64,000 bases of DNA. It comes from Chimonanthus salicifolius. Taxonomy: Eukaryota; Streptophyta; Magnoliopsida; Laurales; Calycanthaceae. Position numbers and translations under genes: made by a program. The notes under the pieces were generated by a model that did no database searches, was not told the DNA's origin, and saw only the letters and a program-made list of their open reading frames with translations. Where the stretch lies: assembly GCA_013350335.1 (NCBI GenBank), contig CM023542.1:7302025-7366024 (forward strand), given 5' to 3'. Below are positions 1 to 64,000 of this stretch, one piece after another (position 1 is the first letter of the stretch; every line of letters starts with the position of its first letter).

Positions 1-118
1 GAAGATCACCATCACATTGTCATTCTAAATTGTCTTCCAATTTACTAGGATTGACATTAAAAATCCTCATATTTATGTCTTTCGAAATAAATCATATTAT
101 TTCCAAAATTTACTCCCC

Positions 119-2290
119 TTTTTTTAGCGGTAACAAGAAATTTCATTAAAAAGGGAACAAAGATACAAAGATACAAAGAGAAGAAGGAAAAAGAACAAAG
201 GTCCTAAGAGAGTTAGGCCCGAAAGAAAAACAAACAACCGAAAAAAAAAAACAAAAACAAACCACAATTACAAAAGCCTCTATCCTCCCGACAAATGGAA
301 AACTCCCAGTATCGATCCTTCAACTCCATTCTTTTCTAAGAAGTCCGCCACACCGTTAGCTGAACGATTGACATACTTGAAAGATGCTTCCAGGCCTTCA
401 ATTAGACCCTTAATCTCCCTCACAAGAGTGATTAACCTCCATGGAGGACGCTTCACCCTACTAGACCACTTAATAGCGTTGGATGAATCACTTTCAGTAA
501 CTAATCTCACTCACTCAAAACTCGCACATAAAGCCAAGGCTCTCCAGATACTAAGAAGTTCTGCATCATTAGATTCCATAATCCCAACAGCTTCCGAAAA
601 GACAACACTTATGGAGCCCGCATAGTCCCTAAGAACTCCCTCAATATCGTTGGTCCAGGTTTTGCTTCGAGAAGTTCCATCCACATTACATTTAAGGGTC
701 CCCACAGAAGGTGGAGACCACTCAACCAACTTTTTCTTCACTCAAGGGGGGGACTTCAAACAACCCCGCCCAGGATCGACACATATCCCCGACTCTAAGA
801 TCTTTAAAATCCTTGCTCAAACACAACCAAGTGCTTTAACTCCATTTTGCTTTTTGAAAAAGATCACTAAACTCCGTCGGTATCCCCTCAAAAATCCTAG
901 AGTTCTTCTCCTTCCATATGGTCCAGACAACAACCGCTGGGATCGAAACCCAAGCAAGTTTCCTCCTCTTCCTGAGTCGACGAACAAACCAGGATTCCAA
1001 CAATCTATCCCAAGAACTGGGATTGACCCATGAGACTCCCATAAGATTGACAAAAGCACTCCAGAGTTTCCAAGTAAGGGGGCAAGTAACAAGGAGATGA
1101 TCGATTGTTTCATCCGCCGCATTGTAAAGGGGGCAATTAATATCTCCATCCAAACTTAGAAGGCCTCTTCTCCTCAAATCCATTCTAGTTAAAAATTTCC
1201 ACTTGGCCCAAGCACCATAAAAACATTTGAGCCCTAGGAGGCCCAACTGAGCTACCAAGACTTTGAGAAGCTAAGTCAATCAAAGATTTCACCGAGAAGG
1301 TCCCTGATGCCTCATCCATCCAAACCAACTCATCATCCCTTGCTAAATCCAAGGAAAATTCTCCCAACTGAGCTAAAAGATCGCTTAAGCTTCCCACTTC
1401 AAAGCCCCTAAGCTCTCTTAAAGTCTAAATTCCACAAAAAATTCCGATCCCCCACCCAGCAGACATCTTTTACCAAAGCCTATTTATACCTGGCTGCCCT
1501 AAAAAGCCTTGGGAATCTATCCAAAGATTTATCCCTCAAGCCATAAGTCTTTCCAAAAAAAAAAGGTTTGATTACCCTTCCCAACCAATATGCGAAGTTT
1601 CCCCCTAAATAGCCTACCTACCTCTGATCTGCCTTCACATAATCTCCACCAAGCTCTCAAGATCCTCGAACCCGACTTATCCACTTCCACCCCCAAACTC
1701 CACCCATTTACATCCGCGGTGCCATATTTCGCGGAAAGAATCCAAACCCACAATGCGTCCGCTTCTCCCCAAAGCGCCAACCCCACTTACATAACAAGGC
1801 CTCATTCCTCAGACGAATAGGGACTAAGCCCAATCCACTTTTAGATTTGGCCTTAGTGACCTCCGACCAAGCAACCAAATGAACCTTTTTCTTCGTCTCC
1901 TAATCCCCCCAAAGAAAGCTCCGAAAGAGCTTTTCCATTGTATCAGCCACACCTTTGGTAATTTCGAAAAGAGATAGGAAATACGTGGGGAGATTGAACA
2001 AAATCGATTTCAGAAGTGTGACCCTGATGCCCAAGGAAAGGTACCTCTTGCCCCATCCCTCCAATCGCCTCTCAATCCTTTCCAACACTGGGGGCCAAAA
2101 TTTCCTAAACCTTGGGTTCCCACCAACTGGAAGACCAGGTAGGTAAAAGGCAATTTTCCGACTGCACAACCCACTGAGTCTGCCCAATGTTGGACAACCG
2201 AACTTCCAAAAATTACTTGCTAAATGAGCTTTTGTCTTATGATAAGGTCCCTGCAAACCCCAAGAATGAATTATCTCCACCAATGGTGCT
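119..2290 (-). pseudogene. Degenerate LINE (L1-type) ORF2 3' half
   Basis: Broken reverse-transcriptase retrotransposon read on the minus strand. In order from about 2283 down to 280 the fragments are: the end of the RT domain (ERIERRLEGW, FNLPTYFLSLF, SFLWGD), a connection region (WKDLWLEG), a zinc-binding zf-RVT module (CPLYNAADETIDHLLVTCP, VVVWTIWKEKNSRIF), and an RNase H domain (LKCNVDGTS; NDAELLSIWRAL; YVNRSANGVADFL). Frames change several times and stops intervene, so no protein can be made. The 3' end is a short T run on the plus strand at about 118-126, next to the TTTCATTAAAAAG string seen in other LINE 3' ends here. The 5' end is truncated near 2290, as is usual for LINE insertions. 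No clear target-site duplication was found. Confidence 0.85.
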
Positions 2291-3022
2291 CAAAAAATAA
2301 AAGACCTAACTCATACAAGAACTTTGATCATATCCAACTAGAGAAAGCAAAATGAAGAAAAAGATGGTCAAAAGTCTTGTCACTTCAAATCAAAAACAAT
2401 CAATGATGAACAAGGGAATGAATGAAGCTTAGATTGGACAAAGAGGGAGAAAAGAAAGTCTTTCCATGCTTTCCCATTTTGCAAGGGTGAGCTAATCTTC
2501 CTCACATGTAAAGAAAGACGGTGCGCTAAATATTCTTTGCTAAATTGACGTTCGGCATGGAACTTGCTCTTCCCCACTCCAAGTTCCCTTCATTCAAACG
2601 CAACCTAAATGTTACATCCAAGACAGAGGATCTAGATGTTCCCAAGGATTTAAAATAAAATACCTCCACCCCTATTCCAAAGTTCCCCTCATCCATTTTT
2701 GTAGTCCCCCTCAACCAAATAGATCCACAAGTCCAAGTGTAATTTCTATACAATCATTTAAGGGAATTGTTGCCCATGTTGAACACCAAGGTACACATAA
2801 ATTGTGGGATTTATGAAGATCTTTACTTATTCTAGTTGGTCTTTTTTTTTAAATGGTTCCAATTGGTTTTCGTTGCTTTAAGTCATTTAAGCCATTTTAC
2901 TAATTTAACTTTTTAAATATATATTGTTCAAGGGCAAAAAGCCTACCAAAGAAGAGGAGGGTGACCAGGAGCCTAAGATTAGCACATCAAACCTCTTAAT
3001 TAGTTGATAAATGACTAAGACA
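2291..3022. other. Unassigned sequence between two LINEs
   Basis: AT-rich stretch with short minus-strand open frames (for example 2526-2753) that match no family I recognise. It may be older repeat or DRP2 intron sequence. No gene, RNA or repeat boundary is supported. Confidence 0.4.
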
Positions 3023-3038
3023 GATATTAGTGATTTCT

Positions 3039-3972
3039 TTTTTGAAATGGCAACAATATTGATAGAGAAAAGGAGCCATAGGTGCGCAATCAAAAGTACA
3101 AGGCAAAGGAAAAAAACACAATCCCGTACACCCAACAGCGAGAACCGGTTGAAACAAAACCGCTAAAGATTATGCACTCTTTCTAAGCACGCAAGATGTC
3201 ACAAATGGAAAAATCCTGGAATTCCACAAAAGAAGAGGCCCACGCAACACATTTGGCCTTAACCCTGCAACAATCTTCTTGGGGGCTTTCTACACAGTTC
3301 CTGAACACCCTATTATTATGTCCCCACCAAACACTCCACAAGGTGGTGAAGAGCTAGCCACGTTACCAAACATCTCTAAGAAACGTTAGAAATCTCCCAA
3401 ACAAAAGACAACTAAGCAACCAAGGAGGGCATAGACCACTAAATATGAAACTGGTCTAAGATAAAGCTCCAAACATACGAGGAAAAGGGACAATAAATGA
3501 ATAGATGATCTACATCTCCAGAGACCTGAAGGCAAAAAGGACAAGCACTAACTAACATTCTTTCCCTCTTATGCAGGTTGTCTTAGGTGAGTATTTTTCG
3601 AAAGCCCACGGTCCATAAAAGCTAATAGTACGAGGCAGAGCTTTGGAAGACCATGTGATAGGATTCACTATGGAAACAGTCACAATGGTTGCTTCAAACA
3701 AAAAAAGGACTTCACCGAGAAAATGCCAAAAAAATCAGGGCATCAAAGCAAGCAATCATCCTCCAAAGGACAGATCCAAGAAGAGCTGAGAAAAAGCAGA
3801 AGATCTGAAAATTCGTCCTTTTATGCATCAAACAAGTTCTAGCGGAAGCGAATATTCAACACTATCCCATCACCAGACACAAAGTAGAAACTGGAGATGT
3901 AATCGTCGGGAGAGAGAGGTAAGCGGTAGAGGGAAGGGAACCGAATAGCAAGGGGGGGAGAATAACACCAGT
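3039..3972 (-). mobile_element. 5'-truncated LINE with 16 bp target-site duplication
   Basis: A second LINE fragment of 934 bp on the minus strand, flanked by GATATTAGTGATTTCT at 3023-3038 and GATATTAGTGCTTTCT at 3973-3988 (15 of 16 identical). The plus strand starts with a T run, the remains of the poly(A) tail. The minus strand contains a decayed zf-RVT segment with recognisable WSVWWGHNNRVFRN and YGPWAFEKYSPK strings, interrupted by stops. The duplication proves insertion by target-primed reverse transcription. The copy is dead. Confidence 0.85.
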
Positions 3973-3988
3973 GATATTAGTGCTTTCT

Positions 3989-5047
3989 ACTATCATATTC
4001 TCATCAACTTTGTTATCGTCAAATCAATTATCCCAGTCTATCAACGGGTTGCAATCATAAATTGGTCTAGTAATTTGTTTTCCATTATAAGATGCATATC
4101 TAATGCCCATGTGACTCAAAGCCACAACTTTTATAGCTGCAATAACAAGCGCAACAAGCTTTTCTCAATTGCCAAAATACTAAATAAACTTAATATGGGA
4201 TGGATAACCAAAATGGTTATTATTAATTTAATTATTGGCATTTTCTCTCCCAAAAAACCTAGGTGTGAGACCTGTTCTAGTCATAACCATAAAGATGATC
4301 TCTAGACATGAGCCTTTACCATAGTTAAAAAGTGCTCATTGTTACCATTCAATTTATCAAAAAACACTAGGATGACCTCTAGGCTTATTTTAAGCTCATT
4401 CTATTGATTCATTCTCTGCATCATCATCAAAACCTTTTACGTTGGATGCATTCAATTCAAGATAACCACAAACTTAGGAATTGTAAATTGTGGGTTTGGT
4501 TCTTTGCAATTGTAGACCACATCACAAGCTAAGTAATTCATCAAATTATGTTTTTCTGAAGAAACTGCAACAGATATTGGATGAGTGCCCTCTGGAAGAA
4601 TATAATTAAGGGTTAATATGGATACAATAAGACATTGGATTTTTTCTCTCCCTTTTGAATTGGTAACCATATGGAAGATGAATAGAATATGGAAGATGGA
4701 ATATTGAGTCAACATATCAAGTTGATCATATTCATAAGTCAAGACCAAAATGTGCTCCCAAAAAAGCTAAGGACCACAAAAGTCAGTATGCAAAACACCA
4801 CCAGCCAGCAGCCACCTCAAGTAACTTTTCAGGCAAATCCATGGCAACAGAGGTTGATTTTCTGTTTGAAAGCAGGCTCAACCAGATACCTCACACCAGA
4901 ACATTAAAAAAGAAAACAACAACAACAATAGGAGGTGTTTTATTTAAAAGAGGCAAGTGTTGATAATTATCGTCTCCAAATACAGTCACTATTCTAACTT
5001 TCTAAGATAAACACTAATGAGTAGGGCAAGGAAAATAGTTGACCAAC
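3989..5047. other. Non-coding DNA, probably DRP2 intron 4
   Basis: No exon of the dynamin gene was found here on the minus strand, although it lies directly downstream of DRP2 exon 4. I see only AT-rich DNA and small random frames. It is best read as part of a long intron that continues through the LINEs to the left edge. Confidence 0.45.
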
Positions 5048-6040
5048 CAGTACTAGTGCGTAGCTTCAAGTATATCTCATCCACACGACCCTTTCCTGAT
5101 CCAGCACCTTTGCTTAGCCTGTCCTGTAGAGAATGCCGAAGAGCACCTACAAGATAACCCAAAAGTGAAAACTATCAATGGAAAAAAAAAAAATAACACT
5201 CAATCACAATAAGTAAATTAGAAGATAGTGAACAAATGCAAATTGGTCATAATCAGACAACTTATTCAAAAAGTATAAATAATTCAAGCCACAAAATTAA
5301 GAATCAACAAAGCGCAATAACTAATAGACTTCCATGGTATGTTAAGAGGCCTCACTTGCTGACACCTGCTGAGATTTGTTTTCAATTTGCAAGACGATTG
5401 ATTTGCTGCTGAGGGAGCTATCCCTTTGTAAATCAATACTGATAGGAGCACGAGTGGCACCATTTTCTCCTGTTGGCTGAGTGGCAGAAAAACAATATCA
5501 AATGAATCAAAAATAAAGAAGCACGAGTACAAAACTACACAATATATGTCACCGTATGGATTGCAAGTTATTAAAAAAATGTGCGCAAAACTTACAAGAA
5601 CGGGATGACCGATCAAACTGTTTAGTACCGCTGATTTTCCAGCACCCTTGCAAAAGGAAAAAAATGCAGTCAACTGAGGATCATATAGTAGCTGACACGG
5701 TTTAGATCTGAAAATCAACGGAATTTTTTTGCAAGATGCCAACAATAGCCGAAAATAGACAGCTAACCACGACAAAATAAAACGTTCCCAACCAAAATGA
5801 GAGATGAGAAGAAGTTCAATTAACAATTGTTAAAATCATGAAAATCCAGATAAAATCATAAAAGAGAAAAAATTAAGCATAGCTGGGGCACAACTGACTT
5901 ACAACATTGCCGAGAGCGACAACGTTCATGAATGTTGCCGTCCTCTTGGACGACGGCTGATCGGCATCTTCATCCGCAAGCAGAGTAGCTGCCTGCATCA
6001 TCGAGTCAGATAACTGGATCAGCTCGTCCATCGCCTCCAT
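5048..6040 (-). CDS. Dynamin-related protein 2 (DRP2), first four exons, partial at 3' end
   Basis: Amino-terminal part of a plant DRP2-type dynamin GTPase, a large GTPase that acts in membrane fission at the plasma membrane, trans-Golgi and cell plate. Exons on the minus strand: 6040-5903 (46 codons from ATG), 5646-5596 (17 codons), 5476-5356 and 5146-5048. All junctions are GT-AG and phases agree (0, 0, 1, then one base into the next codon). The start [18 protein letters not shown] is that of the DRP2 family. The P-loop [14 protein letters not shown] is split by intron 1 after Val46. Then follow [11 protein letters not shown] (switch region) and [13 protein letters not shown]...[11 protein letters not shown]. 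About 136 residues are covered, against roughly 900 in the family. The next exon (APPLKLIDLPG in relatives), and with it the rest of the GTPase, stalk, PH, GED and proline-rich regions, is absent from 1-5047. Either intron 4 is longer than 5 kb and the gene continues off the left edge, or the gene is truncated. Confidence 0.9.
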
Positions 6041-6470
6041 GTTGGCCCCTCGAAAATACGAATCAACAAATGGCTATCGAGAAGATCTCGAACGAGAAAA
6101 TCCGATTCGAGATCGATCTCGATCCTTCAGGTCCTACGCATGCAAGAGGAAGATGATCTGGAACTCTAGAAGATCCAAATCGAATTCGTGATCTGAGAAG
6201 CGGATTCCGGGAAAGTAGAGATCCGCGGACGGGCTATAAAGTATAGAGTCGTCCGTGAGTGGAAAACAATTTGGTGGTGAGGAAATGGGAGGAATTTGGA
6301 GGTCTGAATGATGGAAGAAGGAGACAATCAGACGAAAAGTAAAATCGTCTCCTTCTTTCTCTCTTGTCTCTGTGTTCTTTGGTCTCCTTTCCCGCTGTTT
6401 GGATGGTGGAAAAGGGTATTAAGAATTAAGGAAAAACAGAGACGGCCATAGAAAAAAAAAAATTCTATGG
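6041..6470 (-). promoter_or_regulatory. DRP2 5' leader and proximal promoter
   Basis: Sequence upstream of the DRP2 ATG on the minus strand. It contains a purine-rich GA tract at about 6328-6375 (read on the minus strand), typical of plant leaders, and no other coding signal. The transcription start and TATA box cannot be fixed by eye. Confidence 0.4.
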
Positions 6471-6495
6471 AAACCTACTCTGTTTCGGTAGAGAG

Positions 6496-6780
6496 CAGGG
6501 TCGAAAAATCGGGGAAGCCGAGATTTCGGCTCAATTCTCATGTCGGCCGACCTCGGATCGAGATGTTTTTCTCTTCAATTTTTCTTTTAAATTTAGGTGC
6601 CGTTTTTAAAAAAAAAACCATTTAAAAAAATAAAAAATACTGTTTTAAAAAAAATTAAAAAATATAAATATTAGCTGATATCCAGACGATATTCGTTCGA
6701 TATGGGCAAATATTGGCCGAAATATCTGCCGAAGCCCACAACTGCTATTTATTTTAAAAAAAAAAAAAATCGACCGATAT
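6496..6780. repeat. hAT-type MITE-like element, ATATCGGCCGATAT family
   Basis: Starts with CAGGGTCGAAAAATCGG and contains TCGGCCGA-type short palindromes and A/T runs, as in the related elements at 25868-26048, 43585-43645, 46582-46684 and 51831-51945. The right boundary is uncertain. No target duplication was found for this copy. Confidence 0.45.
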
Positions 6781-7480
6781 GTAGAGTGAGAAATTCTCTA
6801 AAAATTTAGGGTCCATATAGTTAGGTCTGATTTAAAAATTATTATATGAATATTTCTTTTAGAAAAATTTACCTTCATCTTTTAAATCTATCTCTTGATT
6901 TTAATTTTAATAAAATTTTATAAAATTCATATACATATAATTACTGGTCTAACTGAAAAAAATTAGATTCTTTGCATTCTCTACAAATAACAATAAAAAG
7001 GTCTGCAATTCGGCCATTTTAGATTTTGAACGATGAATTTGATTGATTTACTCCAGAGCTCCCAAACAGTGCGAGAGACCTACAAGCTATTGAACTTCTC
7101 ATTGGCGTGACAACGGATTGACACATTTCTTTGAATCACAATTAGATCTGTTTGTTATATGAGTTTTGAGTTAAATTTATTTGTGGATAGGTAAGATTAT
7201 AACTCAGATTAAAATTTAAACTTTCCAGCTTGAATTATTGAGTTAATTTAAATCTTGTCGAGATAAAGATTTGACCCCTCCATTTAAAATAACTCTTCTT
7301 TTTTTCTATTGAACGGGTTTGAGTCAGTTAATTGCGTTAAATCTTATCAATATAAAGATTTGACCCCTCCATTTCTCCTGCTAAAATCAGGAAAGGGAAG
7401 GCAAGAGAGGGTAAGGAGAGACGGTGGTTAGAGGGGTGAAAATGTATGGACGAGTGTTGGATGTCGTTTATAAGGTTTTT
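6781..7480. other. AT-rich intergenic DNA
   Basis: No gene or defined repeat seen. It contains two near-repeats of a phrase meaning nothing I can identify (GATAAAGATTTGACCCCTCCATTT at about 7264 and 7350), suggesting a small local duplication. Confidence 0.4.
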
Positions 7481-7489
7481 TGTGGTTGT

Positions 7490-7910
7490 GCACTGGCGCA
7501 GTATGAAGTAAAGCCATGAGAGTTCGGAGTTTAGGCCTAAAATGGATAATATTGTGTTAGACGGGATGAATTGTTACAATATAATATAAGAGTACGGTTC
7601 AACTTTCACACCAAGATGGGAAGATGGGAGCCTCAAAGTTGAAGACGGCTCTAGTTCAAGTCACAAAATGAGATGTAGTGAAGGCATGAGAGGACAATGA
7701 GAGAAAGTTGTCTGTGTAAGTCCAAAGTCTCATATCGCCTATAGATTAATGTTGAACTCTTGAAGGTGGTTTATAAGCTAACTTCTCCTCCCCTCTAGTA
7801 CAAGACCTTACGGGATTGTACAGTGTCGTGCACTCCGAAACAAAACCGTAATGGCCTGAAATTTAGGTCCAAAAGGAATAATATTGTGCTTACTAGTCAC
7901 ACGTAATTAC
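7490..7910. repeat. Possible TRIM-like remnant
   Basis: Two related strings, GGCCTAAAATGGATAATATTGTG near 7533 and GGTCCAAAAGGAATAATATTGTG near 7876, flank a segment with a phrase like TCTCATATCGCCTATAG. This is the usual look of decayed small terminal-repeat retroelements in plants. Boundaries are not defined. Confidence 0.3.
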
Positions 7911-7951
7911 ATTGACATGTATAGTCAATAATTGTCATTCACATTCTTTAC

Positions 7952-9423
7952 AGAAATTCCGTTACTAGAAGTATATAAGACTTAGAGGAGAGGGGTGAAT
8001 TGGTCTGATCCGATTTTATTTTATTTTTTAATCATTTATGAATTTAACAATATATGCAGCAGAATAAACGTGTGTGCAAGTAATAAACAAATGAATCAAA
8101 CCATTAAAATAAACCACACATGCACAACGATATATAGTGGTTCGGTTCACCTGAACCTACATCCACTGTCAGACTCACCCTCTCTAAGGCTATCTCAAAT
8201 CTACTACGTATGGGTCTCACACCCAAATAGTACAACCTAGTTTTTTTTATAAAGGTTTAACCCAAATGGTCTAATCCTCTACATCTATTTTTTTTAGTGG
8301 TTCAAACACACTTTTCTAATCCACTTTACAATGATTAAAAAGAGAGGAAAGAAAAAAATACTTAATTTGGGCCTTATCTATTCTCCTTTAAGCGCTTTCT
8401 TCTTTACTCGCTCTGTGTGCTTCTTCCATCAGAGTGATTATCGGCACAACAGTATAGGACATAAATATGACTGGTTTTAACTTTTAAGGTCCTATGTGAA
8501 CACCTTAAGCTTCATCAGAACTCGAGTATTGATTACCCAAACATATATATAAGAAGATGATGAATAAGGTGTAAGAGGAGGCTAATCTCTTTGGTCACAC
8601 TGTTATATTTTTCCAAGAGGTTTTCTATGTGTCCATCCTAATTTCATTCAGCTCCCTGATATATATAGGATTGTCTGTTATTTTCAGCTAGTCACACCCA
8701 CGAGGCCTTGAGGATTCCAATGAGGCCTCGTGGCGGTATATGGTAAGACAGCACAGAATCTGCATAAGTTATTCTGTTTTTCAAACAGTGACTGTCCAGC
8801 CAATTTAAGATGCCACCGTGCATGATTGGCCATTGATTTATTTCAGTCATCAATCACGAATTTACATTGAGAGAGATTGATGATTGTAAATCACTTTAGA
8901 TCACATGGAAGAGCCTTTCCAATTTTGTCAAAGACAGTCAGCTCCCCAACAATTAGGCTCTATCAGATTTATTCAAATCTGTATGAGATGGCAAAAATTG
9001 AGTTTCTTGCTTATTTCTTATTTCCATAAAAACTCTCAATCAAGAATCTTTTAGAAATCATAAACACCCTTAAAGATTTATTTAATTAAATCTACAAGAT
9101 ACTCAGTCAAGCGACATAAGCTCGCTGATTTACAGATGTCCTAATTATGACTCAGCAACAACCTGTCTACTAGGCCTCGACAGACTGCACGAGGGCTCGA
9201 GGTTGAGAGTCAATTAAATTCTATTTTTTCCAATTTAAACAATTGACTTCTAAGATATTCGACTTAACCTAAGGTCTTTTAAGGTTCACTTACCTGTGTG
9301 CCAATAACATGTTCAGTGTCGATTCTTCAATTGCATAGTAGATTTTCACATACTGCCAAGACAAGTCCAACTGAGTCACGTAATTGACAATACAAGTGAC
9401 TTGGACGAACTGGGGCACTTACA
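7952..9423. mobile_element. Solo LTR, family B, copy 1
   Basis: This 1.47 kb sequence is the sibling of 23336-24840. Both begin with GAAATTCCGTTACTAGAAGTAT, share the block around GTGGTTCGGTTC-CCTGAACCTACATCCACTGT, and end with GACGAAC-GGGGCACTTACA. It is flanked by TTTAC (7947-7951) and TTTAT (9424-9428), a probable 5 bp target duplication with one change. The first base pair of the expected TG has decayed to AG. It has no open reading frame. It lies upstream of DRP2 but shows no functional link to it. Confidence 0.75.
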
Positions 9424-9428
9424 TTTAT

Positions 9429-10463
9429 GACACCTTTTGAATTTTATTAGAGTTCAGACAAATAAAATAGAATCTCATTGTAACCATCTCTACTCAACAT
9501 GAAATAATTCACTCAATTTTTTTATATTTAAATGGTCATTCAATTCTCACTAATTTGAATTTAACAACTCAATAACCTTAATCGACACTTCAACATTTAT
9601 CTAGTTAAAATTCAGAAAATTCATAATGCAGGCATCGAACCCAATGAACCTGATGGGGCCCTATCGATAATGAGTCGGCCCAATTAATTATAATTGTTGA
9701 ATTTGTTCTTCAAATTTGTGATCATACCGACATCGGAAAGATAGGGCCTCACTTCAAGTGACGTTGCCACGTCATCACACTTGCGGGCCACACTCAAAAT
9801 GACACCAGCTGTTTAGTCAGCCCCGTGTGGACCCCACATGACCATGTCTGACTATTGCAGCCCAAGATGGAGGCAAATCAACTGAAATAGAAAGAGGGAT
9901 TTTCTTGTACAGAGGAAGGGTATCTTACCACGCTTGAATATTGAGATAAAAGAATCAATGGATAGAAGAATAAGATAGAGAATAAGAAAGAAGAATAAGA
10001 TGAGAAGAGCTAGGAGGGTAAAATTCCGAATATAAATTATTCAATGTAGCTTGGCATACATCAATTCACTTCATCTGTCATTGTCACCTTCAATCGCCCT
10101 CTTTCATGGAGTCTTATGGTTAGACAAAGAAAGTCTTTTTGTTCCATTGCAGACACTTTCATAATCTTGGATGAATGACAAATAATTGGAGGATTGTATT
10201 ATAAAGATGATTTAGCCAATTACCCAATCCAATACGTGTCCAAGTGTCAATCATATTCATCTCTTTTGTTAAATCAAAATTCAAAGCACTAACAGTTGGT
10301 GAGATAGTATGGCCAACATCATGAAGCCAAATTGCCCGACAAAGGCAATAGTGCAATACTTGTGTAATGGAAAATGATTTCCATTTCATGTGTATTATGC
10401 ATTTGAAAAAAGAAAACTCCAAAGTGAAAATCAACCTTGAATGATTTCTATATCGCTTTCCAA
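9429..10463. other. Intergenic DNA without recognised genes
   Basis: No coding region is supported. The minus-strand frame at 10159-10434 has no recognisable family and atypical composition. No repeat termini were found. Confidence 0.4.
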
Positions 10464-10729
10464 TTGCATGATATGTAACATTAGAAGAGCCTTATCTTGC
10501 CTTGTCAAAATTAGAGCAAGGATTTCAAAGAATTCTTTCCATCCAATATAAAAGTAATTAACATCAACCATCCATTTTGTTATTTTATATTATATATATA
10601 TATATATATATATTGCATGATATGTAACATTAGAAGAGCCTTATCTTGCCTTGTCAAAATTAGAGCAAGGATTTCAAAGAATTCTTTCCATCCAATATAA
10701 AAGTAATTAACATCAACCATCCATTTTGT

Positions 10730-10735
<6 letters not shown>
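10464..10735 (+). repeat. Direct duplication of about 121 bp separated by a TA run
   Basis: The block starting TTGCATGATATGTAACATTAG at 10464 is repeated almost exactly from 10613, with a (TA)n run between the copies and another after the second copy. This suggests duplication by slippage or unequal exchange at the TA tracts. Confidence 0.9.

Positions 10736-10799
<64 letters not shown>
10735..10799. repeat. (TA)n microsatellite
   Basis: Pure alternating TA run of about 30 units. It directly follows the second copy of the 121 bp duplication and borders a SINE. Confidence 0.95.
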
Positions 10800-10802
<3 letters not shown>

Positions 10803-10962
10803 TTGAATATACGTATGGGAAACTGCGGGATACCCAGCGTAAAACCCCGATGAGGAGCCCACTACCCCTAGGGCTCACCAAAGTTAAGCCATGGGGGCTC
10901 AAACCCTTAACCTCCCGCTTCCTAAGGCGAGAAGTAACCATTTGAGTTTCACTTATGTGGGT
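10799..10962 (-). mobile_element. tRNA-derived SINE
   Basis: Read on the minus strand it has a degenerate polymerase III A box (GTGAAACTCAAATGGTTAC), a B box within GGGTTTGAGCCCC, a conserved body ending near GCAGTTTCCCATACGTAT, and an A-rich 3' end. It belongs to the same family as the copies at 11715-11874, 14170-14341 and 51321-51448. Confidence 0.75.
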
Positions 10963-11002
10963 AAAATATTATATTTAATATTTGTATAATCATACTATTT
11001 AA

Positions 11003-11355
11003 TATTGGTGTTGTTGCGAACGAGCCTCACATTGGAAGCGTATAGAGAGATCTAGGAGTTTATAAAGGACTTGGGTCACTTCACCTAATAGGATAGTCTA
11101 TTGGACTAGAAGCCCAGGTACTAACAAGTGGTATTAGAGTCAGGTCTAGTCTACTTCATATAGGAGATCCCTCATGCGAACAGGATGGCCGGCGTTGCTC
11201 TCTCCGTCGGAGGGCCTTGTTCGAGGGGGAATTATTGAGGTTGATGCGAAATAATCCCACATTGAAAATATGGAGGAAGATTAGGGGTTTTTAAATGACT
11301 TAGGTTATTTCACCTAACATGGTAGTCTATTGGGTTGGAAGTCCAGGTCTTAACA
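11003..11355 (+). mobile_element. TRIM (miniature LTR retrotransposon) with TTTAA duplication
   Basis: A complete 353 bp terminal-repeat retrotransposon in miniature. The 5' LTR is 11003-11126 and the 3' LTR is 11233-11355. Both start TATTG, contain TGCGAA...CACATTG and GTAGTCTATTGG or TAGTCTATTGG, and end TAACA. After the 5' LTR is a primer-binding site like TGGTATTAGAG (initiator Met tRNA type). Before the 3' LTR is a purine tract CGAGGGGGAA. Flanks are TTTAA at 10998-11002 and 11356-11360. It has no coding capacity, so it depends on enzymes from other elements. Confidence 0.88.
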
Positions 11356-11360
11356 TTTAA

Positions 11361-11714
11361 TTTATAAATAAAAAATAAAGTAGTTAAAATTAAAAAAAAA
11401 ATGAACTGATTGATTCAATTGAGACATTTATTTATTTATTTTAAATTTATAAATCTTTCTAATAAATTTATTATAATTCAATAGAGTACGAAAAATTAAC
11501 ATTTCATAGTGATAAAAGTATAAACACAACTATGGCGACGAAAAGTTGAAAACTACAGCCCACCCATCCAGGCATATGTTATTCAGGGCCCACCTTGATT
11601 GTGCTTGCTTAGCTTTGGGTTAAATTGGCCTTTAATAGATATATTTTGCGCCTCTAATTGTATTCAATAGTAGTCATTTAATTCTTATTTTTTTGAAGTT
11701 ATTGATTTCTTTTT
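11361..11714. other. AT-rich spacer
   Basis: Between the TRIM and a SINE; no feature recognised. Confidence 0.4.
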
Positions 11715-11874
11715 TAAGTTATGTGTGGGAAACTACGGGAAACCAGCGTAAAACCCCCACGGGCGATACACGCTGTCCTTAGTGAACACCAAGTTAGATT
11801 ATGGAGGCTCGAACTTGACACCTCCCGCCTCAAGAAGCGAGAGGTCAACCAGTTGAGCTACACCCATGTGGGCG
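11715..11874 (-). mobile_element. tRNA-derived SINE
   Basis: On the minus strand: CCCACATGGGTGTAGCTCAAC (A-box region), then CGAGAGG, then AAGTTCGAGCCTCC (B box), ending in ...GTTTCCCACACATAAC and a T/A-rich tail. It is the same family as the SINE at 10799-10962, with a shorter and diverged centre. Confidence 0.7.
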
Positions 11875-12417
11875 TTAAAATTAAAGTTTGGCATTTTTTT
11901 TTTTTTAAGACCCAGGAGAGATTTTTTAATAGAATACAAATTATATATGTCATTTTTAAATATAGATATTTATTGAATTAGATCTATTCAGCCAAGTCAT
12001 AGATCATGACTCATGAGGGGCCCCGAGTTTTAAATATCAGCAAAGCAAAACATGATATATTGGACGTTAACGGTTCAGAAGATTTTGAGTAGAATATTGG
12101 TTATTTCGAATCTACAGTTTATTTTTATTTTTATTTTTTTAAAAAAATTATTTCTGGTGAAATTCTAAAATTTCGTCGAAATGGAAGAAATGTGTACTCA
12201 TTTTTGACCTGAATATTAGCTCAGTCAAAAATTAAGTTATTTATGATAAAAATCAGTATGTTTTTTTATTGACAAAGGTGCTGAAGTTTTAAGAGCATCT
12301 AATTAATTATCGAAGTATCTGCAAGCTTCTCTACTCATTTGTATTGGTTAAATTTACAATATAATTCTTTGATCATCACTCCAATCCCTTTAGATAAATA
12401 TTTTTTCATATTTATAT
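11875..12417. other. AT-rich spacer
   Basis: No gene seen. Around 12030-12175 there are fragments (TTTTAAATATCAGC, GATATATTGG, long T/A runs) that may be a decayed ATATCGG-type element, but no ends are clear. Confidence 0.35.
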
Positions 12418-12425
12418 GTCATTCT

Positions 12426-12578
12426 TAAGGCTGAAATTTAGATTCAGGTTGGATTATGTCAGATTTTAATAAACTTAATTCAATTCATATCAAAATTTAT
12501 TGAACCTGATCTGACTAGATCCGAATTACTCATCTCGAACCGACTCAAATTTCCGACCTGAGTCAAGTTTCACCCTTA
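12426..12578. mobile_element. hAT-type MITE, 153 bp
   Basis: Terminal inverted repeats TAAGGCTGAAATTTAGATTCAGGTTGG and, from the other end, TAAGGGTGAAACTTGACTCAGGTCGG. Flanked by the 8 bp near-duplication GTCATTCT (12418-12425) and GTCACTCT (12579-12586). An 8 bp duplication is characteristic of hAT insertions. Non-coding. Confidence 0.75.
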
Positions 12579-12586
12579 GTCACTCT

Positions 12587-13108
12587 CTTATAAAAAAAGC
12601 CAATATTTTAAATATCTGCTAAAATATTTTTGAAGCTTGAGTGGACCTGAATCGGTAACTTTTTTGAAAAGCAATTGAGCCGGGCTGATTCCTCGCATCA
12701 ATCATATCCAACTTCGATTTTGGCAAAAATGTAAATTAAAATGAAGGGCCAATAATAAACTCCACGCCTGATTGAAGATGGATGATCTATTCATCAGTCA
12801 TCACCACTCCACTGCCAACTGAAGGGCCTGTACGTGATCCGGTTATTGCGTTACCACGAAGATAAGATGATCCGTCATTCACTACTTGCTCGCCTTCCAT
12901 TTCAGAATTCAGAATTCAGAATTCAGGGCCCAGCTCATGAAAGAGCTGACCTGCTAAATAGTGGGCCAAGGCTTCCATAATGTAAACGGTGGGGCCAACT
13001 GGGGATATAAATATCGGCCGAGCTTGTGTGTATTGGCCAGAGAAAAAAAATTCAGCCGATTTCTTTCTTTTTTTTTTTAAAAAAAATGAATATCAGTTGT
13101 GGGCCCGA

Positions 13109-13110
<2 letters not shown>
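12587..13110. other. Intergenic DNA
   Basis: No gene. A triple AATTCAG string at 12902-12925 and a piece resembling the ATATCGGCCGA family near 13009-13080 are the only notable items. Confidence 0.35.

Positions 13111-13177
<67 letters not shown>
13111..13177. repeat. (AT)n microsatellite
   Basis: Uninterrupted AT run of 67 bases, within or at the edge of a possible ATATCGG-type element. Confidence 0.95.
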
Positions 13178-13178
<1 letters not shown>

Positions 13179-14169
13179 CAGCCTTTTTATTTTTTTAAAT
13201 GATTAAAAAAAAAAAACCACGGAGATTTTCAAAAAAAAAAATTGAAGAGAGAGAAAGATCTCACCTAGATATCAGCTGAATTTTCAACCCCTAGGCCAAA
13301 GCTACAATAGCAGTCCAAGTCCCTCATCAACCCATTTACATTAGACTTGGGCAATGTATTAGATTAGGTCGAGTTTTATTTAGTTCAAATTTATTTTAGG
13401 TTTGAGTCTATTCCAAGAGTTTAAATTTAAGTTGGATTGGATTCTTTATTTACTTGATAAAATAGATTTTTTAGTAAAACTCGGATCAAAACTATTGTTT
13501 AAATGGGTGCAGACAATACATATAGTAATAGTCAGGTCAATGGAACTTACCAATTTATAAATAGATTTGGATTGAGTCTTGCCATTAAAGTGTTTAGATC
13601 AAATTTATTTATTTATTAAATTGGTCAAGTTGTGTTACTCAAGTAATTGACCTGAGTCAGATATTATAAAGTCTAATTTATATGGGAATTACGTAGACAG
13701 TAGTTTTAAATTTTAATTAATAAGGTCCACATCAATCAGTATATATTAGTTTTTCTAAACTAATATAGACCATATTGATGCAACACATTAATATTTTCTA
13801 TCCTCTTTGTTCCAATAGATTTTACGAGACTTTTTTTATATATTTATTGACAATATTAATTATTTAAGATACAGAGGTTAAAAAATTTATCTAAGATGAA
13901 GTCCGATCCTGCTCGGCCGAGCTAGCCTGCATGGCTGGTCTTGAATTTTGGTTGTCGAGACTATTTCGATGAAACATGAAAGGATATTTTTATGAGCAGA
14001 GAGAGTCAATAAGTTTTATCAATTTTTTTTTAGTTTTAGTCTAAAAATTCAATTGAGTTCCACGATTCCATTTGAGTGTTTAAAGTTTAAACTATGATTT
14101 TGAGAATAAGTGGGAATGAAATATAATGGAATGAATGCTGTACTCATTCCATTTAATTTTCAATTATTC
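13178..14169. other. AT-rich intergenic DNA
   Basis: Poly(A) runs at 13207-13240, then AT-rich sequence with phrases such as TTGGATTGGATTC and GACCTGAGTCAG that recall hAT-MITE interiors. No matching termini were found and no gene is supported. Confidence 0.35.
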
Positions 14170-14341
14170 TACATGTGTGTAGTTCAATTGGTTGTCTCTC
14201 ATCTCAGGAAGCGGGAAATTGTGGGTTCAAGCTCTTATGGTCTAACTTTAGCGTATCCCAGGAGTAATGAGCTCACCCGTGAAATTTTTAGTAGGATGTA
14301 TTTGAGTTTTCCACACATAAATCCAAAAAAAAAAAAAAAAA
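14170..14341 (+). mobile_element. tRNA-derived SINE with poly(A) tail
   Basis: Plus-strand copy: GTGTGTAGTTCAATTGGTTG (A box), GGAAGCGGGAAATTGTGGG, GGTTCAAGCTC (B box), body, then a run of about 18 A at 14323-14341. It shares the GGAAGCGGGA core with the minus-strand copies. Confidence 0.75.
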
Positions 14342-14399
14342 CCAAATATATACTTAAAATCTCCAAATTAATATTAGCTTTACTTCAAGGTATAACGGT

Positions 14400-14690
14400 C
14401 CTCTGCAGTTGACGAACCCTCTCCAATCAGAACTTATGGCTTTATATCATGGTCTGAAAATCATTTCAAAAAGGGACATCTCCAGAATTATCATTTCAAA
14501 GGAAAGCTTGTCCACGCTGGGATCATCTGGATATATTCCAGGAAATTTTCATCTTGATGAACAAAATTTTGAATATCCCAACTTCAGTTCTTGAGACTCA
14601 ATCTAGGGACGTTTTGGCTTCCCTTCTTCTGCAAATACTTTGGCAGATGATCTTGCCAAATGGTAGGACCCATGTCTTCGGATTTGGGGA
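14400..14690 (+). pseudogene. LINE RNase H fragment
   Basis: Plus-strand remnant of the RNase H tail of a LINE-type retroelement. PLQSELMALYHGLKI (containing the conserved Glu helix) and SRIIISKESL occur at 14409-14500, and ANTLADDLAKW occurs at about 14632-14665 in another frame. It has stops and frame changes and no flanking tail, and lies just upstream of the LTR element. Confidence 0.65.
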
Positions 14691-16432
14691 AGTAACATCC
14701 CGGGAGAATTAAAGCTCGTGGCAACAATTAATTGTTGGAATATATTTAAATTATCCTAATTATAATGTAATTAGGATGGTAGTTTGGGCTAATCTCTAAT
14801 TAAGAGATGCATTTGATTTATAATTAGTTAAGTGTTTGAGTTTGAGTGTGATAGCCCTAGGGTCGGCTAGGGGCTATAAATACATGTAATAGCATAGGGA
14901 TTTGATATAACACATAGATTTATCTTTTCTACATGGTATCAGTCAAAATTAGATCCTAGTAGACCTTCAATAACCAGTTTTTTTTCTCTCCCTCTGCCGG
15001 AGGAGATTCATCGGCAGAGGGAGTGAGGGAGGGAGGAAAACATATTCAATCGGCGAGATCCTAACTTCTGTCTTTCTCGGAGAGTAGTTTCTACTGCGGT
15101 CGTTGGTCTTCTCTCCCTCTGCCGCCCGTCTCATCTTGCAGAGGGAGAGGGAGGGGAGATACGTTCTATTGCTTATTGCTGGGTTTGAGACACGGCAACA
15201 CGGTTCTGATTTGTTCCAAGGACAAACCAAAGGGCAAGGAAGTCTTGCCATCTCGAGAGTTCTCGGGGTCAACCCTCTTCATATTTCAAATTTTTTTTAT
15301 AGATCAGTTTTCTTCACCCGTCTGATCAGATCTGCTTCCGCCACCTCTTGCTGCTGTTCAGTTTGAATGACCTTTCTCAAATCTGTGTGAGATCGGGACA
15401 GAATCTCTCTGATCTGTTGTCGTCACGCAGGCCACTTCTGCCGCAGCCTTTGCTGCTTCTGCTGCTTCCCAGATCACATCTCCTTCGCGACTATCCATCC
15501 GACTACCCGTTTCCGCTCAGCCCAGATCTCAGTTGGACTACCAGTTTCTGCTCAGCCCAGATCTCAGTTGGGATACCCTGTTTGGCCGCCACCAACGCTT
15601 TGCGTGAACAACCTTCGCTGCCTCTGCCCCTGCAACTCTTTTGCCCCTGCTTGCATGCAACAACAAGCAGGTTTGGGCCTTTTTTTGTTGCTACCATCCA
15701 TTTGTTCGTGCATTATTGTGCACAACTTCTTGCAACCAAATTTGTTGTCGCCGGAGTGTTGCAGATCAAAGCCAAGCCTCTGTTGTTGCTTATCCGTCCT
15801 CAGATCTGCATCTGTTAGCCCGAGCAGCCAATAATCCAGCATCGGTTCCCTCAAATCTGGGCCAGTCCCCGTCCCCTGCCATTGCTCATCTCTGTAGGAT
15901 CTCACTGGCCGGATGCTGTCACAGTCGTTCGTTGCTCCTATTGTTGTAGGCTGATTTCACTCAGCTCTACAGATCTGAAGCCAAGAGATCTGAGGACATC
16001 CACATACCACTGTCTCCTGCAGAGATCTTTCCTCCTTGCACCGCTCCTTGAATCTGTCTCCACAGACCGAAGTAAGTTCAGATCTGGTTTATCAGATTCG
16101 CCTCTCTCGCTGGCCGTGTCGCTGCCCTGCTTCTGCTCGCCATTATCAGGAGTGTTTTTTTGCGGCTAGCCAAGAACCATTTTGGTCTCCCTCTCTCGTG
16201 GCTGCCCTGCATCTTGAGGAATGCCCTTCCCTAGCCAAATCTATTGATCTCTCTGTTATCTGTTGGAGAGAAACCTGCATCCAATGAAAAGGGTCACCAT
16301 GGAGGAGGCTTACAGAATAAGAAGTTTCCTAATGTCAATGCCCCAAGTGCATTTCCATTTTGCAACTTTAGTCAGGAAATTAGACATGATATTCATCAAG
16401 TTCCTGTCTCAGACCACTTGCTGCAGACTCCA

Positions 16433-16670
16433 ATAGTTCCATCAGAAAGGAACAATCTTCTCTTATTTATTGTTCAATCACCATCATTGTTGAGAGCACA
16501 ATTGGGTGAATGCCTCAAGACAATCATCCATGTTGATTATCCTGAACAATGGCCAGGCCTGCTCCACTGGCTAAAGTTCAACCTACAAGATCAGCAAGTG
16601 TATGGAGCCTTATGTTTTGAGGATTCTTTCAAAGAATTTACAGACACCCTTTGCTATTTTGATGATTTGG
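16433..16670 (+). pseudogene. Captured importin fragment (importin-7/8, SAD2-like)
   Basis: Inside the LTR element, the open frame 16244-16840 contains [20 protein letters not shown], then [20 protein letters not shown] and [11 protein letters not shown]. These match the amino-terminal HEAT region of plant importin-beta family proteins of the importin-7/8 (SAD2) type. After YGAL the match continues one frame away ([10 protein letters not shown]), so there is a small indel. About 66 to 70 residues are covered, with no LTR-type protein around them. Upstream in the same frame, residues such as [20 protein letters not shown] are coding-like but unidentified and may be a second captured piece. The fragment is unlikely to be functional as an importin. 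Confidence 0.8.
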
Positions 16671-17184
16671 GGATTTCCGATATTTCACCATTGGTGCTGG
16701 ATCCGCTCTTGTTTGGACGGAATCATACAGTGTTGTCTGTTTGCAGATTTGATTGTTCCATATCTCAGCCTGCTTTTTGTAGATCTCCAGAACAAGATCT
16801 CACTCTCGTCACCGCTCTTCTTAGATCTTCTCAGTTTTAAGGTCTGACTCGTGTTATTGTTCCAGCCGATCTTAGTGCTGGCCATCTTCTTCCTCATAAG
16901 TGTTCTACCTTCTTCTCACTATTTTGTTGTTTCTTTTCGCCACAATCTGCGAGTTATGTGCCAAGAAGAAAGGGGGAGAACTGAACAAAGGAACGCAAAT
17001 TGCCCTTCTTGAACACGCTTGTTGAAGCTGAAGAAAGGGACACAAATTACCCTTCTCCGCCTATTTTGCTGAGCTGAAGTAAGGGACAAAAAATTGCCCT
17101 TCTCCGCCTATTTTGCTGAGTTGAAGTAAGGGACAAAAAATTGCCCTTCTCAGCCTTTTATTTGGAGGACTCTGATTCGTCCCC

Positions 17185-17480
17185 TTATTTGCTGGCCTTC
17201 ATGGCTACAACCTTTGCTGACCTTTTATGGTTACAGCCCCTTTGTTGGCCTTCATGGCTACAGCCTTTGCTAACCTTTCATGGCTACAGCCCCATTAACT
17301 GGCCTTTCATGGCTATAGCCCTATTTGCTGGTCTTTCATGGTTACAACTTCATTTGCTGGCCTTTCATGATTACAACCTCATTTGCTGGCTATGGCTATA
17401 GCCCCATTTGTTGGTCTTTATGACTTCAGCCTTTATTTGCTGGCCTTTATGGCTACAGCTATTGTTCGCTGGCCTTTATG
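17185..17480 (+). repeat. Minisatellite, unit about 29-30 bp
   Basis: Around ten imperfect units of the type GCTGGCCTTTCATGGCTACA followed by GCCCCATTT. The same minisatellite, reverse complemented, is in the sibling element at about 47860-48160, so it is a shared component of the family. Confidence 0.85.
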
Positions 17481-18018
17481 ATCTAATTGATCAATGTGAT
17501 GGCTTCAGCCCCTTGTTTTGCAGGTCACTCATTGCCTGCATTTATCGCATATTGCGATCATTGTTTGCCGGACAATTGTCTTACGACCACTGCCGTCATC
17601 CGAGCCTCTTTCTCTATTTCAGGCCGCCATTGGTGTTCGCCGCCTGTCATTTTGCAGCCAACCAACGCTGCCACATAAACACATATTTGCAGCCTGTCAA
17701 TGTTGCATTTCAACAAGTTTTGCAGCCAATCAGTTGTGATGCTTCAACAAATCTTCGTGGCCAATTGGTGTGCCACTTTTGCAGTTCACCTACCATTTAT
17801 TCACGTTCTAAGTTTCGCGTTCATCCATGCTTCAGTTTGCGGGGGCGTGTTGGAATATATTTAGATTATCCTAATTATAATGTAATTAGGATTCTAGTTT
17901 GGATTTATCTCTATTAAGAGATCTATTTAGATTAGAAGTGTAATAGCTCTAGGGTCGGCTAAGGCTATATAGAGTTGTGTAATACTCTTTAATTAATACA
18001 ATTTTCTCTTTTCTGACA

Positions 18019-19897
18019 CTAATTGCCACCCCGGATCAGACCAAATCCACTTCCGTTCTGACAACTTTACCATCCCTGTTGTTCAATCTGATCATATTAC
18101 TCATTACAATGCCCTTCTAGACTTGCCCTCAGAAGACCATGATCCAATCCCCTATCAGTTTGTGGACCTGCTGTATATTAAGACTGGGTATCCAACCCAA
18201 ACTACTAACTCATTGGGTAGAGTGACCCAAGTCCGTTATAAGTCCCTCAATCTCTTCCTTTACAACTAATGTGGGACTCATTCTCTGTCCGAACAATCTC
18301 CATTCGAACGAGGCTCTCCGTCTCCAACGGATAGAATGTTACTGACCGCTTTGTATTTCACTGTATTTTTACAATGTCCTTGTCTATCTCATCGATGGTA
18401 CAACCTACTGTATATATAAAGAGAAAGAACTAAATAAGATGAGAAAGAATGGAGGATTTATTGGCTAGAAGACAACATCTTCGCTGGATGGAGCTTGATG
18501 ATTTCTCTCATGATTTGTCGGCTGAAACTCAGCAGCTTCGCTGGTAGCAGAACGGCTAGATTGTGCATCTTGATTTTCCTGCTGAAAATCAGCAGTGATC
18601 TTGGACGGCTAGTGATTGTCAATAATCCCGTCCGATTAGAGAACTTCTAGGTCCACATAAGTTGATTTGAAGATATGGCTCTGATACCACTTACTGAGAC
18701 TCGGATAAAGACCAAGTCTTGCATTGATTATGAAGAAGGAGATTTAAAGACTTTTAAGAGTCATAAGCAGGAGGCTCAATTCAGTTTTTAGTGAACACCC
18801 TTTTCACCACTCGGGAACCTCCTCACCTCGAGGCTCAACCCTGCAATTAACCACTTCATATGGTTGGAGAAGCCTCTTCCACAGCTGGATAGATCATCCT
18901 AATAGACGAGGATATTTTTTTGGAAGAACTTTCCATTTAGGATATGAGTTTAGACCTAAAGCGCTTGAACGAAGTTAATATGATCTTTATTTCATACTTT
19001 CATGTTGATCATCTTATTGTTCTTCCAACTTCCAAGATGTGTTTTTTCCTTTATTGTGGTCGATTTACATTCATGATGTTTCATCTTCCATAGTTAAAGA
19101 TTAAAGGGTGGTGACTACTCAGATTTTTGTGATTGGACACCAAGACAACGCCAAATTCATGTTCTTATTCAAGCTAAGTCTTTTGTTTTCAAATAAGAAG
19201 TTGAAAATTGAATTAACTCGGTGGCTTTGGCAACCTTTATATCAAGGTTGGACACAACCATCATTGAGGCCACGACAAATGTCACACTGGAATGTAGTTT
19301 ATTACTTTTGTCGGATGTAGATAGTTCTAATTGATAAAAAAATGTTTTTACACTTTAAGTATTTCACATGATGTGAAAAGCTTTATAAAAATATGCCCCC
19401 TATCTTATTTCATATTAATTTATTTGACTTGACCGTCACCTATTTAATAAATCTCAATGCTCTCCCTCATCAATAATAATCACATGATAAACCACTATGC
19501 TTCTCCAAACCCATTCTAGGGTAACTCTCATTTCGAACCAAATAACCACTTCAACTTTTATAAAAATTTTAGCTCGATACTTATTTTGATACCAAATATA
19601 AGGTATTCGATTAATATGACAAAAGCTCAATAGCACACGGAAAATTAGACTTTGTATCATGCCCCATTTAAACTTGGCCCAATAAGACATCCATATCCTA
19701 GGTTGGACCCACCAAATATGTGGCAAGTCATCAATCTTTATCTCACCCTCATAGGCACAAATGGTTTGAGACAATTATCATTCATCATTAGCAAAATGAA
19801 GAAGAAAAATAAAATAAAAAGAGTTTAGATTTAGACATAGTTAATTTAGATGTTCTTAAAAAAATCTACATGTGTAGTTTTGTTGGCCTAGGCTTTT
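18019..19897. other. Intergenic DNA with retroelement traces
   Basis: At 18175-18300, read on the minus strand, there is a stretch like the TRIM LTR (TCCCACATTAG, GACTTGGGTCACTCTACCCAAT). At 18676-18690 there is GGCTCTGATACCAC, the reverse complement of a copia-type primer-binding site, without matching LTRs that I can see. The rest (18700-19897) shows no gene or repeat ends; the minus frame at 19454-19774 is unrecognised. Confidence 0.4.
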
Positions 19898-22800
19898 TGT
19901 CACGCCCCGACCCGCCCAGTGGGCCCGGAACGCGACTGATTTTTTTTTTTTTTGAAAGGAAAGTAAACTAATCCACAAGCACTCTTACTGGGCCGGATCA
20001 ACAGTTAGGCCCAGCGGTTACACATCAGCCCGCTAAGAGGACTCAAACATGTACCATAAGCATGCCCCATAGACATAGCAAAACAACACAATAACATCCA
20101 CTAATAATAAGATCAAACAATTATTAACATTGATAAATCAATCCATAACATCGTCTCAAATGGCAACATAGCCGATTACAATAGTCAAATACAAATTAAG
20201 TACCACATCCGGTACTTAATACAAAAATAACGGTTCCGAGAACCAGCAGAAAGAGATCAGGGCATTCCGCTCCGGGGGAATCCCAAAACACTGCCTTGGC
20301 TCAAACGCCCTAAGTTTGAAAGAGAGGGTCCTCCTCCTCGGGTTCATCGCCTGAAAGGTGAGTGGTGTGAGCTAACAAGCCCAGTGAAGGATAATTAACA
20401 GTGCACATTAAGCAAATAGTAAAACAGGTTTACAACAGTTAATATCACATGCTTGATAACAGTAAGCATAATCTCAAATAAGATAATAACATCATCAACT
20501 ATCAATCACTGCCATTATCCACCGTAACGCCTGCCGACTACACTGAGACCAGTATTAAGTCCCGACACGGTCAAAATACATCCTTGCAAGTACATCTCCG
20601 GCTCTTAAACGTAACCGGTACTGACACCCTCAAGTCAGCAACTGACGACAGCATGGTCCGCCCATGGTCCAGTAGACATAAACCATCTCTCATATGGCCG
20701 ATATTGGTTCAATAGCCCAGGTACGTGGAAGCAGTCTTACATACACATACGGTCAACACCGTAATATCAAATAATCACAGCACTCTTACCATAGTGCATC
20801 ATGTATAGGCACCTGAGTGGGTTCATCAAAACCGAAACCACTCATTGCTCAATATAACACCTGTTTACAAAATCTGCAGAGTTAAGTTCCCTCACCGTGA
20901 TTGTGTGGTTTCGCGGTCTCTGTCAAACAACATACAAGTGCTCAATCAATATACATAACAAATACGTACATATACGTAGAATTTGGAAATCATGTATTTT
21001 CCTACAAAATATCCGGGTTTAATGGAATGAGTCTCCTATTTGGTTTCTATCCTCTTTAAATCATCCACAAGATAATAATATAATAAACATAAGGGGCTCA
21101 GTCCAAACTCATATTGTCTTCTGGGCATTGACCAGATTGACTTATTGAGTAAGGTCTAGATCCTCGGGTCACTTCTCGGTTGTCTTCTGGATAGGACCAG
21201 AGCTGACATTTTGAGTAGGCCTCGAGGTCACTCAGTGCCCGACTATAGTGTCGTCCTGAAAGTGAATCACTCAGTTCCCGACTAATGTCGGACTGAAAGC
21301 GTATACAATAGTATTTACACTATAAATAATAAGAGGAAAAAGGGTTAGTACAATTTTAATTAACAGGGGGTATAAATCGTAACAAATAGTTAAACATATT
21401 AAACAAATAATAATCAAGATTAAAACTGTCATCAAACAATATCTTATTATTTTTCAAAACAGTGTTCCTCGGAACATTACTTCGGAACTTGGGTCAGTGG
21501 CTTCGGATCATCCGAACCACACAAAACTGAGTCTCAGGCCTCGGAACTTGAGGCCTGACTTCGGATCGTCCGAAGACTGAGTCTCGGACCGTCCGAAGTC
21601 CAGAAAACGGAAAAACAGAAGTCTCGTGGGTCTGCAGATCTCGGAACATCCGAATACAGGTTCGGACCTTCTGAGGATGCTCGGACCTTCCGAGCTGGCT
21701 CGGTCCTTCCGAGCTGGCTCGGTTCTTCCGAAGTGGGTCTGGCTCACCTCGGGCGAACTGGGCTTCGGGTTGAAGCTCGGAACGTCCGAGGGTCACTGCT
21801 CGGACCGTCCGAACGTTCGGACCGTCCGAAGATCGGCTCTCGGACCTTCCGAGAGTCGTCTTCTCCGACTGTCTGCAACAGCAGACAGTCACGGCGGAAA
21901 ACAGGTGAAATGCGATTCCAGAAAGGGAGGGCTTCCTGGATTCGTTTTTCACATCCGTCTGGTCTGATGGACTCCTCTGGGAGTCCTCTTTCCATAGGGA
22001 GAGGTTTGGAGCTCAAAAGCTCAAAGGGTCATCCGATTTTAAGGGTAAATCCTCACGGGTACATAAAACCCATGGTTTTCCTTAAAACTTCAAAATCGTT
22101 TTTCTCCATCAAAACAGGGTCAAAATCAGTTTTGTTTGATTCTAAATCGGTTGAAATTTAAAAAGGAAAGCAATGGATACCTTGGTTTTGGTTCCTGGTT
22201 TGAAATTCGGATCTTTGGAAAATCTCCCACTTAGCTTACTGTTATTGAAAAACAGAAGCTCAGCAGGTCTCTTCGGATGGATTTTAAACAGAGATTAGAG
22301 AGGGAAGAAATGCAGAAATCTGCTGGGAATTCAAACGATCGGAAGAGGCTTGAATTTATAGGCTGGCTGGCCGGAAAATCGGTTGGGAGGATGGGACGGG
22401 ACGGCTGAACGAAATCATCACCGCCGAGCGGCCAGTGCACGCGGCATGCCGTGTGCAGGCTGCTCTGCTTTTGCAGATCAGTCCCTAAGTATTTCCCAAA
22501 TTGCAGAAAGGGCCTCAGATTAATAAAAACTGATTTTTTTGAACTATGAGTAATAAATTTAAGACTCCAAAATCAGATCCAACCTTACAGATGGGTTGGG
22601 TTTTTAAAACTTAGGTTACCATAAAAATTTCGTGAATTATCTCTCACTAAAAACCCTCGATTTAAACAAAAATCATATTTTATCCATAATTGCTTAATTA
22701 AACTAATGTAAAAATAACTCATTTGTAAATCTTATTTTGAGATGAAAGGAAATAACTAGATCAATATTAAAATGGTCTAACACCCAATACCATTTTCAAA

Positions 22801-23163
22801 ATTTATCTCTTTCCCGAAAATATTTAAAATAATTAAAACTCTCTTTCGGGGTTCCGACGGTCGATAAATAAATATTATTTTCTGAAACTAAATCATTTTG
22901 AAATAATAAATGCAAATCATTCCATAAGGAGAGTATTATTCACCAATAAAGATCATCAAATCACACAATTTAGAGAAATAATCACAACAAGCGGCAAATT
23001 ACCAAAATACCCCTCCAGCTGAACGGGCTGGATCTCTGAGCTCACGAGCTCGGATTGGGCCAAACTTGGGCTTTCCTCGAAGCCCTGATCGAAAACCTCG
23101 AGATCAACCGGTTAAACACGGAAATCAAGCTAAAACACTCCTAATCCGGGGCAGGGTATTACA
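19898..23163. mobile_element. Solo LTR, family A, copy 1 (3.27 kb)
   Basis: Starts TGTCACGCCCCGACCCG, ends GGCAGGGTATTACA, and is flanked by a perfect CTTTT duplication (19893-19897 and 23164-23168). The TG...CA ends and 5 bp duplication fit a solo LTR of a large, probably gypsy-type element. Reading in the minus direction (TGTAATACCC...GGGGCGTGACA) is likely but not proven. It matches 40067-43414 throughout. It contains no polyprotein. Its small open frames near 21494-22161 come from the palindrome array. Confidence 0.8.
21495..21862. repeat. Array of TCGGA-N3-TCCGA palindromes, copy 1
   Basis: About twelve imperfect 13-17 bp palindromes in roughly 370 bp, for example TTCGGATCATCCGAA, CTTCGGATCGTCCGAAG, CTCGGACCTTCCGAG and TTCGGACCGTCCGAA. 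Arms are conserved, the three-base centre varies, and spacing is irregular. The sibling solo LTR holds the same array. Confidence 0.85.
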
Positions 23164-23335
23164 CTTTTAGAATTATATAAGAGATCTTAGATTTGACTCT
23201 TCTTGAACTTACCAAATACACGAGGCTTGCGAGTGATTTTATATATCCCTTAAATTAATCTTACCTTTAACGTAGAGTAGAGATATACATATATTACCTT
23301 TAATGCTGGTTAGTGAAACAGAAGAAACTCTTATC

Positions 23336-24840
23336 TGAAATTCCGTTACTAGAAGTATGCACGACTTAGAAGAGGGTGAATAAGTCGATTTTCAATTTTA
23401 GTTCCCTTTTAAATAATTTATCAAATTTAACAATATATGTGCAGCGGAATAAACGTGTGTGCAAGTGATAAACAAATGAATCAAACTATTAATGCAAACC
23501 ACACATGCACAATGATATATAGTGGTTCGGTTCGCCTGAACCTACATCCACTGTTGGACTCACCTTCTCTAGGGCTATCCCAAATATACTATGTAAGGGT
23601 CTCACACCCAAATAATACAACCTAGTTTTTTATAGAGGTTCAACTCAATCGGTTTAATCCTCTACACCTATTTTTTAGAGTGGTTCGAACACACTGTTCT
23701 AATCCACTTTACAATGTTTAAAATAAAACAAAGAAGAAAACTTGCCTTGGGCCTTAACCGTTTTCCTTTAAGCTCTTTCTTCTTTACTGAATCTGCGTGC
23801 TCCTTTCCATTAGTTTAGCTCCATCAAAATGACTATCGGCACAGCAGTATAGGACAAGGGTATGACTGGTTTTATAGTCCTATATGAACACCTTACTCTT
23901 CATCATGATTGGGGTTGTGATTACCCAAACATCCACTAAGAAGGATGATGAAGAAGGTGTCTAGTGGGAATGCCGAATGATCACTCACTGGCATTCTTGT
24001 TCCGAAGTTTTTCCTGTGTGTATTCGGTCCTCTAAACCACAGCCTTACAGTTATTTTATAAACAGTTTTAAGGTCTGCAGTTAGTCACGCCTGCGAGGCC
24101 TCGCTGATTCTGATGAGGCCTCGCCAGCGGTAATTTGCTGGAAAGACAGCACATATGTGCTGCTTAATCTGACAGACAAAATCCATCCAGATAGCAGCCA
24201 GCTCAAGTCCACCGTGCATGATTTGCAACATTTATCTTAGCCATCAATCAAATATAAGATGGAAGATTTGCAAGATGGATTATAGCTCATGGAGGAGCCT
24301 TTCCATACTTGTTATGGACAGTTCCTCAAGGGTATTCAAATTCAAATTTTAAGAGAGGTGGCAACATCTCACCATATGGATAAATTTATTCACCATAATG
24401 AGCTTCGAATCAATTTATCATAATTACCCATCTCACTATGTGAATAAATTTATATACCATAATAAGTTTCCAATCAATTTACCATAATTTCCTCTTAATT
24501 AAATAGACACAAATTTTAACTTTTTAAATCTGTAAGAAACTGAGTCAGCTCGACACAGGGTTAGCTAGACTCAGCTCAGCTCAGCATAACTGGTTGCGAA
24601 CCCTCGGCAGATTGCATGAGGCCTCGAGGCTGAAAGTCACTTATTTACTTTATTTTCCAATTGACTTCCAGGTATTTGACTTAGCCTAGGGTCTCCTACG
24701 GTTCACTTACCTGTGTGCCAATACCGTATTTGGTGTAGACGCTTCAACTTCATAGTAGATCTTCTTATACATCCAAGGCAAGTCCAACTGAGTCACGTAA
24801 TTGACAATAAGGGTGACTCGGACGAACCGGGGCACTTACA
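23336..24840. mobile_element. Solo LTR, family B, copy 2 (1.5 kb)
   Basis: Starts TGAAATTCCGTTACTAG, ends GGGGCACTTACA, and is flanked by a perfect TTATC duplication (23331-23335 and 24841-24845). It is homologous along its length to 7952-9423. The TG...CA ends and 5 bp duplication indicate a solo LTR. Internal short palindromes include GAGGCCTCG pairs near 24097-24125. Confidence 0.83.
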
Positions 24841-24845
24841 TTATC

Positions 24846-25867
24846 TTGCTCCATTTTTCTAGCTATCATACATGGTTAGGGTGAAGTAAAGGGTGAAGCT
24901 CATTTTATAAACAATAGTTGAGTGGTTATATGATTAATTAGAGAATTATAAAATTGTTTAAAATAAAGTTGAGATTGTTAATACTATAATAAAATTATTA
25001 GATAAATATTTATCAATAATTTTAAATAATATAGTGAAAATAAATTAAATTTGAATATTGAATCAAATTGGATCTAACTTTAAAAACAATTTAATAATTT
25101 AAATTATCATCAAATAATCCTCATATACAAACAGTCCATCTAAGTATTTTCTAATTTTCAAGTTCTTATAAATCAGAAAATCCTCCAGTTTATTTTTTAT
25201 TTTTTTAAACAATCAATTTATAATAAATACCCAGTCTTCTCAACAGGCCCCACCCGTGGTGGCTGATATTTTCAAATTAAGACTGAGATAGCTGTCAAAT
25301 CTTAGAACTAGAGACAACTTTCAAATCTCACTCAATACAGTTGAGACTTGAAAGTTCGGCCCATTCGAATAAACTCGACTCATTACATATAAAAAAAATA
25401 TTGATTTCGATTCCCACCTTATCAAAGTTATCGACCTAAATTGTTCAATCTGAGCTAACTCAATTTTTATTGGTCTGAACCGACTCGGACTTGCATTCTG
25501 ACTTGTTTTTAAATTAAATTTGAGAAAAAAATAAAAGTAATTTAACTTCTTTATCTACATTTTCAGCTTTATTCAATCTATAAAATGTACTTTTGAACTT
25601 AATATAAATTGTTAGGTTTATAAAATAAAATCATCTTTAAATCCAACAATTTATTTAAAATTAAAAAATAAGAACATCTCTAATAGAAGAGCTTTTATAT
25701 ATACATTCTTCACCAATTATGGTGTTATTTATCCTGCAAAAATTAGATCAAATTGAATTGATTTTAAATTTTTTAATCTAGCTCAACTTAAATTCCACGT
25801 ATTTTTTCTAATTCAATCGACTCTAATTTTATCACCTGCACATGCACTTAAGATTATATAACTTAAT
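24846..25867. other. AT-rich intergenic DNA
   Basis: No gene or repeat boundary recognised. Phrases such as GACCTAAATTG and CCGACTCGGACTTG near 25430-25500 recall hAT-MITE interiors, without visible ends. Confidence 0.35.
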
Positions 25868-26048
25868 TTATTACGTATCGGCCGATATTTATAATATTGG
25901 CCGATATCCGATATATATTACCAATATCGGCCGATATTATACTTTTTTTTTAAAAAAAAAGAAAAAAATTAAGAGAGATAAAATATCGGCCGATAACAAG
26001 ATATCTGATCGATATATCGTGTCGGTCGATACCGAATTTAAAACCCCT
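25868..26048. repeat. ATATCGGCCGATAT-family element
   Basis: Contains several TATCGGCCGATA-type palindromes around T/A runs and ends ACCGAATTTAAAACCCCTG, the inverse of the CAGGGGTTTTAAATTCGGT terminus of this family. The left end is decayed. Confidence 0.6.
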
Positions 26049-26759
26049 GACCATATCTATACACATGCACATTTTACTAATTTTTTTTATAAATATTAAG
26101 TAGACTTAATGCAATATGTTTAAGCATCTGTACACGAGTCGAACGAGTGTCAAATTCAAGACTTGAGATGTGAGTTCCTGACGATCATTGGAGTCCCTTG
26201 AGGTGAGTTATCTCTTCTCTTGTACGAGATTTTTTTTTTAAAAAATACTTCACAATTTGTAATTAAATTATCTAAAAAATACATGAATTAATAAAGACTA
26301 GACTTTCTCAATATTCTATCAAAAAGTCATACAATGAAAAGTTAAATTAAAATATAATTATAATTGTTTAATTAAATTAAATAATAAAAATATAGTATAA
26401 TTGATAGGTGTTTATTGCTGCAATTATGAAAATTATAATTTAAAAAATTATTTTGTCAAATTAAATATAATGTGATTTTAAATATAGAGTAGATAAAAAA
26501 AGTTAAATATGATGCAATATTGTCTGTACCGTTGCTTTAAGACGAAAGAAGATGATTAATTCCATTACTTTCAAAAAGATGGAATGAGGAGATTATTATT
26601 GGGAGAATAATATCAGTAGTTGAGATTAGAGAAGAGGCAGTAAGAAAGACAGCTCGGATGGGGTGTCAAGGCAATACTTTTGTGATATGGTCCCACCTTC
26701 GTACCTAGAGAATAAGAAGATAGGTCGCCTACCTCCTTTTGCTCATTGAAATCTCCTGT
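26049..26759. promoter_or_regulatory. Upstream region of the IQD gene
   Basis: AT-rich, non-coding. The last few hundred bases before the CT-rich leader probably hold the promoter, but no motif can be assigned with confidence. Confidence 0.3.
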
Positions 26760-26831
26760 GTAGTGTCAAGCTCTGATCTTTTGTTCTTTCTTTTTCTCTC
26801 TGAGATCTGGCAACTTCATTTTGTTCTCAAG

Positions 26832-27320
26832 GTAATTTTCTCATCTTTTCCTTTTTTGTTGGGTCTATCTCGCAATTTCAGTACTGGGTAATGTAAAGTT
26901 GTCGTCTTTTGTCTGCTCAGTTTGGAATATGGTGATTATTTCATTGAAATTCTTCTGAAATGTTTCAAATTCAGCACTTCTTTTTCTTTGGGTTTTCTCT
27001 CCATGGGAAGGAAATACTTTCTTAGAAAATAGCTGTTTTTTTAGCTAATAGTGGTTATGGATTTAAGCATTTCCATTTCCATGCATCCATATCCACATGG
27101 ATGTGTAACTTTCGGACATTCCATTTTTTGAGGAAAAGTTGAAAACTTGTTGGTACTTCATTGTTTTTGAAGGACAAAGAGTGTTCTTCGATCTGATTTG
27201 CGCTTTCGAGAAGTTCGAATTTTCTTTTCTTTTGGGGTGTTTGGGGGTTTTTGTTAAGAAGTAAAGGGGTTTCACTAATCATTTGCATTTTGTTTGCTGT
27301 GTAAATTTTCGCCTGTCAAG
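26832..27320 (+). other. Probable 5'-UTR intron of the IQD gene
   Basis: The CT-rich leader (about 26770-26831) ends AAG followed by GTAATT. A possible acceptor (GTCAAG) ends at 27320, 24 bases before the ATG. A leader intron is common in this family, but a second acceptor near 27256 is possible. Confidence 0.4.
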
Positions 27321-27344
27321 ATCAAATTGAGGAATGATAAGAAA

Positions 27345-30300
27345 ATGGGTAAGAAAGGAAAATGGTTTCATGCAGTAAAGAACGCTTTTAGCCCTGAGTC
27401 TAAGGAGAGGAAAGACCAGGTTAGGATTTTCTTGACTCGCATTTCTTTTCTTTCTCAAATGCAATTTATTTAATGGTTTTTACATATTCTAAATTTGACA
27501 GGAAGCAAGCAAGTTGAAAAAGAAATGGGTCTTTGGAAAATCAAAAGATTTGGAACCTTGCTCCACTTTGGAGCCTTGTACCACTTTGGTCGAAGATGTG
27601 GAACCGCCTCCTGTCCCTACCGAGGAGATGAAATTGACTGATGCAGAGAATGAACAGAGTGGACATGTTTACTCTGTTGCGATTGCCTCTGCAGTTGCTG
27701 CTGAGGCTGCCGTACCTGACGCTCAGGCAGCTGCAGAAGTTGTTCGGCGTACTGCTGGGACACGCTATCCTGGTAAATCAAGAGAAGAAGTGGCAGCAAT
27801 CAAGATTCAAACGGCATTTAGAGGATACCTGGTATAGATTTCGTTCTTTTCTACATCCTAAATCATTGAAATATCTTTGTGTTGGTTAGACTTCTTACAC
27901 TGGCACGTGTAGATCTTATGGTTAGATTTTTTTTAATGGTTTGTGGTTGATTTTTGTTCCTCCCATACATAAGAAAGCATTTTAGTTGTCATTTTGCTTG
28001 TATTTTCTTATTGTCTCCCTGCCAGAATGCTCTTTGACTTACCTAATAGGGTCTACAGAATTGTCATCAGCTTTCATTATCATCATTATAAGCCAGCATC
28101 CCTTTTATCTGGGTTGGCTTTACGAGTTCTTCTTTTTCAATTGACCCTATTATAAACCATACCATCAATCACTTTAGAGTCTAACATGTCTTTTTGTATC
28201 CCTTCCCTCTATGTTTTCGAATGTTGCCTTCTCCTAGTGCTTTTGATATGTAGCCTCTCCACTCTATGTAATGCAGCCGTGTTTGGTCTTGTACTAATAT
28301 GACTAAACCACTTCAAATGAGTTTCTTTCAATTTGTCGCCTATCGGAGTTGTATTAAAACTATCCCTAATGTGTTCATTTCTAACTCTATCCTTTAGGGT
28401 TAAACTATTCATCTAATGTACCATATGCATCTCTATTGTTCTAAATTTGTCTATTTGTCTTTTCTTCATTGTCCGCCACTTTGCTCCATATGGCATTGTA
28501 GATTAATAACTATTTTATAGAATCATCCTTTTAGGCGAAATGAGACTATTTTATCATACAAGACACCGCTATTTTCTTGTCTTAGGCGATTCTCTACTAC
28601 CCTTCTCAAAGTTTTATTGTGTGATTCATGGGTTTGATCGTTCAACACAACCTTGCATAGCTCCTTTGTTTTCATAAAAAGGGACTACCATACTCTTGCG
28701 CCACTCACCATGCACCCTTTTTTGGTTTGAAATTTTGTTGAACAATCGAGTCAACCAGTACACTCCACTTTCACTGAAAGTAAAACAAACTTCGACTGGG
28801 ATGCCATCCGGTCCTAATGCTCTATTCTTCTTCATATTTTTCAAGTTTGATTCACTTTTTGTTTTTGTTATTTTGTTTACCATTTCCTCATTTACATCTC
28901 CTTCCATATTACCTCCCATCTTCAAATTGAGTGTTTAACAAGTCTTTAAAGTTGGTTTCCTACCTTTCTCTAATTTTTTGTCTTTCACTAAAACCCCTTG
29001 GTTATCGTCCTTAATGCACCTCATGTGTCTGCTCTCGCACCTTAGTGAGCTTATAAATTCTTTTCTCTCATTTTTTCTTTTCCACATTAATGTAAAATTC
29101 ATCAAAAGCTTCATATTTAGCTTTATGTACAACTTTGTTGGTGGCTTTTCGCGCTACCTTGTGATTTTTGCAATCGATCATATTCCTTGATTTATGCCAT
29201 TTCATTTATAACTCTTTCTACCTTTAATGGTTATTGAATCACAACCCCTAACCCTTTCTTGTACAAGGGATTTTGAATGAGCACCTGGTTATAGTACTAA
29301 CTGTGTTGGGTGTTGGGACTCGGGGCACTGAGGGTGCTTCAGGAGTTTGGGTTACTAGGGGAATTTCTTGGATGATTGGTTCATTTGAGTGTTAAGGAAG
29401 GGGTTGTTGCTATTCAGTACACACTTGTTATACTATATATCTCAAATTTGTATCCCTTTTTTGTCATGTATTCATAAAATAGAAAAATGTTTATATGTAT
29501 AAACTAGGCTCTGATGCTTAGATGCTGATACATGGAAAGCAAGCTCTGTTCTCTTCTAAAATTTTGCAAAGGCCTTAACCTATTGCAAACTCTTATGCTT
29601 TTGTTAGGAGGTTTTTGATATTGGGGAGCATGATTTCAATCAAGCATTGATATGTGGTTGATTGACAATCTTGTCATTGAATGTTTTCTGAAGTAAATTT
29701 GTGCTAAATACAGGGTTGTAAACAAGTTGAGGTGACCAGAGCTCAAGCTCAACATGATACACTCTATGCTGAAATCAAGTTTGGTTCAAGCTTGACTCAA
29801 GCATGATGGGTCAACTCGACCTTTGAGCAAGGTCAATCTCAAGTAAAATTGTGATGAGCTTGATTGGGCTTGAGCTCAACTTGAGAAAATGATAGTTCTA
29901 AACTTCTTCTCATGGGCCCCTTTTCTATCTTGGAAAAGTTGTCAATGAGTATATATTATATGGATGTGTTTGTAACATAAGCATGTACTAGTATACATCA
30001 GCGTCGTCATTACCACTTTCCCATGTATGTATTTTTTTTTTCTTGAATGATAACTATTCTATTCACAAAAAGAGGGAACTTTAGAGCAAAAAAGGGGGAA
30101 CCGCAAAATCGGGCAAGAAGCCTGCAACCCCCATTACATGAGATGGAGTTACAAAACTCTATTTACAATTTCCGAAGAACCAGAGAGACCCTGCCTTGCC
30201 ATATCATCCACAATAGAGTTCGCTTCTCTAGGAATCCAAGACACAGAGAAGGCATACTTTCCATGTATCTATTGATATATATATATATATATATATAATA

Positions 30301-33300
30301 TCAATACATCATGTTATCCCAAAAAAAAATATAGGTCAATACACATTTAGGTATGTTCATGCACAACATTTTCTGTGGAAATGACAAATGATTTCTACAT
30401 TGAAATTGTTTTCCATTGTTCCATGTGAATCTTTTCCATGGAAAATGATTTTTTTTTTTACTTGGTCCTTTTCTACAAGAATTGTAGAAAATGAATTCCT
30501 AGGGGAGGGGTCTGAAAGCAATTTCCAGAGCTTGTGGATTTCGAGGCCTATGGCCTAACTCATAGACTAACCATGGCCCAACCAACCAGGATCCAACCAG
30601 ACCATAACTGGTGGCTGATCCATGATCTAATTGACCCAACTCATCACCCATATCAACCTAATCCAACCTATGATCCAATCCATGGCTTAAATCATGGCAC
30701 ATGGTCCAACCTAACCAAACACAATATCTATGATCTCTGATGTAACTCACTACCCACTCAACCTATCTTCCATGCTTAAACACCACGACCCATGAACCAA
30801 CGCTACTCAAACTAACTTATATGAATTTCCATATTAGATTGAGGTGGATCATGCCAAAACCTAATCCATTTCACTTCTTATTACATAATATTACCATTTT
30901 TAGGTAGAATATAGGTTGAATTAACAATATCGTGTATATAGCTAGCCATTGTCATCGTCGTCGTCTTCATCATTATTATTAGCATCATCATCTAGAATCA
31001 GGTGTCATTGAGTTTACAATGTACACCTCAACCCACTTGACAATTGAAAATTTTTCATTGATAAATCATTGTGTAAACTCTTTTATTGCACCAGAAAATA
31101 GACATTTGATAATTGTGGAAACGAATATTTATAGATTTCATTTTTTATGGGGAAAGGAATCCTCAAGGAAATCAATTTTCACGAAAAATATTCTCACATG
31201 AACATGCCCTTAGATATGTTTAGGAGAATGCTAAACATAAACCTGAAATTTTACCCTTATCAGTACCTGATAATGTGACGATTCCTTTGATTGAATATCT
31301 CTTTTGTGGCTTGCCACAATACCACCGATGTTTACAAATGGTACAATTTCATGTATATATAGCTTCTCCCATATGTTTATATATATAAAGATTCGTCATC
31401 GTCAATTTATCCTATGGACCTGGTTTTGGCGCACATAATTGGATTTGGAATTTTTTTCCATGTGTCTATTGCCTATATCGTGCCCATAGGACTTGAATCC
31501 ATAACCTTTATGGTTTCCCCACTGAGCACTTCTCAACGCTACAAGCTCATCATGAGTTGAGCCAAGCTTGAACCATACTTGTTAATTGGTTAAGCTGAGC
31601 CAAGCTGGCTTGATGGAAGCTTGGTTTTTTGACAGCCCTAGCTAAATAGGATTGAAGGAGATTCTTTGCACTATGTATGATTTCAAAAATTCACCTTGTG
31701 AGACACAATGTAACAAATATCTCCGATATTTTCATTTTTATTACGAAAATATCGGCAAAATAACTTTTGCGCAGTTAAAAACCCGAGTTTATCGGGTGTG
31801 CCTTTTTTAACGGTAAATTTCCGATTAAAACACGTTTTTATTGTGAGAAACGGTAAATTCCCGTTAAAATCGCGAGATCTTACTGTTAAATTCATGTTAA
31901 AAACGCTTGTGTCAAATACACATTTTTTATTTCTGAAATATCATCTATGTTTTCAAACTCCGGCCACATTATTTATTTTTATATTTATTTTATCATTTTT
32001 TAAATAATATATTTTCCTCGAGATTTTCCCGATAAATACTCAAGAATTTGAAAATACCCCGCCGTTAACAATTGCTGTTAGTATCCCGAGAACGAGATTT
32101 GTGACAAAACTGAGACACACCCTTGTCATGGCACTTTGCAAGTTCTTTATTTGAATCCAACATTTCCTGCTCATAGTTGGTAATTCTTTGTTTGATACTT
32201 GTATAATACCCATATCATATATACTTTTTAAGGAAATGTTGTCTTCATGTACTGTTTCTAAGATACTTCAATTATTCATGTATAATTGACATGAAAGTAT
32301 AATACACATATTATACTTGAAATATATAGTTCATGAATTATTTATTAATTTTTTGGTAAGAAGCTCATGAATTATTTAACTTCACATGTATCCATTCTCT
32401 TCTTTTTTATATTAAATGAATGCATAATTTAAACAGTTTTTTTCTCAAGGTTAATTGATGTGGTCCTAAACATTGGATATTTAGAAAAAGACAGAGATGA
32501 AACATTTGTAAATATTTCATTTTGCTTGTGTTTTTTCTAACCTAATGTATATAATGCTTTATTTTTAAAATGTAAGTTTTATTAAAGTTACTTTTTTCTA
32601 AATTTTTTGGTAAAACAAAATTAAATTCAAAATATAGTTTTGAGTCTTTGCTTCAATCTTTTTTACAAAAGATACATAAATTTATTAAATTCATATGTAT
32701 AATTTGACCAAATTTTTTGCCTCTGAATCTTTCAAATGGGACACATTATACATGTACATATCCATTCTCAATTTTGTGACGTATCTATTTTTATTACCAA
32801 ATTTTTAATTTTTCGAGAACGGTAACTTCATTAAACATAAAATGATACAAAGAAGAAGGTCACCAAAGAGGGAGACCTTCCAAAAAAAGGGGCAAAAATT
32901 ACGTCAATAGTCTAACCATATGCGGAATTGCTAACTATGATCTTGCTATGGCTAGGTCCATTCATCAGGACCGCTACATGTGTTTGCTTAAAATGGATGG
33001 TATGAGAAAGGGACAATCAGTCCAAATTTAATTATTTGTGGTTAAATTGATGATTGGACCAATTAATCAGCCCTTGTATATTCATTCTTTGTGGGTGCAA
33101 GGGCACAGACATAATGGCTCAACTGATGAGTGTTGTCTGGACTTCCCTGAATTTTTGTGGGTTATTTTATAATATGTCTTTCCCTATTATTTCCTTATGT
33201 TTGTCATTCTTCTTTATTTTTTTCTTTAAATGGTTCAATGGGCTTGTAATGTTACTATTACCGTTCTTCTATTTTTGTTATTCCAAGTTAGTTTTCCAAC

Positions 33301-36300
33301 TTAGTGCATGATTCATGTTATACATTTCGTGACCAGGCAAGGAGAGCATTGCGAGCCTTGAGAGGTTTGGTGAGGTTGAAGTCTCTTGTACAATGCAATT
33401 CAGTCAAGCGTCAAGCCACAACCACTCTACGTTGCATGCAGACATTGGCTAGAGTTCAATCTCAGATTCGTTCAAGGAGGATCAGGATGTCAGAAGAAAA
33501 CCGGGCTCTTCAGAGGCAGTTGATGCAGAAGCGAGAAGGGGAGCTTGAAAATTTGAGAGCTTCTGTGAGTCTGTTATTCCCTTTATTCGTTCTTTTCTAA
33601 CTCAGGCATGTTCGTTGATTCTTCTGCCAATTGTTCTGTTGTCATTTAACCTATATGTGTATATTAGGTTACAAGCAAATATTATGTTAACAGATTATGG
33701 TGATAAGTGGAAGCCTTTTGCAATCCATGGTTGGCTTTCATCCCATGTTTGGACTTTGCATCACCAGTATACTCATCATAATTGCCAATTGAAATGAAAT
33801 AACCTGGGTTTTGGCTGTTTGGTCACTTTGGTGTTCTTCTCAGTTAAAATGTGAGACATTCATTTTTCTCCATTTTGTAACTAACAAGTAAAAATTTCTT
33901 AAAAGCATAAAAGATGGAAAAAAAGAACTCATAGGAGAAAACAAACCTCAACCATCCATTTTTCCTTTTTTAGTAATTAACAAGTAAAAAATTATCATAT
34001 TTAATCCATATCCTTAAAGTGATGAAATCTTACTACAGGCTTAAAGTTGTATCTTGAAGCGCAACCACCTGTTTTCTGCTCATCCCTCCCTCCCATTTAT
34101 ACTTTTTAGGCCCTTAAAAAGGACGGCACTGAAGTTTAGCTGAGTTCCAATTTTCCATGGTTTCCTTACATTTTTTCCACTTGGTATTGTTTGATCTCAT
34201 GGGAAAGAGTTTAATGACTTAGTGTTGACATGGAACTGGATCTGCTCTTTATTCTCAATCCTAACAATGGAAAATTTAAAAGGAAATTAGGAAAGTAGTG
34301 AGTGGAGCCTGTGCCTTTTAAATGAACAAAAAGGCAAATAAGGATTTGTGAAATTGAGTTGTGGATCATGTTTGGCAATTGTTCTATTAGAGGAAGAAGG
34401 CCAAATGGATGGGCAGAGTGTTCATCTTTGAAGGCTTTCCTTCAAAGGAGAAACGCATAAAATGGAATGAATGAAGCCCCTTTTAAGGTTTTAGAACACA
34501 CAGGATTGGAATTTTTAAGGGACGTAAATGGGCTCCGTTTATTGAATGATGTGAAGCATCTTATAACATAAATGGGTTTGGATGCAAATTTCTTGTTGGC
34601 TTAATTTTTGGAACGATAGCTACAATAATTTTTCTCATCAATCTAGTTTTCTGGCCAAGATTCTGATTGACTTGTCCAAGCCTGTTTTTAAGAAGGGAAA
34701 GAAAACCTGAATGATGTTGTTGAAAATATCACAGAGATGATTATTTTTGTACATGTTAGAAGATATATATCAGAAGGCAGTGGGGGAGGTGTTTACCTTG
34801 CAGTTAGGTTAGTTCTCACCTTAATCTGCTTGATTTTCAAACTCCGATGCCAGATAATTGTGCTACTATTTAGATATGCAAATTCTGCAAAAATTAATGT
34901 TCTTATGTATTTTTGTGAGACTTTACTTATAATCTATATTTTCAAGATTAAAATTTTTAAAAATTGTTTTTCTTATTCATGACTACTTAGTTTATTACTT
35001 CTTTTCTATTAAAGCTGTAGAAAAATCCTTTTTTCTTAAACATATTTTCCCATGACGAGAGATTGCCAAAAGCAAAGTTTGTGAATTTTTTTCTTCCAAA
35101 GCATATTTTTATCTTCTGATTTTTTTTTTTTTCCTTTGGTTGTTTATATGGCTCCTAGGGGCATGTTTTTAATTGAAAGTAGGATTTTAGGTAGTTATTG
35201 CAATGTGGTTTTCATATTCACTTCTTATTTTCCCATGTTTGTTGAATTATGGGATTTTCAATGAAAATATGCATTGATACTAGTGCAAAATGCATATTTT
35301 CCTACCTAAAGGGCTATTTGGAAGGAAACAACTTTCCATAGAAGGATTCGGGGTGGGGGCAGTGATAGGAAAAGTTGTTTTTCCTATTAACTTTCTTGTA
35401 TGTGGAAATACACAAAGATTCCCTAGAAGAACTTCTGTATACTACTAATCTATTTTTTTTGTAAATGAGACTGCTCATCTTTGCTTTGTAACAGATAGGG
35501 GAGGAATGGGATGATAGTTTCCAATCCAAAGAGCAAATTGAAGCAAGTCTACTTAGCAAGCATGGCGCTGCTATACGGAGAGAAAGGGCATTAGCATATG
35601 CATTTTCTCATCAGGTAGCTACATTCTCTTTTTCTCCTCTCTTCTTTCACATTCTTCAATGGAATTGTGCAACATACTATTAAATTCTGTTTCCATGCAT
35701 TTGCATCTGCATGCAAGCTCTGTAGTCAGGCATAAAAAATGCATAAACAGCCTGTTGCACTTGCAGCATACAACCAAGGCATCTGTCAAGTGATTTTTGG
35801 GCCATCTGCAAAAAAGTAGCCAATGTTTCAAACCTTTCTTTGTTATATATGGACACTCCTGGTATGAGCCAACTGCACATTAATGCAACTAGAAGGCTCC
35901 TTGAGTACCGTTGACACTACTGACAAGTGCATGGGACATAGAAGATAAAATCTATTTTAGGATGTAAGATGTTTGCTTTTTAAGATGTTGCAGTGGGTAA
36001 AGGTATCCAAAATCTCCTTGTCAAGGTGATCCATCTATTTAAGGGAATACATTTTGGATAATTTCATTTGGGTACGTAGGATTTAGCGTCACAGTGGTGG
36101 CAATTCTTTAATGTTCTTCCTTTCATGTCAGTTACTGATGTTTTATCTACCTCTATCCATGTTAATGAGAAGCAAGCTGGCTTGCACTATAATATGGTGT
36201 AGTGATTCTGACATTTCACTAAATGTCAATCTCAGATTGATGGAATAAATGGCTTGATGATGATGATGATGATATTGAGATTCTAAATGCATTCCTCTGG

Positions 36301-37177
36301 CTTCTTAATTTGTTGGACTTTCTTATTTCCTCATTTCTTACCCATTTAGCAATTTTTTATTTATAATTGGATCTCATATTTCCAATTTTTTAACCACTTC
36401 TACAAGTTGTAGTGCATTTTCTTTTGTGAATGAACTAATTCTGAGATTGACTTGAGACACTTTTTTAAGCAGCAATGGAAGAATTCCTCAAGGTCAGTTA
36501 ACCCTATGTTTATGGATCCCAACAACCCACACTGGGGATGGAGCTGGCTGGAGCGCTGGATGGCAACTCGACCCTGGGAGAATCGAACTGCATCCGAGAA
36601 AGAGTTCAATGACATGTTCTCAATGAAGAGCGCAAGCCGCAGCATTGGAGGTGAAATCAGCAAAGTATATGCTCGTCAGGATCTCAACATAGAGAGGCCT
36701 TCACCTGTGGCCCAGAAATCAAGCCACCCGGGTAGTCGCCAGTCTCCATCTACTCCACCATCAAAGGCATCCTCAGTTGTGCTGAAGTCAAAGATGGCCA
36801 GTACACATGGGGCATGGGGTCCAGAGGATGAATCAAAGAGCACGATGAGTTTACAGTTGGAGAAGCCAAGGCGTCATAGTATTGCAGGGTCATCAGTGAG
36901 GGACGATGAGAGCCTGGCAAGCTCACCTGCCATTCCAAGTTACATGGCACCCACTGAGTCAGCAAGGGCAAAGTCCCGTTTGCAGAGCCCATTGGGGGAG
37001 AAGCCTGAAACTCCAGAGAAGGCCTCAGCAGGGTCAGTGAAAAAACGGTTATCTTACCCGGCATCACCAGCACGGCCTAGGCGACATTCAGGTCCTCCTA
37101 AAGTGGACAGCACCGTTCTAAAGGATATTGGTGTAAATGCTGGACACAACACTGTCAGCAATGGTGGGAGCAGGTAA
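27345..37177 (+). CDS. IQ67-domain (IQD) protein, complete, five exons
   Basis: Plant IQD family protein, a calmodulin-binding scaffold usually associated with microtubules, the plasma membrane or the nucleus. Exons: 27345-27419, 27502-27831, 33337-33564, 35495-35614 and 36470-37177 (stop TAA). All introns are GT-AG and in phase 0, giving 486 residues. Sequence signs: MGKKGKWFHAVKNAFSPESK (family start); first IQ motif AAIKIQTAFRGYLARRALRA at about 127-146, split by intron 2 after the Leu of RGYL; then the rest of the IQ67 block (LVRLKSLVQ, TLRCMQTLARVQSQIRSRR); IGEEWDDS; NPHWGWSWLERWMA, the strongly conserved IQD segment; and a basic, Ser/Pro-rich C-terminus with PSYMAPTESARAKSR, the DUF4005 motif. 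The first ATG with a matching family N-terminus was chosen. Intron 2 is 5505 bp and full of transposons. The last acceptor is a tandem AAGCAG, so one Gln is optional. No disruption is seen, and the gene is probably functional. Confidence 0.95.
28200..29200 (-). pseudogene. RTE-clade LINE fragment in IQD intron 2
   Basis: Minus-strand remnant of a plant RTE-type LINE. From 29132 down: MRCIKDDNQGVLVKDKKLE (linker before RT), NRALGPDGIPVEV and EWRKSMVVPFYENKGAMQGC (RT fingers, 28925-28626), a gap with unread frames, then RVRNEHIRDSFNTTPIGDKL and KWFSHISTRP (C-terminal tail, 28412-28209). Frames are broken and the catalytic palm motif is not intact. Orientation is opposite to the host gene. Confidence 0.8.
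29711..31640. mobile_element. Non-autonomous hAT element, 1.93 kb, in IQD intron 2
   Basis: Flanked by a perfect 8 bp duplication GCTAAATA (29703-29710 and 31641-31648). Ends are CAGGGTTGTAAACAAG and, inverted, TAGGGCTGTCAAAAAACCAAG. The outer parts hold matching Leu-like repeat phrases (AAGCTTGA, GAGCTTGA, GAGCCAAGCT). No transposase is seen. A LINE 3' end (30032-30258) and an (AT)n run (about 30272-30298) are nested inside. Confidence 0.85.
30032..30258 (-). mobile_element. LINE 3' end nested in the hAT element
   Basis: Plus strand begins with a T run and TGATAACTATTCTATTCAC, the inverse of a LINE 3' tail. Minus-strand sequence has RNase H-tail traces. The flanks CCCATGTATGTAT and TCCATGTATCTAT look like a diverged target duplication. 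It inserted after the hAT element. Confidence 0.7.
31649..32808 (+). other. IQD intron 2 sequence with a decayed repeat
   Basis: Between about 31720 and 32110 are ATATCTCCGATATTTTC, AACGGTAAATTTCCG and repeated GTTAAAA strings resembling a decayed inverted-repeat element. The remainder is AT-rich intron with no coding signal. Confidence 0.35.
32809..32896 (-). mobile_element. Short LINE 3' end
   Basis: Plus-strand GAGAACGGTAACTTCATTAAAC then ACAAAGAAGAAGG is the inverse of the LINE 3' end at 119-200. Only the last 90 or so bases were inserted. Lies in IQD intron 2. Confidence 0.6.
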
Positions 37178-38099
37178 CAAACTGGCAGTAGTACAAAGGT
37201 TCCAAAAATGAGGGGAAGAAGAATTGCTGCAACCTTGTATTTCTATTATTTCTGTGCTTATTTATAATTCTGATTAATTGGGGGTGAATTTTCTTTGTCA
37301 AATTTGTTGTTAGTGGGGGTGGAGTTCTTGTTATAGACATTAATTTTCTTTATTCTGTTGAGAGACCTTGAAATTCTTGGTGTTTCATAAGAAATAGGAG
37401 AACCCAATTTGGTGTCCATTTTCTCTAAACTGTTCTTGCCTCCTATTTTTATTTTAACTCTTAATTCCTTGTAAATGTACTTGTATAGGCTGTAACGATG
37501 CATCCTCCTCACTTGCCAGGTGCTGAATCTAGATTTTCAAATGGTTACTTGAATCTGAGAACCACTCGAACTTCATTAAATTTGGGTACAAGTTTATGCA
37601 TTTCCTCATTGGGCGTATGTGCTCGGTTGATCATCGAACATGCAAATGTAATGCCCGATTGGCAACTGCCGGATATCGATTTGTAACTGACTTGAGATTA
37701 TCAGTGACATTCTGTGGCCTGTCAAGCAAATAAAACCACATACCAGGTCCCTTCACAACACCAAGATGAAAAGCTCATGCTGAAAAAACTTGGGCATTTC
37801 AACTCATCTGATGTGTTAGTGTCTCGGCGTGGTCAAGTCCCTATATATGTTAATTCCATGACTCAGAAAGAAGTACTTGCTAGAAGCTTGAAAATCCAAT
37901 GTGATCAAGAATGAAGATCAAACTCCACCGGATTGAAGCTCATCGTTATGACAATCACAAAACAGAAAATATGACTATAAATGACTTTAGGTAGTACCTA
38001 CACCTCAGAGAGGACTATCTCTAGGATTAGTGGAACAAATGGTTAAATCTTAAAAAGCCTAGAGAGGAAATTTGATAGTGAATTTGAACCCAACTTGGA
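37178..38099 (+). other. IQD 3' region and flank
   Basis: The IQD 3'-UTR presumably lies within the first few hundred bases. No single polyadenylation site can be fixed. From about 37500 there are small coding-like frames (37498-37686, 37714-37914) with no recognisable family; these may belong to an old retroelement. Confidence 0.35.
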
Positions 38100-39690
38100 A
38101 ATATATATTTAGTTTTACTGTCAGATTGACCAGTCGTTCTCACCGATCCCTCGGTGGAAACAGGATCGACCCATCGTGGTCAAAGACTGGTCGACCAGAT
38201 TGACATAGGTTCTGAATCATTGAACTGTCATTCTAGAAAAGTATCTGACTGAGAGTCTCGTATATACCGACCCTTCGGTGATGAACTTAAATGACCACTC
38301 GTGGTCGATGATTCATCGGTATAAAACTTGTGAGTTATGGACTGTGAACTCGTAAGGGCTCTTAATAAAACAAACATCTCGGTATTTCAAAACCGATCGA
38401 GAGTAGCAGGACCGACCCCTCGGTAAAGGGCGACAGGTCGTTCTGGGTAACAGGTTTCTAGACTAAAAACTACTGTCAGCATGTTTTTGTCCCAGACTGA
38501 GCCTCTCGTATAGACCGACCTTTCGATGCCATAAATGTCGACCCATCGGCGACAACGACATGTCGGCCGGGAAAAAATATTACTGTTGGGAGTGCACTTA
38601 ATGCACAATGGTCGGGTTTGTAATGATAACGTTTCTAGTCACCGGCCCATCGGTGCGAACGACCTGTCGGTACATTACTGTTACTGCAACTGGTTGCCTT
38701 CTTTATAAAAATCGATCTTTATATAACCAGTTGGTATCCTTCAGCAAAATCAGTTGGACCCTCATATTTATCAGTGAACTTAAACAAGGGCCAACAGAAT
38801 GATTACTCTCTCTCTCGTGCTTATACTTGGAGAATCAAATACAACCAATCAAATTGATTGAGTTATGAGAGAGAGATGAGAGAATGATGAAAACTCATAA
38901 ACAACCAATCTATGGATTGAGTTCGAAAATGAGAAATAAAAGGAAATGACCATAAAATAGGAAAGCTATGTCAAACCAATTTCCTTCACACCATGGATTG
39001 TGATTGCCTCATGACGGCTATAAGGAGGGGCGTCAGCACTGGCATACATTGGTGGATCTTGAAGAAGCACACATCAAGAGAAGGAGCTTTAAAGGCAAGT
39101 GCTTCTTGGTTTTAAATTTGTTTTAAAACCTTTGTTCCAAAAGTGGATTAAGGAAACTTGGTTCCGGAACCGCTATAAAAAAATTTGGAGCGGCGTTTTC
39201 GGCATTGTGGTGGGTGGAATTTCTAGCCAAATGGATAGGTGGAATTCTTATTCTACAGTGGTGGGTGTAATTCCCAGCCGATTGAGTAAGGTGGAATTCC
39301 TACTCTAATTGTGTCGGTGTAAGTCCCCACTTAGTGGATTTGGAGATAACTTAAGGTTGAGCGAGTCCTAACAGTGGATTTAGGTTGACTAACCGAACCA
39401 CTTTAAATTGGTCTTATGGTATTTGATCTTTGTGTGTTTGTATTTAGTATTTAAGTACTATTCTCAACACACATCACTTTGTATGTTGATTATCTTATTT
39501 TATACATTGTGTACAAACATCGATAATCAAACAATATGTAAAGAGTCATAATCTTAATGTGATCACTTAATGAAATTGTCACACTAAACAAATCTCTTCA
39601 TAATTGTCCCGCTGCACTTAAAACAATCAAGAAATTTATAACCTATCCCCTCCCCCTCTCGGGTCAATCATATTGTTTTAGTACTGTGAA
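38100..39690. mobile_element. LTR-like remnant with ACCGA/TCGGT palindromes
   Basis: Contains about seven palindromic strings such as CACCGATCCCTCGGTG, CCGACCCTTCGGTG and CACCGGCCCATCGGTG between 38135 and 38660. Near its right end it has TAACCTATCCCCTCCCCCTC following CCGCTGCACTTAAA, a phrase typical of LTR ends of SIRE/Maximus-type copia elements. No matching second LTR or target duplication was found, so boundaries are approximate. Confidence 0.5.
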
Positions 39691-40061
39691 CAATAGGACT
39701 TTCATGACGGGAGAAAGAAATGGACTTTAAAAGGAAAATTCTGGCTTTGTGAGCCTTATCTTTCACTCATTTTGTGTGAGATCTCTGAGGAATTCATGAA
39801 TCCTGGTGCTCAAGATGATATAAAATTGTCACAGGTTTCTTGGAGAATCCATATCTTGATAACTCCTCATCATCATCATCATTTTAGACCTGCAAGTCCT
39901 TTCTATTTGAAGTTAGACACTTGTAATTAGATTTGATGTTTCTTTCATGGATTAAATGTCTATTTAATGCTCATAAGACTCAAACTTGCAATCTTATTTG
40001 TGTAACAATGAATGCTCATTAATGTTCACAGTGTCATTATTGAAATCTTTTTTTTTACTTT
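39691..40061. other. Intergenic spacer
   Basis: No feature seen apart from a CATCATCATCATC run near 39868. Confidence 0.4.
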
Positions 40062-40950
40062 GCTCTTATCACGCCCCGACCCGAAGGGTGGGCCTAGAAC
40101 GCGACTGATTTTTTTTTTTTTTGTAGATAAACTAAACCACAAGCATTCTTACTAGGCCGGATCAACAGTTGGGTCCAGAAGTCACACATGACCCCATCAT
40201 GTGGACTCAAACATGTACCATATGCCTGCCCCATAAAAATGGACATTACAATATCAACACATAACATGCTTAATCAAATCCAACATTGATTAATACAAAG
40301 CATAAGAAAATCAACCATTGATTCAACATTTCAAAATCATATCAGAGTAGCTATAGAAACGCAGCAATTTAATACATCACATTTAGACAAATTAAGTACC
40401 ACACCCGGTACTTGATAAAGGTAAACGGTTCCAAGAACCAACAAGAAAAATATAAGGGTATTCCCCTCAGGGGGAATCCCGAAACACCGCCTCAGCTTAT
40501 CCACCTTAAGCTTGATAAAGAGGGTCCTCCTCCTCGGGTTCATCGCCTGAAAGGTGAGTGGTGTGAGCTAACTAGCCCGGTGAAGGAAATATAACAATGC
40601 ACATTTAAATAAATAGAAAACAGGTTAGCAATAGTTCAATATCACATGCTTGATAACAATAAACATAATCTCAAGTAATACATCAACATCATCAATCACT
40701 GTCATTATCCACCGTAACCTCTAGGCATCATATTGACAACAATAGTATTAAGTCCCGACACGGTCATAATACATCCTTGCAAGTACATCTCCGGCACTCC
40801 CATGGCCGGTATCGACACCCTCAATAACTATCACCACCCATGACCAGTAGACGTAAACCATCTCCCATATGGCCGATACTGATTCAATAGTTCAGGTACG
40901 TGGAAACAGTCTTACAAACTCGTATGATCAACATCATATCATTCTCAATC

Positions 40951-41116
40951 ATCATTAGCACTCTTACCATAGTGCAACAAGTCTAGGCCAACATCATAAA
41001 CACTCTTACCATAGTGCATCAAGTCTAGGCCAACATCATAAGCACTCTTACCATAGTGCATCAAGTCTGGGCCAACATCATAAGCACTCTTACCATAGTG
41101 CATCAAGTCTGGGCAC
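40951..41116 (+). repeat. 42 bp tandem repeat inside solo LTR copy 2
   Basis: Four near-identical units of AGCACTCTTACCATAGTGCA followed by TCAAGTCTGGGCCAACATCATA. The corresponding place in copy 1 (about 20779-20815) has a single unit. Confidence 0.9.
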
Positions 41117-41764
41117 ATGAAAACCTATTTACAAAATCTGCAGAGTTAAGTTCCCTCACCGTTATGTATGGTTTACGCGGTCTTTGTTCAAACAACACAC
41201 AAGTGCACAATCAATATACAAATCAAATACATACACACGAGTAGTATTTGGAAATCACACGTTTTCCCACAAAATATCCAGAGTTCATGGAATTGAGTCT
41301 CCTACTTGGTTTCTATCATTTTTAAATCATCCACAAGATAATAATATAGTAAAAAAAAGGGCTCAGTCCAAACTCATATTGTCTTTTGGGCATTGACCAG
41401 ATTGACTTATTGAGTTAGGTCTAGATTCTCGGGTCACTTCTCGGTTGTCTTCTGGATAGGACCAGATCTGACATTTTGAGTAGGCCTCGAGGTCACTCAG
41501 TGCCCGACTATAGTGTCGTTCTGAAAGTGAATCACTCAGTTCCCGACCAATAGGGTCGGACTGAAAGCGGATACAATAGTATTTACACTATAAATAATAA
41601 GAGAAAGGGGTTAGTACATTTTTAATTAACAAGGGGGCATAAATCATCATAAATAATCAAATACATTAAATAATCATCAAGATTAGACAAAAACAATGAT
41701 TAAACAATATTTTATCATTTAAAAACTATGTTCCTTGAAACATCACCTCGGAACTGGGTACAGT

Positions 41765-42115
41765 GGCTCGGATCATCCGAACCACAAAATTAAGTCACTG
41801 GCCTCGGAACATGGGCCTGACTTCGGATCGTCCGAAGACTGGGTCTCGGACCTTCCGAAGTCCATCCGAACAGATGAAAACAGAGAAAACAGTCTCGGTG
41901 GGGCTGCAGAGCTCGGAACGTCCGAAGGTCTGGGTTCGGAACGTCCGAGTGAGTTCGGTACTTCCGAGCTGGGCTTGGTGCGTCCGAAGGGTCAGGTTCG
42001 CCTCGGGCGTAACTGGGCTTCGGGGTGAAGCTCGAAACGTCCGAGGGTCACGGCTCAGACCGTCCGAAGGTTCGGACCGTCCGAAGATCGGCTCTCAGAC
42101 CTTCCGAGAGTCGTC
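41765..42115. repeat. Array of TCGGA-N3-TCCGA palindromes, copy 2
   Basis: About eleven palindromic 13-17-mers in 350 bp, in the same order as in copy 1 at 21495-21862; some arms have decayed (GCTCAGACCGTCCGAAG, GCTCGAAACGTCCGAGG). Confidence 0.85.
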
Positions 42116-43584
42116 TTCCCCGACTGTTTGCACCAGCACAGTCACGGCAGAAAAACAGTGAAATGCGATTCCAGAAAGGGAGGGCTTCCCGGATTCAGTT
42201 TTCACATCCATCTGGTCTGATGGACTCCTCTGGGAGTCCTCTTTCCATAGGGAATGGTTTGGAGCTCAGAAGCTCACTGGGCCATGTGATCTTAAGGGTA
42301 AATCCTCACGGATACATGAAACCCATAGTTTTCCTTAGATTTTAAAACTGGTTTTTCTCTATCAAAATAGGGTCAAATTTGGTTTTGTTTGATTCTAAAC
42401 CGATTAGAATTGAAAGAGGAATGCAAAGGATACCTTTGCTGAGGTTCCTGGGCTGAAATTCGGATTTTTGAAATCCTTCCTAAGCTTCGGTTTGTAAACA
42501 GAGAGGCAATGGCAAGGGGTCTTGGTCGGGTTAACAGATAGCAAAGAGAAGAAAAGAAATTGTGGGAGTTTCAAACCGATGGGGACGACTGAATTTATAG
42601 GAATTCAGCCGGGGAGAGATGCCGGAATTCAGCTGCGGCGATGGGACGAGACGAAATCATCAGCCGGAAAATGGGCCGAGCAGCAATGCACGCGCCTGCA
42701 TGGCGTGTGCAGGTTTTCTGCTATTGCAGATCAGCCCCTCAATAGTTTCTATATTCCAGATAAGTCCCAGTTTTATTAAAAACCGTTTTTAAAACTAAAA
42801 GCGAAGATTTAAAAACTCAAAAACTTGATCCAACCTTACAGATGGGTTGGGTTTTGAAATTATTGGTCACCATAAAATTTTCAGAATTTATCTCCTACTG
42901 AAAATCATTTATTTAAATAAAAACCATAAATTTACACTATTTACTTAAATAAAGAATTGTTAAAATAACCAATTTGTAAATCTTATTTTGAAGTGAAATG
43001 AAATAACTAGACCATTCTTAAAATGTTCTAACATCAAATACAATTTTCAAAATTTATCTCCTTTCCGAAATCATTTAAAATAATTAAAACTCCCTTTCGG
43101 GGTTTTGACGGGCGGGATTTAAATGCCATTTTCTGAAAATAAGTTCATTTTAAAATCAGAAATGCAAATCGTTCATTAAGGAGAATATTATCCACCAATA
43201 ATATACACATATCAATATAATTTATAAAAACATAGCTAAAAGCAGTAAATTACCAAAATACCCCTCCAGCTTGACGAGCTGGATCTCTGAGCTCACGAGC
43301 TCGGATCGGGCCAAACGTGGGCTTTCCTCGAAGCCCTAACTGAAATCCTCGAGATTAACCGGTCAAACACGATTAACGAGTTAAAACACGCCTAATCTGG
43401 GGCAGAGTATTACAGCTCTTGTTAAGAGTGGTATTGGATTGTTTCTCTATTTCTTTGGAGAAAATAATTTTGTGAAAAAATTATATATATTTGATTCATG
43501 TTATCCAATAAACAATTAAGCACTATGAAATTTGGCGTTTGTTATTTGCATTCATAGTTTTATTTTCATTTAGAATGTATAACG

Positions 43585-43645
43585 CAGGGGTGCAAATATC
43601 GGTCGATACGTATCATATCGGCCGAATCCGAATTTTATATCCCTG
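43585..43645. mobile_element. 61 bp hAT-type MITE
   Basis: Starts CAGGGGTGCAAATATCGG, ends CCGAATTTTATATCCCTG. Flanked by GTATAACG (43577-43584) and GTATAACA (43646-43653), 7 of 8 identical. It holds ATATCGGTCGATA and ATATCGGCCGA. It is the smallest member of the ATATCGGCCGATAT family here and shows that the family moves as hAT elements. Confidence 0.8.
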
Positions 43646-43653
43646 GTATAACA

Positions 43654-44658
43654 TATTATCTTAGTGAGGATAATCTTCTTTTTCTTATTAAATTTTCCTA
43701 TTCCTACTCATGGAAGATAAATTTCTTAAGATTTTTCATTAAGGATTTAATCCAACTAGGATTCAACTATGACTTAGGAGGCAATGATATTTAAATGGTT
43801 AGATAATCACATGCGTGATAGACTGTCGACCGTTTGCATATGTCCTGCTGTCAATGAGCCATAATCTTGTTCTTAACCATCTGAATAAATAAGAATAATA
43901 ATATTTTTTTTGAATAAATTGAACCATCTTAAGGGCTAGACCGCCTTCGGGTGGTTCAACTGGGTCAAACGGAATAGCTTTATTCGATTTTTAAAATGCT
44001 ATTTTGTATAGTTCACTTTAATATTTAAAAATTATGAGTTCTTCTAAAAGAAAAGTATTTTTATCTGTGAATTAATAATGACACAATCAAAATGTCCAAC
44101 CAATAATGTAGAATTTAAATTATAAATAAAATTGATTAATGAATTTTTAATCTTTCATTTATTAATAAATTATTATTTCCATTCTAATTTTTTAAAAGAT
44201 GCCATTGTTTCAAACCCGGGCCTTGAGGCTAGTTGCTCTAAAAATTGATAGTGCGAAGCTAAGTTGCAAATTTTGGTAGCACTATGTGTTGAAATCTGAC
44301 ATCAATATAGATTGTGCAATTTATCAAATTCAAGAATATAGAATTTACGGATTGTTATTAACCACATGAATCAAAGGTCACACGTTCTCGGGGATTGTAC
44401 ATTCAAAATTTTACTCAATACTCCTGTACTTGAGAAGACGTGGAGGTCTTGGATTTCTTCGTCATAAATAACCCATAAAAATATTCAATCGTAAATCTGA
44501 TGGTGGGATGGATGAAATCAAGGGATCATTATTAGTGATAGCATTTGTATTTTATCTCATTTTCCAAAACATATGTTGTATGGAACTTGAAAAATCAAAT
44601 GGACTTCCATCAACCACAGGATGTTTTCATGGCAATCAAACTGAGGGCCCTATTCATG
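43654..44658. other. AT-rich intergenic DNA
   Basis: No gene or repeat ends recognised. Confidence 0.4.
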
Positions 44659-44666
44659 TGGGCCAC

Positions 44667-45526
44667 CAGGGTCGTCTTGACCATTAGTCAAGAAAGGCGG
44701 TCGCCTTAGGCCCCCGGATGAATGAAGGCCCCTCTCACCGTGGCGCACTGTGTATTTCTAAAATTTCTCAAATTTAATATTCCGACTAATTACGATAACT
44801 TTGATAAAAAAACTTTAAGACTTTAAGTTCTTTTGGCACTCCCAAATACTTAAAACACAGTCTTTTACAAATAAGGGCATCCCTCAGCTGTGTCAAAAAC
44901 ACACTTTCGAAAGTCCAAACAACAAACCATAAAAACCGTTGAACTCCAAATTCAAAGCTGAACAAATATGTGATATTTAAAATCTTAAATCTTTCAAATG
45001 ATTGTTTACAAAAAATATGTGATCTTTTCCCATCCCAAATCCCGTCCCTTCTTCTTCAAAAAAAAAAATCCAGTTAAACAATCATTTAAAAGATCTAAGT
45101 TTTCAAATTTCATATATTTGTTTAGTTTTGAATTTGGAGTTCAACGGTTTTCACGGTTAGTCGTTTGGACTTTCGAAAGTGTATTTTCGACACAGCCGAG
45201 GAATACCCTTTATTTGTAACATACTGTGTTTTAAATATTTGGGAGTGTTAAAAGACCTTAAAGTCTTAAAGTATTTTTATCAGGTTATCGTAATTAGTCT
45301 GGATATTCAATTTGAGAAATTTTGGAAGTATATAGTGCTTAAAAAAAAAAAATTAAAATTTTAAAGGTGATTTTATTATTTAAAACTATATGAATTATAT
45401 ATTTTTTTTAACTAATACACTATGCATATGTAGACCGTCCGGACGAATGGAATTTATGCATGAACTCCAAGAAGGCTCCATTTAAATTTTTTGTCTTAGG
45501 CCTCAACTTGTTTCTAAATGGCCCTG
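44667..45526. mobile_element. hAT element carrying a large palindrome
   Basis: Flanked by a perfect 8 bp duplication TGGGCCAC (44659-44666 and 45527-45534). Ends are CAGGGTCGTCTTG and, inverted, CAGGGCCATTTAG, with CCTTAGGCC-type strings just inside both ends. Most of the interior (about 44748-45335) is one palindrome with arms of roughly 270-290 bp: CTGTGTATTTCTAAAATTTC on the left, its inverse near 45318, and CACTTTCGAAAGTCC opposite GGACTTTCGAAAGTG near the loop. No transposase. Confidence 0.85.
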
Positions 45527-45534
45527 TGGGCCAC

Positions 45535-46063
45535 AAGGATCCTACGAGAATTCATTGCCATCTTCGTTCATCATTTAATTTAAGATTGGAAAATGTATAG
45601 ATAATTTAATTGATTTCAGTAAATAGAATTATATTAGAGTCTTTAGGTTCAAACTTTTTTTTTAACTTAACTTTTTTTTTTTTAAGACCAAGGTGTCAAC
45701 CTGGACGGACGTGAAAATCTTTCAATCTGTACACATCCAATACAAAACAAATGGAAAGTGGTCTGTTTTGTATTGAAGGAGACTTATCCCAGTACTTCCC
45801 ACAAATATAAACTAGTTTTTGACCGTTAAACTAATTCCCCAGATTCTCAAACTTACTAGAACCCATCATGCTGACCGCAGTGAAAAGAGCCGAGTGACCC
45901 CTTCAAGAGTTCATATCTAAAAAGAAGAAAGAAAACAAGCCTCTTAAGCATTCAACAGTGGAGAATTTCAGAAAAAAAAGAAAAAGAAAAGCATCATACA
46001 AAACAGTGCAGGGAAGTCCAGATATACATGGTGTTGAAAGAGCAAAGCAGATGCTCATTCTAT
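45535..46063. other. 3' flank of the BBX gene
   Basis: Non-coding; the BBX 3'-UTR should lie in the part nearest 46063. No polyadenylation site can be fixed. Confidence 0.4.
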
Positions 46064-49000
46064 CTAGTAAAGAGTCCTCAATCTCTTATTTGAGGGGTTT
46101 TTCATCTGAGGAACTGTGAAAACATCGTCTGTCCGCCTCCACCCTGCGCGGCTGCTGTCCGCCTCATCTGAATTCTTGTAACCGATTCCATTGTCCCAAT
46201 CTAAGGTGGCAGCTGGGTAAAGAGGGTCTTGAACCTGAGGAACCCACATTGGCAAATCTTCCGAGACTATGCCAAAATCTCCATCCAGCTCTGCCTCTAC
46301 AAACTGGAACAGATCATCCGTCTACAAAACAGATAGTAGTAAGGAGAGTCTAGAAATGAGAGTAGATTTTAGAGAGGGAGAGTGTGTGATGTAGAACTGA
46401 CTCCAAAGCATGATATTGTCTGCTTTAATCGACCTGAAATTCACTAAACTAGACTCACATTTTGCTTTTCAGCACATAAAAACACATCATGCCTGCATAG
46501 GAGGAGCTCAACTATTTGTCCGGGACTTCGAAAACTTACTCTTCTGCTAGTGTCCAACCCAAAATCCACTAGACTCACAAGCATGGGTCGAAAACTATTT
46601 TTCTCTCTCCTAATTTTTTTTTAAAAAATCTACGAATATTAGCCAATATCGGTGATATATATCGAATATCTATTTCGACCCCTACTCACAAGTGAGACTC
46701 ACTGGCAGCGTGACTTGGAATCTACCAGGCTCTGCATCAGAATGGATTAAGCCAATCCACCATGTTGTGACAATGAACCAGTCTAACTTGTATAATGGGC
46801 CAATTTATTCATCAAATGGATTTTCTTCCCAATTGTGAACTGTTTTTCCCATTGGGATCTAGGGCTGCGTTTGGATGGAGGTAAATTTTGGAAGGATTAT
46901 CCAAGGTAGCCCCTATGAAAACCCTCCCTCTTAGTTACCAGACAGAGGTAATGGGGGACCTTACCCCATTCAAATGCAACCTAGGATTGCTGATGGCTTG
47001 TATTGGAATTGGTGATATTTAATCAATTGGCTGGGCCAGTCAGCATTTTGTGATACTAAACACAACAGTCCAACCCATGTGTTAAATTGATAGGCGAAAC
47101 TGTATTTTCAAGCTGGGTTTATGTCATTAGTTCAAAGAATTATTTGGGTTCAGCCAGAATCAACTTGAACATGTATTTTGTGATGTCAAATGAAATTCAA
47201 TTTATTTATTAATTGAGTTTTTAATAATCAATTGTATGAGATCTGACTATAATAAGATCAGACTCTATTTCTATACTGTATATGGAATTATTGTTTTTGG
47301 ATAATATAGTAATTTCAATTTTATATTGGAGGTGAGACTAATTACATAGATAAATTAAACCACGTGCAAGCATCAAGTAAGTTCGAGAAGAGTCAAACCC
47401 AAAACCTCTATCCGACTCTAGAGCTATCATAATCAGATTCAAACAGTTAACTAATTATAAATCAAATACACCTCTTAATTAGAGGTAAAACCAAACTAGA
47501 ATCCTAATTACATTATAATTAGGATAATCTAAATATATTTCAACACTCCCCCGCAAGCTGAAGAGTGGATGAACGCGAAGAAACACCAGGTGAAGTGCAA
47601 AAGTGGTACACCAACTAGCCATGGAGATTTGTTGAAGCAGCACACTGATTTGTTGCAAAACTTGTTGAAGAGGCAGCATTGACTGGTTGCAAATATGTGT
47701 TTATGTGGCAGCGTTGATTGGCTGCAAAATGACAGGCGACAAACACTAATAATGGCCTGAAATAGAGAAGAGGCTCGGACGACGGCAGTGGCTGTAAGAC
47801 AATTGTCCGGCAAACAATGATCGCAATATGCGATAAATGCAGGCGATGAATGGCCTGAAAAATAAGGGGCTGAAGCCATTACATCGATCAATCAGATCGG
47901 AAAGGCCAGTGAATAATAGTTGTAGCCATAAAGGCCAACAAATGTGGGCTGAAGCCAAGAAAGGCCAGCAAATGAGGGCTGAAGCCATAAAAGGCTAGCA
48001 AATGAGGGTTGAAGCCATGAAAGGCCAACAAATGAGGGCTGAAGCCTTAAAAGGCCAGCAAATGGGGCTGTAACCAGGAAAAGTCAGCAAATGGGGCTGT
48101 AGCCATAAAAGGCCAGCAAATGAGGCTGTAACCATGAAAGGCCAGCAAATGAGGAGGACGAATGAGTCCTCTAGATAAAAGGAGTGGATGAATTCCACAA
48201 CAAATGGACATGTGTCCAAAACATGTCGTCTTATTTTCGAGAAACGACAAAACAAGACGTGCTCAAATGAAGGACAAGTTGTGTCCCTTCTTCAGTAGCA
48301 AAGTAGGAGGAGAAGGGCAATTTGTGTCCCTTTTTCAGTAGCAAAGTAGGAGGAGAAGGGCAATTTATGCCTTTCTTTAGAGCGTCGACGGAGGAGAATA
48401 CTGACAATTTGTGTCCCTTTCTTTAGAGCGTCGACGGAGGAGAATACTCGACTTCACTTCAACAAACAATAGGAGGAGAATGACAGTTTGTGTCCCTTTC
48501 TTCATCTCTCCCCCTTTCTTCTGAACACAGATTGCACCAATCTTGGCGAGAAGAAACAACAAAACAAGTGTGTGGACTAGAAAATCAGATCGGTAAGACG
48601 AAGATCTGAATACAGCTGGCGGCAAAGGCGACGGCGGAAGCGACGGTGTTGCAGGAGAAGTTGCAACAAAAGCAAACACAGGCTGGACTGCTATATAAAG
48701 TCCAGGAACATGAAATGTCTCAAACATTATTTCCCCATTGTATTCACGACTTTCAGGAGCAGTGAGTGGGCTCTCAGTCAAAAGGAAATAATGGTCCTCA
48801 GGTCACATCTCAAGTAATTGAATATGCACTGCTGCCAAAATCTCTCCATTGCATCCCAATTCTCCACTTGACCATGGTGTATTGGATAGCTAAGACAATA
48901 AGTGCTGCATGAGAGAGAACGCAAGAAAGTTATCCTTTGAAGGTCAAGATCGGAGCAGACTATCCATGGTCTGGGCAGGAACGAAGGTGTATATCATTCA

Positions 49001-52000
49001 CTAATTGATCACCGATATGTCTCAAAAACATAGGGAGAATCGCCACAAGAACACCATTTACTTTAATTGATAACAGCTTGAGATCTTGTCCATCCAGAAT
49101 CAAAGGGCAGGAACCTCCATTCAGAGTGGACGATTGTCTTGACCTCACCCAATTAAAATTTCAATTCACCAAGAAAATATAATAATCTCTGGCTGTTCTG
49201 CTGTCTCCACTTGAATTGTAATCAAGTGTAGTATTTGAGAATCTTCCACACGGCAGATCTGGTTGACGGTGGCTGTTGGAGGGTTGGTCGAGATCAGATC
49301 AGAAACAATGGATGAAACACTCATCTGGACCGGATTAATTGTTTAAACAGGCAGCAAGAACATCACCAAGAAAAAAGAATGCAATTGGCGTTGAAGAGGG
49401 TATTCTGTGCAGCAGATACATCACATGACAGCAGGTAGCAAAGGGCAAAGGCTGTTGATATGGTGAGCCGGCGACAATATGAGAAAACAACAAACAAAGG
49501 GTGCAGGCGTTCACACACCGACCTGAGGGGAACTGGGCAGATCTGAAACTGAGAAATCCAGATCTGAAAAACACCTTTCTGGCGAGAAGTAACAAGATTT
49601 GAAAAGCTAGATCTAAAAAACCTGAGCGACGACTGCAAATAGGAACACCAAATGCAGGAGGAAGAACAGCAAACGCCAGATCTGCAAACGGAATGCAAAG
49701 CAAAATCCCAAGCTAGATCAGATCTGAGAGAAAAATCCAGATATATGCAGATCGGATAGGCTGATGCAGAGCTCTCTTCCCCTTCAATGATGCATTAGCG
49801 TGTGCACCTGTGCAGATCTAAACGTCGGATAGCAGATCTGAAGAACCATAGATCCAAGAAGACATGGACTGGAACGTGGCTGTTGTGAACAGAACCGACA
49901 GCAGCGTTGTGTCTTAGATCTGAATCTGAGAAGGGCGTGACTGGTGCACAGAACAATGGGCGATTGATCTAAATGCCCTTCCCTCCCTCTGCCGAGGTAT
50001 CTCCCCCGGAGAGGGAGAGAAGAAGAGGTGTGATTATTGAGCCTCACTCAATAGGAACGAATTCTTGCTCTGATACCATGTTAGAAAAGAGAAAGTTGTA
50101 TTGAATATCTAAACTATTACATATATATATAGCTTCTATCCGACCCTAGAGCTATCATAATCAGACTCAAACAGTTAACTAATTATAAATCAAATACACC
50201 TCTTAATTAGAGGTAAACCCAAACTAGAATCCTATTACACTATAATTAGGATAATCTAAATATATTTCAACATGAATGAGTTTGATTACTAATTTAGTTA
50301 GTGGTTTCTAGTTTACAGTTGGTGGATTGAGTCGAAGTCAATCTCTTGAAGGTTGGTTGGGTTTAAGAACTGATTGGGTTTAGATGGAGCCAATTTCTGA
50401 TGCTGTTATGCTTTTGTTTAGATGCGAACGAGAGTCATACATTAGTTGTGAGGGAGAAAATCTAAGGATAGCTAGGTCTCTAAGCCACAACATGTGACTC
50501 AGGATTACCTAACCGAATGGGATGGTTAGTGATGTCCTATCCACTGGAGAACCTTGTTTAAAGGGGATTGTTGGGATGCAAACGGGAGTCCCACATCGAT
50601 TGTGAGGGAGAAAATCTGTTGAACCTCAATGACCAGATTAACCAGCTATTCAAACAGTCAAGATCGAAGTGAGAGAGTGTGAAAGAGAGAGGTGGTGGTG
50701 GTGGTGGTGCAAACCTTAGAAAGACAGTCAGAAGGCGGAGAAGAGGAGCCAAGCAAGTCCTCGACATGCCAGCCAGGAAGTGTCTTAATCAGGTACTCGG
50801 AGATACTGCTTGTGCAGATTTCTTCGTTTCTAGGATCTTTGTTCGACTCCTCTACGGCGGCCTTTTCGAAGGTGGAAGGAGAAGGAAAATCTGGTTTCTT
50901 GGTTTTGTTTTTCTTCACAAGCTGCAGAGGGCAGTGAGCGGCAGCTGTTGAGGGAGAAGGGATGGAAGAAGAAAGCTTGACGCCGGTGAGTAGAAATCTG
51001 CTGTGCTTTCTCGTCAGATCGTTGGCAGTGTGGATGGGCAGATCGCAGTCCCTGCACAGAATTGCACGGTCCTCTCTACAGAAGAGAGAAGCCCTTCTCT
51101 CCTGTCAAGACACCATTTTCATCCATCATGAACAATGGTTTCCAAAATTTAAAAATATGTATTTCTTTCAAACAAAATTAAATTTGTTAAAAATATTTTT
51201 TTTCTAAATATGAAATCTTCAAAAATTACTGTAATTAAATCTAATTAATCCATATTTTTGAGCCTAGAGATTAAAAAAAATCTAAATTGATTAGTTCAAT
51301 TAAAAAGATTTTTTAACTCTTTTTTTTTTATTTATGTATGGAAAACTGTGAGATACCCAGTGTAAAAGTTCCACGGGTGAGCCCACTATCCTTACGGCAC
51401 ACCAAAGTTAGGTCATGGGGGCTTGAACCCGCGACCTCCCACTTCCATATTTTTTAACTCTATTTTGAAATATAGACTTTTTGATAAATCAAGTTTTATA
51501 GTAAACGAAAATTTTAGTATGTAAACTTCTATGAGTTGGTCTCTAGTTGATCCTGACTCTTTTCAAGGTGGCTTTTAAACTCTTAAGGTCCTCAACGAGT
51601 CAACATGACTCAGTTTTGCATGGACAGTAATTACCAGTTACAAGTCAACTTCAGCTAATTTGAGTAGGCCAAAATAGACTCAACTCGATGTAAACTCTAC
51701 AAAGCCCAACAACGTTCACAACTATCATTTATAAAGTATTTGTAAATATTTTTTTGTTGATGGCGAAAGGTATCCAAGTGTCTCATCGGACTAGTCCATG
51801 CACACCTCCTACACACATGTCGGGTTCAAGCAGGGTTTAAAATTCGGTATCGACCGATATTTTTCTCTTCATTATTTTTTTTAAAAAAAAGACCACTGTT
51901 ATTGTGATATCGGCCGATATGATAAAACCGATATTTGGACCCCTTGAGTGACATCTTACTCTGTACATATCTTATGAAGAGTGTCCATTCATTAAAGTTA

Positions 52001-52319
52001 TCATTGACTTAAGATCTCATTCCTAAACTCTTATGTATGTTTGCTAATATTTAGAAGAAGTAAAGGCACAACTTATTTATAATAAAGAAGTAATAAAGCA
52101 TAAACATGGGTGAATGAGAAGAGGGTGTTGAACCTGGCAGATATCACAGCGAGGAGAGTCGTGGATGGAAGGGTGGAGGAGAGAGAAGCGAAGGTGCTTG
52201 CCGGCGAGCTTGTTGGCATGGTGGACTCTCCGGTCGCAGCCGTCGCAAAGTGCGGCCTCGTCTGCACTGCAAAACACTGAAGCTTCCTCTCTGTTGCATA
52301 CATCACATTGGATCTTCAT
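46064..52319 (-). CDS. Double B-box zinc-finger transcription factor (BBX20/21/22 group), complete, three exons
   Basis: Group-IV B-box protein; relatives act in the nucleus as regulators of light signalling, working with HY5 and controlled by COP1. Exons on the minus strand: 52319-52134 (62 codons), 51101-50715 (129 codons) and 46321-46064 (85 codons plus TAG). Introns are GT-AG and phase 0; total 276 residues. B-box 1 has C5, C8, C17, D20, C25, C28, H33 and H42. B-box 2 runs from C58 to H95 with C61, C70, D73, C78, C81 and H86, and is split by intron 1 after Gln62. Exon 2 carries [18 protein letters not shown] at about 162-179, the mark of this group. Exon 3 carries DLPMWVPQV with the Val218-Pro219 pair expected to bind COP1, and a basic end [12 protein letters not shown]. 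There is no CCT domain, as expected for group IV. Intron 2 (4393 bp) holds an LTR element in the same orientation. Which of BBX20, 21 or 22 is the closest relative cannot be decided by eye. Confidence 0.94.
46582..46684. mobile_element. hAT-type MITE in BBX intron 2
   Basis: 103 bp from CATGGGTCGAAAAC to TATTTCGACCCCTA with ATATCGG-type interior, flanked by a perfect CTCACAAG duplication (46574-46581 and 46685-46692). Same family as 43585-43645. Confidence 0.75.
46693..47406 (-). other. BBX intron 2 sequence
   Basis: No exon or bounded repeat was found. The part just before 47407 (AGTCAAACCCAAAACCTC) resembles 54220-54240 and may be an old repeat. Confidence 0.35.
47860..48160 (-). repeat. 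Minisatellite of the gene-capturing LTR family
   Basis: About nine imperfect units of AAAGGCCAGCAAATGAGGG followed by CTGAAGCCAT; reverse complement of the minisatellite at 17185-17480. Confidence 0.85.
48669..48896 (-). pseudogene. Captured ARP3 (actin-related protein 3) fragment
   Basis: On the minus strand, inside the LTR element, [20 protein letters not shown], then [11 protein letters not shown], and after a one-base frame change [20 protein letters not shown] and [20 protein letters not shown]. These are successive segments of plant ARP3, the Arp2/3 complex subunit. About 75 residues run without an intron. That suits capture from spliced RNA, unless the source region is a single exon. 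The frameshift rules out a functional product. Confidence 0.88.
49045..49180 (-). pseudogene. Captured M1 aminopeptidase fragment (puromycin-sensitive type)
   Basis: On the minus strand: ELKF, a stop, LGEVKTIV, then in another frame [20 protein letters not shown]. This order matches the N-terminal domain of plant puromycin-sensitive-type M1 aminopeptidases (LGEEKTIV... then [18 protein letters not shown]). It has frameshifts and stops. It lies about 150 bp upstream of the ARP3 fragment in element orientation; the sequence between ([17 protein letters not shown]) is coding-like but unidentified. Confidence 0.75.
50420..50625 (+). mobile_element. TRIM-like remnant in BBX intron 2
   Basis: GATGCGAACGAGAGTCATAC...TTGTGAGGGAGAAAATCT at about 50421 is repeated as GATGCAAACGGGAGTCCCAC...TTGTGAGGGAGAAAATCT near 50574, preceded by AAAGGGGATTGTTGG. 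These look like two LTR starts and a purine tract; the second LTR is truncated. Confidence 0.5.
50690..50709 (+). repeat. (GGT)n run next to the BBX intron 2 donor
   Basis: Six to seven GGT units (ACC on the coding strand) start within 4-5 bases of the exon 2 splice donor at 50714. Confidence 0.85.
51321..51448 (-). mobile_element. 5'-truncated SINE with perfect 13 bp duplication, in BBX intron 1
   Basis: Flanked by ATTTTTTAACTCT at 51308-51320 and 51449-51461. Minus strand holds GCGGGTTCAAGCCCCCATGA (B-box region) and the family body, ending in a poly(A) run (T run on the plus strand). The A-box end is missing. Confidence 0.88.
51831..51945. repeat. ATATCGGCCGATAT-family element in BBX intron 1
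   Basis: Starts CAGGGTTTAAAATTCGG and ends CCGATATTTGGACCCCTT, matching the ends of the family; the interior has ATCGACCGATA and ATATCGGCCGATAT. No clear duplication. Confidence 0.6.
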
Positions 52320-52496
52320 CTTCTCATCAATACAAGCTGAAACTTGGGGGAGAGGGAGGTGTGAAGAACAGAGAGAGAGAAAGAGAGAGGGAGGTGTTAA
52401 TAAATAAATAGAAGATGATCTGGCTGGCTTCTATAAAATAAAAATGGAATCCACTTTAGCATTCCGAAGGAACTCCAAAATTGTATTAGACTAAGG
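52320..52496 (-). promoter_or_regulatory. BBX 5' leader with CT repeat
   Basis: Directly upstream of the BBX ATG on the minus strand lies a CTCTCTCTTTCTCTCTCTG tract (plus-strand GAGA at about 52370-52398), then an A/T-rich stretch near 52400-52440 that could hold a TATA box. The transcription start is not determined. Confidence 0.4.
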
Positions 52497-52831
52497 TACG
52501 GCTGCAACTCGAGTTGGGCGGGTCGGATTCTTTAAAACCCAATCCGATTCAAATTTTCAACTTGAACTTCACAACCTGACCCGATCTAAATTCTAACCCG
52601 AATTAACTCAAATTCTGACTCGACCCGCATTCTGAACCCATTTTAGCCTAATTTTAGTTGGGTCGGGTCGGTCGGGCCAGATTAACTTATAAAATCCTGA
52701 ATCCAACTCGACCTGAATTTCATACAGATTTTTATCTTCTCAACTGGACTTGATCCGATGACTCGAAATTCTTGACCCGACCCATATGATTTCTCGAGTC
52801 AGGTCATAGCCCGACCCGAGTTGCAGCCCTA
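52497..52831. mobile_element. hAT-type MITE upstream of BBX
   Basis: 335 bp with inverted ends TACGGCTGCAACTCGAGTTGGGC and, from the other side, TAGGGCTGCAACTCGGGTCGGGC, and many GACCCGA-type strings inside. The 8 bp flanks (GACTAAGG, CACTCAAG) agree at 5 of 8 positions only. It sits about 180 bp from the BBX start, so it could influence the promoter. Confidence 0.65.
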
Positions 52832-52839
52832 CACTCAAG

Positions 52840-54452
52840 CAGCGTTTCAACAGTGGGTAGTGTCTGGTCAACTTCGACTCGGTTGTGTTTACTGATTTTA
52901 TGTGATTCAATTCCTTGTGAGAGGAGTTTCACATCGACATTTATTTAAAGAAGTGATTAATTGTGAACTCAGTGTGTCCATTTAAGACTTAAGAGGCAGC
53001 ATTATGAGCTCAACGAATTTATAAAAGAGAAGTGGTAGATTAATTTAATGGAGTGTGGTCCATGGAATACCAAACTTTTTGGGACAAGATAGAATAAATA
53101 AACAAATATAATAGTGTAGAATATGGTGGAGGAGCATGGAGTGTACTGTGCATGAAAAGGAGGGAGAGGGATTCTCCATTCTTGTATGGGTGGGACTGTC
53201 GATATGGGCGTTAAGTGGCTGAACGATGAAGGGAGGAGACATGGTTTATATTTGGATTGAAAGAAGTGAGCAGGTTAGTCCTTCTAATTGGACCAGGAAA
53301 GAATAAGAAAGTTAATTTAAAGACGTTGGTCTGTGAGAGTTCGTATTATATAATATTGTTTTGAATTTGATTCACGTTCAATTTTAATAGATTATTTTTT
53401 ATATATTTAATAAATATATATATAAATATATAAAAAGATTTACATGTATACATAAAATTAATCTTATTTCCAATGTAAAACCTATATTATCAAAATAGTG
53501 AAAAGTAGAGCTACTCAACTTTTCTTGAAAAGCTTGATATTTTCGTTCCTTTGCAACTTTTTCTATCCCTAAAAGACGACAAAAAGTACAAATTTTCCTG
53601 TCCAGAGATAGCTATGGCCTACCATTCCTTGTGCAATTTATTCCCACAGGTTTGTATGTATCGGTACCATGTAATGGAAATAAGAAAAAGTATGAGAATA
53701 GTGTTGGTCACCTCTTTTACTTTGGATATGCATCTCTTAAATATATTCTTTTTATAATATAGTTAGGGTGGCCAAACTTGAAAAACTCTTTTAGTACACA
53801 TGAATTTTTAGTGAACTTCCTATTTTACTTTAATCTATCTTTACAATTTTTTTTAAAAAATATAAATATTAAGAAATCGGTTCACTTTTCAAGAATCGGT
53901 GTACTTGGACTGAATCACTCAAAAATGAGAATTTGATGAAAGTGATCATGTCGGTTTACTGATTCACTTGAAAATGATCCGGTCAATACATCGATTTCTG
54001 AATGTCTAAGTTTTTAAATTTTCTGTACGGACAGATGGACGTAAAGTAGGAATTTCAGAAAACCCGTGTCTCCTAAAATATTATTTCTGTGTTAAGATGT
54101 GCACCCTATAGTTATGTCTATTCTATATTAGATGTGAGATTAATTCTATAGATATGTATAAACCTCTCAATCTACCCATCAGTTAAGTTCAAAGGGAGTG
54201 GTCTATTCGAATTGAGAGTGAATCAAACTCAGAACCTCAGAGACAAACTTTTTGACTGTCATGCCAATTTTTTTAAATTAATTTTTTTTAATAGACCTCC
54301 TAATGCATATCGACAATTATATAATTAAATTAAATATCCAGTTTAAAAGATTAATATTATTAGGAGGCTAAAAACATTAGGATGTGGATGAACAGTTTTA
54401 CTTAACTAATATATACTGTGTTTAAGGTTTTAAACATTGATCTATATAAGGT
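52840..54452. other. Intergenic DNA
   Basis: No gene supported. AT-rich, with a GAGTTTCACATCGACATTTATTTAAAG phrase near 52925 that recalls TRIM LTRs, and a small plus-strand frame at 53551-53757 that I do not recognise. Confidence 0.35.
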
Positions 54453-54461
54453 GCATTAGTT

Positions 54462-55389
54462 AGGTGCGACTTACAGACACCCGATTTTTCTGCCTCTATA
54501 CACCCGTTTTTAGATTTTATGATGAAATTACCATTTTGCCCCTATATTTTTCATTCATTCGAACGAACTGTCCATTCATTTCGAATGAACAGATGGTTCA
54601 TTCGAATGAACAGTAATACAAATGGGCTTCATTCGATCCGTTCATTCGAATTGAAATGAACTTGTTACTGTATATTTTGGAAATACACAGTTCATAAAAA
54701 ATAACTTTAAAGTTTTAAAGGAAATTTTATTATGTAACTAATGCATTGTGTATTTCCTAAAATTTCTCAAATTGAATATCCAGACTAATTACGATAACCT
54801 GATAAAAATACTTTAAGACTTTAAGGTTTTTGACACTCTCAAATGTATTTTTGGCACAGCCGAGGAATACCCTTATTTGTAAAATACTGTGTTTTAAACA
54901 TTTAGAAGTGTCAAAAGACCTTGAAGTCTTAAAGTATTTTTATCAGGTTATTTTAATTAGTATGGATATTCAATTTGAAAATTTTTGAAAATAGACAGTA
55001 TTTAAAAAATAACTTTAAGTTTTTTTTAAAAAAATTATTATTGAAATAAGTGTGTATACTGTAGCAAGTTCATTTTAATTCGAATGAATTATGGGTTCAT
55101 TCAAATGTAGTCATTTGCATTACTGTTCACTTAAAATGAACCATTCATTTATTGAATGGGCTGAAATAGTAACATGGAATATTGTTCCATCTATTTATTT
55201 GAATAAATGAAATTTATACTATGACATTCATTAGAATAAATAAATGAGTGATCATTCGAATGAATATCGAAATGAACTGAAAAATTCGTTCCAAGGAATG
55301 AAAAAAAAGTAGGGAGAAAATGATAAATTCACCTTTAAAATCTATAAACAGGTGTAGAGAGGAAAAAAATCGGATGTATCTAAATCGCG
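54462..55389. mobile_element. MULE-like terminal-inverted-repeat element
   Basis: Inverted repeats of at least 85 bp: GCGACTTACAGACACCCGAT...TAGATTTTATGATGAAATTACC on the left, and from the right GCGATTTAGATACATCCGAT...TAGATTTTAAAGGTGAATTTATC. Flanks GCATTAGTT (54453-54461) and GCATTAATT (55390-55398) are a 9 bp near-duplication, which with long inverted repeats points to a Mutator-like element. The centre (about 54665-55060) holds the palindrome module also found in the hAT element at 44667-45526. No transposase. Confidence 0.72.
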
Positions 55390-55398
55390 GCATTAATT

Positions 55399-56289
55399 AG
55401 TATATGTATCTTATTTGGACTGTCCTATTTGTCAGATATTGTCACTACTTAATTGAAATATTGTCGGTTGTTGTCATTAATATATTGTTGATACAATAAC
55501 TTTTTCAAGTAAAAATATTTTTTAAATCAATACAGTCACTTATCATTGATTCCATATGTATTACTATATTATTAATAGCTGATATTTGACAGTATTAATT
55601 TTATTTGAAAAACTCTTTTTTACCCTTTTAACAATATTAGGGCAAGAATGTGGAAACCGATGCTTTTAATACGATGATGTATTTGTTTTTTTATATATTT
55701 ATATTGTATTTTGTTTTCATTGTTATAATGACAAAAGTTGTAAATTTTAATTTTATATGTTTTATAAATAATTAGACAATACAAAATATGCCAAATTTAA
55801 TTGTAAATGTATAAACGAATCAATGACTTTCAAAGTGATAACGATAATGATTATCATATTTGATCTAAATAATGAAAGAATGGAAATGTGGGTATTTATA
55901 CTTTTTTATTAAATCATCAAAGCCCCTTCTTATTTTTGCGTTGCCACCATCAATTAAACATTTTTAAATAATGAAAATTAAAAGCACCTAATTTTATAAG
56001 AAAAATAGTCACTCGTAATGATATATTAAATGGATCGAGTTAGATAATTAGATTTAAGTTAGATTTTACCAGAACTATTGATGCAGGTATCGAACTCGAC
56101 AAACTCAACAATGACTTGATTGAAGACGAAGAGATTTAAATAGAAGAAATTGAGGAATTTATTCTCCAAATTTTTGCTTGTATGAATAGAGAGAAGAGAG
56201 GGCTCCACTTCAAGTTAGACGTCAGCATTCACATCAGCATCACGTGGACTCTACTGCGTAATGAGCATTGAGGCTGCAAGCTGAACGAA
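55399..56289. other. AT-rich intergenic DNA
   Basis: No gene or repeat end recognised up to the flanking repeat of the copia element. Confidence 0.4.
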
Positions 56290-56524
56290 GAGGATGGAGA
56301 AAACTGAAGAGGAATGAGAAGAAAGAAAGACAGAATCCTGAGTTTGTAGAATATCGCATGAAAGAAAATCCAGCGACAGAGATGGAAAAGATCGAGAGAG
56401 AAAGAAAAAGAAGAAAGGAAAGAGGGAATCCAAAGAAGAGAAAAAAACAAGAGAGACGGAAAAGGAGAGAGAATCGGAGAGAGAAACTGAGTCGACCCAA
56501 GTGACTCGGACTCGGTATTCCGAG
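56290..56524 (+). repeat. Flank repeat F, copy 1
   Basis: Purine-rich 235 bp segment (GAGGATGGAGAAAACTGAAG...GACTCGGTATTCCGAG) immediately upstream of the copia element. It recurs twice downstream of the 3' LTR (61265-61487 and 61580-61802) with a 12 bp deletion and small changes. Confidence 0.9.
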
Positions 56525-56734
56525 TTGAGTTATTTTTATTTAGGATTTGTTAAAGCTGTTGAAATAACCCTATGTTTTAGGGAAGTTGCTAGAGTTTGAA
56601 TGTTTCTTTAGGAGGATCCCTTGATTTTAGGTACTGTTAGTCATGGGATCATGCTGCTATTCTTTCTGTTTTGTAAGGCTATTTAAGCTACTTTTCTCAT
56701 TCAATAAATTATCTATTTCTAACATTTGGCATCA

Positions 56735-57044
56735 GAGCCAGGTTGGGGGTTTGAGTATCAAGGAAGCAGAAAGATCTGCAGAAGCAAGGGAGAGGACAGC
56801 TGCAGAAGACAGGCAAAGGGCTGCAGAAAGAGCAGCTACAGAAGCACAGGAAAGTGCTGCTGTGGACAGAGCTGCATCAGAGGTGCGGCTTAGAGCAGAG
56901 AGAGCAGCAGTGGAGAGAGCTGCTGCTGAAGCTCGAGAGAGAGCTGCTCAAGAAGCTCGAGAAAGGGACAGTGTTCTCACTTGTAGCAGCAATATCAAAT
57001 CAGCAGTCTTCTCACTTGCAGTAGCAAGATCAAATTACTCTTGA
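56735..57044 (+). other. Leader region with Ala/Glu/Arg-rich coiled-coil-like frame
   Basis: An open frame covering 56643-57044 enters from the 5' LTR and, between primer site and gag, encodes repeats such as AERSAEARERTAAEDRQRAA and RAAAEARERAAQEARERDS. Composition is that of a charged alpha helix. It may be only a GCAGAA/GCTGCA-type repeat expansion in the untranslated leader. No family recognised. Confidence 0.5.
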
Positions 57045-57077
57045 CCGAAGCAGCAAGTCTTGCAGTTGCAAGTCTCA

Positions 57078-60000
57078 ATGTCGACTGAGGGAAGTAGTTT
57101 TGTTCAACCATCCATCCCACGTTTCGATGGTCACTACGACCATTGGAGCATGTTGATGGAGAACTTCTTGCGATCAAAAGAATACTGGAGTCTTGTGGAG
57201 AATGGAATCACAGTTTATGCAGAAGGGACAGTGTTGACAGAAGTTCAACTCAAGGCCCTAGAGGAACAGAAGCTCAAAGACTTGAAGGCCAAGAATTACT
57301 TGTTTCAAGTAATTGATCGAGCTATCTTGGAGACAATTCTGAAGAAGGATACATCAAAGGATATCTGGGATTCCTTGAAGAAAAAGTATCAAGGGACAGC
57401 TAGAGTCAAACGTGCACAATTGCAAGCTCTTCGAAAAGAGTTCGAGATGTTGCAAATGAAGAATGGAGAAATGGTCGTTGACTACTTTGCTAGAACACTA
57501 ACTGTAGCAAACAAGATGAGGATACATGGAGAGAAAATGGAAGATGTAGCAGTGATTGAGAAGATTCTCAGATCTATGACACCTAAATACAACTATGTTG
57601 TATGTTCAATTGAAGAATCAAATGATATTGATGCTCTTTCAATTGATGAATTGCAAAGTAGTCTGCTGGTACATGAATAAAGGATAGTTTGTCAAGAGAT
57701 GAACGAACAAGCCCTCAAGGTTAGTCAAGAGAATTACACACCAGGAAGAGGAAGAGGCCGAGGAGGTTTCAGAGGTCGTGGAAGAGGGAGAGGCCGACAA
57801 GGTTCGTTTGACAAATCAGCTGTGGAGCGCTACCATTGTCATGAACTTGGACATTTGCAATATGAATGTCCCCAGAAGGAGAAGGAGAACAAGGCTAATG
57901 TGGCTGAGACTGAGGAGGAGATGTTGCTGATGGCATATGTTGAAAAGGAAGGTGATCAGATGAGCAATACTTGGTACTTGGATTCTGGATGCAGCAATCA
58001 CATGAGTTGGAACAAAAAACTGTTTTCGAAGATGGATGAATCCTTCAGGGATAATGTGAAACTCGGAAACAACTCCAGTCTTCGTGTCATGGGAAAAGGC
58101 AACATAAGGATTGAAGTCAATGAAGTGATGCACTGTATAACTGAGGTATTTTATGTTCTTGAGTTGAAAAGCAATCTGATTAGTCTTGGTCAGTTGCAGG
58201 AAAAAGGAATTGTCATCATGATTCAAAAGAACTCTTGTCAGATTCATCATCCTGACAAGGGTTTGATCATTCAAGTTGATATGACTTCTAACCGCATGTT
58301 TCTACTCAAAACTGGAGCATCAGTTGAGAAACAAATGTGTTTCAAATCCACAACTGAAGAGGAGATGTGGATGTGGCACTACAGATTTGGACATCTAAAC
58401 TTCAATGGTCTCAAAGCACTTCAACAAAAAAATATGGTGAAAGGTCTTCCTCTACTGCAAGTCGCTTCGAAAGTTTGTGAAGAATGTATGGTAGGAAAGC
58501 AACATCGTGAGACATTTCCTAAAGAGAGCAATTGGAGAGCCACACGGGTACTTCAATTGGTGCACTCTGACATATGTGGGCCTATCAACCCAATCTCCAA
58601 CAGCAGCAAAAAGTATTTCATAACCTTCACTGATGATTTTAGTAGGAAAACATGAATATATTTCCTTGCTGAGAAGTCTGAAGCTCTAGTAGTTTTCAAG
58701 AAATTTAAGGCCTCTGTTGAAAAAGAAACTGGTGTGTCTATTAAAGCTCTTCGAACTGATAGAGGGGGAGAATTTACTTCCAATGAGTTTGTTAATTTCT
58801 GTGAGATGAATGGTATACACAGGCAATTAACTACAACTTACTCACCACAACAAAACGGTGTGGCTGAAAGAAAAAACCGTACCATTATGAACATGGTAAG
58901 GAGCATGCTTGCAAGAATGAAGGCACCAAAGAGATTTTGGCCAAAAGCTGTAAACTGGAGCTCACACATCCTTAACAAATGCCCTACTCATGCTGTGAAG
59001 GATGTTACACCAGAGGAGGCATGGAGTGGCAAGAAACCCGAAGTGAACTATTTTAGGGTGTTTGGTTGTTTGGCTTTTGCTCATACTCCAGATAATCTAA
59101 AAACCAAGCTTGATGACAAGAGCAAAAAGTGTGTGATGCTTGGAGTCAGCGAAGAGTCAGAAGCCTATAGACTATACAATCCAGAGACTCAGAAGATCAT
59201 AATCAGTAGAGATGTGATATTTGATGAAGCTAGTGGTTGGGACTGGAGTAATAAACAAGAAAAGAGAGCTGGTGTTGATCTTGAAGAGACTGAAACCGAG
59301 GAAGTTGTTGAAGAAGTCACAGCTAGAGAAGTCGAAAATGAACCTGTTGAGCACAACTCACCAAGAATTAATGAAGCTTCACCAAATGTACCAAGGTAAA
59401 GAAGAACTCCTGGTTGGATGACAGACTATGTGAGTGGTGGTGAGTTTTCAGATGATGATAACATTGCTCAATTTGCTTTGTTTGCTAGCAATGATCACAT
59501 TACATTTGATGATGCTGTGAAGAGTTTGAAGTGGAGAAAAGCCATGGACTTGGAGATACAAGCAATTGAAAGAAATGATACATGGGAGTTGATTGACTTG
59601 CCTGAAGGAGAAAAAACAGTGGGAGTGAAGTGGATATTCAAGACCAAGTTCAAAGAAAATGGGGAGATCGACAAGTATAAAGCCAGGTTAGTAGCTAAAG
59701 GTTATACTCAAGAATATGGTATTGATTATTCAGAAGTATTTGCTCCTATGATTCGCCATGATACCATACGCTTGGTTATATCCTTAGCTGCACAGAATGA
59801 TTGGTCAATCTATCAACTCGATGTGAAGTCTGCATTTTTATATGGAGAGCTCAATGAACAAGTGTACGTCAATCAACCTGCTGGATATGTGCAAAGAGGG
59901 AAAGAACAGAAAGTTTACAAATTAAAGAGGGCCCTATACGGACTAAAACAGGCTCCGAGAGCTTGGTATAGTCATATAGAGTCACACTTCTTGAAGAACG

Positions 60001-61034
60001 GTTTCACCAAGTGCCCATACGAGCACACTTTATTTATCAAGCATGGAAAAGAAGGGAAGATTCTCATTGTATCTTTCTATGTGGATGATCTTATTTTCAC
60101 AGGAAATAATGAAAATATGTTCAAAGAATTCAAGAAGTCTATGATGGAAGAATTTGAGATGACAGACTTGGGAAAGATGCACTATTTCCTTGGAATTGAA
60201 GTGAAGCAGTCAAGCAATGGGATCTTTATTGGACAAAAGAAATATGCTAAGGAGATTATCAAAAGATTTCACATGGAAGATTGTAATTCTGTTCAAAATA
60301 CTATAGTTCCAAGAACAAAGTTCAGTAAGGATGTGGGAGGAGAGAAAGTCGACAGCACTCTCTACAAGCAAATAGTGGGAAGCCTAATGTATCTAACTGC
60401 TACAAGACCTGATCTAATGTTTGTTGTGAGTCTTATTAGCAGGTACATGGAATCACCTACTGAACTTCATTATCAAGCAGCTAAGAGAGTGCTTCGTTAT
60501 CTGAAAGGAACAACAGATCTTGGCTTATTCTACAAAAAGGAAGCTGGGGGTAAGCTAATGGGATTCAGCGACAGTGACTATGCTGGGGATCTTGACGACA
60601 GAAAAAGTACATCTGGATATGTGTTCATGCTAAGTTCAGCAGCTGTTGCTTGGTCATCGAGAAAACAGCCGGTTGTCACTCTTTCTACAGCAGAAGCCAA
60701 ATTCATAGCAGCAGCGTCATGTGCATGTCAAACTGTTTGGCTGAGAAGGTTGCTCGAAGAATTGTGTTTTAAACAGGATAAGCCTACTGTGATCTTCTGT
60801 GATAATAGCTCTGCCATTAAACTATCCAAAAATCCAGTAATGCATGGAAGGAGTAAGCATATTGATGTCAGATTTCATTTTCTTCGAGATCTCGTCAAAG
60901 ATCAAGTTATTGAGTTAAAGCATTGTTCAAGCAATATGCAGGTTGCTGATATCCTAACTAAGCTATTAAAGTTGGAAGCTTTCATAAAGATGCGAGAATC
61001 ACTTGGGATCTGTTCGAATTTGTGTTTAAACTGA
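57078..61034 (+). pseudogene. Copia gag-pol polyprotein with three in-frame stops
   Basis: One reading frame of 1318 codons without a frameshift, broken by TAA at 57678 (codon 201), TGA at 58653 (codon 526) and TAA at 59397 (codon 774). The ATG at 57078 (MSTEGSSFVQPSIPRFDGHY) is the family's usual gag start. Order: gag (FDGHYDHWSMLMENFL), zinc knuckle (RYHCHELGHLQYEC), protease (WYLDSGCSNHMS), integrase (HYRFGHLNF, CEECMVGKQH, HSDICGP, RTDRGGEF, QQNGVAERKN), reverse transcriptase (ARLVAKGYTQ, YQLDVKSAFLYG, FYVDDLIFTG) and RNase H (GFSDSDYAGD, STAEAKFIAA, KHIDVRFHF). The first knuckle Cys is Arg, and the usual STAEAE is STAEAK, probably loss of a catalytic acid. The element could not move without help. 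Confidence 0.95.
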
Positions 61035-61172
61035 AAGCTTAATCGCTTTTCAGTTTAAGGAAGGATGTGAAGTTGTTATTTAGGATTTGTTAAAGCTGTT
61101 GAAATAACCCTATGTTTTAGGGAAGTTGCTAGAGTTTGAATGTTTCTTTAGGAGGATCCCTTGATTTTAGGT

Positions 61173-61802
61173 ATTGTTAGTCATGGGATCATGTTGTTAT
61201 TCTTTCTGTTTTGTAAGGCTATTTAAGCTACTTTTCTCATTCAATAAATTATCTATTTCTAACAGAGGATGGAGAAAACTGAAGAAGGAATGGGAAGAAA
61301 GAAAGACAGAATCCTGAGTTTGTAGAATATCGCTGAAAGAAAATCCAGCGACAGAGATGGAAAAGATCGAGAGAGAAAGAAGAAGAAGAAAGGAAAGAGG
61401 GAACCCAAAGAAGAGAAAAAAACAAGAGAGACAAAAAAGGAGAGAGAAACTGAGTCGACCCAAGTGACTCGGACTCGGTATTCCGAGATTGTTAGTCATG
61501 GGATCATGCTGTTATTCTTTCTGTTTTGTAAGGCTATTTAAGCTACTTTTCTCATTCAATAAATTATCTATTTCTAACAGAGGATGGAGAAAACTGAAGA
61601 AGGAATGGGAAGAAAGAAAGACAGAATCCTGAGTTTGTAGAATATCGCTGAAAGAAAATCCAGCGACAGAGATGGAAAAGATCGAGAGAGAAAGAAGAAG
61701 AAGAAAGGAAAGAGGGAACCCAAAGAAGAGAAAAAAACAAGAGAGACAAAAAAGGAGAGAGAAACTGAGTCGACCCAAGTGACTCGGACTCGGTATTCCG
61801 AG
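61173..61802 (+). repeat. 315 bp tandem duplication: LTR tail plus flank repeat F
   Basis: Unit 1 (61173-61487) is the last 92 bp of the 3' LTR plus F copy 2; unit 2 (61488-61802) repeats this almost exactly, with about one base change (ATGTTGTT against ATGCTGTT). After unit 2 the sequence continues GTTGAGTTATTTTTATTTTTT, which also fits the DNA bordering the 5' LTR at 56525-56540. Confidence 0.93.
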
Positions 61803-62489
61803 TTGAGTTATTTTTATTTTTTTAATTTCTTTTTTCTTTTTATAAATAAAGCCTGTAAATTGAGGCTTAAACCAAGCACTAGAACAAGTCCTGTTAAGTT
61901 GAATTATTTGAAAGCTTTTAGCTTTGTTTAGAATCTCCCCAAGAGGTGAGTCCTATCTAATTTGCAGAAGAACTGGTGGGAGAAGATTTCTTTGTTGAAA
62001 TGAAAGGTACACATCAGAATTTGACTTGAAAATTTAAGAAATTAAATAATAAAAAACTACTTTTCTGACCTGGAAACTACCAATGGACTTCATTCATTAC
62101 CACTGTGTTACTTCTTTAATTTATTATTTTATTGCCCTAATATGGACATAATTGAGTACCGAGCATTTGTAAATCATTCTTTAATTTGCTATCTCAGTTC
62201 TTCTGCAAATTAGAGCACCCACTAATGACTTCCCTTCTAAATGTATTAAATATAAAGATTTGACTTTACTAAAGTATTTTTAATCATTAATCCCAATCAA
62301 ATGAAACGTATAGGAGCAAGGAATATTATTTTGTTGTTAATTTTTGTGTGATGATTGGACCCTACTTCATTTTAATATTGTTTGCTTTAGGGCTATATCT
62401 GATCCAAACGGTTTTGCATTGGACCATGGCCCACATGACAAGGCTCAAAAGGCCTCACAACGAGGATGGTTGCCCCCTCTTATATAAAG
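61803..62489. other. Intergenic DNA
   Basis: No gene recognised. Confidence 0.4.
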
Positions 62490-64000
62490 CTCCAACCACC
62501 TAACTGATGTGAGACTTTTTGAAGCACCCCTCATTCTCTCCTTAATTATCAGAGTGTTTATGTAATAAAAATTAACAACGGAAAGAGAGGGGAGAGCGCT
62601 ACGACGCGAGTCAAGCTCGAATCCGAAGATTCGACCCTCAACTAGCCCAAATAGTGTGTGCACATGGACAAAGCCCGTATATAATTGGCAACACACTAAC
62701 TTACTATCTGCGGAATTTTGTACATTCACTTGATATAACCAGATACAACCATCTTTAATCCAAAACAAAGCAATATTTATCCCATAAAATTATTTCTCAA
62801 ATAAAAGGGTTCAATACATTATCTCAAAATTCTCAATCACTTAACTCCTACATAATTGTTTAGTTCTCTAATAACATTAAAATGCAAGACTCTACGAAAT
62901 CTTCCGTCTTGCTTCCATCCTCCTTTACGTCTGGCTATTGCTTGGTCCAGCCTCATCACATTTCTCCTTTCTTGTATTAGTTTCTAAAAGAAAAGAGTAT
63001 TGTAGGTTTATTCAACGCCTAGTAGGAATTCTCATGCCCATGCATTTCTCTCTATCTTATTCTTATCAAACAGTTATAATCATTGGCCATTATGTCCGTA
63101 GCTTTCCTGGAGCACCTGCTGGGAACTACTACCCAATACTAGCATTTAACTGGGACTACCGGGGGAGTGCTACACACCCATACTCCTGCGCAGGTTTCAG
63201 GACTTCTGCTGACCCTATAGCTTTTTGCCCAATTAAAATGCCATATTTTGTAACCCATGGATGCGGCCATACAGAATAGTTATTTTATTTCAATTTTCAG
63301 GTTAGAGTTTACCATCTCCTAATCTTTGACTCAACTATTTCCATCCCACACAAGATACATGCTTTTCATGTTTATGCATCGATAAATCATACAAATCATG
63401 CATCGAAATCAAATATTAATTCAACATACATAATAATCACGTGATATTTCAAGAAAGTAGGAAAACCTACTTGATCAATAGAATTCTGCGAAAGAGTGAC
63501 TACGGGGTACGTTCATCTCCTAGATCACCCTCTGATCCTCTGGTTATGTTCATTAATCAAAACAAACTCACATGATTAGCTCGTGTTCATGTTTTCCAAA
63601 TCCATAGTTATTAATCTCATTAATCTTCCATTTAGTGGTGTCTTCTTAATTCTAAGTTCATGTCCAATCCAACATGTAGTCTTGGAACTTAGGTCATCGA
63701 TTTGGAACTTCCGGAGCTTGTTCCGAAGCTTCGGACCATCAAGGTCTCCTTCGGATCATTCTGAAGCATACGGGTTCACTGGTCTGCTTGGAACTTGCCT
63801 TCGGTACTTCCGAATCAAGTTACGAGTCGGCATTCTAGGTTTTCTCTCGGTATTTCCGAGAGACCTACTGATTCTAATCGCACAACGTTCTGCTCGGAAC
63901 TTGCCTTGAAGGCACTTCCGAATCAAGTTCCGAGGGTTCAAAGCTTCAATTCCTCTCTGGCACTTCCGAGAGATTTACTGGTTTCGGTTTAAATAGTACA
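62490..64000. mobile_element. Putative LTR-type retroelement sequence, cut by the right edge
   Basis: The piece 62390-62560 has TRIM-like phrases (GGACCATGGCCCACATGA, CTGATGTGAGACTTTTTGAAG). From about 62570 the sequence resembles an LTR of the family-A type in general layout and, from 63700, holds TCGGA-N3-TCCGA-like palindromes (TTCGGTACTTCCGAA, CTCGGTATTTCCGAGAG). It is much diverged and neither end can be fixed. The open frames at 62938-63279 and 63583-63992 are not recognised as proteins. Confidence 0.4.

What the first reader, a model, noticed from the sequence alone, without database searches (positions are those of the whole stretch)
47407..50272. Second member of the same family with two other host genes: ARP3 and an M1 aminopeptidase
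The minus-strand sibling carries a 75-residue ARP3 fragment and a separate N-terminal aminopeptidase fragment, each broken by frameshifts. Two related elements with different cargo imply repeated capture, similar in spirit to Pack-MULEs but by an LTR element. The intron-free ARP3 stretch suggests an RNA route such as template switching.
Basis: partly seen in the sequence, partly recalled or inferred. Interest (0 to 1): 0.87.

Follow-up and report, generated by a model that had tools for sequence, protein, structure and literature searches.

The report
Retrotransposon carrying pieces of spliced genes
This is a small plant retrotransposon, apparently without genes of its own, that picked up pieces of the spliced messages of two ordinary plant genes; relatives in the same genome carry pieces of other genes.

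Summary
Window 47407-50272 (minus strand) is a non-autonomous LTR retrotransposon: 5' LTR, primer site, purine tract, and a 3' LTR that is truncated in this copy. It holds a real ARP3 piece (48951-48663) and a real M1-aminopeptidase piece (49167-49052), both sense and frame-broken. Donor genes lie in the same assembly. The ARP3 piece crosses an exon junction exactly, without the donor's 73-bp intron. The M1 piece fuses two exons separated by 1,392 bp in the donor, with a 23-nt deletion beside the junction. The sources were therefore spliced RNAs. Two further copies (97%, 95%) carry the same cargo. Twenty relatives were fetched: 19 show two LTRs, and 18 of 18 scored by script have perfect 5-bp target duplications. 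They share LTRs and a 3' cassette, but interiors differ: an importin-like piece spliced exactly in window element A; GH35, ArfGAP and re-ordered PP2A-B56 pieces in others. Exon-only capture by LTR elements is known (maize Bs1, soybean TRIMs); varied cargo within one young family is the interesting part. Autonomous partner, species and full family size were not established.

The parts
50079..50272 (-). 5' LTR of element B (TGTTGAAATA...TTCTAACA)
   Evidence: Sequence read directly; 96% over 139 nt to the 3' LTR; other copies have 195-196-bp LTRs
50067..50078 (-). Primer-binding site TGGTATCAGAGC directly after the 5' LTR (initiator tRNA-Met type, label from recall)
   Evidence: Sequence; the same or nearly the same motif after the 5' LTR in most of the 19 members printed
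49168..50066 (-). Leader and 5' interior; only about the first 100 nt are shared with sibling A and several relatives, the rest is of unknown source
49052..49167 (-). M1 aminopeptidase piece: exon B nt 4-50, a 23-nt deletion, last 3 nt of exon B, exon C nt 1-67; the 1,392-bp intron is absent
48952..49051 (-). About 100 nt between the two cargo pieces, source unknown
   Evidence: and alignments stop at its edges
48663..48951 (-). ARP3 piece: about 90 nt of exon 2 and 206 nt of exon 3 joined at the exact splice junction; one base missing at ~48802 breaks the frame
47546..48564 (-). 3' cassette shared with sibling A and the relatives, containing ~30-bp tandem repeats (47930-48166)
47546..47554 (-). 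Purine tract GCGGGGGAG just before the 3' LTR (polypurine-tract-like)
   Evidence: Sequence
47407..47545 (-). 3' LTR, truncated in this copy (about 139 of ~195 bp)
14733..18018 (+). Sibling element A of the same family, with an importin-like piece (about 16448-16640, exon junction at 16494/16495)

Best explanation
The interval is a non-autonomous LTR retrotransposon that gained its cargo from processed mRNAs. Most likely element RNA and host mRNAs were packaged together in a particle supplied by an autonomous element; during cDNA synthesis the reverse transcriptase left the element template, copied a stretch of ARP3 mRNA and, in the same or another round, a stretch of M1-aminopeptidase mRNA, and returned to element RNA. 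The chimera kept both ends needed for replication, integrated, and moved again with its cargo. Shown: LTR anatomy, target duplications in relatives and in one B copy, cargo identity, intron loss against donor genes of the same genome, sense orientation, further copies with the same cargo, different cargo in siblings. Inferred: template switching in a particle, the order of events, enzymes supplied in trans, and that the cargo is a non-functional passenger.
For: ARP3: the donor has a 73-bp GT-AG intron and the element aligns across that junction without a gap. M1: two exons 1,392 bp apart in the donor are fused. Sibling A: donor TTGTTGAG|GTATG and CTACAG|AGCACAG joined exactly, ~3.7-kb intron gone. 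Mobility: B has two more full-length matches with the same cargo; the C4 copy has identical 195-bp LTRs and a CTTAA duplication; 18 of 18 scored relatives have perfect 5-bp duplications. Orientation: ARP3, M1 and importin pieces are sense, and in 15 relatives scanned the Pfam hits at E<=1e-3 are sense (4 of 15 members) with none antisense. L026 has two B56 pieces in the reverse of donor order with a 6-nt overlap, as jumps between templates would give. The ARP3 search listed no free intronless ARP3 copy: near-ARP3 hits were four intron-bearing genes and three element B copies, the rest actin-like at 60% identity or less.
Against: The M1 junction is not clean (23 nt lost). Microhomology was not shown at the ARP3 or M1 edges. 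About 1 kb of B's interior has no known source. The C1 copy (L003) has no matching target duplication, and the window copy has a truncated 3' LTR, so its own duplication cannot be read. No autonomous partner was identified. The B56 case says nothing about splicing: its two donor stretches lie ~204 bp apart, about the length of coding sequence between them, so no intron is evident there.
Confidence: 0.82

Rival explanations
1. Processed pseudogenes of ARP3, M1 and importin first arose elsewhere, and the element picked them up later at the DNA level (nested insertion, gene conversion or end joining).
For: It would also give intronless cargo.
Against: No free intronless ARP3 copy among the 67 matches (69 candidates, all scored). 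It needs two steps for each of several genes. The pieces are internal mRNA stretches with both edges inside exons.
Confidence: 0.1
2. Transduction by read-through: the element was transcribed together with a neighbouring gene and the chimeric transcript was spliced and reverse transcribed.
For: A published route for retroelements (PMC13317346, section 4 read).
Against: Two genes on different contigs (C1 and C5) in one element; pieces lie between the PBS and the 3' cassette and are bounded on both sides by element or unknown sequence; B56 pieces re-ordered.
Confidence: 0.06
3. DNA-level capture as in Pack-MULEs, copying genomic DNA.
For: General resemblance: short elements with varied gene pieces.
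Against: Introns are missing at all three donor junctions tested; LTRs, PBS and 5-bp duplications; no inverted repeats found within 47300-50400.
Confidence: 0.02

Closest known systems
Gene-carrying TRIMs such as soybean GmaRetroS15 (PMC4717578; section 13 and search passages read)
   Same: Short non-autonomous LTR elements with 5-bp duplications, exon-only fragments, sometimes from several genes, and several copies after capture.
   Different: Those TRIMs are 1.17-1.45 kb, from 7 of 289 subfamilies. Here most members are about 2.4-3.5 kb (one 1.5, one 5.0 kb) and siblings of one family carry different genes.
Maize Bs1 (described in PMC13317346, section 4 read)
   Same: An LTR element with pieces of three host genes, exons only (exon-only statement from PMC4717578).
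   Different: Here many relatives with differing interiors, and donors at 93-100% identity for the best pieces in the same genome.
Gene fragments in maize LTR retrotransposons (PMC2774510; passages read)
   Same: 425 intact elements with gene fragments, at least 189 independent captures.
   Different: No element there had fragments of more than one standard nuclear gene under the conditions used; element B has two.
LTR-captured genes of rice and sorghum (PMC3726574; passages read)
   Same: Host genes inside LTR elements (672 and 1,343).
   Different: Based on annotated genes; the word intron does not occur in the main text, so the route was not examined by intron loss there.
Pack-MULEs
   Same: A recurrent gene-fragment-carrying family.
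   Different: DNA transposons that carry introns too (statement from PMC4717578); here LTR replication and spliced sources.

Membership tests
LTR retrotransposon (non-autonomous) | Two direct LTRs with TG...CA ends | tested here: met
   LTRs in B (3' one truncated), full in L002 and L003; two LTRs in 19 of 20 relatives
LTR retrotransposon (non-autonomous) | 5-bp target-site duplication | tested here: met
   18 of 18 scored relatives; B copy L002 CTTAA/CTTAA; B copy L003 none; window copy not readable; A 4 of 5 bases (TTAAT/CTAAT)
LTR retrotransposon (non-autonomous) | PBS after the 5' LTR and purine tract before the 3' LTR | tested here: met
   Read in the sequence
LTR retrotransposon (non-autonomous) | No gag/pol coding | tested here: met
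   Longest stop-free stretch in B is 143 codons; none of the seven B translations given to Pfam matched gag or pol. Pfam hits at E<=0.01 in 15 relatives, both strands, include no gag or pol
TRIM | Very small size (most under 1 kb in PMC4717578; gene-carrying ones 1.17-1.45 kb) | tested here: not met
   B copy 2,910 bp; 19 relatives 1.5-5.0 kb
TRIM | Short LTRs (roughly 100-250 bp, from recall) | tested here: met
   about 195 bp
LARD | Long LTRs and several kb of non-coding interior (from recall) | tested here: not met
   LTRs of about 195 bp
Ty1/copia superfamily | pol with integrase before reverse transcriptase | not testable with these tools
   No pol in the element; partner not identified
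Pack-MULE | Terminal inverted repeats | tested here: not met
   No inverted repeats of 20 nt or more found in window 47300-50400
Pack-MULE | Genomic capture including introns | tested here: not met
   Introns absent at three junctions

The most novel reading that the evidence does not exclude
A dedicated exon-shuffling retroelement family: its conserved ends act as a chassis, perhaps with the tandem-repeat 3' cassette making the polymerase prone to leave and re-enter templates, while its interior is continually rewritten from co-packaged mRNAs and from other members. It would be an LTR counterpart of Pack-MULEs that samples the spliced transcriptome.
Probability: 0.25. Interest if true: 0.8.

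Novelty: new variant of a known kind. Interest (0 to 1): 0.58.

Why it matters
A young family (LTR divergence 0-4.2% in the 18 relatives measured) lies in the same assembly as intact donor genes, with one piece 100% identical to its likely donor over 191 bp. Rate, orientation, junction chemistry and RNA preference of capture by LTR elements could therefore be measured directly instead of argued from isolated old cases. It also bears on how often plant genomes make new exon combinations by reverse transcription.

Tried and rejected
Exon boundaries of ARP3 were first guessed from indels among 120 plant ARP3 proteins. That suggested the cargo lay within one exon; it was wrong, since the donor has an intron at that point, and was dropped. 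An extension of the M1 piece into exon A was tested and rejected (135 of 500 shuffles as good). PDB search of the short M1 ORF found nothing relevant, and Pfam missed the M1 and importin pieces, so Pfam undercounts cargo. Weak hits not counted: Methyltransf_29 in L022 (0.006, sense), DUF1442 in L014 (0.009) and Tmemb_185A in L023 (0.005), both antisense. UPRTase in L018 (1.4e-4) is below Pfam's cut-off and is tentative. The ArfGAP donor, total family size and an autonomous partner were not obtained; the genome search stayed busy, and no search for the partner was answered or, beyond an LTR-end pattern, sent. Literature: 7 searches; titles and abstract starts showed no account of this family; most subscription papers are not held.

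Full report
What is there. On the minus strand the interval reads: 5' LTR (50272-50079), primer site TGGTATCAGAGC (50078-50067), leader and interior of mostly unknown source, an M1 aminopeptidase piece (49167-49052), about 100 nt of unknown source, an ARP3 piece (48951-48663), a 3' cassette with ~30-bp tandem repeats, a purine tract, and a truncated 3' LTR (47545-47407). The longest stop-free stretch is 143 codons. Of seven translations given to Pfam only two matched at E<=1e-3, both Actin.

Is the cargo real? tblastn with 120 plant ARP3 and 120 plant M1 proteins hit the interval for 120 of 120 each. Shuffled controls stay far below for ARP3 and below for the main M1 HSP, but not for the second M1 HSP taken alone. 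The ARP3 stretch downstream of the frame break matches PDB ARP3 at E 9e-17 and the upstream one at 6e-14.

Donor genes. The window lies in an 852.6-Mb assembly of 591 contigs. ARP3 occurs as four intron-bearing genes on C1. Element B is 195/209 identical to exon 3 of the two closest and 82-83% to the other two. Donor exon 2 ends CATCATGGTCAG|GTATGG and exon 3 begins TTATACAG|GTCGAG; the 73-bp intron is absent from the element and the alignment crosses without a gap. M1 lies on C5, with a further copy on C539. Exons B and C are 1,392 bp apart with GT and AG ends; in the element they are fused with 23 nt lost beside the junction. Exon C is 65/67 identical to paralogue L052.

Sibling A. Window 14733-18018 shares LTR, leader and 3' cassette with B. 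Its cargo matches C3:51327487-51327533 and C3:51331242-51331387 at 96%; the donor's TTGTTGAG|GTATGACA and CTACAG|AGCACAG are joined in A as TTGTTGAGAGCACA, removing about 3.7 kb. The name importin (IPO7/8-like) is from recall; Pfam gives only Xpo1 at E 0.15. This stretch of A has two near-identical copies on C6 (98% and 97%).

Copies and mobility. B has two further full-length matches, C4 (97%) and C1 (95%). The C4 copy (L002) has two identical 195-bp LTRs and a CTTAA duplication; the C1 copy (L003) has two 196-bp LTRs with 3 differences and no matching duplication. So the cargo moved on after capture.

The family. One search scored 40 of 1,907 candidates and listed 88 matches, so size is a lower bound. 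I fetched 20 relatives; 19 show two LTRs and L015 shows one in the stretch taken. Perfect 5-bp duplications: 18 of 18 scored by script; L026 was left out of that count but shows CAAAC on both sides in its printed flanks. L010 and L011 are identical over the compared interior with the same duplication, so probably one insertion copied by a segmental duplication. LTR divergence is 0-4.2% in the 18 measured.

Other cargo. Pfam was run on 15 of the 20 (L011, L017 and L020 resemble scanned ones; L015 and L019 were not scanned). Sense frames gave GH35 (L010, 5.8e-7), ArfGAP (L014, 4.9e-34), PP2A-B56 in two pieces (L026, 6.3e-32 and 1.1e-25) and, below cut-off, UPRTase (L018, 1.4e-4). Eleven of 15 gave none at E<=1e-3. 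Antisense frames of the same 15 gave none at E<=1e-3. Since Pfam missed both M1 and importin, these are lower bounds. In L026 the B56 pieces stand in the reverse of the order at C1:42722953-42723596, overlap by 6 nt in the element, and match it at 100% over 191 nt and 97% over about 249 nt; paralogues show the same native order. The donor spacing (~204 bp) equals roughly the coding length between the two Pfam stretches, so this case is not evidence on splicing. Interiors also share patches of 61-337 bp at 77-97% identity in differing combinations, setting aside the near-duplicate members.

Mechanism. Partial, sense, spliced, sometimes re-ordered pieces placed between the two ends needed for reverse transcription are what switching between co-packaged RNAs would give. 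Splicing and orientation are shown; switching is inferred. Nothing indicates a function for B's cargo: the frames are broken.

Known or new. [quoted passage not shown] Bs1 in PMC13317346, section 4). Maize had 425 gene-carrying LTR elements, none with more than one standard nuclear gene under the conditions used (PMC2774510, passages). In seven library searches I saw no account of one LTR family with this range of cargo and inter-member mosaics; that is a statement about those searches only. I call it a new variant of a known kind.

Limits. Species unknown; autonomous partner, full family count and remaining donors not obtained; about 1 kb of B's interior has no known source; microhomology not shown at the ARP3 and M1 edges.

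Noticed in passing
window 14733-18018: Sibling element A carries an importin-like piece with an exact splice junction; other stretches of its interior match further places in the genome (C2, C5, C6, C7, C11) and may be other captured or shared patches.
   Followed up: partly
window 56359-61787: A copia-type element with gag-pol-like ORFs (name from recall); 300-bp stretches at 61173 and 61488 are a 100% identical direct repeat 315 bp apart, as if its 3' end were duplicated. It gave no blastn match to element B.
   Followed up: no
window 19945-23163 and 40109-43414: A pair of repeats about 20.2 kb apart, 79-96% identical in pieces, with similar arginine/serine-rich ORFs; kind not determined.
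   Followed up: no
window 44873-45210: Inverted repeat with 136-nt arms, 88% complementary, 66 nt apart.
   Followed up: no
window 836-2283, minus strand: ORFs that look like the 3' end of a plant LINE reverse transcriptase (from recall, not searched).
   Followed up: no
L010 and L011 (C4:24.48 Mb and C4:23.99 Mb): Two members with identical compared interiors (1,250 of 1,250 nt) and the same target duplication, suggesting a recent segmental duplication or an assembly duplicate.
   Followed up: no
G000 C1:9.09, 11.02, 43.43 and 44.15 Mb: Four ARP3 genes in one genome: two near-identical and a more diverged pair.
   Followed up: partly
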